Assembly: GCA_030280995.1 (NCBI GenBank)
Contig: JASXTE010000072.1
Location: forward strand, 62,001-126,000
DNA: 64,000 bases
Reading direction: 5' to 3'
Source of the DNA: Hemileia vastatrix
Lineage: Eukaryota > Basidiomycota > Pucciniomycetes > Pucciniales > Zaghouaniaceae
Shown: in pieces, positions 1 to 64,000 of the stretch
How positions within the stretch are numbered: position 1 is the first letter of the stretch
Layout of the letters: every line of letters starts with the position of its first letter
The notes under the pieces: model-generated
What the model saw: only the letters and a program-made list of their open reading frames with translations
What the model was told of the DNA's origin: nothing
Databases searched by the model: none
Program-made: the position numbers and the translations under genes

Positions 1-834
1 AGTGCAATCAGTGGTGAATTATCCAGCGGACATGATCGAGCCACAATAACAAAATCGACTGTGAAGTTGAGCATTGTATTGACTGTGAATTACCTTTTTC
101 GGGTGACAAGCAAATTGATATCAAATGTTGTGCATTCATTGGACATGAACTCTTGGATTTGGAACACACTCGGCCTGTCACAATCACAAATGGACATCAG
201 AGTGAAGAGGATTCTCGTCTTGACGAGTCTCCTCAGTGAAGATGTTCTTTCAGCTTACCTTCAATTATCTTGTGGTCTGTATGTTTTTTCCTTTTACATC
301 TTCATGTGCTTCAAGAAGAAACTTCTTGGGTCCATAGAACACGATGAATTGAATTCAAATGACTTGGAGGAGAAGATGACTCTGGTTGCAAGTGTGACTG
401 ATGAGTTCGAGGGGACATTTTCACTGTTACCTTTGAATTGGTTCTTTTACACTCTGTTTGTCGTTTCTTCTTACTTGACATCTTCTCTGTGGCAAAGGAC
501 TGACCACAATCATCCTTTTAGGTATTCCCTCAATTCAGCCCTTTACTATACTTGCATGTTCACAACATTGTTCCTTTCGCTCTTGTTCATCTGTTGCCTA
601 CAAGAAAAGTTTAATCATCTGGTTTCACAAACTGCAAACAGGATGAAAGCGAAAATACTCTGTACCAAAGATTTGTACACTCTGATCAAGTTGGAAAAGT
701 CATTCAAGCACAAAGTAACAGTCTGGACAATCTGGCCAATCGACAAGTCACTCATACTGGCCTTCATGGGTTGCAACATCACCTTCAACATTCTCTTCAT
801 GCAAATACAAGAACAAATCAATCGGAGCAGATGA
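1..834 (+). CDS. Gustatory-receptor-like 7TM protein, 3' part (5' end outside window)
   Basis: The reading frame is open from base 1 and ends at 834, giving the last 277 residues of a receptor. The protein has several hydrophobic segments and ends with the family C-terminus: a VTVWTIWPIDKS block followed by a last membrane segment in which TFNILFMQIQ resembles the degenerate TYhhhhhQF motif of arthropod gustatory receptors. It is residue-for-residue the same as the complete receptor encoded on the minus strand at 29912-31084, except for the final residue (Arg here, Gly there). Those start residues are missing here only because the window begins inside the gene. Role by family: a plasma-membrane ligand-gated cation channel in chemosensory neurons. 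The ligand cannot be inferred. Confidence 0.68.
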   Translation, partial: SAISGELSSGHDRATITKSTVKLSIVLTVNYLFRVTSKLISNVVHSLDMNSWIWNTLGLSQSQMDIRVKRILVLTSLLSEDVLSAYLQLSCGLYVFSFYIFMCFKKKLLGSIEHDELNSNDLEEKMTLVASVTDEFEGTFSLLPLNWFFYTLFVVSSYLTSSLWQRTDHNHPFRYSLNSALYYTCMFTTLFLSLLFICCLQEKFNHLVSQTANRMKAKILCTKDLYTLIKLEKSFKHKVTVWTIWPIDKSLILAFMGCNITFNILFMQIQEQINRSR

Positions 835-846
835 TCTTTGTAGCTA
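1..846 (+). repeat. Arm 1 of a near-perfect inverted repeat (partner 29900-30745)
   Basis: Base p here pairs with base 30746-p on the other strand without any gap. The only difference I found is at 829 (A here, G in the complement of the partner). Identity stops at 846/29900, a few bases after the stop codon, and the flanks are then unrelated. The left limit is unknown because the window starts inside the repeat. Confidence 0.9.
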
Positions 847-1483
847 TCGATTCATAATAACTGATCATGACATAATTCAAAGCACCTTAAAAAAAACATT
901 ATTACTCAATCAAATATGCACACAAACGAGATTCCTGGAAAGCTACTTTCCCTCAATGACTGTCATCTGATCAATTATGTCGGTTAATGACAATGCACGG
1001 GCTATGAAGAGGAATGTAAGGGCCGTCAAATGTCATCAAGTTCTCAAGCTTCTTGTTTTAAAATGAAATTAAAACACCAGTCAATTTTTAACCCATACTT
1101 CAGTGGACAATGATGACAAATGCAATAATGGATACACTGGTTTTGTGTTGGATGAGGGTTTTTTTCAACACAGCAAAGTGTTATTCTGCTTCAATATTGC
1201 TGATGAGTTCTGTTTTTGTCTTTATTCAGAGTAAGAAGATAAGGAAACAATTTATCAGAAGAAAATAGTATTGGTTTGAATGAAAACAATAAAGTTACCC
1301 TGAGGCAAGATTGTTAAAAAAACACACATAAAGACAGATGATCTAAATTGGTGATTTAAATAGACTTGAATAATGTTTCCACCTTCGTTAATCCTGATGA
1401 ATCATTTGAAATAATTCCACTTGAGTAATACTTTAAATTGCACTTGTTCTCATTTTATTAAAAGTAAAAGTCTTAGGTGAAGA
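847..1483. other. Intergenic, no gene seen
   Basis: AT-rich sequence between the receptor end and the convergent serpin 3' end. I see no long open frame, RNA gene or repeat here. It should hold the 3' UTRs of the two convergent genes. Confidence 0.6.
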
Positions 1484-2644
1484 TCAAGGGTGGTGAAGTT
1501 TACCCAGGAAGATGGGTAAGTTTGCTTGTGTGTCGTAGATGATGAATGCGAAAGGTCTTTCGATTGCGATGTGCAGAGGTTGAGAAAAGTCAATTGATCT
1601 TAAGGAAATTTCAACCATAGTAACAGCTGCAGCTTTTGTTCCAACCTCATCTACTTCTATTGCAGTAGCATGAAGTATTTCGGAAACATACAGACCAGGA
1701 GGTGGAATCCCATTGATAGCAGAAAGATCACATGAACCATTAATGAATAAATCATCAGCACCCAAAGTTTTCATGTGATCTGTAATCGATGTCTTGGTGT
1801 CAAATTTAAATTTTGGCATGTGTAATTCGATTTTTCTTTCATTGCCACCAGAAGACACTCTGTTAGCTAAACTACACAAAGGAACCTTGGATATAATTGA
1901 GTTGATAGAAGTCGACTCAGGAGGGTAAATGATAACCATACTCATTTCATCGATGTAGGGTATTTCTATCAATTGCACCACATCATTTAATCCATCCAGA
2001 TGAACTTCTTCATAACCCATTGATCTTGTTACACTCATGAATTCAACAGGTTTGCCATTGGGATTTTCATTGATGTTGAATTGACGCTGATAAGCTCCTG
2101 AAAATTGTTTACTCCATTTGGATTCGAAGTACAAAGAATTGAGTAACAACATCACAGTCAATGGATCCGGTGGTGAAGTGAGTAATTTAGGAATTAATTT
2201 ATTAGTGGATTCATTTACCCAAGTATTCACTCGATCCATTACTTCATCACCTTGTGTTTCAAAGATTACTGTTTCAATCTTGGCATAATTCTTTTCAAGC
2301 GAAGATTTGAATTGAGGTGTAAGTGAATCGATGGACATGTGATTCTCATCAGCAACAATCATATTATTGATGAGTAATTTTGATTCAGCATTAGACTTTT
2401 TTTGGTAGCGATTGATCAGTTGATTATGAAAATCATCAATTTCATCCTGCTGGATTTCAGACGGTAGTCGAAGCGCATTGATCAATTTTAATTTGGTTTT
2501 ATTTTTTGCTCCACAAAGTAAAGTCGACAAAGCAGTCAGTAGACTTACGGGTGAAACCAATGTATTTGCTGTTGGTTCTTTGGTCACAATAAGTTTAAAG
2601 ATGTCATCGGCAAATTTGTCAGTTGCTTCACATATTTTAGACAT
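1484..2644 (-). CDS. Serpin (serine protease inhibitor), P1 Arg predicted
   Basis: An intronless frame of 386 residues, the normal length of a serpin. The N-terminal helix, the SPVSLLTALSTLLCGA stretch (SPxS motif) and the C-terminal RPFAFIIYD and GKLHHP segments are typical. The reactive-centre hinge EVGTKAAAVT matches the inhibitory consensus (P17 Glu, P15 Gly, P14 Thr, Ala at P12-P10, P8 Thr). Counting on gives P1-P1' = Arg-Ser (ISLR-SIDF), which predicts inhibition of trypsin-like proteases. There is no signal peptide at this Met, so it is either an intracellular clade B-like serpin or has an unseen upstream exon. Two trypsin-like proteases lie 20 kb away, but a functional link is only speculation. 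Confidence 0.93.
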   Translation of the reverse strand: MSKICEATDKFADDIFKLIVTKEPTANTLVSPVSLLTALSTLLCGAKNKTKLKLINALRLPSEIQQDEIDDFHNQLINRYQKKSNAESKLLINNMIVADENHMSIDSLTPQFKSSLEKNYAKIETVIFETQGDEVMDRVNTWVNESTNKLIPKLLTSPPDPLTVMLLLNSLYFESKWSKQFSGAYQRQFNINENPNGKPVEFMSVTRSMGYEEVHLDGLNDVVQLIEIPYIDEMSMVIIYPPESTSINSIISKVPLCSLANRVSSGGNERKIELHMPKFKFDTKTSITDHMKTLGADDLFINGSCDLSAINGIPPPGLYVSEILHATAIEVDEVGTKAAAVTMVEISLRSIDFSQPLHIAIERPFAFIIYDTQANLPIFLGKLHHP

Positions 2645-3547
2645 GATGCTGATATCAATGTTTTCACTTGAAATTATCGAATGTGGTGAGATGGTGAGGG
2701 CGATTGATTCAAGCTTCCCTTAAAGTAGCAGCAATAGTAACACTCAACGAATAGTAACACCCAGTAAACAATGTCGATGTCATTGGTAACGAAAATATTA
2801 TAATGAAAGAAACAATGTTTTATATGTTTTCAATGCACTCAAGTACTCAACTTGTAGGCTGGTGATTGCAATTGTTTCTTCGTTACCAACAATAGCTTAT
2901 CTAATGATATTGACTTATTATTAAGTTGTAGCTGATAGTTGCAAATACTAAGGTGAACTGAAGTGGTGAATAGATTGAATGATTGATAAGTTCTGCGTCA
3001 GCATTGATGATGAATAAAGGTGTTGAAAAATGATTTTTCAATGCCACCGGTATTTGTAAACACTTTACTCATTCCCCTTACGCACCAGCTGTTTTGCTGC
3101 GTTAGTGCTGCCATCGCTTGATTGTTGCACAAAGAAATTAAAATTCTGGTTAAAAGCTGGTTCAGAGTTCTTTGTCCTCAACTTTCTTTTTGTCTCTCTG
3201 TTATTTGCATCGCGATAGTAAAATCTTGTATCAATAAAATATTTGTCAATGATTCTCTGTTTTAACTTTCGTACTTTTGTGTATTGATCTGTAAAAGGTA
3301 CAAAAGTAAATGTCTCTTTGCACTCTTTTACATTAATTGAATTTTTAATCTTTTTTGGTTGTCACCAGTGAAGTCAATTGAACAGACACAAAAACAGTTC
3401 CTCTAGAAAGTTCTAACATCGAAAAAGAAGCACTTGTAAGTCAATTTTGAGAGTTAAACTCACTGTTGTGAATTACAGATGATTTTCAGGCATTCAATCA
3501 GGTTATAAATTAGAATGGCGTTTAATCAGTCAATTCATCATCGTAAT
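2645..3547. other. Intergenic, no gene seen
   Basis: Region between the serpin start and the GTPase 3' end, both on the minus strand. It should include the serpin promoter and 5' UTR and the GTPase 3' UTR. I could not point to a specific site. Confidence 0.55.
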
Positions 3548-5731
3548 TTACTCCTCTTGCACAGCGACCAGATCATCGTAACCACCAGATAGAATATTGA
3601 TGGATGCAGTTGAGGATCTACGATAAGTTGGTGATTGGTCTAACTGTAGTAAGAAAGATCGAAGTTCTTGTATACTTTTAAATGTACGGTTAGAACATGA
3701 AGAAGAGTACTTGGGCATCAATCGAGATATTATAAGAGAAATTTTTTGTTCCTCCTTCAGTTTGGGATCCATGGAAATTACTGCTCTTCGCACAAACATA
3801 AATGCAGCTTCACCTTCTTGTTGTTGAAGACTGTCATTGTTTGCATTTCCACTTGTTGATTGATTTTTAACAGCTAAAAATGACTTGGCTCGACCAAAGA
3901 CTCTTTTAAGATAAGCAGACCAACCACGAGCATCTTGAGCGTGTGTTTTATCATAAAAGTAATGACTTTTTTCATTGACTATTCTATCAACTTGATGCAC
4001 AGTGACATTTTTAAAATCTTCAAGAGAAGAACCAAAATGTTTCAAATTAAATAATCGATCGATAGACTCTTCAACACCAGTGACACTTAGAACTTGAGAA
4101 CTTTGTCCATTGACCATTGACTTTTCAATTATTTCAATTTCTTCTTGGTAAGTTGACTTGGAAACTTCAAGTACTTGCATTAGTTTGTCGTCTCTGTATT
4201 CGGTTGATTTGTTTTTTTCTAAATTGATGAGAAATTGTAAATATTCAAGTCGAGAATCGTTGTAGTAAGTTATCGAATTGTGTTTGAGGAAAGAACCAAA
4301 TTTTGCTGCAATTTTTTCTATTTCTCGATGTTCGTACTTGTACTCTTCGATGAGTTCTTGTAAATCAGAGATAATTTGCTGTTTGGTTAGACGAAGATCA
4401 GCATTATTTTGAATCATCTGTTTAACTGATTCATTTTCAACCAGAACTGTTTTTTCATCATATTGGTATGTGATGTGCATGTGTTGTGCAAAGTCGTGGC
4501 CACATTTAATGCAAAAGTTGGTTCCTCTCATTGCTTCACAATTTTTAAGGACAAGATTGTTGGTTGTTTCGAGTTCAACATCTCTCACATGACAGTGATC
4601 ATGACATAAAGTGATGTAATTTGTTTTTCTTATTCCATCGAGTTCTGTTACTTTAACACATTCACTGTTGGTACAAACAGTTCGTGGATATGAAAGATCC
4701 ACTCTGATGAGATCAATTTTACTGACCATAAGTTCTTTCATCAAATTGTTACAATCTTCATCGATATCTTGTATTCTTTCTTTTTCACGTTTCAAGTGTT
4801 CAACATTGATTGCAATATTTTTAGTTATTTCAGCCATCGGTTTGGTCAATCGAAGGATTGACAGTCGTGCATTGTTAAGTGACAAAGTTTGTTGAATTGG
4901 ATGAGGAGGAAGATCATGAATGTAATCTAAAAGTCGAGCAATTTCTTTCACACAATGAGTCCAACATTTTCGACTGGCTTCAAGAACATTGTCATCATGA
5001 TCAATTCCATGTTGCATTTGAGCAAGTAATCGATACCCTTCACTTTCAAAGTAATAAACATTATCCTTCGTTAGAACAATGTCATTGGCTCGTCTTGCAA
5101 GATGAGCTTTGAGTGATGTCATCGAATCACCTGGTCGAAAGTCTGTACTTTTCATTCGAGTAAAAGCAAAGATAATATTTTTTATGGCTGATCGATGTAA
5201 ATGTGTTAACAATTGTTCTACACAATATTTAAATGTTACCGAAAGTCTTGCTTCATTTGGTTTGAGTAAATTAATAATTGCATGAAGTGATGGTAATGAT
5301 GAAATTGTATTTAAAATATTGCGTAAATTTTTTGCCTCTTGACAATCACCACGAGTATCACCAAAACCAGGAGTATCGATTATTCTTATTATTTGGTTGC
5401 CAAAGGCAAATCGATGTACTTTGGTACGTTGAGTTGCAGATTGACCAGGTGAAAAGACTTCTTCATCATTCAAGTCACCATTTTGAATAACTTTTTGTGC
5501 CAAATCGTTATCAGTAATTGTAAATTGATTGGGAATAAGAGTAAGTAATTTTCCTTTCATTGCAATGTCAAGTGTTGGATAAGCCAAGTAATTTGCAAAG
5601 GCATTGATGAAAGTAGACTTTCCCACTCCTGTTTCACCTAAGATGAGGATGTTCAGTTCTTCCAGTGGTTCTAATGCATCCAAAGATTCCTGTTCAATCA
5701 AGTATAAAGTTTGACATGACTTTTTCATCAT
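3548..5731 (-). CDS. Large P-loop GTPase-like protein with Cys/His cluster and coiled coils
   Basis: 727 residues from ATG ATG. The G domain is at the N-terminus: G1 GETGVGKS at residues 32-39, a G2 region near residue 100, G3 DTPG at 119-122, and FTRMKS near 190 at the place where G4 (NKxD) is expected, so the canonical G4 is absent. This pattern fits the AIG1/septin-like P-loop proteins often left uncharacterised in invertebrates. Residues about 300-350 and 430-520 look like coiled coil. Between them is a Cys/His cluster (Cys 353, 358, 376, 380, 398, 407, 410 and nearby His) that could bind zinc. The cellular role is unknown. The Cys-rich ORF immediately upstream is in the same reading frame and is separated only by a TGA and one codon, so the true protein may be longer. 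Confidence 0.8.
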   Translation of the reverse strand: MMKKSCQTLYLIEQESLDALEPLEELNILILGETGVGKSTFINAFANYLAYPTLDIAMKGKLLTLIPNQFTITDNDLAQKVIQNGDLNDEEVFSPGQSATQRTKVHRFAFGNQIIRIIDTPGFGDTRGDCQEAKNLRNILNTISSLPSLHAIINLLKPNEARLSVTFKYCVEQLLTHLHRSAIKNIIFAFTRMKSTDFRPGDSMTSLKAHLARRANDIVLTKDNVYYFESEGYRLLAQMQHGIDHDDNVLEASRKCWTHCVKEIARLLDYIHDLPPHPIQQTLSLNNARLSILRLTKPMAEITKNIAINVEHLKREKERIQDIDEDCNNLMKELMVSKIDLIRVDLSYPRTVCTNSECVKVTELDGIRKTNYITLCHDHCHVRDVELETTNNLVLKNCEAMRGTNFCIKCGHDFAQHMHITYQYDEKTVLVENESVKQMIQNNADLRLTKQQIISDLQELIEEYKYEHREIEKIAAKFGSFLKHNSITYYNDSRLEYLQFLINLEKNKSTEYRDDKLMQVLEVSKSTYQEEIEIIEKSMVNGQSSQVLSVTGVEESIDRLFNLKHFGSSLEDFKNVTVHQVDRIVNEKSHYFYDKTHAQDARGWSAYLKRVFGRAKSFLAVKNQSTSGNANNDSLQQQEGEAAFMFVRRAVISMDPKLKEEQKISLIISRLMPKYSSSCSNRTFKSIQELRSFLLQLDQSPTYRRSSTASINILSGGYDDLVAVQEE

Positions 5732-5734
5732 ACT

Positions 5735-6410
5735 TCAAATTAACTTTAAGTTTACCTTAAGTTTACTCCTTGATGGTTCTTGAATGGGATGTTTGTTGCA
5801 ACCAAACTGACACTGATCAACTTCACTGATGCCACATTCACATGCAAAACGACCATCCAAGCCGAACTCAACGTAAGACGAACAATCGACACAAATCCAT
5901 CGTTGACGTGAACTTTCACATCCGTCGATTGGACATTTGATGAATAAGTCTCTCCTGTTGACACATTTGGGAAAGCTGATTGCTTTATTACTTTTAAAAG
6001 ATCCATTCTTTGAACAAACTTGGGGTGAAGTTGATTTTGTCTCTTCACTCAGGGAATTTGTTTCTTCCTGTGTGAACTTGAAATTAAAAATTAATTACAA
6101 CAATAATCACAATCAACTTTTACACCGTAAAGTAACTTACTTGAATTTTTTTCATCGATCCTGGTAACATCGGATGATTTTGACAAGAAAATTCACAACT
6201 TTCAAATTTACTCACACCACAATCACATTGCAACAAATCATGCTGAGGACTTAATTGAACATAGCTGCCACACATAATACATAACCACTTTTGTTCTTGA
6301 GCAGTACACTCATCAACTGGACAGATGAATATTTTTTTACCATCTGTACACTTGGGTAAATCTAATGGTTCTTTGCTCAAGAAAAAACCAGACTGCATAT
6401 TGATATGCAA
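5735..6410 (-). CDS. Cys-rich double-repeat ORF, two exons, in frame upstream of the GTPase
   Basis: Exon 1 (6141-6410) starts at ATG and ends at a GTAAGT donor. The intron (6077-6140, 64 bp) ends in TTTCAAG, and exon 2 (5735-6076) continues in phase, giving 203 residues. The protein contains two similar modules. Each begins C-P-[VI]-D-x-C and continues with W-[LI]-C-[IV]-x-C-x-S-Y-V, then C-[DE]-C-G-[VI]-S, and closes with C-x-[FS]-x-C-x-x-H-P. The spacing suggests zinc binding. The frame stops at TGA 5735-5737, one codon before the GTPase ATG and in the same frame. It may be the N-terminal part of the GTPase protein or a separate small protein. I do not recognise the domain. Confidence 0.62.
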
Positions 6411-7182
6411 TTTTTATGTATGAACAAATATCAATGACTGTGACAAAGACAAAATCAAAAGTAAATCTTCCTCCAACCTCGATATTTGTTCACCGGATTT
6501 CTCTTGAACCTGAATTCATATTTTCCTGTCTCTGTGGTTCCATTGAATCACTTGCATCAGTTCAATCGATTGATCAATTGATTCAACTGACAGGAAAGAG
6601 TCATCATCATCATGTTATTAGCATCTTTCGTGGTTGAGGATGTTCAACAAAGTCGATTACATCGATATCCTGTCAATGTTAATGTTGATGAACCAAGCAG
6701 ATGAACAATTTGCATTAGATTATATTCTTTTTGTACATCTGTGACTCGAAACAGCTGAATGTTTTGTCATTTCTACCCACTTTTGTTGTAACAGCAAATA
6801 AAACAAAACGAAAAGCAAGTTCCACCCACCTTCACGTGTTGTCACTTGGTGTTCTGTTCTCAACTGTTTCATCAAGTAAAGTAATGAATGAAATTACCGG
6901 TCGAATTTCCTTAACAACAGGTAAACAAAAAATCATCATAATGAATATGACATCCGGTCGACGGCGAAGAACAGTTGTGCTTTTGTCTTTTTTTTCTTTC
7001 TTGTCTTTCTTTTCTTTCTTTTCTTTCAAGGACTTGCCTGTTATTGCTGTCAATTGTCAATTGCAATAACAATGTCATTTTTACGACTGTGATGGTTTCT
7101 TCATGCCAATCGTTATTTTACGAATGAAAAGTGAACTTTTCTCCCACGACTTTTAATCATTTCGTCATCTCAACATTTCAAA
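6411..7182. other. Intergenic between divergent genes, pyrimidine-rich tract
   Basis: This is the shared upstream region of the minus-strand Cys-rich/GTPase unit and the plus-strand DEG/ENaC gene. It holds a C/T-rich low-complexity tract at about 6986-7028 (repeats of TTTCTTTC type). Open frames here have no protein-like features. Confidence 0.55.
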
Positions 7183-8670
7183 ATGATTCATTCCAAGTCA
7201 GCAAGAATACAGACAAAGATGTTGTCCTCTCGGTTAGAACCTTCGCCTTTTGCCAGTTCATCTTTCATCACTCACGGTTCGCAAGATTTTTACAAGTACA
7301 CAACAAGGAGAAGATGTCACAATGAATTTTACAATAATTTACTTAATTCAACAAATAAACAAGTTACATCAACGTATAAATTAGATTCAAGTAAATTGTT
7401 TAAAATGTTTTTCATCTTCATCTGTATCACTGGTAATATTTATCAAGTTGCTCAACTGAGTGATGAATATTTCCAATATGCAATCGTCAGTGTAATCAAA
7501 GATGAATACGACAACACAATTGGAGTGCCTAAAGTGACATATTTATTCAAAATGGTTGATGTAATCAATTGGACACATTTCTTTCGAATGACTGGTGATT
7601 CGATGGAAACTTGTCAAATACCAGGTTGGAACAATCAATCCATTCCAAAAGAGGAAGAAATGGTCAGTGTGACCAAAAAATGGAGAACAAGTACACAAGT
7701 GAAATATTTGTTTTGCATTTCAAATCTTCTCAAATTGAAAGATTGGAATGCAATGACACTCAAAGCAGATCAACTGTTTTCAGATGTATTTTCAGTGACA
7801 AATCATTATTCACTTCATCGATACAACTTTTCCGAGTACTTTGATGTGGAAGAGTTTTACAAAGTTCGCTTCAAAGGATTCACTTTGACAGCTAAAGAAA
7901 CTTTCAGAAGCAAATTCAATGGTTCAATTAATCAAATAAAACTTCAAATTGCTCAAGATGGACAACTGTTTCGTATTTTACTCAGACCAAGTGACAAATT
8001 GTCAAACTATCGTGTTTCACTGTCAACTTTACATGAACAAGTAACATTTCAAACTCGACGGGTGACACTTCGTTATTCCAATACTCGACACATCATTGCA
8101 TCAAATGAATATCGAACACGTCGATTACCTCCACCTTATTCATCAATGTGTCGTAATTATTCATCTCGACATAAAATTCATGAAGACTGTATGAAACAAC
8201 TTGGCATCACTTTGTACAAATCATTTATTCCTGGTCCATCAATTTATCCCAATGAATCAATTATCTTTGATGATACAAATGTTGTCGTTCAAACTCAAAA
8301 CATACCAATTATTACACAAATTCCTGATGCAAATAACACCTGGTATGAAAAGGTAAACAAAATAGTCAGTCATTGTGAAAATTTGATAAAGAATCAAGAA
8401 TGTGCCAGCAGCGATATGATTCCAATACTTTTATCAGCTCAATCGTATCCAATTGAATCATTAGTTTATGTTGGTGCATTTTATCCATCAAGTTCAGTAT
8501 CATTTATACCACAAATTGATTTAACAGCATACGTTACACAACTTGGTTCAACAACAGGTTTTTGGCTGGGAATAAGTTTTTTAAATGTTCTCATCTTCAT
8601 CAAAGGTTTTTTCGTCAAAACCAAACAACTCATCACCAAGAGATCACATTCATCCGGAAGTTGTAAGTAA
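7183..8670 (+). CDS. DEG/ENaC (pickpocket-like) channel subunit, single unit
   Basis: 495 residues, one exon. TM1 is at about residues 73-92 and TM2 at about 456-475. TM2 contains GFWLGIS, in which Gly-Ile-Ser (463-465) occupies the G-x-S selectivity-filter position of DEG/ENaC channels. The extracellular part has RRLPPPYSSMC at about 313-323, the same motif found in each unit of the big channel genes at 24.7 and 31.4 kb (LPxPYDTxC). The usual post-TM1 TIC motif is changed to VPKVTY, without the Cys. A paralog lies at 61025-62373. By family it is a trimeric, voltage-independent, amiloride-type Na+ channel in the plasma membrane. The start at 7183 gives a 70-residue Ser/Thr-rich cytoplasmic tail, and an internal Met is possible. 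Confidence 0.78.
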   Translation: MIHSKSARIQTKMLSSRLEPSPFASSSFITHGSQDFYKYTTRRRCHNEFYNNLLNSTNKQVTSTYKLDSSKLFKMFFIFICITGNIYQVAQLSDEYFQYAIVSVIKDEYDNTIGVPKVTYLFKMVDVINWTHFFRMTGDSMETCQIPGWNNQSIPKEEEMVSVTKKWRTSTQVKYLFCISNLLKLKDWNAMTLKADQLFSDVFSVTNHYSLHRYNFSEYFDVEEFYKVRFKGFTLTAKETFRSKFNGSINQIKLQIAQDGQLFRILLRPSDKLSNYRVSLSTLHEQVTFQTRRVTLRYSNTRHIIASNEYRTRRLPPPYSSMCRNYSSRHKIHEDCMKQLGITLYKSFIPGPSIYPNESIIFDDTNVVVQTQNIPIITQIPDANNTWYEKVNKIVSHCENLIKNQECASSDMIPILLSAQSYPIESLVYVGAFYPSSSVSFIPQIDLTAYVTQLGSTTGFWLGISFLNVLIFIKGFFVKTKQLITKRSHSSGSCK

Positions 8671-8947
8671 CAACAACAACAACAACCAATTCTTCTTTCA
8701 TCCATGTAACTTTTTTTTTATCCACTTTGACACCTTTCAAGGTTAACAAAAAAAGCAAAACAAATGTCAAGGATGAAAGACTTTTCTTGTGTAATCATTA
8801 CGTAGTCAAAGTGTTCTTGTATAACATGAATTGATTGTCAGCAGTCACTAATTAAAAGCACTAAATTATTATTTGCCTTTGTCTTTGAGTTGACTTCATT
8901 GACGAATTAGTGAGTCAAGTTGAGGACAAGTTGAAAAGTCATTTAAA

Positions 8948-10174
8948 ATGTCTGATGAAGTTCGATTAGATCCAAAGTCGATGTCAATCAAAGTGACTGT
9001 TCCAGTTGAGGATGGTCAGTGTCAACGAAGTGACATCTTCATCTTCAAATACACATCAATTATGTTTGGTTTACTTGGCATTGGACTTCGTGGTCAATCA
9101 ACATCTAATTGGATTATGTTGCTTCTCTCCTTCATCATCACCATGATGGCATTTATCATTCGAATGAGAGACTTTTACACGATTAAAGGTTCTTTCGAAA
9201 TTTACCATTTAAATCATTTCTTTGCCCATGTAACTCGATTGTTAGTGTCATTGACACTTGTATCTAAAAGACATAAATTGTACAACTGGATTAGAGTTTT
9301 ACTTCCACTGTTGAATGAAAAAAATCGACGATTGATATGTAAAGCCGATTTGATTGTTTTCATCATAAATTCATGCATCATCGTTGTTGATATCATCTTA
9401 ACCACGACATCATCATCCAAGCACACATTTGATGCAATTAAATTGAACGAAACAAAGATCATTTCATTTCTTATAAACAAATTTCTCATTTCTTATGCAA
9501 TTTTACTTGAAAATTGGTTTTTGATTATCTTCAGTTTATACATTGTTTCATTTTATGCAATGTACTTGATCAAAAGTATCACCCTGTCTAAACTTCAATA
9601 TGTTATTGTCAAGTCAAACAAGAAAACACTGACCAGTTGTCTGATAACAATTAAGTCAATTCATTCGTCATTTGAATCATACTTTTCAATTTTTGCACTT
9701 TATTTGTTCTCGTGGAATTTATTTGGCACACTTTTTCTTCTTTATGCAATTGTGTCAAGACAAAATAACCAACAACAAGCAAATACACTTGATCTTTGGA
9801 TTATCATTTATGAAGTTATAATTGTCACAATTATTTCATGTATTTTGATAATTGTTGTGTCAAAATTTCAAGAAAAAATATTTAAAAAATGTACAAACAT
9901 TTCATCATTTATCGACTTTAGACAAATGGCTAATCGACAAAAGTATTTGGATTCAGTTCATCGTTTAATCAAAAGATCATTTACAAAACCAGTGACTGCA
10001 TGGAAATTGATTACAATTAAACGTGGAATGATTTTATCCATGACAAATGCATTTGTTGCTTGGACAGTTGTTGTCCTTCAAGTTAACAATGGATTAATTA
10101 GTAAGTCATTGCCTTATCCTCATCTTGATCTTTCCACAATTAATTTAACAGCAATATGCAATCAATCATATTGA
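8948..10174 (+). CDS. Divergent gustatory-receptor-like 7TM protein
   Basis: 408 residues with about seven hydrophobic segments. The N-terminal KYTSIMFGLLGIGLRG block corresponds to the YRFIGVSLxG block of the other receptors in this window. The last membrane segment contains AWTVVVLQVN, which matches the degenerate TYhhhhhQF region. It is clearly the most divergent member here. A consensus GTAAGT donor at about 10100, just after the last membrane segment, would allow splicing to a short terminal exon. If unspliced, the protein has a 25-residue hydrophilic tail ending at 10174. Role by family: ligand-gated channel in chemosensory neurons. Confidence 0.65.
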   Translation: MSDEVRLDPKSMSIKVTVPVEDGQCQRSDIFIFKYTSIMFGLLGIGLRGQSTSNWIMLLLSFIITMMAFIIRMRDFYTIKGSFEIYHLNHFFAHVTRLLVSLTLVSKRHKLYNWIRVLLPLLNEKNRRLICKADLIVFIINSCIIVVDIILTTTSSSKHTFDAIKLNETKIISFLINKFLISYAILLENWFLIIFSLYIVSFYAMYLIKSITLSKLQYVIVKSNKKTLTSCLITIKSIHSSFESYFSIFALYLFSWNLFGTLFLLYAIVSRQNNQQQANTLDLWIIIYEVIIVTIISCILIIVVSKFQEKIFKKCTNISSFIDFRQMANRQKYLDSVHRLIKRSFTKPVTAWKLITIKRGMILSMTNAFVAWTVVVLQVNNGLISKSLPYPHLDLSTINLTAICNQSY

Positions 10175-10295
10175 CACAATTAACGCTCGACCTTACAACA
10201 ATGCTAAATTTAAATGAAAAAAAATCATCTTAACAATGAGCCAATCAAAACGATCTCGATAAATCAGTTATTCCAGTGGGAATAGTCGATCGGCA

Positions 10296-10760
10296 ATGTC
10301 ATCAAGTAAATATCAAAGAGAACCTTTTGCATATTATGCAGGATATTCACGAAGAGGAAAAAGTACTTTTCGTTGGTGTTGCATTGGTTTTTTCATTGGA
10401 ATTATGTTATCTGCATTATTTGCAATTATCGCATATTTCATTTTGACCACACAAGGATATGCTGAAATTAAATGGATAGAAAGTTCTAATGGCACTTCGA
10501 AGGAGTCATCCATTGTTAAAACTACCACATCTGCGTCGAAAAATGTTACCATTAGTGCATCAACTCATCAGTCCACACCTTCACCGAGTACAACGACAAC
10601 ACAATCATCATCGACTACTATTACCACCAGCAGTACTACAACAAAAACAACAACTCAAAAGCCTACCATCATAACAGTGCCAACAACAGCAGAAGCAACT
10701 CAATGGACTTCTTCGAGTACTGGAGGTGATTCGAACCCTAAAACAGAATTTCCTGGATAA
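10296..10760 (+). CDS. Small single-pass membrane protein with mucin-like Ser/Thr tail
   Basis: 154 residues. A short basic cytoplasmic-type N-terminus (about 25 residues, many Tyr/Arg) is followed by one strong hydrophobic segment at about residues 29-51 (CIGFFIGIMLSALFAIIAYF). The rest is almost entirely Thr/Ser with Pro and Lys, suitable for dense O-glycosylation. The layout suggests a type II membrane mucin-like protein. It starts 120 bp after the receptor gene on the same strand. I do not recognise an ortholog. It could also be the first exon of a longer gene, but the frame ends naturally at TAA. Confidence 0.6.
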   Translation: MSSSKYQREPFAYYAGYSRRGKSTFRWCCIGFFIGIMLSALFAIIAYFILTTQGYAEIKWIESSNGTSKESSIVKTTTSASKNVTISASTHQSTPSPSTTTTQSSSTTITTSSTTTKTTTQKPTIITVPTTAEATQWTSSSTGGDSNPKTEFPG

Positions 10761-12637
10761 AATCCTGCAAAGTAGAAAATTTTCGTCGATTCAAATTGAT
10801 ACCGTTCAATTGTGTACTTGAAGTAATGTCCAGCAATTGATTTGTAATTTGTCTCCGTTGTTTGAGCATTCAAATTAAGTAACTTATTGAGACATCCAAA
10901 TATTTAATCAACTTTCATTAATATTACACCAAATGTTTCATAAAACTGTGAGTGTACTCTGTACCTGTGTATGAATTAAAAGTTTTATTATTCTGTTAAA
11001 TGTATTCTGTCAATGAGTATCTTTTATGGCATGTGTGCGAATGGATTTCTTTGATCCAGTCTTTTTTTGTGAACAAATTAATAAAAGATTCATTTACAGC
11101 AGAACGAAAATCCAGTTAAGGACTGAGCAATTGAAGTGAGTAATCAAGTTGAACAAATAACTTGAATTGAAAAATAGTAGTTGAATTTGAAAATGGTCAC
11201 TGGTTGATAAGTTGACAGCAGAGAGCAGAGAGAATTAATTAAATGTGTGTTTACCTGGATACAGATGAATGAATGAATTTACAGTAAAATAATTATTATA
11301 ACATTATCTACTTGTTCAAAGTATTTGAATGATTTGATGACGATAGAAATAAAAAAACTGAGGAAATACAATCAACAGAGACAAAGGTGATAATGTTGAT
11401 TCATTGGTTCATCTTGGACAAGGATAAGATAGATTGTGTTGAGTTGTAATTAAGCACTTGTCATCAAGTATTAGCACCACAAGAGGAAAAGAAAAGATAA
11501 AAGAGAGAGAGAGAAAGTAAGATCAATGTGATCGACAGGAATAGAAAAGATAAAAGTTAGATCAAATGGAAGAGAAGATGAAGAGACAGAAACTTGAGAT
11601 CCGAAGTACAGACACGTCACATTGGCATGAGGTTTGAGGCAAGGAAAGTAACGAGATGTAAACTCGACAAAAAGCAAGTGTCATTAAAGAATTCAAGAAT
11701 TGTATTGGTTCAAGGAGGGGATGAAAGAAGAAGGCGAGAAAAGAAGAAAGAAAGCAAGAAAGAAATAAAGAAAGAAAGAAATAAAGAAAGAAATAAAGAA
11801 AGAAATAAAGAAAGAAATAAAGAAAGAGAGAAAAAAAAGGATAAACTTTCAACACTTCAAGTCATATGACATTCAATTTTGTAAATTAATGTTACTGAGA
11901 TACCTAAATGTATGATTGTGATGAATGTGGAGAGATGCTGGTGACATTGAGACAAATGACATTGATAGACAAAAATGTATTACTCAGTGGATGATGGATG
12001 AAAAATTTATAACATCCAATATCAGTCACAATTTCAATCAATCAATGTAAATCTTGATCATATGTGTCAATTAATTATTTACAATTGTATATCAATGTTT
12101 GTGTATATCTATGTGTATCATGTGTATTAGTGTAAGTGTTTATCATAATGATAATTATTTTCATTTACGTTTTCATTGATTAACATAAATATTGGAAACT
12201 TTGATATAATATTGTGTTTACCATCTTAATCGTCAATATTTTGCTGAATTGTTTTATATAAAAAAGTCCGAATAATTTATCTGTATATTTGTTTATCTGT
12301 TCATCAGAGAAAAAGAGAACAAAGAGAAAGTGTCATTTAGTATTTTATGATTTGCCTTTTGCCTGTTGTTGTGTCTTTCATGTTGATTGATCAATGAGAA
12401 AAAGAGACATCATGGAAGATGATAATTTTGCTAATTATTTGATTGGCTAGACGTCCATCCACAAAATTCACAAGCTGATTGATTCAAAAAAAGATGCATG
12501 CATGCACTTTGTTACATCACATCATTAAATTGTAATTATAATTATAATTGTAAGTTATACCTACAACTGATGTTGTACAATTTGCAACAAATTGAAATAA
12601 CTTTAATCTAGTTTTTTCTTTTTTTTCTTTTTGAATG
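10761..12637. other. Long intergenic region with purine-rich microsatellite
   Basis: This holds the 3' UTR of the mucin-like gene (AATAAAAG-type signals near 10978 and 11080) and the 3' UTR of FoxK from the other side. A GAAA/ATAAAG microsatellite occupies about 11730-11830. Long open frames over it on both strands are low-complexity artefacts. Confidence 0.6.
11730..11832 (+). repeat. (GAAA)n/(GAAATAAA)n microsatellite
   Basis: A run of AAGAAAG and AAATAAAG units, purine-only on the plus strand. Confidence 0.9.
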
Positions 12638-16632
<3,995 letters not shown>

Positions 16633-17261
16633 TCACTTTCGAGCAGAAGCTGTCAACTTGGAAATTAGTCTTTCGAAAGCCTGTTTTTCATCTGAATTTG
16701 ATTCACTAGAACTAGCCTGTACGTTAAAGAAGTTATTTGCTTGCAATGGATGTTGTTGCTGTGTAGGCTGTTGTTGTTGTTGTTGCTGTTGTTGTGGCTG
16801 GTATTGAATTGGTGGCGGTACACCCGTCTTGTTATATGTATTGACTGGTTGAGAAGTATTAGCAGATCTAAATGATCGCTCCAATTCATCAACTGACTTG
16901 GCGATTACTGGTTTAGGCATATCAACCATTGGTCCGACATATCCTGAACCGCTGACTCTTCGTGGTAGTTTTTGTTGTTGTTGCTGTTGCTGCTGTTGCA
17001 ATACCCCTGATAAATGTGGATGAGGTCCATTACGGTCCATATTTAAAGTTTGATTTTGGAGTAAACGAAGAAGTGTGGTTGAAGCTGATTGGTCAGAATT
17101 TTCACCATGATTAGGTGAATTTATCACACGAGGATGATGTGACTGTTGCTGCTGTTGTTGGGCTTGAATTTGTTGCATTTGAAGTGCTTGTTGCTGCATC
17201 AATAATTGACGCTGTATCATCGTATGATCAGCTGAATTAACCAATTGATTATGAGCATACT

Positions 17262-17292
<31 letters not shown>

Positions 17293-19144
17293 TTGTTGAG
17301 CAACACCTGATTGAAGAAGCCGTAAGAGATCAACTGGCTCTTTACCAATTGACCGATGACCAACATTAGGCACTTGATTTAAATGTCCCATAGATTGTTG
17401 TTGGTGCTGAACTGGTAATTGTCGCACTTGTTGTGCTGAATGTAAATTAGATTGTTGGTGGGTTTGCAACATTACTGGTAGTGGATCATTTTGTTGCCTC
17501 ATTGGTCTTATTGGATAGCCTTGACCTTGCTGAGAATTCGATAAAGAGGAAGAACCGGCTTGTTGGCGAGAGTGAAGTAATACCTGGTGAGGAACCATTG
17601 AAGAAGTAGGAAAACCACCACGAGTACCACGAAGTGGTGGTTGCTGTTGTTGAGGCAGTTGCTGTTGTTGCTGCATCATTTGTTGCTGCAACATTTGCAA
17701 AGACAAGCTACCACCAGTACTTTCATTTGGACTTGCAAACCATCTAGAACTTTTAGAACCGACTGGACTTTCATGTTGTACATGAGGATGTTGAACAGGT
17801 ATTGCGGTTTCTGGATCTTCAGTAAATTTGAGCATATCTTGAAGTAAAAGGTCAAAACCATCATCATCTGGATTAGAACTTTGGGAAGATAATTGACCTT
17901 TATTTAAGTGCACACCATTTGATTGATCATTATTAACCTTGGCTTCCACGGAATCATCGGTCTGATTAGAATTAGTTGAATTAGATGGTGAATCAGATTG
18001 AGAGGTTGAGGCTTGAGGAGAAGAACCTCTATGATCATCTTCGAAACCACCGAGATCCATCATGGCAAATTTTTCAGTTGGTTCATCCATCCATTCAGGT
18101 GTAGGTTCTTCATAATGACTACCATTGTTGTAATTAGAGTGCCTGTCATAATGGCCATGACGATCACCATGTCGATCATTGTGATGACGATCATGTCCAT
18201 GATTATTACGATTAGAAGAAGGATACATTGAGGTACTATTACCACGACCACGGCTTGAATCATGATCATATTTATTATTCATATTGGACCTAAGGTCGGA
18301 AGGTCGGTCACTTCGATCGAGGCGCCAGTTGCTATCATTGATTGAATTAGATCTAACACCTGGTACTCGATCATTAGAATTCATTTTGGTATCATTGCCA
18401 CTATGAGAGTGTGAATTATTGGTTAAGTTTCTATTAGTAGAGGTAAAACGGCCTGAAGACTCGCGATACAGTGAATTTAATTCCCTGCCAGGTCCGGCTT
18501 CCGGTAATGTATGACGACCATTAGAGGTATGTCCGGTATTCAAGGAGAGACCAATATTATTAGTATTAGCGTCAATAGGCCCACCGAACAATGTAGGTTG
18601 TTGAACACGTGATTCAGCTGCTTTGGGATCACATCCCTTACCCCAAAGAGTAGCACTTGCTGGACCAAATCGTGTTTTAATGTCTGCTTCGCCCACAGAG
18701 TCATTTCGTGAACCAAGTGACGATTTATTGGCACCAGAATATTCATTTAATGAACTAAGAGCGTACTTAGCTGAAGTAGCTTTCCAAACAAAGTCACAGA
18801 GAGGACTGAAAGAAGATGCAAATTAAATATTATTACAACATAATAGGACAAAAGGAGAGACAAGCTCAGGCTAACAAAGGTCAAAGATGGATGACAAAGA
18901 AATATTTAACTTACTTGTATCCAGGTTTTCCACGTAATACTTCACTGGGGTCAACCTTGGCGGCAGGTGAAGATGAAAGAGCCATCAGCTCATCCTAATT
19001 AACCAGATATAATAAAAATAAATAAAAAATAATTAATAATCAATGGTAAAATCAAAGGAAATAGTGACGCTGGGACAAATAAAAATGTGTAAATGATTTT
19101 ACCTTGGTGTAAGTTATGAGGGTTGAAGAAGGTGAGTCCATCAT
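16633..19144 (-). CDS. 4E-T: eIF4E transporter (4E-T / EIF4ENIF1)
   Basis: Three exons join in phase: 19103-19144 (14 codons, ends at GTAAAA), 18915-18994 (between TTAATTAG and GTAAGT) and 16633-18805 (after TTTCAG). Total is 764 residues. The join of exons 1 and 2 creates YTKDELM, the canonical eIF4E-binding motif YxxxxLphi. Further on, TPEWMDEPTEKF and MMDLGGFEDD resemble the Cup-homology segment that binds the DDX6/Me31B helicase, and KTRFGPASATLWGKG is a conserved-looking block. The C-terminal half is rich in polyGln from CAA/CAG runs. Role by family: binds eIF4E, imports it into the nucleus and represses/decaps mRNAs in P-bodies. Introns are 109 and 108 bp. Confidence 0.9.
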
Positions 19145-19413
19145 GTACAAGTTAATGTTGTCCAATAAAATGGACTGTCGACAACTGACTTTAAATGCTA
19201 GAAATAGAAAGAGTAGCTACAAATATATGCTGTGCAAGTGGTAGTTGGACACGACGGTAAAATGAAAGTGAAGACGGCCTGAGAATGGCCACAGTGTAAG
19301 AGTCAAAGTGCCCTCTATCGACTGCTCGACTCAAACAAAGGTTTGAAGGGAAAAAACAAACAAAGTGTTTATTTTGAATTTGTTGTTGTTGCTGTCAATC
19401 TTACAAATAATCG

Positions 19414-19456
<43 letters not shown>

Positions 19457-20116
19457 TTACTTTTACAGTTGTTTTATTCATTGTATTATCAAATAAATGA
19501 AATAACATATTGCCCAAGGAAACCCGGCATTTATTGTCAGTTTTAAAGTATTTTACTCTTTTGCTCTGAAGAGTAATTAAAAGACAGCAAAGTAGTGAGT
19601 TTATTTTGTAAATACTTTTGAAATTGAAAAAGAAAAAAAACAAGAAAAAAAGGTTTAAACATGTTTGACTTGATTTCACACTTGCAATTTAGTTGATTAT
19701 ATGATTTGTTTGACAGTCCATTGACCGTTCGATTGAAGAGAAAGGTTAATTGTTGTTGTTTCGGAGTGAAAGAAAGCTCGAGCAGGATAAATGACATTGA
19801 GAGGGATAAAATTAAAATAAAATTCATACAAATGTGATAAAACAGGTTTTATCACTTATATGGTTAAGATAAATGAAAAGGGAAAGACAAAAAGGAGAAA
19901 GAATGACGACACCGGACAGTCAAAGATGAAAGATGAAAGTCGATCCACTTGACATCAATCAATGTCATGTGAATCAACTTATTACTACAACAAATAATAC
20001 CACTAGTACAAGTCAAGTGTGTATCAATCGACTTGATCTACTTTGTCAATGGACAAGGTGATTATTGTATCTAATTGAATGTTTCATCATGAAGATACTT
20101 CAATCAATTTACTCGA
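19145..20116. other. Intergenic with (ATA)n microsatellite
   Basis: This should contain the 4E-T promoter and the 3' UTR of the secreted Ser/Lys-rich gene. Apart from the trinucleotide repeat I see nothing recognisable. Confidence 0.55.
19415..19455 (+). repeat. (ATA)n trinucleotide microsatellite
   Basis: About 13 uninterrupted ATA units. Confidence 0.95.
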
Positions 20117-20738
20117 CTACTCGACATGAGTTTCAATGGATGAAGAAGTTGTTCTTCCTTGATTTTTGTTCTTCTTGTTTCTCGAAACGTTGGAACTTCC
20201 ATCAGAACCAACAGAACCCGTAGAAGCATTTGATTGATTTTTATTTTTGTTCTTTTTTCTTCCGTTAGAATTTTCTCCTTGTTGATTTGATCGATTTTTT
20301 TTAACTTTTTTATTAACACCTTGTCCATTATTTTTACGTTTACCGTTTTTACCTTTTGGTGCTTTAGTGGTAACAGCAGCATCAACAACATCGACATTAG
20401 AATTGGCAGTGACCGATGGAGATAATGATGACAATGAGGATGATGATGATGATGATGATGATGAGGATGATGAGGATGATGATGTTAGGGGTAAACTTTT
20501 TTGTCCAGGTAAAAGAGCAGTATTTTCATTTGATGATGGATCAGATGGTTGAAGGAGTGAAACATCTTCACTGACCAAAGAATCAGATGAAGACAGTTTT
20601 GCTTCACGTCCATAACTTATGTCACCTGTGTCAAGTGGATGAAATAACAATTAACCATCAACAAGGTGACAGTCAAATGTACTCACAGACGGACAAAAGG
20701 GTGAACAGAGCAACTGTGATGAGAGTAATTCGAGTCAT
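20117..20738 (-). CDS. Secreted Ser-rich / Lys-Asn-rich low-complexity protein
   Basis: Two exons. Exon 1 (20687-20738) starts at ATG and codes a signal-peptide-like segment MTRITLITVALFTLLSV. It ends at GTGAGT, the intron is 61 bp (20626-20686, ending GACACAG), and exon 2 (20117-20625) continues in phase, giving 186 residues. The mature part has a run of about 18 Ser, then a basic tail dense in Lys, Asn and Gly (KNGKRKNNGQG, RKKNKNKNQSN). No domain is recognisable. The basic, repeat-poor tail could bind acidic polymers or chitin/silk matrix, but this is speculation. Its first Met in the longer unspliced frame (20650) would give no signal peptide, so the spliced model is preferred. Confidence 0.68.
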
Positions 20739-22069
20739 GTTAAAAGATGGCCAAAGAACTTTTGCTGTTACAGCAGTAAAAAGTAAGTTTGATGTTGATG
20801 TGAAGGGTCGAGTGGATGGATGGTGAATGAGGCAAGTCAAATACAAGTAGGCAAGAAGCTCACACAGTCAAACAAACAGGGATGATGAGTTAAGTGGCGA
20901 TGGATGCAATTGGACACATGAACTCAAGTGCACTGATCTTTGGGTAGAAACATTGTGTAGTTGTGTATCAACTTACAGTGACAGAAGGAACAAGAGGAAA
21001 CAAGAGGGAATCTAATCAACAAACCAATCTTACTGTTCATTTGATCTCATTGGCGAAGCACATTTGTCAGTGTCAACTTTGTTCGAGTGTGCTTACTTAG
21101 ACGGTTCAAGTGTTTCCTCAATCACCGCGACCGGTCGAAATGTGTACGAGTGTAATGTATACATGATGATGAGAAACATCAGTTAGTCAGTCAATGAGAG
21201 TGTAAGGATGACAACCGGGTAATCCATTGGTGGTCCTGTCGACTATTTGTAAGGATGAAAAATGAACCGTCGTTTCCTGTTTGTTAACTATTCACCATTC
21301 AACCATCAGGATATTTCAGTCTTTCAAGCAACTTATGTCCTGTTGTGGATATGTAATTGTTGATACTCAATGTTGTCACTGTGAACGAAAAAGGTCAACG
21401 ACGGAGATTGCCGAGCGAAGTGGACAAGCGTAAAGTCACCAAATTGATCTTGGACGAGGAAAATACTTACGGATGTCCATCAGTTGCTCCTTGCTATTCT
21501 AACATTCAGTACTTAGTACATGTTCACTTTGTTCGCTCAAGACAACTTGGCAAACAAACCAAATGAAAAAATTAACTGTCCGAGCACAAATGATTGGCTG
21601 GTCAAGTTGATCCATCATCATCATCATCAACAGCAACAACAGGGACACACAATTAAAGATTGAGTTGACTCTATTGCCTCACTTGTCAATTGCAAGGTAA
21701 ACAATAAAATGAGATACAACAAGTGATTGGTCAAGTGTTTACGCATCCAGTGTTAAATCAGATTACTCACGGTAAATATAAACATTTGAGAGGAAAAAAC
21801 TTGGTAAAAAGTTATTCGCAGATGAAAACATACAGATGTAAACTGATGTTCGACCAAACTATTGACGACAACAACAACAACAACATGATCAATCGTAGTA
21901 ATTGATGTAAGAGACTGTTGACTGACTGATGAGAACAGTTGCTTCTCTTTTCTTTAATTTTCAATCCGTATAATAATCTGTCAGTTTTATGGCAGTGTTT
22001 TCATCTTCCTGTTGAAGCTACAAATTGATGCAACTTGTGTAAATTGATGTAACTTGTGACTCAATCCAA

Positions 22070-22235
22070 CATCCTGAGTCCTTAATTAATGTATTTACAG
22101 TGTAACAGATCAACATGTGGACTTGTTCATTGATACCAAAGGCAGGAAATTGTCACTGTTGATGTCATTGGCTGACTGGTGATTTCATATGACGGCAAAA
22201 CATTTTCGTGCAAATAAAATTTATCAAGTGAATGT
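22070..22235 (+). repeat. Duplicated 5' flank of protease 1 (partner 23192-23357)
   Basis: The two flanks share an ordered series of blocks: CATCCTGA, AATGTATT, ACTTGTTCATTGATA, GGAAATTG, TTGATGTCATT and, nearest the gene, CAAATAAAATxTATCAAGTG. The tandem duplication therefore included the region upstream of the coding sequence. Confidence 0.8.
22211..22235 (+). promoter_or_regulatory. Conserved proximal block upstream of both proteases (candidate core promoter or 5' UTR)
   Basis: CAAATAAAATTTATCAAGTG and the following AATGT lie about 41-65 bp before the chosen ATG. The equivalent block is at 23333-23357 upstream of the second gene. It is the best conserved part of the duplicated flank. It may be TATA-like or transcribed leader; the sequence cannot decide. 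Confidence 0.35.
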
Positions 22236-22275
22236 GAATCTGAGCAAAATCAACACAATCAAAAGAATCGAAAGA

Positions 22276-23130
22276 ATGGTTATCTCTGTATTATGGTCAG
22301 CAGTTATATTTTCACTGGTTATTTTTTTAACTTGGGACAAAGTTAACTGTCGTGCAGCTGATCGAGTTATCGGTGGAAAAAATGCCACTGCGGGAAAATA
22401 TCCATTTTTCGCATTATTAACCATCGAATCTCATAATGGTACAGTTGACATTGTCAACACTTGTGGAGGATCTGTCATCAGTGAAATGTGGATACTAACT
22501 GCAGCTCATTGTCTGGTTAATACAACTGCTATCACCATCAAATTAGGTTCAGTTGTACTTTCCAGGATCAACGGAGTTGAATTCAAAAGTGTACTTCACA
22601 TCTCACATCCTGATTACAATGATTCTTCGCTTGATAATGATATTGCTTTGATAAAAGTAGACAGACCCATAGAATTGAGTGAAACAATTGATAAAATTGC
22701 TTTACCCAAACCGGGTGAAGAAAGATTACATAAAAGGGCTTATATTTTGGGTCATGGTGCGACAGATCCGAATGCAACTCAGGCATCTTTTTATTTACAA
22801 GTGGCTACAATCAAAGTATTTCATGATGAAACAAATTGTACTGATGAAGATGAATTAGATCCTCGACATTACTTTTGTGCAGGTTCCAAGGATGAAGAAA
22901 AAGATACCTGTCGAGGTGATTCAGGTGGTCCTTTGTTTGATAATAACATACTTGACAAACCTGTTCAAATTGGAGTTGTATCAAATGGACCCGCCATTTG
23001 TGCATCTGGAGTACTTGCTGCTTACACACGACTTTCTAATTACGTTGATTGGATAAACAAGACAATGACTGAAAACTCATCAACGAATCTTAACAACTCT
23101 GCCAGAGATAATTTTCATGACAGTTCTTGA
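22276..23130 (+). CDS. Secreted trypsin-like serine protease (S1A)
   Basis: 284 residues from the ATG at 22276, chosen because it starts a signal peptide (MVISVLWSAVIFSLVIFLTW) that aligns with the paralog's start. The frame is open 87 bp further up. Activation site is DR-VIGG at about residue 30. The catalytic triad is complete: His78 in TAAHC, Asp122 in DNDIAL and Ser216 in GDSGGPL. Asp at the S1 pocket position (DTCRGDSGG) predicts trypsin-like specificity for Arg/Lys. Position 192 is Arg rather than the common Gln. A short Ser/Asn-rich tail follows the protease domain. Likely digestive or haemolymph/salivary. It is the upstream member of a tandem pair. Confidence 0.93.
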   Translation: MVISVLWSAVIFSLVIFLTWDKVNCRAADRVIGGKNATAGKYPFFALLTIESHNGTVDIVNTCGGSVISEMWILTAAHCLVNTTAITIKLGSVVLSRINGVEFKSVLHISHPDYNDSSLDNDIALIKVDRPIELSETIDKIALPKPGEERLHKRAYILGHGATDPNATQASFYLQVATIKVFHDETNCTDEDELDPRHYFCAGSKDEEKDTCRGDSGGPLFDNNILDKPVQIGVVSNGPAICASGVLAAYTRLSNYVDWINKTMTENSSTNLNNSARDNFHDSS

Positions 23131-23191
23131 CACTCTCATCCAGTGATGGACCAATTGTCATGACTGATCATCTGATTTAAACCTAATTTGA

Positions 23192-23357
23192 CATCCTGAT
23201 TCCTCAATAAATGTATTCACATTGTTACAGTTTGACGTGAGAACTTGTTCATTGATATCAACAGAAGGAAATTGCTCCAATTGATGTCATTTGATCACTG
23301 TTGATATTATATGACGATTTAAATTTTTTACCCAAATAAAATGTATCAAGTGAATGT
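23192..23357 (+). repeat. Duplicated 5' flank of protease 2 (partner 22070-22235)
   Basis: Same series of shared blocks as described for the partner, including the proximal CAAATAAAATGTATCAAGTG block at 23333-23352. Confidence 0.8.
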
Positions 23358-23387
23358 TACTTTTAACGATATCATCAAGTGAAAAGA

Positions 23388-24191
23388 ATGATTACCGTTG
23401 TATCATGGTTGACCGTGATATGTTCACTGGTTATTCTGTTCGATGGTAAAAGTGTTAATTGTACTTTTCGAAAGAATCGAATTATCGGTGGAAGAGATGC
23501 ACCTTTTGGCAAATTTCCATTTTTCGCATCAATCAGCATAAGAGTTGATAATAATGATTCGATTATCAATCAGTGCGGAGGATCTGTCATCGGTGAAATG
23601 TGGATTCTTACCGCAGCTCATTGTTTGGAAAATATCTCTTCGGCTGAAGTTAAACTGGGTTCTAATTTACTCTCTGGTTATAATGGAATACAAATAGATA
23701 TATCTAAAAGCATCATGCATCCTGATTACAACAATGTTACAGTTGATAATGACATTGCTTTGTTCAAAACAACTCAACCCATACGCTTGAGTCATACAAT
23801 TAAAACGATTCAATTACCTCAACCAGGTGAAGAAAAACAACATAAAATGGCTTTTGTTTTGTGTCATGGTGTTACTAAGAGTAAATCGTCAGAACTTTCA
23901 TTTTATTTACAAGTAGTTAAAATCAAATTATACCATGATGATTCAAAATGTACAGAAGGAGAAAAACTGGATACTCAACATTACTTTTGTGCATGTTCTA
24001 AAGAAGATAGAAAAGATTCTTGTCAAGGTGATTCAGGTGATCCTTTGTTTGCTTACAACTTGTTTGGAAAAGCTGTTCAAATTGGAATTGTTTCAAGTGG
24101 ACCTGACACTTGTGGACAGGGAATTCTCGCTGCTTACACACGAATTTCCAATTACCTTGATTGGATAAAGAGGACAATGTCTGAAAATTAA
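23388..24191 (+). CDS. Trypsin-like serine protease paralog with altered active-site loop
   Basis: 267 residues from ATG 23388, with signal peptide MITVVSWLTVICSLVILF. Activation site NR-IIGG is near residue 31. The triad residues are present: His78 in TAAHC, Asp122 in DNDIAL and Ser216. However, the loop reads GDSGDPL instead of GDSGGPL (the G197 position is Asp). Two other glycines have become cysteine: VLCHG for VLGHG and FCACS for FCAGS. The S1 Asp is kept (DSCQGDSG). The fold and secretion signals are intact, so this is a transcribed-looking gene whose activity is in doubt: reduced-activity protease or a new function. It lies 257 bp after its paralog. Confidence 0.9.
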   Translation: MITVVSWLTVICSLVILFDGKSVNCTFRKNRIIGGRDAPFGKFPFFASISIRVDNNDSIINQCGGSVIGEMWILTAAHCLENISSAEVKLGSNLLSGYNGIQIDISKSIMHPDYNNVTVDNDIALFKTTQPIRLSHTIKTIQLPQPGEEKQHKMAFVLCHGVTKSKSSELSFYLQVVKIKLYHDDSKCTEGEKLDTQHYFCACSKEDRKDSCQGDSGDPLFAYNLFGKAVQIGIVSSGPDTCGQGILAAYTRISNYLDWIKRTMSEN

Positions 24192-24679
24192 AGACTGACC
24201 GGTGGTTCTAATGTTTTCGGACTTTAAAATCATCACAGTTAATTCTCATCAACTTATTTGTATCAATGGACAATTGTCGTTAGAAGGAAAATTTTTATCC
24301 TAATACTTTCATCATAACTCGTGAACGTGTATTGAAATATTCTGTTCAACCAGCTGTTTGTTCAAATAAAGGATTGTGTAGAATGTCGGAAAGTAAAACT
24401 AAATACCTTTTCACGGTCGTACAAAATTCCTTCGGTCATCATTGACATCACATGAACTTTTAATCGATTTGGTTTGTGAGTATTTAGAAATAGTCTACTA
24501 GTTATTTCAATGTTTATTTAATTTTCTTGATTATATGTCAATTACCTTTCATGAGCGAAGAGACTGTAATAAATGATGACAAAGGATTATTTATCTTGTT
24601 TCCAGCTTACTTTCAGATGAAAGCACATCAGCCATTTGATTCTGTTGTTTTAAAAATCCATCAAAAATCCTATTTGCTG
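24192..24679. other. Intergenic between convergent genes, no gene seen
   Basis: 3' UTR territory of the second protease (plus) and of the triple DEG/ENaC gene (minus). No recognisable element. Confidence 0.5.
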
Positions 24680-27600
24680 TCATCGTGTCATCCTTGTCAT
24701 TCTAAGAAGTGTCTTTTCTATGTTTTCGATATCTTTTTCAGCTTGACGAATTGGATTGTATCGAATTATTTCATTTCCAACTGCAATGGACATGAGTTGA
24801 TAGACAGAGAAGCCGAACCAAATACCAATTATGTTGCCGATGTCGATTATCAGTTGTAGCAAGGAAAAAGCAATTGTGTAGAACACACTGACGATGGGAC
24901 TTCGAGTGGTGATGACTTCGAATTGTGTGCGAGTATTAGCTTGATGACTGGCATTCACATTATTGACTTGACTGATTGTAAATGCATTGGTCACAGTAAA
25001 TTCATAGTAAGAGTGTTTACTGGCAACAAACCAATGATTGCTCCACTCACATAATTTTCGACAAATAGGTTCATAAAGGTTGAGCGAAGCATGAACTTTA
25101 GCATCTTTGATGGAAAAGTATACATCATTTGACTTGACTTTTATCAGATGACCATATTTTTTGCCTTCTTGAGCCATTCTGTCACCGATACACTGACCCA
25201 TACAGGATAACTTGAGCATATGCGTGAATCCCATGTCAGAATAAGGAGGAGGTAATGATCGAACTTTCAAGAGCTTGTAGTCAATGACATGAGTTACACT
25301 GGTACGATGTCCATTCAAAAGTGGTGACCATACAATTGATGACGTGGGATACTTGTAGTCTTCATTAGGAGTGACTATTACTCGATAGTTTTGCGTGAGA
25401 AAGATGTTTTTCACTTCAATCATGAATAGTTTTTGGTGAGAGTTGAAAACATTCTTCATTTGACTTCGAGTTCTGGTGATTTTCTTCACTTGTTCAACTA
25501 TGTAGCAAACATAATCGTGTCTTACAAACTTGGTCACGGTAAACAGTCGCTTACAGATGGTCGGATTATTGCTCTGGAATAGAATTCTGTCGGTTACATT
25601 TTTCATGTTGTTGATCAATCTTTCATGCAGACCCCAATATGCACAACTGGCGATCAAATCATCTCCAGAAGGTGACAAATCGAAAATATCGGCAACTGTA
25701 TGATTTGTCCTGCTGTTGATAGATTCGATTTGAGTCCAGTCGAGACAAATCGTTAACAAGTAGTCATTCTTAACTTCAGGTGATACTCTAGACTGCAAGT
25801 GAGAAGGATACCGCAAGTATGTCCCTACCAACAAGTTCAAATGAATAAAATGTCCAATCAAACAGACCGAGAAGATAACAATTTTCAAGCAAAGTGTTCT
25901 CCTTTTCATATTTTTAACTGTGGATGTGACAAATTTCACTGGGTCCCACTGAATCATTTCTACTCTTTTAAATCTCATTTGCAAGATAAACCTGTCAATT
26001 TGTGCCATCATATGGTTGAGCATGGTGTCGACGCGATGCTTCTGAAACAAAGTCAAAGGGTTGAACATGAGGAAAGAGAATCCAGTCCAAAAACAAAGAG
26101 TTGAAAACAGTTGAAAAATCAATTGGCTTAAATTGTTAGCCGGTTTGAACTTAGTCAACGACATGGGTGACATTGGAGTGCCCACTGGAAGCTCAATATC
26201 ATATTTAGCATCTTGACGTCGTGAACCAAAGATCGTTTCAGTGTAGCTGAAATTGCATGCCATGTGACCACAGAGTTGGTCACATTTTGTTTCTACTTGA
26301 AGCCAAAGATTATTAATTGACTGATTTAACATATCAGAGTAAGTCATGATTTTGATAGGCAAATGATCTTTGGTCGCTACAGCGAAAGGTACAAGTCCAA
26401 GTGGATTGATTGCACTCAGGTAACAATCGTTTAAACATCTTCGACGATCAACTGATCGACATTGAGTATCATATGGAGCTGGTAAACTCAATTCACGTCG
26501 TTCAATATGACTGACAATTTGAAGCCTTTTTCTACCATCGTTAAAAGATGTAACCATGAAATCCATTGATGATTCAGGCCAAAATTCGGTGGAAAAGTGG
26601 ACAATGACGAAAAATGAAAATTTTGACAAATGAGAATCAAGAACAACTGAATAAAAAAAATCAATTTGATTCAATTGCTTCATCTTGTTCATATCGAAGT
26701 ACTTAATCGGTTTAACCGGAGACAAATTATAACAAATATGATGATTCAGATAGAATTTAGTGATATTGAATAACGTTCTACACTCTTCTTGTGAGTGTAT
26801 CTTCCAGGTTGACCATTGTTCTTGTGGAAATATGCATTTGTCAAGGATATCGCGATCTTTGATTCGATCGAATATTTCTCCCAGTGTTGAGTTGAATATT
26901 TCTTCACTCATTTTAACTCGCCTGTCAAAAGTGTCTTCTGAAATAGAAGGATGATTTATACGTTGGGTGTTTATCAAATTATTCAACCTAATGCAAATGG
27001 TAAGTTGTGGATGCCTCAATTCACCGCGATGGATCTGGCTTAATTTGCACTCAGTTCTGTATTCTAGGTACTTGATGGTAATTTCACTCATCTGATAGAA
27101 CATGCCGAAGAAAATTGTCAGCCTGACCAATTGATTACAGATGAAATATCGATTAATGCAACGATCAAGTTGACGATGTGAATGAGGCAAATCTAATCGA
27201 ATTAGCTGTTTCTTCCTGTGGATGATTCTAATCCAGTGACATTCGATTATTCTTAAAAACCGATGACGAAGGTTTCTTATGGTTTGAATTGACTTTTCAT
27301 GTACATTCAGATCACTCTTGGGGGTAAATAGAGATGAGAAAGAAAAACCGATCCAAATACTCGCTAATGAAAGACACACTATCAGGTAATCCATCAATGT
27401 CACCCGTGGAATCGATTGAACTTTAATCCCAGGTTCATTTGGACCTTTGACATTTATTATCAGTCCATCTGAAGTCGAAGTAAATTTTCGTGCCACTGTT
27501 CGAACTATTTGAGACAAACAAGAATCATACTTGCAAAGTTGAGAATACATCTTGGCATAGTCATTCTTTGTCATATTACTTTCCCAAGGCAAGTTACATG

Positions 27601-28381
27601 AGTCATCACAATCTGATTCTTTGACTTCATACGGCATTCGACCTCTTGAGATGACGAACTTATTGGCCATCTTCATCGAACAGACATATCTTGATACAGG
27701 TTGACATCGAGTATCATAAGGAGGTGGTAACTTTTCAATCTCAGCCATCAAATAGGAAAGATGGTAACTTTCCTTCCTCTCTTTTGAAGGATAAATATGA
27801 AAATTGTACTTGAAGTCCTGATAAATCGTGTCTTCGAGATGTATCAGTCCCATCATGGGTAAACCAGCAGCCAAAGAACGATTTAAAGATACACTAAACA
27901 GTTGAGAGTGTCCTCCAATCGATAACGGGTAGAAGCTTAACGATTCAGTGTAGTTGAGATCAAATCGATAACACAAATTTCCCCTGAAGTTGTAACGTTG
28001 GATGTGGAACATTTGAACACATTCATCACTTGTCGAGTTATTCATAGTCATCCCTTTGGTATCTTGATAAGAACACTTGACGATGATCTGGTTGGCCTTC
28101 GGTGCCAAGTCGAATATGTGGTTGGTATTGATTTGCTTGAAAAATATTCTTGATGCGGTTTTATTGAGTCTGTTGATATCAAATCCATGAGTTGACCGAA
28201 GAAGGGCGAAAATGCTGAAACATAGAGACAATTTGGGTATGGTCAATTTGATGGGAGTGAAGGGAGCGAAATTCGTATCGGTGGAAAACTTCAAGTATTC
28301 GTAGGTCTCTAAAGTGACGCAGACAATTAATAACACTAGACAATTTGCAAGGTAAATACACTTAAGCAATTTGAGATTCAT
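24680..28381 (-). CDS. Three-unit concatenated DEG/ENaC channel protein A
   Basis: One uninterrupted frame of 1233 residues holding three complete DEG/ENaC units head to tail. Unit 1: TM1 about 8-26, KLSLCF, LPPPYDTRC at 218, TM2 with IWIGFS (Gly345-Ser347). Unit 2: TM1 about 418-440, QLTIC near 460, LPAPYDTQC at 633, TM2 with FWTGFS (767-769). Unit 3: TM1 about 830-852, LLTIC near 876, LPPPYSDM at 1043, TM2 with IWFGFS (1190-1192). Each unit therefore has both membrane segments, the post-TM1 cysteine motif and the G-x-S selectivity filter. The units are joined by basic cytoplasmic-type linkers of about 55-65 residues. Family knowledge: DEG/ENaC channels are trimers of two-TM subunits, so one chain could form a whole channel. 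No intron is needed. Confidence 0.85.
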   Translation of the reverse strand: MNLKLLKCIYLANCLVLLIVCVTLETYEYLKFSTDTNFAPFTPIKLTIPKLSLCFSIFALLRSTHGFDINRLNKTASRIFFKQINTNHIFDLAPKANQIIVKCSYQDTKGMTMNNSTSDECVQMFHIQRYNFRGNLCYRFDLNYTESLSFYPLSIGGHSQLFSVSLNRSLAAGLPMMGLIHLEDTIYQDFKYNFHIYPSKERKESYHLSYLMAEIEKLPPPYDTRCQPVSRYVCSMKMANKFVISRGRMPYEVKESDCDDSCNLPWESNMTKNDYAKMYSQLCKYDSCLSQIVRTVARKFTSTSDGLIINVKGPNEPGIKVQSIPRVTLMDYLIVCLSLASIWIGFSFSSLFTPKSDLNVHEKSIQTIRNLRHRFLRIIECHWIRIIHRKKQLIRLDLPHSHRQLDRCINRYFICNQLVRLTIFFGMFYQMSEITIKYLEYRTECKLSQIHRGELRHPQLTICIRLNNLINTQRINHPSISEDTFDRRVKMSEEIFNSTLGEIFDRIKDRDILDKCIFPQEQWSTWKIHSQEECRTLFNITKFYLNHHICYNLSPVKPIKYFDMNKMKQLNQIDFFYSVVLDSHLSKFSFFVIVHFSTEFWPESSMDFMVTSFNDGRKRLQIVSHIERRELSLPAPYDTQCRSVDRRRCLNDCYLSAINPLGLVPFAVATKDHLPIKIMTYSDMLNQSINNLWLQVETKCDQLCGHMACNFSYTETIFGSRRQDAKYDIELPVGTPMSPMSLTKFKPANNLSQLIFQLFSTLCFWTGFSFLMFNPLTLFQKHRVDTMLNHMMAQIDRFILQMRFKRVEMIQWDPVKFVTSTVKNMKRRTLCLKIVIFSVCLIGHFIHLNLLVGTYLRYPSHLQSRVSPEVKNDYLLTICLDWTQIESINSRTNHTVADIFDLSPSGDDLIASCAYWGLHERLINNMKNVTDRILFQSNNPTICKRLFTVTKFVRHDYVCYIVEQVKKITRTRSQMKNVFNSHQKLFMIEVKNIFLTQNYRVIVTPNEDYKYPTSSIVWSPLLNGHRTSVTHVIDYKLLKVRSLPPPYSDMGFTHMLKLSCMGQCIGDRMAQEGKKYGHLIKVKSNDVYFSIKDAKVHASLNLYEPICRKLCEWSNHWFVASKHSYYEFTVTNAFTISQVNNVNASHQANTRTQFEVITTRSPIVSVFYTIAFSLLQLIIDIGNIIGIWFGFSVYQLMSIAVGNEIIRYNPIRQAEKDIENIEKTLLRMTRMTR

Positions 28382-28957
28382 AATTCAAGACGATTGAAAA
28401 TGGCTCAGATCTGCAGAGTGGTTAGTTTTCTTGTGTGCCAATCGAAAATGAACTTCTGCCTTCAAGTCAATTTCATTGAATCGATGAGAGAGTTAATTTT
28501 GTTCACAGCAAGACTTCTCTGTAGGAGTATTTGATCGCGGGAAAAATTCACCAGCCTTCACGATGTTAATGAGGAAAATAATCTATTGGTTCTAATCAAA
28601 TTGAAATTGGGAAATATACAATTATTGCCAAACTGCTCTCATTGAGCAGTGACATGAACAAAGATTAAATGCTTGTTCAGTTGTGTGTTCATTTGTGAAT
28701 ATTGACTCCGATGACGGATGTCGACGACAATTTCAAGGGTCCAAATATTTCAAGGCTGTTTTAACTCTTTTCCGATTTTTTATCCGATTGATGCCATTGT
28801 CTGTTTGTTCAATTTTAATCTGGTTACAACTTTAACTGCGCATCCTGTCACTCTCATCCCGTATTAACATTTGCGTAACTGTTTGAGTAACTTGTGGTTC
28901 ATTTGTCGATTGATGATGTAAATCATTTAGTCCAATTTTGCTTGTCCTCAAGTCAAC
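28382..28957. other. Intergenic between divergent genes, no gene seen
   Basis: Shared upstream region of the triple DEG/ENaC gene A (minus) and the ABCA relic (plus). No specific site could be supported. Confidence 0.5.
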
Positions 28958-29718
28958 ATGGATTCAACATTATTCGTAAAACAAGTTTATGCGATTTTAT
29001 GGAAGAACTTTACGATAAAACTTCGCCATCAAGCTTCAACTCGTTGTGAAATACTGGTTCCAATTTTCATTGCATTACTGATATCATGGTCATATTCTAA
29101 AATGAATCGATCTGAATTTCAGAATGAAGAAGATGCAGTAGATTTAGTAGATGTAAAAGATATTGAAGATGCACAATCAAGAAATTCACCTGAAATATTT
29201 TCGAGTATTGATTTTCAATCTAGCAAAGGTCCTGACCTGCTGGTGTTGATCCGATTGCTCGAAGAAAAATTTGGAATACTCTGTCTGTAATTCGTACAAC
29301 GTTTGACTGTACAATGATCCTTACTTCTCACGGTATGGCAGAAGTCGAAGCTCTTTGCAGCAGATTGGCCATCATGGTCAATGGTGAATTTGCGTGCATG
29401 GGCTCGATCCAACATCTCAAGACAAAGTACGGTACTGGCTATGCAGTTGCAATCAAGTTAAACAAGTCTAAATTTTCAGATATTTATTATACGGCTTGTT
29501 TGAACTCGAAAATTAGTGAAATTTTACCTGGTGCCCTAACAATCGACCAGCACGATTGCTCAATCACTTACCAGGTCGACAAGAATATTGGAAGCTGGTC
29601 TAAACTATTTCAATCGATGGAAAAAATTAAAACCACACTTGACCTCGAGGATTATTCTCTCAGTGATACTTCTTTGGAACAAGTTTTCATTCAACTTATT
29701 AATAAAAAAAATCGCTGA
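28958..29718 (+). pseudogene. ABCA transporter relic with large internal deletion
   Basis: The first part (28958 to about 29225) encodes an ABCA-type N-terminus: KQVYAILWKNFTIKLRHQAS and a first membrane segment, parallel to QFYGILWKNFKIQ in the full-length gene at 35.7-40.8 kb. From about 29240 the DNA jumps to the end of the second nucleotide-binding domain just after Walker B (GVDPIARRKIWNTL, then ILTSHGMAEVEALC), ending in DTSLEQVFIQLI. About 1,400 codons are missing between the two parts, and the parts are in different frames: the first frame stops at 29290. The second part alone is open from 29314 to 29718. It lacks both Walker A motifs and cannot be a transporter. Confidence 0.85.
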
Positions 29719-29899
29719 TTTCCATCAGCTAAAACGTGCTTTAATAGAATATTTCATTTCCAGTTCTAATGCACCTTGACCTGCTATCTTGGTAGAAAAA
29801 TCCATCAAATGACAGTTGATTACTTTTGTTGTATTCGTTTCACCAAGAGTAAAGTGGAAATGATAACAAGTATTGTTTTTAATTGCTCAAGTGCTTGAT

Positions 29900-30745
29900 T
29901 AGCTACAAAGATCATCCGCTCCGATTGATTTGTTCTTGTATTTGCATGAAGAGAATGTTGAAGGTGATGTTGCAACCCATGAAGGCCAGTATGAGTGACT
30001 TGTCGATTGGCCAGATTGTCCAGACTGTTACTTTGTGCTTGAATGACTTTTCCAACTTGATCAGAGTGTACAAATCTTTGGTACAGAGTATTTTCGCTTT
30101 CATCCTGTTTGCAGTTTGTGAAACCAGATGATTAAACTTTTCTTGTAGGCAACAGATGAACAAGAGCGAAAGGAACAATGTTGTGAACATGCAAGTATAG
30201 TAAAGGGCTGAATTGAGGGAATACCTAAAAGGATGATTGTGGTCAGTCCTTTGCCACAGAGAAGATGTCAAGTAAGAAGAAACGACAAACAGAGTGTAAA
30301 AGAACCAATTCAAAGGTAACAGTGAAAATGTCCCCTCGAACTCATCAGTCACACTTGCAACCAGAGTCATCTTCTCCTCCAAGTCATTTGAATTCAATTC
30401 ATCGTGTTCTATGGACCCAAGAAGTTTCTTCTTGAAGCACATGAAGATGTAAAAGGAAAAAACATACAGACCACAAGATAATTGAAGGTAAGCTGAAAGA
30501 ACATCTTCACTGAGGAGACTCGTCAAGACGAGAATCCTCTTCACTCTGATGTCCATTTGTGATTGTGACAGGCCGAGTGTGTTCCAAATCCAAGAGTTCA
30601 TGTCCAATGAATGCACAACATTTGATATCAATTTGCTTGTCACCCGAAAAAGGTAATTCACAGTCAATACAATGCTCAACTTCACAGTCGATTTTGTTAT
30701 TGTGGCTCGATCATGTCCGCTGGATAATTCACCACTGATTGCACT
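29900..30745 (-). repeat. Arm 2 of the near-perfect inverted repeat (partner 1-846)
   Basis: Covers the 3' two thirds of the receptor gene at 29912-31084 plus 12 bp past its stop codon. See the partner entry for the base-to-base relation. Confidence 0.9.
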
Positions 30746-31084
30746 GTAGAACGATGGTATCTTGCCAGTCAATGTCATAATCAACAAAAATGAATATTCC
30801 ATGAGAGGAACGATTGGCAAGATAACATGAGCCAGGTTAAGTAATTGCTGTCCTGATTGAAATACTTTCATGTTGTCATTGAGAACAAGAAGCAGTCTGA
30901 TCATCGACAGGATGAAAGCGACGATCCACCATTTGTTGATTTTACCTTGGAAGGAGACACCAATCAGCCGATAGATTATTCCATACAAAGTACAAAAAAG
31001 TAAACAACTTTCTTTTTGGTCATCGCCAATTTGTTCATTTGATTCAATCGGTACAACCAAATCGATGTTGACATTTCGTTTCAT
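29912..31084 (-). CDS. Gustatory-receptor-like 7TM protein, complete
   Basis: 390 residues from ATG, single exon. The N-terminus is cytoplasmic-like and acidic (MKRNVNIDLVVPIESNE), followed by the family block IYRLIGVSFQGKINKWW, about seven hydrophobic segments, and the C-terminal VTVWTIWPIDKSLILAFMGCNITFN block with TFNILFMQIQ at the TYhhhhhQF position. It shares this plan with the receptors at 43-45 kb, 50-51 kb and 63 kb. The 3' part is duplicated in inverted orientation at the window start. It lies tail to tail with the ABCA relic (193 bp apart). Confidence 0.72.
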   Translation of the reverse strand: MKRNVNIDLVVPIESNEQIGDDQKESCLLFCTLYGIIYRLIGVSFQGKINKWWIVAFILSMIRLLLVLNDNMKVFQSGQQLLNLAHVILPIVPLMEYSFLLIMTLTGKIPSFYSAISGELSSGHDRATITKSTVKLSIVLTVNYLFRVTSKLISNVVHSLDMNSWIWNTLGLSQSQMDIRVKRILVLTSLLSEDVLSAYLQLSCGLYVFSFYIFMCFKKKLLGSIEHDELNSNDLEEKMTLVASVTDEFEGTFSLLPLNWFFYTLFVVSSYLTSSLWQRTDHNHPFRYSLNSALYYTCMFTTLFLSLLFICCLQEKFNHLVSQTANRMKAKILCTKDLYTLIKLEKSFKHKVTVWTIWPIDKSLILAFMGCNITFNILFMQIQEQINRSG

Positions 31085-31437
31085 GTTAACAGACCATTTT
31101 CATCGGTTGTTCAATGCAAAACTGTTTGGTTTGTTGTCCCATGTAAACATTCAAAACATCAGTCGCCTCGGTAACCAATTTCATTTGGTGTAAATTTGAA
31201 TGCTAGTGACATGAACAATCAATAAAAAAGTGTCAAACGAATCATTCTCAAGGCGAAACATTGATATCAACCAAATATTCTTATTTCATCAATGCTGCTT
31301 GGTTATTTTCTACTTGCAGCGAAACATTATTTATCATACTGACAAGACAAACAATACGTGATTTGGCAAAGCAACCAAAGTATGATAAAATATGATTTTT
31401 TGGTATCCAAATTCAGATGAAAAATATATGTTATTCA
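31085..31437. other. Intergenic, no gene seen
   Basis: Promoter side of the receptor and 3' side of the next minus-strand gene. Nothing specific. Confidence 0.5.
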
Positions 31438-34400
31438 TTACCGAGTTATTCGTGATCGCATGAGAGTTTTTTGGATGTTCTTAAGATCATTTTCAGCCCG
31501 AATGATGGGATCACTTGAAATTATTCCCTTTCCCACCCCGATGGACATGAGTTGATATATGGACAAACCAAACCATATTCCGATGATGTTACCTATTTCA
31601 ATCATCAATTCAAGTAAAGTGAAAGCCTCTTTGTAGTGAACAGACATTATTGGACTTTTGGTGGTGATTAAATGAAATTGTGTCATCAAACCACTAACTC
31701 GATCGTTGATTTGAATTATGCCGACTGGATAAGCATTGGTCACCGTGAAGTCATAATTTGTATATTCGTCAGAAACAAAAGAATGATTACTCCATCTGCA
31801 AATTTTTTGGCAAATGGCTGCAGAACTCTCAATAACACCTTTTATCCTGATATCTTCGATGGATAAATAGGGATCATTCGATGGTCCATCAATTAAATAA
31901 CCGTACCTTTCACCCTGTTTTTTCATAGATTCAGCAATACATTGATCGATGCATGACAATTTAATCATATGTGTGAATTCCATGTCAGAATAAGGAGGAG
32001 GCAATGATCGAACTTTGAAGACTTTGTAGTCGATTATGTTGATGATACTAAAATTACGACGAATTAAAAGTGGAGACCATATAATTGATGAGATGGGATA
32101 TTTGTATTTATCATTGGGTGTTACGATCACTCTGTACGATTTAGTGAGAAAAGTGTTGTTGACTCTAATCGAGAATAATGTCAGATGGTGGTTGAAGACG
32201 TTCTTCATTTGACTGGGTTTTCTTTTGATTCTCTTCACTTGTTCAACTATGTAGCAGACATAATCGTGTCTTACAAACTTAGTCACGGTAAACAGTCGCC
32301 CGCAGATGGCCGGATCGTTACTTCGGAACAGAATTCTGTCGGAGACATTTTTCATGTTGTTGATTAATCTTTCATGCAGACCCCAATATGCACAACTGGC
32401 GATCAAATCATCTCCAGAAGGTGACAAATCGAAAATATCGGCAACTGTATGATTTGTCCTGCTGTTGATAGATTCGATTTGAGTCCAGTCGAGACAAATC
32501 GTTAACAAGTAGTCATTCTTAACTTCAGGTGATGCTCTAGACTGCAATTGAGAAGGATACCTCATGAACTCTTGTATGGATAAGTTTAGATGAATGGAGT
32601 GTCCAATGAAACAGATGAACAAAGAAACCACCCTCCAAGTAAGAGTGCCTTTTTTCATATTCTCCACTTTTGATCGAAGAAAGTTCAAAGGATCCCAAAT
32701 GGTCACTTCTAATCGCCTAAAACCTAAGTCTCTCATCAACTGATTGATTTTCATCATCAAATGGTCAAGTGTAGAGCTGATGTGAAGCTTGTAAAACAAA
32801 ACACAAGGATTCAACATGATGAGGCAAAATCCAGTCCAAAAAGTCACCGTTGAGAAGAGTAGAAAAATTGTTTGACCCAAAGTGTTTGAAGGCTTGTATT
32901 TCATGAGCAAAGAAGAAGATGATGGAGTTCCCACTGCATACTCAAGATCATGCTCAGAATGTTCTTTCGGTAGACTCAACATCGTTTCAGTGAATTTGAA
33001 ATCGCATGGTTTGAAATTGCACACTTTATCGCACATTTTTTCTATCCTGAGCCAAACATCATTGATTGACTGGTTGACCAGATCTGAATACCTCATAATT
33101 TTGAGTGGCAAATTATCTTTGAGTGCGGCAGCAAATGGAATAACTCCAAGTCGATCGACTGCTTTAAGGTAACAATCATTCCAACATTCTGATTGACTGG
33201 CTGATCTACATTTGGTGTCATAAGGCGCGGGTAATCTTAGTTGTCGTCTTTCTATGTATGATGCGATTTGAGTTCTTTTACTCCCGTAATCGATTGAAAA
33301 TGCAGAATATTCCATCGATTCTACTGGCCAGAACCAAGTTGAAAAGTGAACCACAACTGTAAATGTTTTCTTCCGAAGTTTTGGATTTAGAATGACAGAA
33401 TAGAATTGACCTTTGGTATAAAATTTCATCTTCAACGTGTCCACCGGATTTGACTCGAATGGATTGAAATTATAGCAAATATTACGTTTTATGTAGAACA
33501 GAGTAATATTAAGTAATTTGGTGCATTGATCTCTTGAATGTTCTTCCATTTGGTTTATCGATGACCCACGAAATCTACAACGATGAAGAAACTCTCGATT
33601 TTCTACCAAGTCAAATATTTCTTTCAGGGTTAAATTGTAAATGCCTTCATCTTTTCTTAGCTGAGTGTCATAATCATCTTCCGGATAGAAGAACCATTTG
33701 TCAGGATTACAGTCCAACAAATCATCCAGATCAATGCATATCGTGAATTGTGGATATTGTAACATTTCACTGTTGTTGTAACTTAACTTACATTCAGTTG
33801 CGAATTTGAAGTATGAAATGCCAATTTCATTGATTTGGTAGACAAGGCCAATGAAGACCATAAATTTTATCGAGTGACGACGAACGAAGTTCGAATTGAT
33901 TGAATGTGATGATGGATGATGTTGAAAAGGCGGTTGATTTGTCAGCCTGAGGCGCATCAATAGTTTCTTCCTTTGTAGAATTTGAGGCCTGTTGCAATGC
34001 AAGACTCTTTGTAAGTGAGATCTGAGCATTTTTATCCTTTCAATCGATCGCTTACAAGGTTCAGTATTGACTTTTAGGACAAAAAGAGCTGAAAATGAAA
34101 AACCAAGCCATATACTCGCCAATGATAGACACATTGTTAGGTGATCCATCAATTCCATCTTTGGTATAGATTTGATTCTAATTCCGGGTTCATTCGGGCC
34201 TTTGACATTAATTTTAAACTCACTTGAAGTCAACGGAGATTTTTTGGCCACTGTGAGAACTGTCTTGATGATGCATGTATCGTATTTACATATTTTCTCT
34301 ACTTGAGATGTAAGTTTTTTCATCTCACGCTTTGGTATATTTACCTTTGGAGGTAAATAACAGGAGAAATCACAATCTGATTCTCTTATTTCAAATGGCA

Positions 34401-35127
34401 TTTGACCTTTTGAGACGAAGAAGGTATTTCCTAGTTTGATCTCACACAAACGTTTAGACAATGATTGACAATTGGTATCATATGGTTTTGGTAACTTTTC
34501 AATCTCGTAGAATGCATAATTCAATTCGTACGTGCGGATGAATGAAGGATAAAGATGAAAATTGTACCTCATTTCTTCAACAGGAATTTCTTCGTAATGA
34601 AGCAAAGCCATCATGGATAATCCAAGGACTAAAGATGAATTGAGGGTTACACTGAAAAGGAAAGAATTTTCCTTCATTGATATGGTCAGCAGGTAAAAGC
34701 TCAATGTTTCATTATGATGAATGTCGAAAAGGTAACAAAATTTAGGACCAAATATACTGCGAGTTATTTTAAACGTCTTCACACATTCATCATGGTTTAA
34801 ATGATGGATAATCATTTGTGAATCTCGAATAGAACATTTCTTCATTGCTTCTTTAATTTTAGGTGCCCAATCGAATAATTGATAAGCAGTTGATTGATTG
34901 ATGAAACTTTTCACATCTTGATTGGTTACTTGATGAAATGAACTGATCAACTCGTTCCTGTCAAAGCATAAAGATAACTTGGGTCTTTCGAGATCGATTG
35001 GAATGACAGGAGCAACATTGGAATCTGTTGTAAATTTCATGTACTCGTGTGTTTTCAGGCCAACGATGATGATGAAAAAGAGGAAACAAATTGAAGAGAA
35101 AATCCATTTGACGAATTTCAATTTCAT
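31438..35127 (-). CDS. Three-unit concatenated DEG/ENaC channel protein B
   Basis: A second uninterrupted three-unit frame, 1229 residues. Unit 1: TM1 about 8-24, KLSLCF, LPKPYDTNC near 212, TM2 IWLGFS (Gly342-Ser344). Unit 2: TM1 about 420-440, QFTIC near 460, LPAPYDTKC near 632, TM2 FWTGFC (766-768), with Cys in place of the filter Ser. Unit 3: TM1 about 830-850, LLTIC near 875, LPPPYSDM near 1043, TM2 IWFGLS (1187-1189). The unit order and linkers match protein A, so the tripling predates the duplication of the gene. Most of the protein differs clearly from A, but the first part of unit 3 is nearly identical (see findings). Likely a plasma-membrane Na+-permeable channel; gating is unknown. 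Confidence 0.85.
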   Translation of the reverse strand: MKLKFVKWIFSSICFLFFIIIVGLKTHEYMKFTTDSNVAPVIPIDLERPKLSLCFDRNELISSFHQVTNQDVKSFINQSTAYQLFDWAPKIKEAMKKCSIRDSQMIIHHLNHDECVKTFKITRSIFGPKFCYLFDIHHNETLSFYLLTISMKENSFLFSVTLNSSLVLGLSMMALLHYEEIPVEEMRYNFHLYPSFIRTYELNYAFYEIEKLPKPYDTNCQSLSKRLCEIKLGNTFFVSKGQMPFEIRESDCDFSCYLPPKVNIPKREMKKLTSQVEKICKYDTCIIKTVLTVAKKSPLTSSEFKINVKGPNEPGIRIKSIPKMELMDHLTMCLSLASIWLGFSFSALFVLKVNTEPCKRSIERIKMLRSHLQRVLHCNRPQILQRKKLLMRLRLTNQPPFQHHPSSHSINSNFVRRHSIKFMVFIGLVYQINEIGISYFKFATECKLSYNNSEMLQYPQFTICIDLDDLLDCNPDKWFFYPEDDYDTQLRKDEGIYNLTLKEIFDLVENREFLHRCRFRGSSINQMEEHSRDQCTKLLNITLFYIKRNICYNFNPFESNPVDTLKMKFYTKGQFYSVILNPKLRKKTFTVVVHFSTWFWPVESMEYSAFSIDYGSKRTQIASYIERRQLRLPAPYDTKCRSASQSECWNDCYLKAVDRLGVIPFAAALKDNLPLKIMRYSDLVNQSINDVWLRIEKMCDKVCNFKPCDFKFTETMLSLPKEHSEHDLEYAVGTPSSSSLLMKYKPSNTLGQTIFLLFSTVTFWTGFCLIMLNPCVLFYKLHISSTLDHLMMKINQLMRDLGFRRLEVTIWDPLNFLRSKVENMKKGTLTWRVVSLFICFIGHSIHLNLSIQEFMRYPSQLQSRASPEVKNDYLLTICLDWTQIESINSRTNHTVADIFDLSPSGDDLIASCAYWGLHERLINNMKNVSDRILFRSNDPAICGRLFTVTKFVRHDYVCYIVEQVKRIKRKPSQMKNVFNHHLTLFSIRVNNTFLTKSYRVIVTPNDKYKYPISSIIWSPLLIRRNFSIINIIDYKVFKVRSLPPPYSDMEFTHMIKLSCIDQCIAESMKKQGERYGYLIDGPSNDPYLSIEDIRIKGVIESSAAICQKICRWSNHSFVSDEYTNYDFTVTNAYPVGIIQINDRVSGLMTQFHLITTKSPIMSVHYKEAFTLLELMIEIGNIIGIWFGLSIYQLMSIGVGKGIISSDPIIRAENDLKNIQKTLMRSRITR

Positions 35128-35660
35128 GGTTAAAAATGTACTTTGACTTGGACGTGTGTATCGAGAATGTTTGCATTTGTTGAAAGTGACAATTCCAAGT
35201 CAACAACTCGACACCTGCAGTTAATGCAATCTTCTTCTCCGCAGGAATGCTTTTGACGAATTTTTAAGACCAGTCAATTCGAATTTCTTGACAAAGCGAA
35301 TTAATAAACAAATTTATATAATAATTGGAATCGATCATTTCTTTCAAAACTTGGTCAATTGAGATGAGCAAACACACTAGGAAAACTGAACGAGCAATGA
35401 GAAGTTGAAGACATTGATAAAAGCTCATTTAAGAACACAGGATGCGTCGAACATGACTTGATAAATATCAGTTCAAAGAACTGAACATAAAGTTCGATTG
35501 ATGAAGATAATCAATATTTTTCTGACGCATAATTTATAAGAATTTTATTAGCTCTTGCACTCATTCGATTGACAAAAATACTTGAGAAAATACAGAAGAA
35601 CTTGAAAAATATTTAATAATTCATTGAAGCGAAAAGCGTTAATATAATTTATTTGATTAT
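35128..35660. other. Intergenic, no gene seen
   Basis: Between two minus-strand genes: promoter side of channel B and 3' side of the ABCA gene. The last bases before the ABCA stop resemble those downstream of the second ABCA copy near 52030. Confidence 0.5.
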
Positions 35661-38600
35661 TTATTGATTTCTGGCGAATTGAATGAATATCTGTTCCAAT
35701 GAGGTGTCACCCAGTGAATAATCTTCAAAGTCTGACCAGTACTTGAGATCCTCCATGATGGCAAAGATTTTTGACCAAGTACCGATACTTTTGGACAGTT
35801 GAAATGTGATTAAACAATCATGTTGATCAATCGCTTTAGCTCCTGGTAGAACTTCTTCAATGTCTGACTTCAATTGTTCCATGTAATCTTCATCTCCGGC
35901 ATGTTTAGCCTTTAATTTGACAACAAGTGTATAACCTTGACCGTACTTTGTCTTGAGATGTTGGATCGAGCCCATGCACGCAAATTCACCTTTGACCATG
36001 ATGGCCAATTTGCTGCAAAGAGCTTCGACTTCTGCCATACCGTGAGAAGTAAGGATCATTGTACAGTCAAATGTTGTACGAATGACACCCAGAGTGTTCC
36101 AAATTCTTCTTCGAGTAATCGGATCAACACCAGCAGTTGGTTCATCCAACAGAACAAGCTTTGGATTGCCAATCATGGCCAGGGCGATGCTGAGTTTTCT
36201 TTTGTTGCCTCCCGAGTAAGTGCCACAGGGTTTGTCAGCATGAGCTTGTAAATCAACCAGTGCTATCATCTCATTACTTAGAGCTAGAAGAGATCTTTCT
36301 CGAGCACCTCGAAGTCGTGCAAACAGAAACAACATTTCGCGGCCAGTCATGTTGTCGATGAGTGGATTGAACTGAGGACAATAACCGATATTCTCTTGAC
36401 ACAATCGAAGTTCTGTTTCCATATTAAGAGGTCCTTGATAAATTTCACCTTTAGTCGGAACAATGTCACCTGTTAACATACCAAAAGTTGTTGATTTACC
36501 AGCTCCATTAGCACCGATGAGTCCATAACATTCTTGTTTATCAACATGGAAAGATATTCTTCGAACTGCCCAAAATGATGAGTATTTCTTGCACAAATCC
36601 TTGACAGCCAATGCTTTGTCTTTATAATTGTTGTTAGCAATCATAGATGCAACTTGAAAAGCTTCTCGTTTAACGTCATCAGAGCCAGGGGTAATTAGCA
36701 TTTGATTTGGGGTTTCTACCATACGATTTTTCAATCTTATGAGATAAATACCACCAAACTCAATCAAGATTAAGAGAATCAAGTATATAGTGAATTGTAT
36801 AAAAAAAACGGTAATATCATTGCCAATCCGTAATCTACCGTAATCATCAAAACCTTTAGTAGAACACGACTGATTGAAGTTGTCACATATAATCGGACAA
36901 CAAATTCGGTATGGATTACCAGAATCACACTCACATTGTGTATCACATGAAAATCTCATTTTCGGGCAGAGGTCAAGGGCGCGGTTGTAGATCATAAAAT
37001 TGAGTAAACCCGATGATATAACAAATACCGGAGAAAAAGCACCGACCAAATAAGTCAATTTGACAATTCCTCTGGAAATGTCAACTGTCTTCGACAGATT
37101 CAATATGTCGATAGCTGTAAAAACAACTGTCATCAATAAACCAGTGGTTTGATCTATCGAAACCATGGTGCCAAAAGCTTTTGTTTCATCTGTAAACAAA
37201 AAACCCACTGAATAACTTAGAAGAATACTTGATGCACCAAACATGAAAAATAGAAAGAATAAACTGAATTGTGAGTCACTTGTGGTGAATATGCCATCAT
37301 GATCACGAATTTCAATGATCATCATGATTATGAGAGTAGATATTGTATTTACAAGCATGTCAAATGCAAATGAACCAGCATGTAAAATCATCGGATTGAG
37401 TCCGGTCATTAGTTGAATCAATCTGGCTTTTGATCTACGCTCACCAATAGGAAATACTATGTATGAAGCGGTTATGAAAGTAGCGGCTGTAGTATCGAAG
37501 AAGAAAAATAAAAATAATTTGGAAAGTTCTCTTTTTTCTTCAATTGAAAGACTATCATTGCCACTTTTATGATCCATGTAAACTTCATGTCCTTCAACAG
37601 TTATCCGTCCTTTGGAATCATCTCTCAGTCTCATAAGATGAGCATTATAAACCAAATTTATCATGATGAGTAATGAAGCATTCGCCTGTGGACTGAAGTA
37701 CAAGTCGAATACAATTCCTTGTGGTGTGCTGTTCAATTTGACACCAAATAAATTAGTTGTAATAGCAGCATATAAATTTGTTCGATTCGTCAAACGTAAA
37801 AAGTAATCATTCATATCATCATCTTTTTCCACTTTTTTAATTTCATATTTGAACTCGGCAGCTATTTTAGCCAAGTTCTTTTCGAATTCTTTAGATTTAT
37901 CTTGACCATCAGATTGTACATGGATGAATTTGGAATCGGGATACAGACTTAAATCGTATTTTATCCTCTGATCTAATCCTTCGGCAGTAGACAAGGAGAT
38001 TGAACTTTCCACACTGTAAAAACCAAACAAGAAGATGAAGGGAGGTAGTAAAATCAATGAGACATTTGTCTTCCAAGCTCTTTTAGCATGATGAAGACGC
38101 TTGAGAAAGAGAGCATAGAATTGTGTCAAGTACAATTTGAATCTAGTTACTCTGGTTCTATCAACTTGTAGATCAATCATTTGATATGAGTTTTGGGATT
38201 GATTAGGTGAAGTATTGGTGCCTTTGTCACTTTTGAGAGTACTTAGGAAAATTTCATCAATCTTGAGGAAAACCTCATCCATTGTGGATTTGGCAATGCT
38301 GAATGATTCAACGCCAAGTTGGTCTTTTCTGTATTCAAGATCTTGAAAGAAAAACTTCAAATTTGATACAGTTCGTTCGTTTTCTTTCAGTTCATATATG
38401 ACTTCACTTCCAATGTCAGATTTGGTAATAGCTGACGGTAGGTAATTATGAATGATGCCTAGAAATTCTTGTGGATTAAAACTTCGAGTTTTCGAAACAC
38501 TCAGAATGTATCCGGTACCAAGAGCTTTTTTCAGGAACAAAGATGAACCTGAACAAACAACATGTCCTTGACTCATGATGACGATTCGATCAGCAATTGC

Positions 38601-40787
38601 ATCAGCTTCTTCCATATCATGAGTAGTGATGATGATGGTTCTTTTATTTCGCATTTCTTTCAGTTTGTCCCACATGAATCGTCGAGCTTCAGTGTCCAGT
38701 CCAGTTGATGGTTCATCCAAGATTAGAATTTCACATTCATTGACAAATGTGATGGCCAAACACAATTTACGCTTCATCCCTCCTGATAGAGTGGATGGTC
38801 TTTTGTGAGAATGTTCACTAAGGCCAACCGATACAAGAGTTTGATCAACACGAGCATCGAGTTTATCACCAGAAATTCCTCTGATGTATCCATACAAGAT
38901 CAAATGTTCTCTCGCCGTCAGTTCCTCGTATAAAGCATTATGTTGGGGACATAAAGACATACTAGATCTTGCTTGAAGTGTTTCAGTGGATAGATCATGT
39001 CCGTTGATGATAATTGACCCATGAGATGGCGAAAACATTCCTGATACCATGTTCATGATGGTTGTTTTTCCAGCTCCATTGTGTCCAAGCAGACAAGTGA
39101 TCTCACCATGGTACACTTTAAGGCTAATGTCATTCACGGCCAACTTGGTGTGAGGCTGAAAAAATGAACCAGGAAACTCTTTGCTCAGATGTAACAATTC
39201 AATGGCAACTCGTTTATTTGAATCTTCTTTTTCGAATAATGTCGATTCAACAGGGGTGACTTGTTGCTTGTCGTGCGTTAATTTTACTTTTACATTAGAC
39301 ATCCAATAATTTGGGTTGATTATAAAGTAGAATGGTTTGGGTACACCTGGTTGTAATGGCCAAATACTATCCAAATACCAAAGGGCAAATGCAAACAACA
39401 AACAGGAAAAGATCATCATAGTAAGTGCATGAAAAAATGTTAATCCATTTAATTCGAATGAAGGTTCAAATATTTTGGCAAAAGTAAGTCCAGTCGATTG
39501 TCGTTCCAATTGAGAAATAATTAAAACAACAGCACCAAATGCAAAGAGGGGATTCATACAACTCCAACGTATCGTGCTAAATGGAATATAAGGCTCTCCC
39601 AATGAATACATTGGAATAGTTAAAGTCATGAACAATATCGCTGCAAAAAAATCACACCATGTTGGATTAGAAAAAATAATTGATGCAATTGAAGCGAGTA
39701 AAATAACTTGTATACAGAATAAAGAAAGGAACAACAGTAAGAGTAAAACATTAGAATTGGGCCAAATGATAGATCCAAAGAGTTTAGTCTTGAAAATACA
39801 AATTATCAACCCATTGATAAGGATGGTAAATGTGAAGTTGGCTAAAATAGTAGATAACCAGTAAGCAAAATCACCCAAACCATTAAGTCTGAGCAATTCA
39901 CGAGATTGATTGTTTTTTTCAGTGCAAATTCTACTCGCAACCGAACCAAACATTACTACGAAACTCATGGCCAGAAATTTAACCAACTCTAATGTGTCAG
40001 TGGACGTCTCAGGCGATTTCATGTTTCCACGATATGGTATTCGATGACTCACAATATCGAGTATTTTAGGCAGAACATTTCTCTCGTCGAAGCGTTTTTT
40101 TCTCAAATTAGCATATGCATGATTGATTAAATACTCAACTCGAGGCATATCAATAGAGAATTTCCTTTTTTTACGTTTATAAAATAAAGAACCTTTCTCA
40201 ATCATCCTTCCAAATGGCATTATTCTATAACTGAATGATCCTTTGACATCAGTCAAACCATCAGTTTGGTCAAATATTACACCGAATTCCGATTTTCCAT
40301 TTGATTGATGAAATGTCCCATTTGATTTGTTTTGAGCAAGACCACGAAGAACGTTTTCATCTTTGATTGAAATAATGGTTGATTTCTTGTTTTCATCAGG
40401 AATTCGTGTGTTATAAATGTCCGAGATATTTTTCACTTCTTTCATCATTTCAGTTGCATGTTCATCTTTTTCTACCATATACAAATTGAAAGGAAAAACA
40501 TCCAATAGACCATCGCTTTGATTGCCAATTTCAGGAAACATAAATTGCCATTTATGCACATCAGTTAAGTTTGTCATATTAAACTTGGCAGTAAATGATT
40601 CATTTAATCTTTGGAAGTCTACATTTTTTAGGAAATCATTTGGCTCCAAATTAGAATATGATATGGCTGCAGCCGCAAAAATTGGGAGGATCAATTCAAA
40701 AGTAGTTGAAACATAATAACGACGTTGAATTTTAAAATTTTTCCATAAAATACCATAAAATTGATGATAAAACAAGCAAAAGGACAT
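35661..40787 (-). CDS. Full ABC transporter, subfamily A
   Basis: 1708 residues in one intronless frame, with the standard ABCA order TMD1-NBD1-TMD2-NBD2. TMD1 starts at the N-terminus with ILWKNFKIQ and a large extracellular loop. NBD1 has Walker A GHNGAGKTT at 568-576, signature LSGGMKRK at 668 and Walker B ILILDEPSTGLD near 690. NBD2 has Walker A GANGAGKSTT from 1425, signature YSGGNKRK near 1524 and Walker B LVLLDEPTAGVD near 1545. A Cys-rich extracellular patch (CPKMRFSCDTQCECDSG, CCPIICDN) lies in the second loop. The C-terminus has the DTSLEQIFIQFA motif typical of ABCA. Role by family: lipid transport across membranes. It is the intact member of a set of three ABCA-related loci in this window. 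Confidence 0.95.
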   Translation of the reverse strand: MSFCLFYHQFYGILWKNFKIQRRYYVSTTFELILPIFAAAAISYSNLEPNDFLKNVDFQRLNESFTAKFNMTNLTDVHKWQFMFPEIGNQSDGLLDVFPFNLYMVEKDEHATEMMKEVKNISDIYNTRIPDENKKSTIISIKDENVLRGLAQNKSNGTFHQSNGKSEFGVIFDQTDGLTDVKGSFSYRIMPFGRMIEKGSLFYKRKKRKFSIDMPRVEYLINHAYANLRKKRFDERNVLPKILDIVSHRIPYRGNMKSPETSTDTLELVKFLAMSFVVMFGSVASRICTEKNNQSRELLRLNGLGDFAYWLSTILANFTFTILINGLIICIFKTKLFGSIIWPNSNVLLLLLFLSLFCIQVILLASIASIIFSNPTWCDFFAAILFMTLTIPMYSLGEPYIPFSTIRWSCMNPLFAFGAVVLIISQLERQSTGLTFAKIFEPSFELNGLTFFHALTMMIFSCLLFAFALWYLDSIWPLQPGVPKPFYFIINPNYWMSNVKVKLTHDKQQVTPVESTLFEKEDSNKRVAIELLHLSKEFPGSFFQPHTKLAVNDISLKVYHGEITCLLGHNGAGKTTIMNMVSGMFSPSHGSIIINGHDLSTETLQARSSMSLCPQHNALYEELTAREHLILYGYIRGISGDKLDARVDQTLVSVGLSEHSHKRPSTLSGGMKRKLCLAITFVNECEILILDEPSTGLDTEARRFMWDKLKEMRNKRTIIITTHDMEEADAIADRIVIMSQGHVVCSGSSLFLKKALGTGYILSVSKTRSFNPQEFLGIIHNYLPSAITKSDIGSEVIYELKENERTVSNLKFFFQDLEYRKDQLGVESFSIAKSTMDEVFLKIDEIFLSTLKSDKGTNTSPNQSQNSYQMIDLQVDRTRVTRFKLYLTQFYALFLKRLHHAKRAWKTNVSLILLPPFIFLFGFYSVESSISLSTAEGLDQRIKYDLSLYPDSKFIHVQSDGQDKSKEFEKNLAKIAAEFKYEIKKVEKDDDMNDYFLRLTNRTNLYAAITTNLFGVKLNSTPQGIVFDLYFSPQANASLLIMINLVYNAHLMRLRDDSKGRITVEGHEVYMDHKSGNDSLSIEEKRELSKLFLFFFFDTTAATFITASYIVFPIGERRSKARLIQLMTGLNPMILHAGSFAFDMLVNTISTLIIMMIIEIRDHDGIFTTSDSQFSLFFLFFMFGASSILLSYSVGFLFTDETKAFGTMVSIDQTTGLLMTVVFTAIDILNLSKTVDISRGIVKLTYLVGAFSPVFVISSGLLNFMIYNRALDLCPKMRFSCDTQCECDSGNPYRICCPIICDNFNQSCSTKGFDDYGRLRIGNDITVFFIQFTIYLILLILIEFGGIYLIRLKNRMVETPNQMLITPGSDDVKREAFQVASMIANNNYKDKALAVKDLCKKYSSFWAVRRISFHVDKQECYGLIGANGAGKSTTFGMLTGDIVPTKGEIYQGPLNMETELRLCQENIGYCPQFNPLIDNMTGREMLFLFARLRGARERSLLALSNEMIALVDLQAHADKPCGTYSGGNKRKLSIALAMIGNPKLVLLDEPTAGVDPITRRRIWNTLGVIRTTFDCTMILTSHGMAEVEALCSKLAIMVKGEFACMGSIQHLKTKYGQGYTLVVKLKAKHAGDEDYMEQLKSDIEEVLPGAKAIDQHDCLITFQLSKSIGTWSKIFAIMEDLKYWSDFEDYSLGDTSLEQIFIQFARNQ

Positions 40788-42127
40788 GATTCAATAATGA
40801 TTGACTTGTCTGCTGATATAGCAATAAGAGATTAATTGTAACTGATTAGTAGACGCAGCACTCATTCAATCATCAATAAAATTCTTCTGGTATCAGTAAT
40901 CAATTTACATCTGCCACCAAGTAGCGTTCAATTACCGACTGATGATAAGAATTTGCTAGTTCATTAAGAATACATTTTTTACAAACCTTTGATAATACTT
41001 TAATGCATCAAGTCAATCGATTTGACAAGATTGTGTTCAACATCTTCATCCTTACAGCAGCACATGGTGATGCATGGTATTTTACGAGAGAATTAAAAAA
41101 GAATAATCAAATCCATATTTAATGGTATAATTTAAATTAGCTAAGTTGATGCTTAACTTTGGTTACGATAGGGAGAGCTAAACTGAGATGGTTGATCATG
41201 ACTTTGATTCGGTTACATCCATGCTTAAGAGAAGACAGCCATTTTGAGGAAGTTCACTCATCCTCAATGAATCAACATTTCTGATTTTGCACTTTTCTTC
41301 GGCAGTTGACTTGAGCGTCAAGATATTCTCAATTGTAATCATGGTCAGTTTATTTGCCGATGATAGTTTTTCTCAACTGAAAAAATCATCTTTATTTCAA
41401 TGAATAAACTGATGGACACACATAATGATAACTCTGGAACCTCTTGACTAGATGAAAGAAACAGTTCTCGTTGATGTCTCAAGCCAAGCAACCAAGTCTC
41501 TGTTCTAGCATTCAAATTCTTAAAGCATTCTCAATCTATCCGAATGTAAACAGATTACAACCTTCACTTAATTGATCTATTTTCACCGATGACAATTTGA
41601 CGAGAACAATGTGATTGGCCAAATTAGTGAACTATTGTATTTACAGTGATGAAAATAAAATATACAATTGAATGTGTCAATCTATTTGATCGATCTGGTC
41701 AATTCTAATTCAATTCATGTAGATGTAAATGGATTTTTATTTGTCTATTTATTCATTTGCAGACAATTCGTGAACATTTGAATGGACAAATTCCTTTATT
41801 CATTCTGTTGCAACATTATCACACCTTGAGATGGAACAAACAAACACCTCTACTGTTTGTTTTGTTGATTGTTGTCATGGTTGCAATGGAGACAAACTTT
41901 TGGAAAAAAACAAACAACAACAATGACGTGAGAATGATCATTTGCAGGTTTTAAATTTAATTGAAACTATCAACTGATTACAGAATAGTGTGAAAAAAGG
42001 ATACATTGTTTCATGTGACAATCAAATGTGTGCTTGATGGATAGTCAAATTGTTTTCAAAACGAGAACAAAGACAAAAATGAACATTCAAATACACTCGA
42101 ACTACAATTAGTTGTATTTTTCAGATG
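40788..42127. other. Intergenic; first ~200 bp duplicated upstream of the second ABCA copy
   Basis: The sequence next to the ABCA start (AGCACTCATTCAATCATCAA, CTTCTGGTATCAGTAATCAA, CAAGTAGCGTTCAATTACCG) recurs at about 57150-57260, so the ABCA promoter region was copied too. Weaker similarity continues to about 41130 (TATGGTATTTTACGA-like block). The remainder holds nothing I can support. Confidence 0.65.
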
Positions 42128-43348
42128 TTATCGATGATTAAGATTCAACTGTTGTTGAATTTGCACGAAAAGAGTGTTGAAGGTGACATTGCAACCGACA
42201 AATGTCATGATGAGTGACTTGTCAATCGGCCAGATGTTCCAAACGGACACTTTACGTGTAAATGATGATTCCATCTTCATCAGAGTGAACAAATCCTTGT
42301 TGGATACAATTCGTGATTTCATCCGATCAATCGTCGATGAAACCGCCTGATCAAATTGTTCTTGTTGACGACATATGAATAAAAGTGTTACAAACAAACT
42401 GCCTAACATCGATACAAAGTAAATAAAGTCATAGATCAATGTGAAACCAGTATAAGTATATTTTGTCCAAATGTATTCTGATAACCATGAGACCACAACG
42501 AAAAGAGTGTAAAAAAACCAATTGAGAGGCAACGGAGAGAAAATTAGTTCGAATTCGTCGGTTACAGATTTAACCAGAGTTATTTTTTCTCCGAAAGCAT
42601 GAAAATTGAAGTTTTCATCTTCAATTGACTCGAGGAGATTTTTCTTGTGCATCATCAGAATGTAAAAGGAAAAAATGTACAGACCAGTCGACAACTGCAG
42701 ATAATTTGATAAGAGAGAGTCGAAAAAAATAAACATCGACATGATCAACCTTTTCAGTGTCAACTGCATGTTCAGGTCAAGGATAAATCGTGTATTTGTC
42801 CAAACCCAGCTGGTCGGATCAGATGAAAGAACAATCCATACAATCCATCGAGCGATGAGAACCAACAAATTTACCAAACAGACAAATACACTTGTCTTGA
42901 CAGTTGACCTGGTCAACAGTTCACAGTCTTGCCTTTGTGATACTCGATGAAGAATTTTATCGTGAAACGATGAAATCATCTTCCTCGTAGACATGACAAA
43001 AAGATACAAGTACTCGATCAAAGGAACAAACCAGTAGATAATGTTTGCAGCATTAGTCAATGGCTGTTGTGGTCTGAATTTTTCTTTGCTTCGTTCAAGA
43101 TTGTAGACCATTCGAATGATCAGCAGAACAAAAGTGATGGTCCACCATTTGTTGAGTCTTCCGTTCAGTGATACACCAATCATTCGATAGGTCAGATCGA
43201 AGAGTTGGCAGAAGAGTTGTCTTGTCTTTTTCTTTTCTTCTTCGTCATCCTCACCGTGGATGGAGGATGTACTTTCATCAGAACTTGGTGCGACGAAATC
43301 TTTCTTCACCTTTCTTTCTCTATTCGAATGAATCTCATTCACTGCCAT
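42128..43348 (-). CDS. Gustatory-receptor-like 7TM protein
   Basis: 406 residues from ATG 43348. The frame is open up to 43414 but only with a TTG and a translated CT/GA repeat, so the ATG is preferred; it aligns with the starts of the sister genes. It has an acidic, Ser-rich N-terminal tail, LTYRMIGVSLNGRLNKWW, about seven hydrophobic segments, NWFFYTLFVVVSWL, and the C-terminal VSVWNIWPIDKSLIMTFVGCN block with TFNTLFVQIQ. It is one of three consecutive minus-strand receptors between the two ABCA copies, and its start is 569 bp from the stop of the next one. Confidence 0.72.
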   Translation of the reverse strand: MAVNEIHSNRERKVKKDFVAPSSDESTSSIHGEDDEEEKKKTRQLFCQLFDLTYRMIGVSLNGRLNKWWTITFVLLIIRMVYNLERSKEKFRPQQPLTNAANIIYWFVPLIEYLYLFVMSTRKMISSFHDKILHRVSQRQDCELLTRSTVKTSVFVCLVNLLVLIARWIVWIVLSSDPTSWVWTNTRFILDLNMQLTLKRLIMSMFIFFDSLLSNYLQLSTGLYIFSFYILMMHKKNLLESIEDENFNFHAFGEKITLVKSVTDEFELIFSPLPLNWFFYTLFVVVSWLSEYIWTKYTYTGFTLIYDFIYFVSMLGSLFVTLLFICRQQEQFDQAVSSTIDRMKSRIVSNKDLFTLMKMESSFTRKVSVWNIWPIDKSLIMTFVGCNVTFNTLFVQIQQQLNLNHR

Positions 43349-43365
43349 TAATTCACATACAAGAG

Positions 43366-43390
43366 AACTCTCTCTCTCTCTCTCTTTCTC
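43366..43390 (+). repeat. (CT)n microsatellite in the receptor 5' leader
   Basis: About ten CT units directly upstream of the receptor start. On the coding strand this is a GA tract in the presumed 5' UTR. Confidence 0.9.
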
Positions 43391-43917
43391 ACACACCTGT
43401 GGCCGATAAACCAAAAGAACTGATCAGTTCAGTCACAGTGATTGACTAGTTCACATCAAAAGTTCTTTGTTGTGAATAAATTTGAAACGGTAAAAAAATT
43501 TCTCGACAAACAAACTTTCATCGCCAGGACAACACGAATGTTGATTATACATACGATTGTTTGATTTTTCTTAGAAAAGAGGAAAGAGACACGCACAAAA
43601 AAGACAAATGATTGAAAATCGATTGACAATCGATTCAATTGTCATAATCATTTGTATTAATTACAGTTGATAAGAAACTGATCACCATTTGATGATACTG
43701 TAAGTAAGTGTGGGTTTTACCATGTTTGGATGTAACAGCAACTAAATCGAATTAAAAGTCAGCAAGGAAAGAGTGGCGATGCCATTTTCACCGAGAACTG
43801 AAAATTGATTGCATTCTAAATTGTTAAAAGTTTCTCAGACAATTATGCTGACTTTGATGAAAAAAATTACTCACACAATTAATGTAAATTGCTTGAACAT
43901 CCTACAATGACAAATTA
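43391..43917. other. Intergenic, no gene seen
   Basis: Promoter side of one receptor and 3' side of the next, both on the minus strand. Nothing specific was recognised. Confidence 0.5.
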
Positions 43918-45123
43918 TTACTCTTTGTCATGCTTTCGATTGAGCTGTTGTGAAATTTGCACAAAGAGAGCGTTAAAAGTGATGTTGCAGCCGATAAAAG
44001 CAAATATAAGCGATCTATCGATTGACCAGATGTTCCAAACGGACACTTTACGTGTGAAAGATGTTTCCATCCTCATCAGTGTCAATAAATCTTTGATTGA
44101 TACCATTTTGAATTTCATCCTGTCAATAGTCTGTAGAACCGATTGATCGAATTGATCCTGTTGATGACAAATGAACAAGAGTGATGCAAACATACTGCCA
44201 AACATGTAGAGAAAGAAAATGACGTCATTGATCAGTTGAAGATCAGATACAGCAACTTCCTGCCATATGTATGCTGATAACCATGAAACTACGACAAAAA
44301 GTGTGTAGAAGAACCAGTTAAAGGGTAAAAGTGAAAAAATATTCTCAAATTCATCAATGGTAGTCTTCAACAAAGTCACTTTCTCTTCAAAAGGTTCAGA
44401 ACCGATATCATCGAGTTCAATTGATCGTAAAAGTTTCTTCTTGTACATCATAAGGATGTAAAAACAAAATATGTAAAGACTTGTTGACAATGGCAGATGA
44501 TTTGATAGAAATGCATCGACAAAAGCAAAAATTGACACAAAGAATCTTTTCCATTGGAATGACATGTCGAGTTGTAAGAGAAAATGTGAACTATTCCAAA
44601 TCCAATGGGCCAAGTTGCTGGATAGAACAACAACCAGAATCCATCGAGTGATTTGTGAAAAGATGATAATCAAACACAGTGAACTGCTTAACTTAATAGC
44701 TGATTTGAGGTGAATCTGACCATCTTGCGTGGATGAAACTTCATCTCGGATCCTGCAGTGGAATGTTGTAATCTTTTTCCTCCATGACATGATGAACAAA
44801 TAAAAATGTTCCACACATGGTACAAACCAATAGATGAAACTTGCAACAGCAGAAAGTGATGATTCTCTTTTAAATTGTTCATTACTTCGTGAGAGGATGT
44901 AAATCAATCGACTGCTTGTCACCACAAAAACAATGATCCACCATTTGTCGAGTTGTCCATCCAATGATACACCGATAAAACGATAGATCAACTTAAAAAG
45001 CTGACAAAAAAGTGGCTTTTTCTTGGTTTCACTGTCTTGCTCTATTTCGTCATTAGTTTCTATTGGTATGATCACATTGGCACTGACTCTTTGTCTGATG
45101 TTCACTCTTGGTGTACCAGACAT
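43918..45123 (-). CDS. Gustatory-receptor-like 7TM protein
   Basis: 401 residues from ATG. N-terminal tail MSGTPRVNIRQRVSANVIIP, then IYRFIGVSLDGQLDKWW, about seven hydrophobic segments, NWFFYTLFVVVSWL, and the ending VSVWNIWSIDRSLIFAFIGCN with TFNALFVQIS at the TYhhhhhQF position. It is closest by eye to the neighbour at 42128-43348: the C-terminal block and the NWFFYTLFVV segment are nearly the same, while the N-terminal tails differ. Single exon. Chemosensory channel by family; the ligand is unknown. Confidence 0.72.
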   Translation of the reverse strand: MSGTPRVNIRQRVSANVIIPIETNDEIEQDSETKKKPLFCQLFKLIYRFIGVSLDGQLDKWWIIVFVVTSSRLIYILSRSNEQFKRESSLSAVASFIYWFVPCVEHFYLFIMSWRKKITTFHCRIRDEVSSTQDGQIHLKSAIKLSSSLCLIIIFSQITRWILVVVLSSNLAHWIWNSSHFLLQLDMSFQWKRFFVSIFAFVDAFLSNHLPLSTSLYIFCFYILMMYKKKLLRSIELDDIGSEPFEEKVTLLKTTIDEFENIFSLLPFNWFFYTLFVVVSWLSAYIWQEVAVSDLQLINDVIFFLYMFGSMFASLLFICHQQDQFDQSVLQTIDRMKFKMVSIKDLLTLMRMETSFTRKVSVWNIWSIDRSLIFAFIGCNITFNALFVQISQQLNRKHDKE

Positions 45124-45599
45124 GACCCGATGACATTAATGTATCTACTTTCACCTGTAACTGTTCTCTACAAAGTTCAAAAATGAAATTCGACTTGATT
45201 CGATATGACTACACTAAATCAGCAACACAATCATTATTTCTAAAACAACTTTCGAATTGATCCAAACAATTTCATCAAGTCAATAAAATGATTGTACAAT
45301 GAAAAAAAGAAATCATTATATCTTTTGCGACAACTGATTGACCATGCACATCATCACGTCATCAATCACAATGTTTGATCAAAGTTTTCATCCATTCATC
45401 AAAGTGAATGACAATCAATATTCGTTACCCAGGTGATGAAAATTCATCGGTCGATCAAACAAAAAATTAATTTAACTGTAAGTGTGATTTTTTCGAAGGA
45501 TGTTCAGTCCGACCAATTTACCGGGTCACGTGAGTTATTCAATTTGAAAATGCAGCAAAAATTTGATGAAATTCCATCAATTCCATCCATTCAAGTTGA
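45124..45599. other. Intergenic, no gene seen
   Basis: Between the receptor start (minus) and the GR fragment on plus. The short open frames here join the fragment only by chance. Confidence 0.5.
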
Positions 45600-45814
45600 T
45601 CATGGTCATAAAAATTGCACAAAGGATTGAACTGAATTATTTCTCAAGTGAAGATTTAATTCGTCTCCATCGAATGAAAGAATCATTCACTTACAGTGTG
45701 ACTGTCTGGGACATTTGGCCGATGGACAAGTCATTTGTTTTCAACTTTATCGGATGCAACATCACTTTCAACACTCTCATGATGCAAATTCAAGCCGAAT
45801 TGAAATATGATTAA
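45600..45814 (+). pseudogene. Gustatory receptor 3' fragment, copy 1
   Basis: The frame from 45602 encodes only the last 70 residues of a receptor: the segment before the last membrane helix, then VTVWDIWPMDKSFVFNFIGCN and TFNTLMMQIQ, ending at TAA. Everything upstream of 45600 is unrelated to receptors, so the fragment was cut at that point. It is identical to the end of copy 2 at 49797-50093. Confidence 0.85.
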
Positions 45815-46121
45815 ACTTTCAATCTTAAGCGTGCACTTAAATTACAATTTAAAGAAGTTCAAATGTTTTCATGTTCAATTGAATTTTGTGATTATTTATG
45901 ATCATTTAAATTTTAGTCTGATCATTCTAAAAGTACAATTAATAGTCAATCTTTTTTCGATCTGCATCAATTCTTTGAATTCAAAATAAACATAATGTTG
46001 TCATGGTTAAATACTTTATCGATAGATTGAATATACTACAATTCACTAGATGGTGTACGATTGATGGCACATTTGAGATACATTTATTGATTAAGGCTGA
46101 GCGATGGTGACTGAATTGAGT
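45600..46121 (+). repeat. Direct repeat copy 1 flanking the TMEM63 gene (partner 49879-50400)
   Basis: Constant offset of 4279 bp to the partner. I saw identity over about 500 bp with one mismatch (near 46063) until about 46098, then a few differences and renewed similarity to 46121. The last bases match, in antisense, the final codons of the receptor at 50377-51564, so the copied block includes the end of that convergent gene. Confidence 0.9.
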
Positions 46122-46574
46122 TTGCCAACATAAGGTCAGCCAATAATTTCCAATGACGTCACCAAAGTTTTCACCGATCGTATTTAATTAAAAAGTAAAT
46201 CAAAAGATTCATCTTACCTTGACTTGCAAATGAATCAAAAGCAATGATCATCAGACAAATTGACAAAAATGAAACCATCTACTCATCTTTTTAATATTCA
46301 TCATGGATCTTATTCATTCATACTTTAACTTAATTCAATTCAATTAACAATGGTGGTTAGTAAATACATATGAATTAGTTTAATGGCACTATTTCAGATG
46401 TCAATACTTACACTGTAAGTGATAGGATTGATACGAATTAATTCAAATCAATTGAATCCATCTTCTGGTATGAATGCCATAGACCATTGTTGCTGAACAT
46501 GACAGTATCTCATCTGATTGTTGTGTATCAATTAAATTCTTCCTGATTTGTACAATCATCAAAATAACATCAAA
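46122..46574. other. Presumed TMEM63 promoter and 5' leader
   Basis: AT-rich sequence between direct repeat 1 and the TMEM63 start. No clear motif. Confidence 0.45.
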
Positions 46575-49500
46575 ATGCCTTTAAATTATCTAATTAACGA
46601 TCCAATGTTCAATTGTACCATCAATAGAAATACAGCATTGAAAAGTAAAAATGGTTGGGAAGGTCTTGATGCATACTTGATTATCGATACATTATTATTC
46701 TTGGTAAGTTGGTTTGATTGACCTTTAAGTGTATTAATTTATCCTTCATCAACATTATAGGTTTTAACAACTTTATTTGCTGTTCTTCGCAAATACGCTT
46801 GGGCCAAAAAAAACAATGGTGAAGAAAACTGCATAACTTTAGGGTAAATTATCATTCAATTTAATTTGTTTTATTATTTTTGTATTAATATATTTTCTTC
46901 TTGTTAATTCAGTTGGCTACAATTCATTTATGGCGATCGAAAGGCAAGATTAAAAATTCCATTCAAACCAAGATTAACTGAAACACATTTTCATGTATTG
47001 GGAGAATATTTTTTAGTTCCACCTCAAAAAGAAATTGCAACATTATTAGCTCATCGAAAATATTTAAGTTATAGTACATTAGCATCATTAAATGCATCTT
47101 CAAGTAATAATATGAGAAGAAAATCTAATACAAGTGAACAATCTAATATAAGTGTACAATCTAATATAAGTGAATACAATTCGTGTATGAAAGAAAAATT
47201 TGTTGATGATTTCAAATTTGTCATTGAAAATGCGTCATCAAGTAACAACGATCATTCAAATGAAGAACAGAATGTAGAACAGAATGTAGAACAGAATGTA
47301 GAACACAATGTTGAACAGAATGATAGACAGAATGATGAACAAAATGTAGAGCAAAATAATCAACAAGAACAATCTGAACCTCAAGTTAAATTGAAAGTTG
47401 ATAATCAAAGTGATAAACCTAAGTTAGTTGAATGCAGATCTGTACGATTTGGTTCATTGGTAAGATGATGATAATTTGATTTAATTTCAATCAATTTGAT
47501 CATTAATTAATTTATCTTCTCTTCTCACAAACAGCCAATCGGATTATTTAAACAATTTTACACAGGTTTTCGTGATGTCATGGCAATTCGTGATGAAGAA
47601 ATACTTAAAATGCGAGGAGTTGATGCTGTACAATATTTATCATTTCAACGTTACATTATATGTTTTTTATTACTTTTAACCATCGTATGTTTATTCATTG
47701 TTCTTCCCATCAACGTTCAAGGTCGTAGTAAGTACCATTCGTGATGAATATATTAGATGTTTCGAATAATGAACAAAATTTTTCTTTATCCACAGAATTT
47801 ACTGATGAAATATATTCACGAACAACAATTAACAATCTTGATTCATCATCAAATTTACTTTGGGCTCATGCAATTATTGCATGGATATTATTTCCCATTG
47901 GGATATATTTTATGTATAAATTTTCTACCACAGTAAAAGCACAACATGAACAATTTGCTCGTCGAACTCTTTTCATTCGTCGAATTCCACGAAATTTAGT
48001 AAAACGTGAAAATTTAAAAAGTTGGTTTGATAATCAATTTCCTGACATAATAATTGATGGTATTCAACAAGTATATGAAATTCGTAAATTAAAAAGTTTA
48101 TACTCACAATACATTAATCTTGTTAATGCAGTAAAATATTGTCAAGTATATCATTCATATTATAATCGTCCAATATTAATTCGACCATATTTTCTAGGAC
48201 ATGCATGTGGTTCATGTTGTGGTGGAAGATGTAAACAATATAATGGTTTAGAATATTATCGTGATAAAGCATTTAAAATTGAGCAAAAACTAATCAAATC
48301 ATTTAAAGATACAATAGAACATCCAGTTGGTTCAGTATTTATTACATTTCGAACAGAAAAAATGGCGCAAACAGTGTTCAAAACAATATATACAGCAAAT
48401 GATCAAATATTTCCAGGATTTAAATTTTGTGCATGGATATATAATACATTATTCAGTAAAACAGCTGATCGTGCAAGAATATACCGTTGGCAAGTATCGT
48501 TTGCACCAAATCCGGAAGATGTCAGCTGGGACGATATATCAACTGCATTAAGTATGATTCGGTTACGAAGAGTATTAATTAATTTATTATTATTTGTAGT
48601 ATTTTTCTTTTTAACAACACCACCGATATTTGTAAATTTAGTACAAAATTTATATGGTGAAAAAATGCCAGCATTTAATTCAACAGTAGCTAAATATTTA
48701 TCAACATTTGTATTAATTTCTGCATCAAATATATTACCAACGATTGTGACAATTGCATCAGCTTATTTACCCTATAAAACAATATCATCAATGAATCACT
48801 CAATTATGTGGAAATCATATTTTTTTCTCATCTTAATGGTAGTAATATTACCATCATTAGGTTTTAAAACAGCAGCGGAAATATTTAATTCAATTACAAC
48901 ACCAGGATCAACATTCAAATGGCAATGTTTATTTCCAGTTGATGATGGTGTATTTTTTATCAATTATGTATTACAAGCAGCATTAGTATCAAATCCATTG
49001 GAACTTCTTCGTGTACCAGAATGTATTTTATATTTTTATCATACATTTTTTTGCAAATTATTCATCAGCTGAATATGAAAATTCTCGTCGTCGAATATTA
49101 TTTGATTTTTTCTTTGGTACACGTTATGCAAGATTTTTATTATTATTTTGTATGGTTGTATCATATTCAATATCATGTCCATTAATAGCACCATGTGGTA
49201 AGTGTTGATGATGATGATTATGTCATGATGATGATAACTTGTTATTCTTGTTCTTTGTTCATCTTTAGGTTTGTTGTACATGTCTTTGAAGCATTTGGTT
49301 GATAAATACAACATCTATTATGTATACACACCAACAAAGATCAACAATCAAATACATTCAACTGCAATTATGTTCTTTCATATTGCCATTGGTATGATGC
49401 AGTTTCAAATTTTTACATTTTTTTACCTTCGAACAGGTAACAGTGATGCAACAGCACTTACAATCATCGGTGTTATCATTACAACCATTTTCTTCCTTGG

Positions 49501-49750
49501 ACATAGCTATTTTAATTGTTTTAGAAATATCAATCATATCACTTACAGTGTAAGTATTGACATAATTGTTTTAAAAATTGCCATTTGACTAATTGTTTTG
49601 ATTTTGATCTTGCAGGTTGTCGCTAGTAAAAAAGGTGCAGTTGTTCCAAAAGTTTCTAAAACTGAATTTTGTGCTTGTCTTTACTTACCACCATTGTTAA
49701 TTGAATTGAATGAATCATCTTCATCATTGAATTTGACAGAGAGTAATTAA
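46575..49750 (+). CDS. Tmem63: TMEM63/OSCA-type mechanosensitive cation channel (one frameshift in exon 5)
   Basis: Seven exons: 46575-46703, 46761-46843, 46913-47459, 47535-47727, 47796-49197, 49269-49549 and 49616-49750. All have GT-AG borders and matching phases, giving about 922 residues. Recognisable TMEM63 parts: IDTLLFLVLTTLFAVLRKYAW (TM0), DAVQYLSFQRYIICFLLLL, FARRTLFIRRIPRN (N-terminal RNA-recognition-like cytosolic fold), GSVFITFRTEKMAQ, ADRARIYRWQVSFAPNPEDV, and GLLYMSLKHLVDKYN (late membrane core). A T run at 49046-49052 is one base too long: with seven Ts the frame stops at 49072, while the frame one base off continues SSAEYENSRRR as expected. Exon 3 carries a low-complexity NVEQ-rich insertion. 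By family this is a stretch/osmotically gated channel. Confidence 0.9.
47268..47366 (+). repeat. In-frame tandem repeat coding EQNV units
   Basis: About six imperfect 12-bp units (GAACAGAATGTA type) within TMEM63 exon 3, coding EQNV/EHNV/RQND variants in a predicted cytosolic loop. Confidence 0.85.
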
Positions 49751-49796
49751 AACACATCAATTGCAATTGTCATAAACTGCAATTGATCGTATTCAC

Positions 49797-50093
49797 AATG
49801 GTTCATATGATACCATCATGCTGTTGCTACTATTTGGGTCCTTCGTGTTCATCGCATATCGACAGGACAACTTCAACGTCATGGTCATAAAAATTGCACA
49901 AAGGATTGAACTGAATTATTTCTCAAGTGAAGATTTAATTCGTCTCCATCGAATGAAAGAATCATTCACTTACAGTGTGACTGTCTGGGACATTTGGCCG
50001 ATGGACAAGTCATTTGTTTTCAACTTTATCGGATGCAACATCACTTTCAACACTCTCATGATGCAAATTCAAGCCGAATTGAAATATGATTAA
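49797..50093 (+). pseudogene. Gustatory receptor 3' fragment, copy 2
   Basis: The frame encodes the last ~98 residues of a receptor: one hydrophobic segment (LLLLFGSFVFIAYRQ), the cytoplasmic helix, and the terminal VTVWDIWPMDKS block with TFNTLMMQIQ. It extends about 82 bp further upstream than copy 1, then runs into sequence after the TMEM63 stop. There is no room for the missing five or six membrane segments, so it is a relic rather than a gene. A terminal exon of an alternative transcript is less likely. Confidence 0.8.
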
Positions 50094-50400
50094 ACTTTCA
50101 ATCTTAAGCGTGCACTTAAATTACAATTTAAAGAAGTTCAAATGTTTTCATGTTCAATTGAATTTTGTGATTATTTATGATCATTTAAATTTTAGTCTGA
50201 TCATTCTAAAAGTACAATTAATAGTCAATCTTTTTTCGATCTGCATCAATTCTTTGAATTCAAAATAAACATAATGTTGTCATGGTTAAATACTTTATCG
50301 ATAGATTGAATATACTACAATTCACTAGATGGTGTACGATTGCTGGCACATTTGAGATACATTTATTGATTAAGGCTTATTGATGGTGACTAAATTGAGT
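49879..50400 (+). repeat. Direct repeat copy 2 flanking the TMEM63 gene (partner 45600-46121)
   Basis: Contains most of GR fragment copy 2 and runs into the 3' end of the minus-strand receptor that stops at 50377. This copy keeps longer receptor sequence at its left edge and the full receptor gene at its right edge, so it is likely the ancestral copy. Confidence 0.88.
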
Positions 50401-51564
50401 CTGTAGTTGAATGAAGAGAGTGTTGAATGTAACGTTACAGCCGATGAATGCAAAGACAAAAGACTTTTCAACCGGCCAAATGGTCCAGACGGTAACTTTA
50501 CGACACAGTAATTTGGCCAATCGACTGAGATCAGTTGAATTACGACTGAGCGCCCATTTTTGATTAATCTGCTCTTCCAGTTGCTCGACTTGCAAATTGA
50601 ATTGTTCTTGTTGATGAGCGATGTAAAGCAATGACCAAATGACCAGAGCACCCATGAAGACAAAGTAAAGCAAGTAATCAATTGTGTCCACCAAACAATC
50701 GGCCTCTTCAATTCCCATTGCGTGTGATGAGAAGAAAGAAGCAACACTGAACAAAGTGTAAAAAAGCCAAGCGAAAGGAAGAGGAGAGAAGATACTTTCG
50801 AAGGAATCGGTCGTTTTCTTCAGGTGTGTCATCATCTCACAACAAACTGAGCTGTTGTTCCAGTCATTCTCGATGGATCGTAGAACTTGCTTCTTGTACC
50901 TCATGAACAAGATGAAGAAAAACAGGTATAATCCGATTGACAAGGTAAGGTAATTGGAAAATGTTTCCTCGTGAAACATCAAAAGCATCAAAATGACTCT
51001 TCTACACTTGATGTTGACATCAGGGTGAAACGGTTCAAGTCTATTCCATATCCAGTGTTGAAACATGAGTGATCTGAAAAAATGAACAATCAAATGTTGC
51101 ACACAGCGAATCAAATGTACCAGACTCAAGATGTAGCTTAGTTTTCTACAAGAAGCCACTTGGTCAACAGAGTTACATATTCGCTCCTCAACAGAGTCAT
51201 AGAACTGTGAAATACTGCCATTAGTGGAGACGATGAATAAGTAACAATACTCAATCATTGGCAAAATCCAGTAGATGATGACTGCCGAATCATGCATCAG
51301 TGACCTGTTTCCATATTGTCCGAAGAATAAGACCATCCAAAGAACTCGGATGATGGACAATGAGAAAATGATCGTCCACCACATGTTGAACTTTCCTTGT
51401 AAAGATACACCGATAAATCGATAGATCACTTGGTACAGTCCACAATATAATCGTGGAGGTGATTGTTGTTCTCGTTGTTCACGTTGTTCTTTTTCTTCTT
51501 TTTCTTCTTGTTCTGGGTTTGCATCAATGGACACAACCGAATCAGTGTTTGCATGTTTCTTCAT
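50377..51564 (-). CDS. Gustatory-receptor-like 7TM protein
   Basis: 395 residues from ATG 51564 (MKKHANTDSVVSIDAN). The frame is open to 51633 but only from a TTG, and the chosen ATG aligns with MKRNVNIDLVVPIESN of the receptor at 29912-31084. The N-terminal tail has a Glu/Gln-rich low-complexity stretch (EEKEEKEQREQREQQ). It then follows the family plan: IYRFIGVSLQGKFNMWW, about seven hydrophobic segments, VTVWTIWPVEKSFVFAFIGCN and TFNTLFIQLQ. The stop lies inside the right edge of the direct repeat shared with 46.1 kb. Confidence 0.72.
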   Translation of the reverse strand: MKKHANTDSVVSIDANPEQEEKEEKEQREQREQQSPPRLYCGLYQVIYRFIGVSLQGKFNMWWTIIFSLSIIRVLWMVLFFGQYGNRSLMHDSAVIIYWILPMIEYCYLFIVSTNGSISQFYDSVEERICNSVDQVASCRKLSYILSLVHLIRCVQHLIVHFFRSLMFQHWIWNRLEPFHPDVNIKCRRVILMLLMFHEETFSNYLTLSIGLYLFFFILFMRYKKQVLRSIENDWNNSSVCCEMMTHLKKTTDSFESIFSPLPFAWLFYTLFSVASFFSSHAMGIEEADCLVDTIDYLLYFVFMGALVIWSLLYIAHQQEQFNLQVEQLEEQINQKWALSRNSTDLSRLAKLLCRKVTVWTIWPVEKSFVFAFIGCNVTFNTLFIQLQTQFSHHQ

Positions 51565-52048
51565 CTTCACAAGATTGCTTGGACAGGATACAATAAGTTG
51601 GTTGTACTGTTCATTTGACTGCTTGCTGCACAAGTGAACAACATCTTTGTCACCATATCAACCTGATGTTTATTCATTTAAAGCCTCAACCTTCGTGCAT
51701 CAATCATCGTATCAATGTCATCATGTTTCAAATAGTTTACCTTGACCCGTCAACTTTGATCAGTTATTTGAGTCAGTCAATTGTTTTCCATGCCAAAAAT
51801 ACTTTTTTTATTTTCTTTATTTTCGTTTATGTCAGTAAGGTGACGACATTTTGACGAACAAATCAAATTGAATAGAGATGGAAGTTCTAACACGTGAAAT
51901 CTAAATAATCGCATCCTTTCTTTAGTTTCTTTATCCGTTTAATCATTCATCCTATTGCATTCCAAAAATGATCGAGAAAATCAGCAACTTAAATAACAAA
52001 ATATTAGCTGATTTTCTAAACTGAAAAGCGCTTCATGAGAGTGATTGT
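51565..52048. other. Intergenic with a short perfect hairpin
   Basis: An 11-bp perfect inverted repeat (AGAAAATCAGC at 51975-51985 and its complement at 52007-52017, loop 21) lies shortly beyond the ABCA copy 2 stop codon. Nothing else was recognised. Confidence 0.5.
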
Positions 52049-55000
52049 TTATTGACTTTTAGCAAATTGAATGAATACTTGTTCTAGAGACGTGTCACTG
52101 AGTGAATAATCTTCAAAGTCTGACCAGTACTTGAGATCCACCATGATTGCAAAGATCTTTGACCAAGTGCCGATACTTTTGGACAGTTGAAATGTGATTA
52201 AACAATCATGTTGATCAATCGCTTCAGCTCCTGGTAGAACTTCATCAATGTTTGACAGCAATTGTTCCATGTAATCCTCATTTTCAGCACGTTCGGGTTT
52301 TAGTCTGACAACAAGTGTATAACCTTGACCAAACTTTGTTCTGAGATACTGAGTTGAGCCCATGCACGCAAATTCACCTTTGACCATGATGGCCAATTTG
52401 CTGCAAAGAGCTTCGACTTCTGCCATACCGTGAGAAGTAAGGATCATTGTACAATCAAATGTTGTACGAATGACAGACAGAGTATTCCAAATTCTTCTTC
52501 GAGCAATCGGATCAACACCAGCAGTTGGTTCATCCAACAGAACAAGCTTTGGATTACCAATCATGGCTAGAGCGATGCTGAGTTTTCTCTTGTTGCCTCC
52601 CGAGTAAGTGCCACAGGGTTTGTCAGCATGAGCTTGTAAATCAACCAGTGCTATCATTTCATTACTTAAAGCTAGGAGAGATTTTTCTCGAGCACCTCGA
52701 AGTCGTGCAAATAGAAACAACATTTCGCGGCCAGTCATGTTGTCGATGAGTGGATTGAACTGAGGACAATAACCGATATTCTCTTGACACAATCGAAGTT
52801 CTGTTTCCATATTAAGAGGTCCTTGATAAATTTCACCTTTAGTCGGAACAATGTCACCTGTTAACATACCAAAAGTTGTTGATTTACCAGCTCCATTAGT
52901 ACCAATGAGTCCATAACATTCTTGTTTATCAACATGAAAAGATATTCTTCGAACTGCCCAAAGTGATGAAAACTTTTTACACAGATTTTGAACAGCCATT
53001 GCTTTGTCTTTATAGCCATCGGTGGTAATCAGATATGCGACCTCTAAAGCTTCTTTTGCGATATCATCAGAACCAGGTGTATCCAATATTCGAGGTGGAG
53101 TGACAACAATAGAATATAGCAATCTTTGAAAATACATTCCACCAAGTTCAACCCAAATTAATAGAGCTAAGTACACTGCAAATTGTATACTCAAAACAAT
53201 GATATCATTTAGAACCCGTGTTTTAGCATAAAATTCAAAACTTTCGTTGGAACATGATATATCATAGTTTGCACATCGAATTGGGCAGCAAATTCTCAAC
53301 AGACTACCGTTATCACATGAACAAAGTTTATCACAATGATCTGAAAGACTATAAGGGCAATATTTGAAAGCAATGTTATGAATGATAAAATGCAGTAAAC
53401 TCGATGACATGAGAAATATCGGTGAAATAGCACCGAGTGGATAGATCGATTTGACAGTCTTTCGAGAAACTACAGGTGATGGCATTCGAGAAAGCACATC
53501 AACGCCCAGATGAGCACCTGTCATCAATAATCCAGTAAGAATATATAAAATAGACATGACGACAAAACCTTTTGTTTCACTTTCAAATAAAAAACTCAAT
53601 AAATAACTTAGAACAATACTTGATGCACCAAATAAGAAAAATATAAAGATCAATTTGTAATGTGATTGACTCGCGGTGAATAAGCCATCAGTATCAAATG
53701 TTTGAATGACTATCATGATGATTATAGTGGAAATTATATTTACAAGCATGTCAAATGCAAATGAAGCAGCATGAAATAACATCGGATTGAGTCCAGTCAT
53801 CAGTTTAATCAATCTAGCTTTCGATTTGCGCTCACCAATAGGAAATACCATGTATGAAGCGGTTATGAAAGTAACGGCTGTTGGCATGAAGAAGAAAAAC
53901 ACCACAATTCCATAAATCAAATCCGGGTAAACTTCAGATTGATCCATCTTGTTTTTATCTGAAACAGTATGTCCTTCAACAGTTATCAGTCCCCTATCAG
54001 TGGCCGTCTTCATAAGATGAACATTGTAAATCAAATTCATCATGATGTGCAATGAAGCATCTGCTTGTGGACTAAAGTAAACATGGAATTCGATTCCTTC
54101 CTTACTTTTTTGTATTTGCAGACCAAATAAATTAGTTGTGATGGCTTCAAATAAACTTGTTCCATTCATTCGTTCCTCGATTTATTGTTCCATTTTTTTG
54201 TTACCTTCTACGTGTAGGATTTCATAACTAAACTTTTCAGCCATTGCAACTAGATTATTCTTAAAAGTTCCATCTGCATCATTAGATTGAAAGTGAATGT
54301 ACTTGGAAGCAGGATACAGGCTTAAATCGTACTTTGTCTTCTGATCTATCGGTTTGAAGTAATGTTTTACATACTGATGAACATAAAAGGCAATGTAAAA
54401 AATGATCGAAGGTAGTATAATCATAAAGATATTTGTCATCCAAGTTTTTCTAGCGTGTTGATAACGCTTGAGAAAAAGAGCACGAAATTGTTTAAGGTAC
54501 AATTGTGGTCCAGTTACTCTGGTTCGGTTAACTCGTCGATTGATCGATGGTTTATATTTTTTCAATGCACGAGATGAATCATCCCAATCATCATCATCGT
54601 CAGCAGCAGCATTGAATACTATTTCATCCATCTTTAAGAAAACCTCATCCATTGTAGATTTTGTAAGACCGAATGATTCGATGCCAAGTTGGTCTTTTCT
54701 GTATTCAAGATCTTGAAAGAAAAACTTCAAATTTGATACAGTTCGTTCGTTTTCTTTCAGTTCATATATGACTTCATTTCCGATTTCTGATCTTTTAAAA
54801 GCATTCGGTAGGTAATTATGAATGATACCAAGGAATTCTTGTGCATTAAAAATTTGAGTTTTCGCAACAATTAGAATGTATCCGGTGCCAAGAGCTTTTT
54901 TCAGGAACAAAGATGAACCTGAACAAACAACATGTCCTTGACTCATGATGACGATTCGATCAGCAATTGCATCAGCTTCTTCCATATCATGAGTAGTGAT

Positions 55001-57072
55001 GATGATGGTTCTTTTATTTCGCATTTCTTTCAGTTTGTCCCACATGAATCGTCGAGCTTCAGTGTCCAGTCCAGCTGATGGTTCATCCAAGATTAGAATT
55101 TCACATTCATTCACTAATGTGATGGCCAAACACAATTTACGCTTCATCCCTCCTGATAGAGTGGATGGTCTTTTGTGAGAATGTTCTCTAAGGCCAACTG
55201 ATTTAAGAGTTTCATCAATACGGGCATTGAGTCTATTACCAGAAATTCCTCTGATGTATCCATACAAGATCAAATGTTCTTTCACCGTCAATTCCTCGTA
55301 CAAAGCATTATGCTGGGGACATAAAGACAAACTGGATCTTGCTTGAATTGTTTCAGTGGATAGATCATATCCGTTGATGATTATGGATCCACGAGATGGT
55401 AAATATAACCCTGATATCATACTCAGGATGGTTGTTTTTCCAGCTCCATTGTGTCCAAGTAAACAAGTTATTTCACCATGGTACACTTTAAGGCTGACAT
55501 CATCAACAGCTAATTTGGTCTGAGATCTGAAACATGAACCAGTAAAATCTTTGCTCAGATGTGACAATTCGATAGCTACTCGTTTATTTGAATCTTCTTT
55601 TTCGAATAATGTCGATTCAACAGGGGTGACTTTTTCTCGTTCTTCATTTCTTAATCCCAGTTTTACTTCAGGAATCCAATAATTTGGGTTGATCATGAAG
55701 TAGAATGGTTTGGGTACACCTGGTTGCCATGGCCAAACACTATCCAAATACCAAAGGGCAAATGCATACAAGACACAGGAATAGAGCATGATTGTAGATA
55801 CATCATAGAATGTTATTCCATGCAATTGGAATGAAGGTTCAGATATTTTGGCAAAAGTAAGTCCAATTGATTGTGCTTCCAAATGATTGATTATTTCTAA
55901 AACAGCGATAAATGCAACATTCGGATTGAAACAGTACCAGGTAATTGTCTCAAGTGAAACATTAGAATTTTTCAATAGAAATGTTGGAATGATGATGCCA
56001 CAAATGCCATCATTGATAGAACTGCACACCAATTTGGATTGGAAAAAATTACTGATGCAATTGAAGCGAGTAAAATAAGTTGCATACAGTACAAAGAAAG
56101 GAATATCAGCAAGAGGAGAACATCAGAATTGGGCCAAATGACTGGACCAAATATTCTAGTCTTGAAAATGAAAATTATCAACAAGATGATAACCATGCAA
56201 GATATGAAGTTGGCCAGAATAGTTGATAACCAATAGGCAGAGTCACCTAGACCACTAAGTTTGAGCAATTCACGAGATTGAATTGCTTTTTCATTGGAGA
56301 TTCTTGAGGCAATGAGAGAAAATATCACGATAAAACCTGTGGCCAAAATGAAAGATACTTCCGATATGCTTTTGTTTGGTTCACGTGATTTAGTGTGTCC
56401 TGGATATGATATTCGATAAGTCTTGATATCCAGTATTTTCGGTAGTTCACCTGACCTGAAATCGCCTCTTATGTCTGCATATGCTTGATTGATGAAATAC
56501 TCAACCCAAGATATATGAAGGGTTTCAGTAATTTCTTCCTCCGTCAAAAGTTTATCTTTCAAAGAACCTTTGGCAGTTTTACCTTTAAGTGGCATAATTC
56601 TGTAACTCAATGATCCTTCGAAGGTGTTGGCACCTTCAGATCGGTCGAAAATCAAGCCATATCCTTTCTTTGTGTCATCTCCAATCATAGCACGAAGTTG
56701 AGTTTCATTTCCAACTATTTCAATTTTATTTCTTAACTTTGACAACATTTCTTTCACTTTGTCAATTAAAAATTTTGTACCCTCTCTGCTGTCTGTAACA
56801 AGGAACAGTTTTAAATCAACCTGACCTTTCGAATCAATGTCATGCCGATAATCGTATCTTTTCGGGGGGACATAAGAACCAATCGGATAATCAGGATCGA
56901 CATCGATTGAAATCAAATCATCAAAATTCGAACCAGAGAAATATGATATGAATGCAGCCATTAGAATAGGAATGATCAATTCAAAAGTAGTTGAAATATA
57001 ATGATTAATTCTAATTTGAAATATCTTCCATAGAATACCAAAAAATTGATGATAAAACAAGCGAAAGGACAT
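52049..57072 (-). pseudogene. ABCA transporter copy 2, broken by a frameshift and a stop
   Basis: Full-length relative of the ABCA gene at 35661-40787, starting MSFRLFYHQFFGILWK and ending DTSLEQVFIQFAKSQ. Segment 1 (55972-57072) covers the N-terminus and most of TMD1. Near 55985-56010, after NPNWCAVLSMMAFV, the homology moves to another frame, which continues to 54182 (NBD1 with GHNGAGKTT, LSGGMKRK and LILDEPSAGLD). There a TAA at 54182-54184 stands where the intact gene has Tyr (in MNDYFLRL). The same frame resumes and runs to 52049 with TMD2 and NBD2 (GTNGAGKSTT, YSGGNKRK). All functional motifs are otherwise intact, so inactivation is recent or reflects assembly errors. NBD2 Walker A has Thr where copy 1 has Ala. 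Confidence 0.85.
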
Positions 57073-57637
57073 GATTTAATGATGATCGATCGATGAGCCA
57101 AGTTGTCTGCTGGATGTTGAAAATAGCAATAAGAGATTAATTGTAACTGATTAGTAGAGGCAGCACTCATTCAATCATCAATAAAGTTCTTCTGGTATCA
57201 GTAATCAATTTACAGCTGCCATGTTTTCACCAAGTAGCGTTCAATTACCGACTGATAATAATAATTTTTTAGTTCATATACAATAATAATTTTTTACAAA
57301 CCTTTGACAATACTTTGATACATCAAGTCAATCAATTAGACAAGATTTTGTTCAACATGTTTATCCTTCCAACATCACAAGTTGGTGTATGGTATTTTAC
57401 GAAGGAACCAACAGAGAACAATCAAATTCATATGTTGTTGGTATCATTTGAATTAGCTCAATTATACTCAATAATGGTCACAGTACAAACATAGACTAAT
57501 ATTATTAATCAATTTTATTCTCTAATAGGACTACATAACATGTGACTTGAGACTTGTGATGGGCTAATTGCCCTTTTTTTGTCAGATTTAATAAACTACC
57601 AACGATTTAGGTGCGATATTAGATGTGTGTGAGTGTT
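57073..57637. other. Duplicated ABCA upstream flank and intergenic
   Basis: About 57140-57270 matches the flank upstream of the intact ABCA gene (40860-40960), with a small insertion (ATGTTTTC). Weaker similarity extends to about 57470. No gene. Confidence 0.65.
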
Positions 57638-57912
57638 TCATAATTTCCATGATTCAAAAAGATTGCTGCATAATTCAACCTGCATGATACAACAAACAGT
57701 TAATATAATTTGAAAAGAGTAAAACTTAAAATCAACAAGTAAATACTTACCTTACGTTCATTTCTCAGCTGTTCAATTTGCCAAATCCGTGATTCTTCAT
57801 CCGTTGGCCAAACGTAACGTCTTTTGACTTCTTTCAAGTCTATTGCTGTTTGTACATCTTTCACAAATGTATACTCTGGATCAGAGGAAAAGTTAGTTGA
57901 TTCGGCATCCAT
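57638..57912 (-). CDS. Short two-exon ORF of unknown function (67 aa)
   Basis: Exon 1 (57751-57912) starts at ATG (MDAESTNFSSDPEYTF) and ends AAG at a GTAAGT donor. The intron is 71 bp (57680-57750) and ends CATGCAG. Exon 2 (57638-57679) adds VELCSNLFESWKL and a TGA. The protein is hydrophilic with an amphipathic, charged middle (DLKEVKRRYVWPTDEESRIW, then QIEQLRNERK). It has no signal peptide and no membrane segment. Both splice sites are strong and in phase, which supports a real gene. It resembles small mitochondrial or assembly-factor proteins only in general style, and I do not recognise a family. Confidence 0.5.
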
Positions 57913-58445
57913 ACTAATATTGATATAGAATTGATTTGGCAAAACAACAATGTAAATGCAAGCAGATGGTCAGGTAGACGCTGAATATTTGTCTTAAAGA
58001 AGGAAGAGAGACACCGGAGATGGATAGAAGAGGAACACGTGGCAGAGACTACCATCTAACGGGCATGTCTCTTTCTTTGTCGAAATCGACAAATCAACTG
58101 ACAACAAACAGTAGTTTATAAGATTTGTCAATTTTGACCATTTTTATCTAGTGTTTAGTGAAGATTATTCTGGATGATTTGTTTTGCTTTATTGCTTATT
58201 GAAGATCGATATCGAATGACATGCGCCAGGTGAGGTGATGGCCGAATGATGTGCTTGTGTGTGTAGAGGAGCCAGGATTGTCTACACCTGCTCCAGACGA
58301 GACAGTCAAGTCCCTGGGGTAAATGATAAGCAACGACTACGACGTCGTTACTCTTGATCCACTTATCAGATGCCAATTACCGACAAACGATAATTATATT
58401 TGGTTGTACCTGCGGTACCACCTGGTTCTACTTTGGTCAGCGTCT
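57913..58445. other. Intergenic, no gene seen
   Basis: Promoter side of the 67-aa gene and 3' side of the ionotropic receptor, both on the minus strand. Confidence 0.5.
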
Positions 58446-59870
58446 TCAACAAATTTTCATTTTATGATGTCGAAGGTGACAAGGTTGGCGCCGATCATTT
58501 TGTCCATCAACCTTTCTGCCTGTTGCTCTCTTTGATGGTGGTGGTGGTAATGGTGCAAGCAATTTCTCAGCAAGAAAAACTACCAACGATACGATCCAGC
58601 AAATAATGATGATGTCGTAGAAGTAACGATAAAATGAATACGCCAAACCTTGAATATGTTCAATTTCGTCTTGGTCAACACCATCACACAGAATTTTTTG
58701 TTCATGACGGTGTTTTTTGCTTGCACTAACAAGGTCAAAGATAATTGATGAAATGTCAAATGAAATTTTGTACTGAATTTGAACAATATGATGTTCAAAA
58801 ACTCTTCTGAATTTGTCAGCAAGGAATTGTCGATTTTTGTATGCCAGAGAAACTGGATATCCAATCAATTTTTCTCCTTCTGACTCGTCGAAAAAATGCG
58901 CCATCTTCCACAACTGATCTTCAGGGCTGAGTGAACAAAATGCTGCCTTTATCAATGGCAAGTTCATCGTGGATACAATCACTGCATACTGGTGTTTAGT
59001 CATTTGGTCAATGTGATGCTTGAACGAATCAATTAGTTTGGTATCAAGAACCAGCCCATTGTAAATGAATTTGCTAATATTGTGACCCGAATTGGCTAGT
59101 TTTGCCCACACTTGTCCTTTCAACGAATTAGTTGGTGCTCTACGAAAATCCCTTGACACCACGGCCATTGCATCGTAAAAACCTGGTACAGTTTTTGCAT
59201 TGTTGATGATTTCTCTGTATGATTCAATCATCTTTGGTGGTTTGATTACGACTTGATTTGTCTTGTACATGATGATGAATACGGTGAGCAAGAAAAATAT
59301 GAGGACGGACATCAGAAATTCTATCCACCTGAACTGTCGATTTTTCGTCCTCATGGTTCTTCCAATATTTTTCATCATCATCTTAGCCAGTGTAATTTTT
59401 GTCATCTTTTTCTTGTAGAAATGTGACCTGATCCAAACTCGTGCAGCCACAAATAATATGAAGGTCAAGAACAATGTGAATATTCCAATGTAGACTGAAT
59501 AGTCAAATGAACTCAAATTGGTCATGGCTGAAATTCTTTCATTGTTTCGTGTACTCATGAATGTGTGATTGTATCCAGACAAGATTGCCACTTTGTCGAT
59601 GAAGAATGGAACTGGTACATCCATGTCGTATTCCATTTCTGTGTAGTACAAAACTGCCGATGAAGTGAAATCACTCAAATTGTTGTGAAGGCGTTCAAAA
59701 CACTCTTTGTTCTCTGTACTCAAGTGAAAGTAAGTTTCATTGCCGAAAACTTGTTGAAACAAACGAATGGATGATGTTATTTGTTCAGATCCCAGTCCAT
59801 CAGCATCAAGACTTCCATCATGGCGGACTTTGAGATCTGAGGGAATTGGTGTTATCACACAAATTCGCAT
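58446..59870 (-). CDS. Variant ionotropic receptor (IR, iGluR-related)
   Basis: 474 residues from ATG 59870; the frame is open to 59894 from a GTG. The S1 half of a ligand-binding domain is visible (KVRHDGSLDADGLGSEQ). A first membrane segment is at about 124-145, the M3-like helix at about 184-203 (WIEFLMSVLIFFLLTVFIIMY followed by KTNQVVIKPP), then S2, and the last helix at about 417-437. The stretch between the first two helices is short and strongly basic, and I see no hydrophobic pore loop there, so ion conduction is doubtful or divergent. There is no amino-terminal domain and no signal peptide, so an upstream exon in 59.9-61 kb is possible. Role by family: chemosensory ligand-gated channel. 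Confidence 0.75.
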   Translation of the reverse strand: MRICVITPIPSDLKVRHDGSLDADGLGSEQITSSIRLFQQVFGNETYFHLSTENKECFERLHNNLSDFTSSAVLYYTEMEYDMDVPVPFFIDKVAILSGYNHTFMSTRNNERISAMTNLSSFDYSVYIGIFTLFLTFILFVAARVWIRSHFYKKKMTKITLAKMMMKNIGRTMRTKNRQFRWIEFLMSVLIFFLLTVFIIMYKTNQVVIKPPKMIESYREIINNAKTVPGFYDAMAVVSRDFRRAPTNSLKGQVWAKLANSGHNISKFIYNGLVLDTKLIDSFKHHIDQMTKHQYAVIVSTMNLPLIKAAFCSLSPEDQLWKMAHFFDESEGEKLIGYPVSLAYKNRQFLADKFRRVFEHHIVQIQYKISFDISSIIFDLVSASKKHRHEQKILCDGVDQDEIEHIQGLAYSFYRYFYDIIIICWIVSLVVFLAEKLLAPLPPPPSKRATGRKVDGQNDRRQPCHLRHHKMKIC

Positions 59871-61024
59871 GTTGTTCTTCAATTTTACCCTCACAATTTT
59901 TCAGATTAGATCAAGAAACAACCAAGTCTCGCACTGAACCACAAGGAGTAAAAACTCTCAGCTTCTTTCCAAGCTGTACCTTAATGATGTTATTAAACTG
60001 GCAACAAATCGTTTTCGTGTTTAATGACTCAAATCACAAGTGTTACTGATGAATGATTTTTTTCTCGTAAACAACTTGAAGCATTCGCCTCGCTCAAAAA
60101 TCGATACGCTAATGACAAAAGTGTTTTCATGGAAATGGCCGAGTAAAAAAATCAATTTTTTCCCTTTTCATTTTCTTTCTTTCTTTCTTTCTTTCTTTCT
60201 TTTTTCCCTTTGTTCTGATAATGTCAATGACAATATTCATCATCAATGTCGTTTCATTCATACCAATGGTAATAACTGGACTCATTGTTTTGGACACCTC
60301 ACCTGGTCTTGAATTAAACACTGCACGTGTGGTGCATTAAATAATCATTAATTGTACGTTTGACATTGAACTGCAGTTCAAAAATTGATCTACCTCAACG
60401 GAGAACCATTTGAATGTTTTTATGAAGTTCATTTGTTCCTCAGCTAATTTTGGCGTGGACAATGGCACGACAATGGTACTGGTAATTCAAAAGATGACAA
60501 AAGGTAAATCAATCCAACAACATCAGTCCTTTTTCATATACTAGAAAAGTGTAAAGAATGGCGATCAAACTCTGACTGACGAATCAATAAGCTAAAAACC
60601 AAAGCCAAAAGGTGAAAATAATAATGCCATTTAAATGATTCTTTTCCCTTGTTTACCTGAGTTGCATTTAATTGGCTTCATATTAGAATATTCTGACCAT
60701 CATTTCACACTTATTCTCATCATTAGCTGTTTTCAGTTGCAACTGAAAAATGATCATCATCATTGTTCCCCACAAAATCTTATATGTAAATTTTTCAATC
60801 TTTTATATTACAGGAAATTCAAAGTGACATCATTAACTCAGCAACTGTCGCAACACTCGTGGGTGTTATTTCTCTTGACGCTCAAGTCAGGTGAATCTTT
60901 TCACCTTTTCACTGTTTGTTGGCACTTTACGAAATGACAACAAGACAAGATGTCTTAAATGTCGACATCAAGATTGAAATTGTCGCCATTCTGGGTTTCA
61001 CAGTTTTGAGTACCAATGAATCTG
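59871..61024. other. Intergenic with (TTCT)n microsatellite
   Basis: Region between divergent genes. A TTCT repeat lies at 60171-60204. It may hide a 5' exon of the ionotropic receptor, but I could not find a convincing signal-peptide exon. Confidence 0.5.
60171..60204 (+). repeat. (TTCT)n microsatellite
   Basis: About eight TTTC units. Confidence 0.9.
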
Positions 61025-62373
61025 ATGAGAGATGATGGTGTCATACTTCGGGATGAAAATGTTGGAAGGACACAAAGAACAAATGAAATTACCTCAACTC
61101 GGCAAATACCATGTACAAAGAGTGTCTTCAAAGTGTTCTTTGTGTTCATCTGTGTAATTGGCAATGTGTATCAAGTGCCAAATTAAGCAATGAATACTTC
61201 AGATATGGTGTCGTCACTGTTATTAACAACGAGTATGAAAAAACTACTGACATTCCAAAAGTCACCTACATGTTCAGAATGATCGAAATAATCAATTGGA
61301 CCAGTTTTTTCACCCTCAAGCCGCATTCTATTCATGTTTGCAAAGTACCTGGTTGGCACAATCAATCAATTCCTAGTGATAACGAAATGATCACTCTCAT
61401 AAAAAACTGGACGACATCAGTACAAGTTAAGTATTTATTTTGTATTTCAACTAACCTTACACTCGACGATTGGAACTTGATGACAATGAAATTCGATGAC
61501 TTGTTCTCTAGTGTGAGGGCCATCACTTCACAATATACTCTACAAGAGTACAAGATATCTGATTACTTTGATGTCCAAGAATTCTACAAAGTTCGTTTCA
61601 AAGGATTCACCCTGTCAATCAAGCGAAAGTATTTGAATGATTTCAACAAGTCTGGAAGTTTAAGTACAATTTCACTTCAACTTTCTCAAAGTGGACAACT
61701 TCTACGTTTGCATCTTAAATCAATTACAAAATTACGTGATTATCGAGTCCTGTTGTCATCTCGAGGTGAAAAGGTTACATTTCAAACTAGACGAATAACG
61801 CTAAGATATTCATCCACTCGACACATCATTGCCTCAAATGAGTACACAACTCGAAGACTACCACCACCTTATTCGTCCATGTGTAAATACTACTCAAGAT
61901 TTGCAATTCATGAAATGTGTGTTAAAAAGAAAGGGATCAACTTGTACCAGACATTCATTCCTGGTCCTTCTGTCTATCCCAATCAATCAGATTTATTTGA
62001 TTCTGCTGAAAAATACCAAAATCCTCAAAAATTCCCAATCATGACTGAAATTCCATCGGAAAATCTCAAATGGCATCTCAAAGTTATCAAAATCATTGCT
62101 GAATGTGAAGATCTAGTTCGTAATCAAGAATGTCGAAGTAATGATATTATTCCCATCCTTTTGTCATCTCAAGCATATCCTGTTGAATCACTTATTTACA
62201 CCGGTGCATTTTATCCATCTGTTTACATCTACTTAATCCCAATGATCGAATTAACTGCTTATATTACTCAAGTTGCTTCTACCTCTGGCTTCTGGTTAGG
62301 TGCTTGTTGTTTAGACGTCCTCTTGTACATTCAGAACTCAATCCAACAAACTAAGGTGCTCTTGAAACGATGA
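61025..62373 (+). pseudogene. DEG/ENaC single-unit paralog with frameshift after TM1
   Basis: Paralog of the gene at 7183-8670. The frame from ATG 61025 encodes the N-terminal tail and TM1 (VFKVFFVFICVIGNVYQV), matching LFKMFFIFICITGNIYQV of the paralog. At 61174-61177 one base is missing compared with the paralog (CAAGTGCC against CAAGTTGCT), and the rest of the protein (KLSNEYFRYGVVTVINNEYE onward) is in the frame that runs to 62373. That frame's own first ATG (61111) would replace TM1 by unrelated residues. The extracellular part keeps RRLPPPYSSMC. TM2 reads GFWLGACCLDVLL, so the G-x-S filter is G-A-C. Either a decaying gene or a one-base sequence error. Confidence 0.75.
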
Positions 62374-63049
62374 ATCACCCTGACAACAGTAGACCTTTTG
62401 TTTAACTGAAATGATTCAATCCATCAGTTTATTGAAAACAATTCCTTTGAAAAACACCATTAGCTATTCTAAAAATATCTCAAGAACCATCGAAGAACTT
62501 CACAATAATCTGACTTGGGACAGCTGACTTTCTGTTTGATGAAATTTTTTAAAGTTCCAATTAATTATGGTCATTTCTGGAAAATTATGGTCTTTGACAA
62601 CTTTCAATTTCCATTGCTATTATTATTATGGTCATAAAGTGAATTATTTTCTTTCAAACAATGAAGATACAAAAATTGTTCTTGATAATTCTATGACAAA
62701 ATTGACTGATAACAATTTTGTCAATTGTTTAAAAGTGTCAACAAGACAGATCTGTTTCTCCAACTGATATTTGCTTACTATGTCATTGTCAAATAATGTG
62801 GACAATGAAAATTCATCAGTCGTCATTTCAAGTTACAGAATAAATCATGCAACAAATACTATCAATAATTGTACAAGAGACAACATCAATGATTGATTGA
62901 TCCATCAAACAAATAAATAACTCGTCAGTCAGATCGATTTTAACTGTGAAGAAATCGTCAGGTTTCACCAGTAAAAATTGGTTTCGATGTTTGTACGAGA
63001 CAATATACCAAGAAAATAGTTCTTTGTTTCTTACAAATAGTTTGTCATC
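62374..63049. other. Intergenic, no gene seen
   Basis: 3' side of the DEG/ENaC paralog and promoter side of the last receptor, both on the plus strand. No recognisable element. Confidence 0.5.
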
Positions 63050-64000
63050 ATGAAACGTAAAGTCAACATTAATGTGATCTTACCGATTGAAAGAAACAAA
63101 GAAAATGACCGCAAGATAAGGAAAAGACAATTATTTTGTCGCCTTTTTGACTTCATCTATCGATTCATTGGTGTATCATTGGATGGACAATTCAACAAAT
63201 GGTGGATAATTGCTTTTGTTTTATCCATTTGTCAATTAGCTCACTACGTCATCAAATTAACAAATTATTATAAACCGGGAAAAGCATTTGAAAATGCAGC
63301 TAACATCATCTATTACGCTATTCCAATTGTCGAATACACTTACTTGTTCATTATGTCATTAAAGAAGAAAATATCATCATTTTATGGTAAAATACGAATT
63401 GAAGCATCACAAGTATATGATTGGACACTGCTATTCAAATCGACTGCCAAGTTGAGCATCATTGTCAATTCATTCAATTTGTTTTTTGTCATAAGTCGAT
63501 GGATGATACGAGTTATACTCTCCTCGGATCTAAAGAACTGGTCTTGGAGCGACTATCGATTCCTTCAACAACTCGACATCAACATGGGTCTGAAGAGGTT
63601 CATTCTGTCTAAAATATCTTTCATTGATATCTTTTTGACAAATTACCTGCCCTTATCAACGGGTTTGTATGTTTTTTGCTTTCACATTCTCATGGTCTAC
63701 AAGAAGAAACTTTTGCGATCCATTGAACACGATCATCTTGCATCTCAAGCTTTTCAGACAAAAATGGCTCTATTAAAAGGAATAACTAATGAATTTGAAG
63801 AAATCTTCTCCATCTTACCTTTTAATTGGTTCTTCTACACTTTATTTGTGGTAGCTTCTTGGGCATCGACATACATTGGAAATGGAAGTGCTGGTACTGG
63901 TCTCACCCTGCTCGATACTGTAATTCTCCTTTTATCAATGTTTGGCAGTTTGTTTGTATCACTCTTATTCATCTGTCGTCAGCAAGAACAATTTGATCAG
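63050..64000 (+). CDS. Gustatory-receptor-like 7TM protein, 5' part (runs off window)
   Basis: Open from ATG 63050 to the last base, 317 codons. It starts MKRKVNINVILPIERN, parallel to MKRNVNIDLVVPIESN of the receptor at 29912-31084, followed by IYRFIGVSLDGQFNKWW, several hydrophobic segments, and NWFFYTLFVVASW. At the window edge it reaches the FICRQQEQFDQ region that precedes the last cytoplasmic helix, so only about 80 residues are missing. Single exon so far. Confidence 0.72.
   Translation, partial: MKRKVNINVILPIERNKENDRKIRKRQLFCRLFDFIYRFIGVSLDGQFNKWWIIAFVLSICQLAHYVIKLTNYYKPGKAFENAANIIYYAIPIVEYTYLFIMSLKKKISSFYGKIRIEASQVYDWTLLFKSTAKLSIIVNSFNLFFVISRWMIRVILSSDLKNWSWSDYRFLQQLDINMGLKRFILSKISFIDIFLTNYLPLSTGLYVFCFHILMVYKKKLLRSIEHDHLASQAFQTKMALLKGITNEFEEIFSILPFNWFFYTLFVVASWASTYIGNGSAGTGLTLLDTVILLLSMFGSLFVSLLFICRQQEQFDQ

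Follow-up and report, generated by a model that had tools for sequence, protein, structure and literature searches.

A gene on the minus strand of the window (the whole 64-kb stretch of DNA that was analysed), here called gene A, is very probably a naturally concatenated pseudo-heterotrimer: one chain with three DEG/ENaC-type subunits that would close into a channel. Textbooks describe DEG/ENaC channels as assembled from separate subunits. Gene A also probably belongs to an old family of covalent DEG/ENaC pseudo-heterotrimers that has expanded; the order of the subunits would be fixed by the gene, and the pore positions would have diverged. The observations behind this reading are one frame, three homologous units, a conserved unit order, purifying selection on the linkers and a relationship to DEG/ENaC.

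Gene A starts with the ATG at 28381 and ends with the stop codon at 24680-24682, as read from the frame. Its 1233 codons have no internal stop and no intron. The plus strand has stops throughout 24680-28381, and the other five frames have 62-95 stops each. At the local base composition a run of 1233 codons would lack a stop with a probability of about 1e-36, which excludes a chance ORF. The features of gene A are as follows.

24680..28381, minus strand: gene A, single open frame of 1233 aa plus stop, three DEG/ENaC-like units
27326..28381, minus strand: unit 1, residues 1-352, with TM1, ectodomain, LPPPY at 218-222 and TM2
27341..27349, minus strand: pore motif of unit 1, G345-F-S
27137..27325, minus strand: linker 1, residues 353-415, 63 aa, net charge +9, predicted cytoplasmic
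26057..27136, minus strand: unit 2, residues 416-775, with TM1, ectodomain, LPAPY at 633-637 and TM2 (structure model 386-815)
26075..26083, minus strand: pore motif of unit 2, G767-F-S
25898..26056, minus strand: linker 2, residues 776-828, 53 aa, basic (net charge +7 as computed on residues 777-829), predicted cytoplasmic
24782..25897, minus strand: unit 3, residues 829-1200, with TM1, ectodomain, LPPPY at 1043-1047 and TM2
24806..24814, minus strand: pore motif of unit 3, G1190-F-S

Hydropathy peaks place hydrophobic TM segments at the two ends of every unit. The earlier note had described a frame of 1233 codons without stop or intron at this place, giving no strand, and three two-TM units in it, joined by short basic linkers and each having TM1, a TIC-type motif, LPxPY and a TM2 with Gly-Phe-Ser. 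Its description agrees with what we read on the minus strand: GFS is present in all three units, the TIC-type motifs of units 1, 2 and 3 are SLC, TIC and TIC, and the linkers have the lengths and charges listed above. The units are also similar to each other, with BLAST E values of 8e-18 (1 v 2), 5e-8 (2 v 3) and 3e-6 (1 v 3) when composition correction and the low-complexity filter are off.

Do the units belong to the DEG/ENaC superfamily? Profile hits, fold comparison and profile alignment give a remote but consistent relationship. In DEG/ENaC subunits (ASIC1, ENaC alpha/beta/gamma, FaNaC, pickpocket), two TMs flank a large cysteine-rich ectodomain, a TIC-type motif follows TM1, and LPxPY and a G-x-S in TM2 are found. 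Likewise, each unit has two TMs and a large ectodomain, and the TIC-type cysteine, LPxPY and W-x-G-x-S are present in the right order. Over the 29 three-unit proteins described below, a TM hydropathy peak (19-residue mean of at least 1.0) is found at the six positions in 28, 29, 29, 29, 29 and 29 proteins; the sole miss, at the first position, is in a row that has under 19 residues there. In two PDB profile searches every match up to E 10 was a DEG/ENaC structure (9/9 and 16/16), with 2 and 3 of them at E <0.01, while a single-sequence search of PDB gave one chance match for gene A (E 2.1) and none for S1, a single-unit relative in the window. Aligned by hhalign with two ordinary subunits of the same genome, the three unit profiles reached 96.5, 97.3 and 96.7% over 350, 159 and 356 columns; 12 unrelated and 3 reversed control comparisons all stayed at or below 0.3%. 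The structure model of unit 2 (residues 386-815) has an ASIC-like fold that matches ASIC, ENaC and FaNaC structures, the model itself being only fair (pLDDT 57.9; TM-scores to ASIC about 0.3; VIA rmsd 7-16 A). A full-length AlphaFold2 model of gene A (residues 4-1203, 7 rows) has pLDDT 45.4 and pTM 0.28 and is uninformative on ring closure.

Unlike known subunits, gene A and its paralogue, gene B, are too divergent for the Pfam ASC model. Scanned whole, they match no Pfam model up to E 1, and their third units score 17.8 (gene A) and 15.1 bits (gene B) with ASC (PF00858), whose cut-off is 23.6. Only one of the 18 three-unit proteins scanned whole exceeds it (L030, 26.0 bits); among single units, unit 1 of L030 alone has 27.8 bits and unit 2 of L020 has 21.4. 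The ASC model also matches in one of 14 control genomes, that of Thermotoga maritima. The ASC cut-off is a sensitivity threshold more than a defining trait. A further difference is that the His-Gly motif before TM1 is absent in both genes (the lone HG in gene A is at residue 65, and gene B has none). Therefore we place them in the wider DEG/ENaC superfamily, not as ASIC or ENaC.

Gene B adjoins gene A and has the same three-unit architecture. It had been overlooked in the earlier note, as had the genome-wide family. The relatives of gene A in the window are listed below, together with a tract shared by genes A and B.

31438..35127, minus strand: gene B, 1229 aa, adjoining paralogue with three-unit architecture
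33982..35127, minus strand: gene B unit 1, residues 1-382
32686..33981, minus strand: gene B unit 2, residues 383-814
31441..32685, minus strand: gene B unit 3, residues 815-1229
25182..25812, strand not given: high-identity tract, 85% identical to gene B 31931-32561
7183..8670, plus strand: S1, 495 aa, free-standing single-unit relative of the units
61087..62373, plus strand: S2, relative with one unit, 57% identity to S1, short in its N-terminal part

The two genes are 53% identical in amino acids overall, and 46, 44 and 65% in units 1, 2 and 3. Windows in the unit 3 tract have 81-100% identity, compared with 49-78% elsewhere in the pair. With identity in the tract higher than in the remainder of the pair, the two genes have likely undergone gene conversion within unit 3 (25182-25812 with 31931-32561). 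There are also recent duplications in the surroundings. Seven-TM proteins sit nearby, which we would take to be gustatory-receptor-like; none of the three scanned exceeds a Pfam cut-off. Within the 64-kb window there are no tRNA or Rfam matches.

How widespread is the three-unit architecture? The earlier note had proposed a search of mite proteomes for other DEG/ENaC proteins longer than 1100 aa, and 28 more three-unit proteins were found in the genome of the window and in 5.8 billion predicted proteins. Searching the latter with gene A gave three proteins of 1229-1301 aa, aligned over 96-99%; with the alignment of genes A and B and these three relatives as query, two more of 1257 and 1251 aa were found, over 97-98%. 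None of these five external proteins has a Pfam label or a name, and they may include paralogues from the same species as the window. A search of the same 5.8 billion proteins with the unit profiles found P0014 and P0015 as the only single-unit relatives, neither ASC-labelled nor named. In the genome (747.6 Mb, 791 contigs), a search gave at least 46 matches on 15 contigs, all of which were read. They include at least 24 single-frame three-unit ORFs, genes A and B among them, of 1143-1323 codons from stop to stop. These genome counts are lower bounds, 38 of the 158 first-look candidates having been scored. The 24 ORFs and the five external proteins make up the set of 29 proteins.

In 13 of the 24 ORFs every unit matches its own profile along its length. 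In the other 11 (C152, C207, C322, C363, C483, C553) units 2 and 3 match well, while the first unit has a weak, piecemeal match to unit 1, with some small pieces favouring the profile of another unit; the tree nonetheless groups these first units with unit 1. Excluded from the 24 are C82:143854, whose third unit is short, C483:122435, which a contig end cuts off, as well as loci that are broken or partial, on C82, C152, C207, C231, C297, C499 (three), C553, C70, C703 and C791. No four-unit frame and no unit order other than 1-2-3 was found in the family loci examined. There are several broken copies, and in two the break lies at or close to the border of a unit. Some of the broken loci do have two-unit frames, and there the missing unit lies alongside, in another frame or in pieces. 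In three of the four broken loci examined there is a six-base homopolymer where the frames overlap, so decay and sequencing error are indistinguishable in the broken loci.

In a tree of 23 units (seven proteins with S1 and S2), the first units are grouped with support 98/98, the second with 88/89 and the third with 100/99. A larger tree of 93 rows holds the 29 three-unit proteins, four single-unit relatives and two ordinary subunits; it is midpoint-rooted, and several of its rows, the two ordinary subunits among them, sit on long branches. The like-numbered units of all 29 proteins cluster in this tree as well, with support of 100/99 for units 2 and 3 and of 87/88 for unit 1, the last falling short of the strict mark of the tree program. 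External protein P0001 nests with A, B and C499, and P0012 and P0013 with the C297 pair. P0002 and P0003 are near C82_38253 and C82_136626 in unit 3 (90/86) and unit 1 (95/67), unit 2 being without resolution. The unit profiles of the 29 proteins match each other by hhalign with 100% probability over 354-358 columns. Since the units of each number form a group of their own, the simplest reading is a single old triplication that preceded the split of the subfamilies and has been retained since.

Are the units and the linkers maintained as protein? Between genes A and B, dN is 0.35 and dS 1.46, giving dN/dS of about 0.24, and the ratio is below 1 in units and linkers. The linkers, with identities of 33 and 36%, are the least conserved parts of the pair. 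Their dN and dS are 0.67 and 1.94 (linker 1) and 0.49 and 1.38 (linker 2); with dN lower than dS, the linkers too are constrained as protein, although dS is near saturation. Three other paralogue pairs have overall dN/dS of 0.32, 0.24 and 0.22, below 1 in all units. Four of their six linkers have values of 0.28-0.53, and dS is zero in the remaining two. In all 29 proteins both linkers have positive net charge, and their lengths range over 54-79 aa for linker 1 and 43-70 aa for linker 2, which fits cytoplasmic loops.

The glycine of the selectivity filter is retained in unit 1 of 19 proteins, unit 2 of all 29 and unit 3 of 28. This unequal retention indicates that the three positions differ from one another, as a fixed place for every unit would lead one to expect. 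According to the excerpts available of PMC5449180, laboratory ASIC concatemers are functional, and a concatemer with two wild-type subunits and one G10'C subunit, cited there, was reported to have reduced Na+ conductance. The ten of the 29 chains with a residue other than glycine at the filter position of unit 1 resemble that engineered arrangement.

How would such a chain form a channel? In known DEG/ENaC subunits the N- and C-termini are both intracellular, and the pore of the superfamily has three-fold symmetry in known structures; the three homologous repeats per chain equal this symmetry number. We propose that genes A and B are each transcribed into one mRNA and translated as one uncut chain of three DEG/ENaC-type subunits. 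The unit termini would all be cytoplasmic, and the basic linkers would run from TM2 to the next TM1 on one side of the membrane; because both termini of each unit would lie in the cytoplasm, the linkers could pass from unit to unit without crossing it. The three units of one chain would close as a three-fold channel, whose pore would be lined by their TM2 segments and presumably conduct cations. The result would be a natural concatemer with set composition and order. Its positions may then have diverged: over the 29 proteins, unit 1 tolerates a lost filter glycine, unit 2 has always kept it and unit 3 has lost it once.

Could the whole chain be one building block instead, with units exchanged between chains as in a daisy chain, or with single-unit partners like S1, several molecules making up each channel? 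Single-unit relatives do exist in the window and elsewhere, and laboratory concatemers are known to suffer from exchange of units between chains. We consider this unlikely: all 29 whole proteins have three units and none of the loci examined has a four-unit frame, which fits a three-fold need, and the linkers seem long enough, judging from length alone, to reach a neighbour within one trimer. A polyprotein, whose units are co-translated and then split by linker proteolysis or ribosome skipping so that separate subunits assemble, is quite improbable. That the linkers are the least conserved parts and rich in basic residues would suit it, but purifying selection persists on them, and as predicted cytoplasmic segments they would be beyond the reach of furin-type enzymes. 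The form with 2A-like skipping is rejected, as the NPG motif is absent from all 29 proteins.

It is highly improbable, too, that the genes encode a non-channel protein, such as a receptor or an adhesion protein, whose two-TM repeats are only distantly DEG/ENaC-like. The lack of a Pfam match in A and B and their remote similarity to known DEG/ENaC proteins would allow it, but the ordered motifs argue against it, and the PDB profile searches, the fold comparison and hhalign all indicate DEG/ENaC, with no competing family in these results. Finally, some family copies are broken and there are recent duplications around, as a pseudogene array or a functionless fusion made by assembly might have. 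This explanation is barely credible and was rejected: A and B each have an open frame of over 1220 codons while being 53% identical, with dN/dS of about 0.24, there are 29 whole proteins, and the three other pairs have dN/dS of 0.22-0.32.

The pseudo-heterotrimer is therefore preferred to these rivals. The earlier note's main claim, that one gene encodes three DEG/ENaC subunits in a single chain, is supported by the sequence, the 28 further proteins with the same order, the tree and the selection on the linkers. The note had put forward a whole channel made as one molecule with a fixed order as a possibility, and this is also the reading that we propose. It was aware of no natural precedent, and this still holds: among the matches listed in an open-access library, no natural multi-unit DEG/ENaC gene was found. 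Gene A differs from known DEG/ENaC channels in having three units per chain instead of three chains. It is comparable with four-repeat voltage-gated Na+/Ca2+ channels, in which a whole ring is made in one chain by internal duplication and the repeats are free to specialise. Those channels are four-fold with six-TM repeats, whereas gene A would be three-fold with two-TM repeats of DEG/ENaC type. The laboratory ASIC1 concatemers in the excerpts of PMC5449180 likewise have three subunits in one reading frame in a fixed order. They are engineered, with identical or point-mutated subunits, while gene A is natural and old and has three diverged units. In the part available of PMC7738191, ENaC members are said to be shown or suggested as chemoreceptors in insects and mites, and the mite and insect ENaC/pickpocket genes in that part include no multi-unit gene.

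A sensory role may be supposed for the three-unit family. Our guess is that it is chemosensory, because of the many copies, the nearby seven-TM proteins and the statement on ENaC chemoreceptors in PMC7738191. Artificial concatemers have so far been used to study the roles of single subunits, and a natural family with fixed order makes specialisation of position testable. The family also offers ready-made one-molecule channels for structural and single-channel work. If the reading is true, this family would parallel, for a three-fold channel, the step that led from tetrameric K+-type channels to four-repeat Na+/Ca2+ channels.

Besides the three-unit DEG/ENaC-like genes, the window holds the following ORFs.

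1484-2719, serpin, single-exon
3548-5734, AIG1-like GTPase, single-exon
8924-10174, 29912-31084, 42128-43423, 43918-45135, 50377-51657 and 63041-64000, seven-TM-like ORFs, single-exon
22183-24191, two trypsin-like serine proteases, single-exon, the second assigned by eye only
28958-29718, short ABCA-type remnant between gene A (the three-unit gene at 24680-28381) and a seven-TM-like ORF
35661-40790, ABCA-type transporter (Pfam), one ORF of 1709 codons
52049-57075, ABCA-type transporter spread across several frames
58446-59900, ORF of 484 aa, ionotropic-receptor-type-like by eye
61087-62373, S2, the second single-unit relative

The seven-TM-like ORFs form a family of hydrophobic proteins of about 400 aa, which we take to resemble gustatory-receptor-type seven-TM proteins; none of the three that were scanned gave a Pfam match over the cut-off. 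The likeness of the 484-aa ORF to ionotropic-receptor-type proteins was judged by eye, and a search of it at E up to 0.01 found no Pfam match. The first trypsin-like ORF carries GDSGGP while the second has GDSGDP in its place, and the second protease may therefore be inactive. No clear TM1 is visible in the open frame of S2, whose start may have been lost or disrupted.

The window also contains repeated stretches. An inverted repeat of 846 bases (1-846 versus 29900-30745), whose first copy is incomplete, being truncated at the left border of the window, is 99.9% identical and has the same seven-TM-like ORF in both copies, and is thus the product of very recent duplication or conversion. A direct repeat of 522 bases with 99.0% identity (45600-46121 versus 49879-50400) flanks the AT-richest part of the window. 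One piece of the short ABCA-type remnant is 95% identical to the 1709-codon ORF.

In two three-unit copies elsewhere in the assembly, otherwise mostly open, the reading frame shifts close to or right at the junction of two units, between unit 1 and units 2-3 in C791 (258785-262506), and between units 1-2 and unit 3 in C70 (10673-14400). These shifts could be sequencing errors, could mark young pseudogenes, or could mean that the chains are truly split.

From what source might the three-unit family come? The 17 contigs of which the length was read (C82, C499, C791, C703, C231, C70, C397, C297, C322, C483, C207, C553, C152, C363, C4, C319 and C324) are 35-264 kb each, whereas the assembly mean is 945 kb; ASC (PF00858) matches lie on three further contigs. 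This difference in length suggests that the family may come from a co-sequenced animal, within the assembly of something larger.
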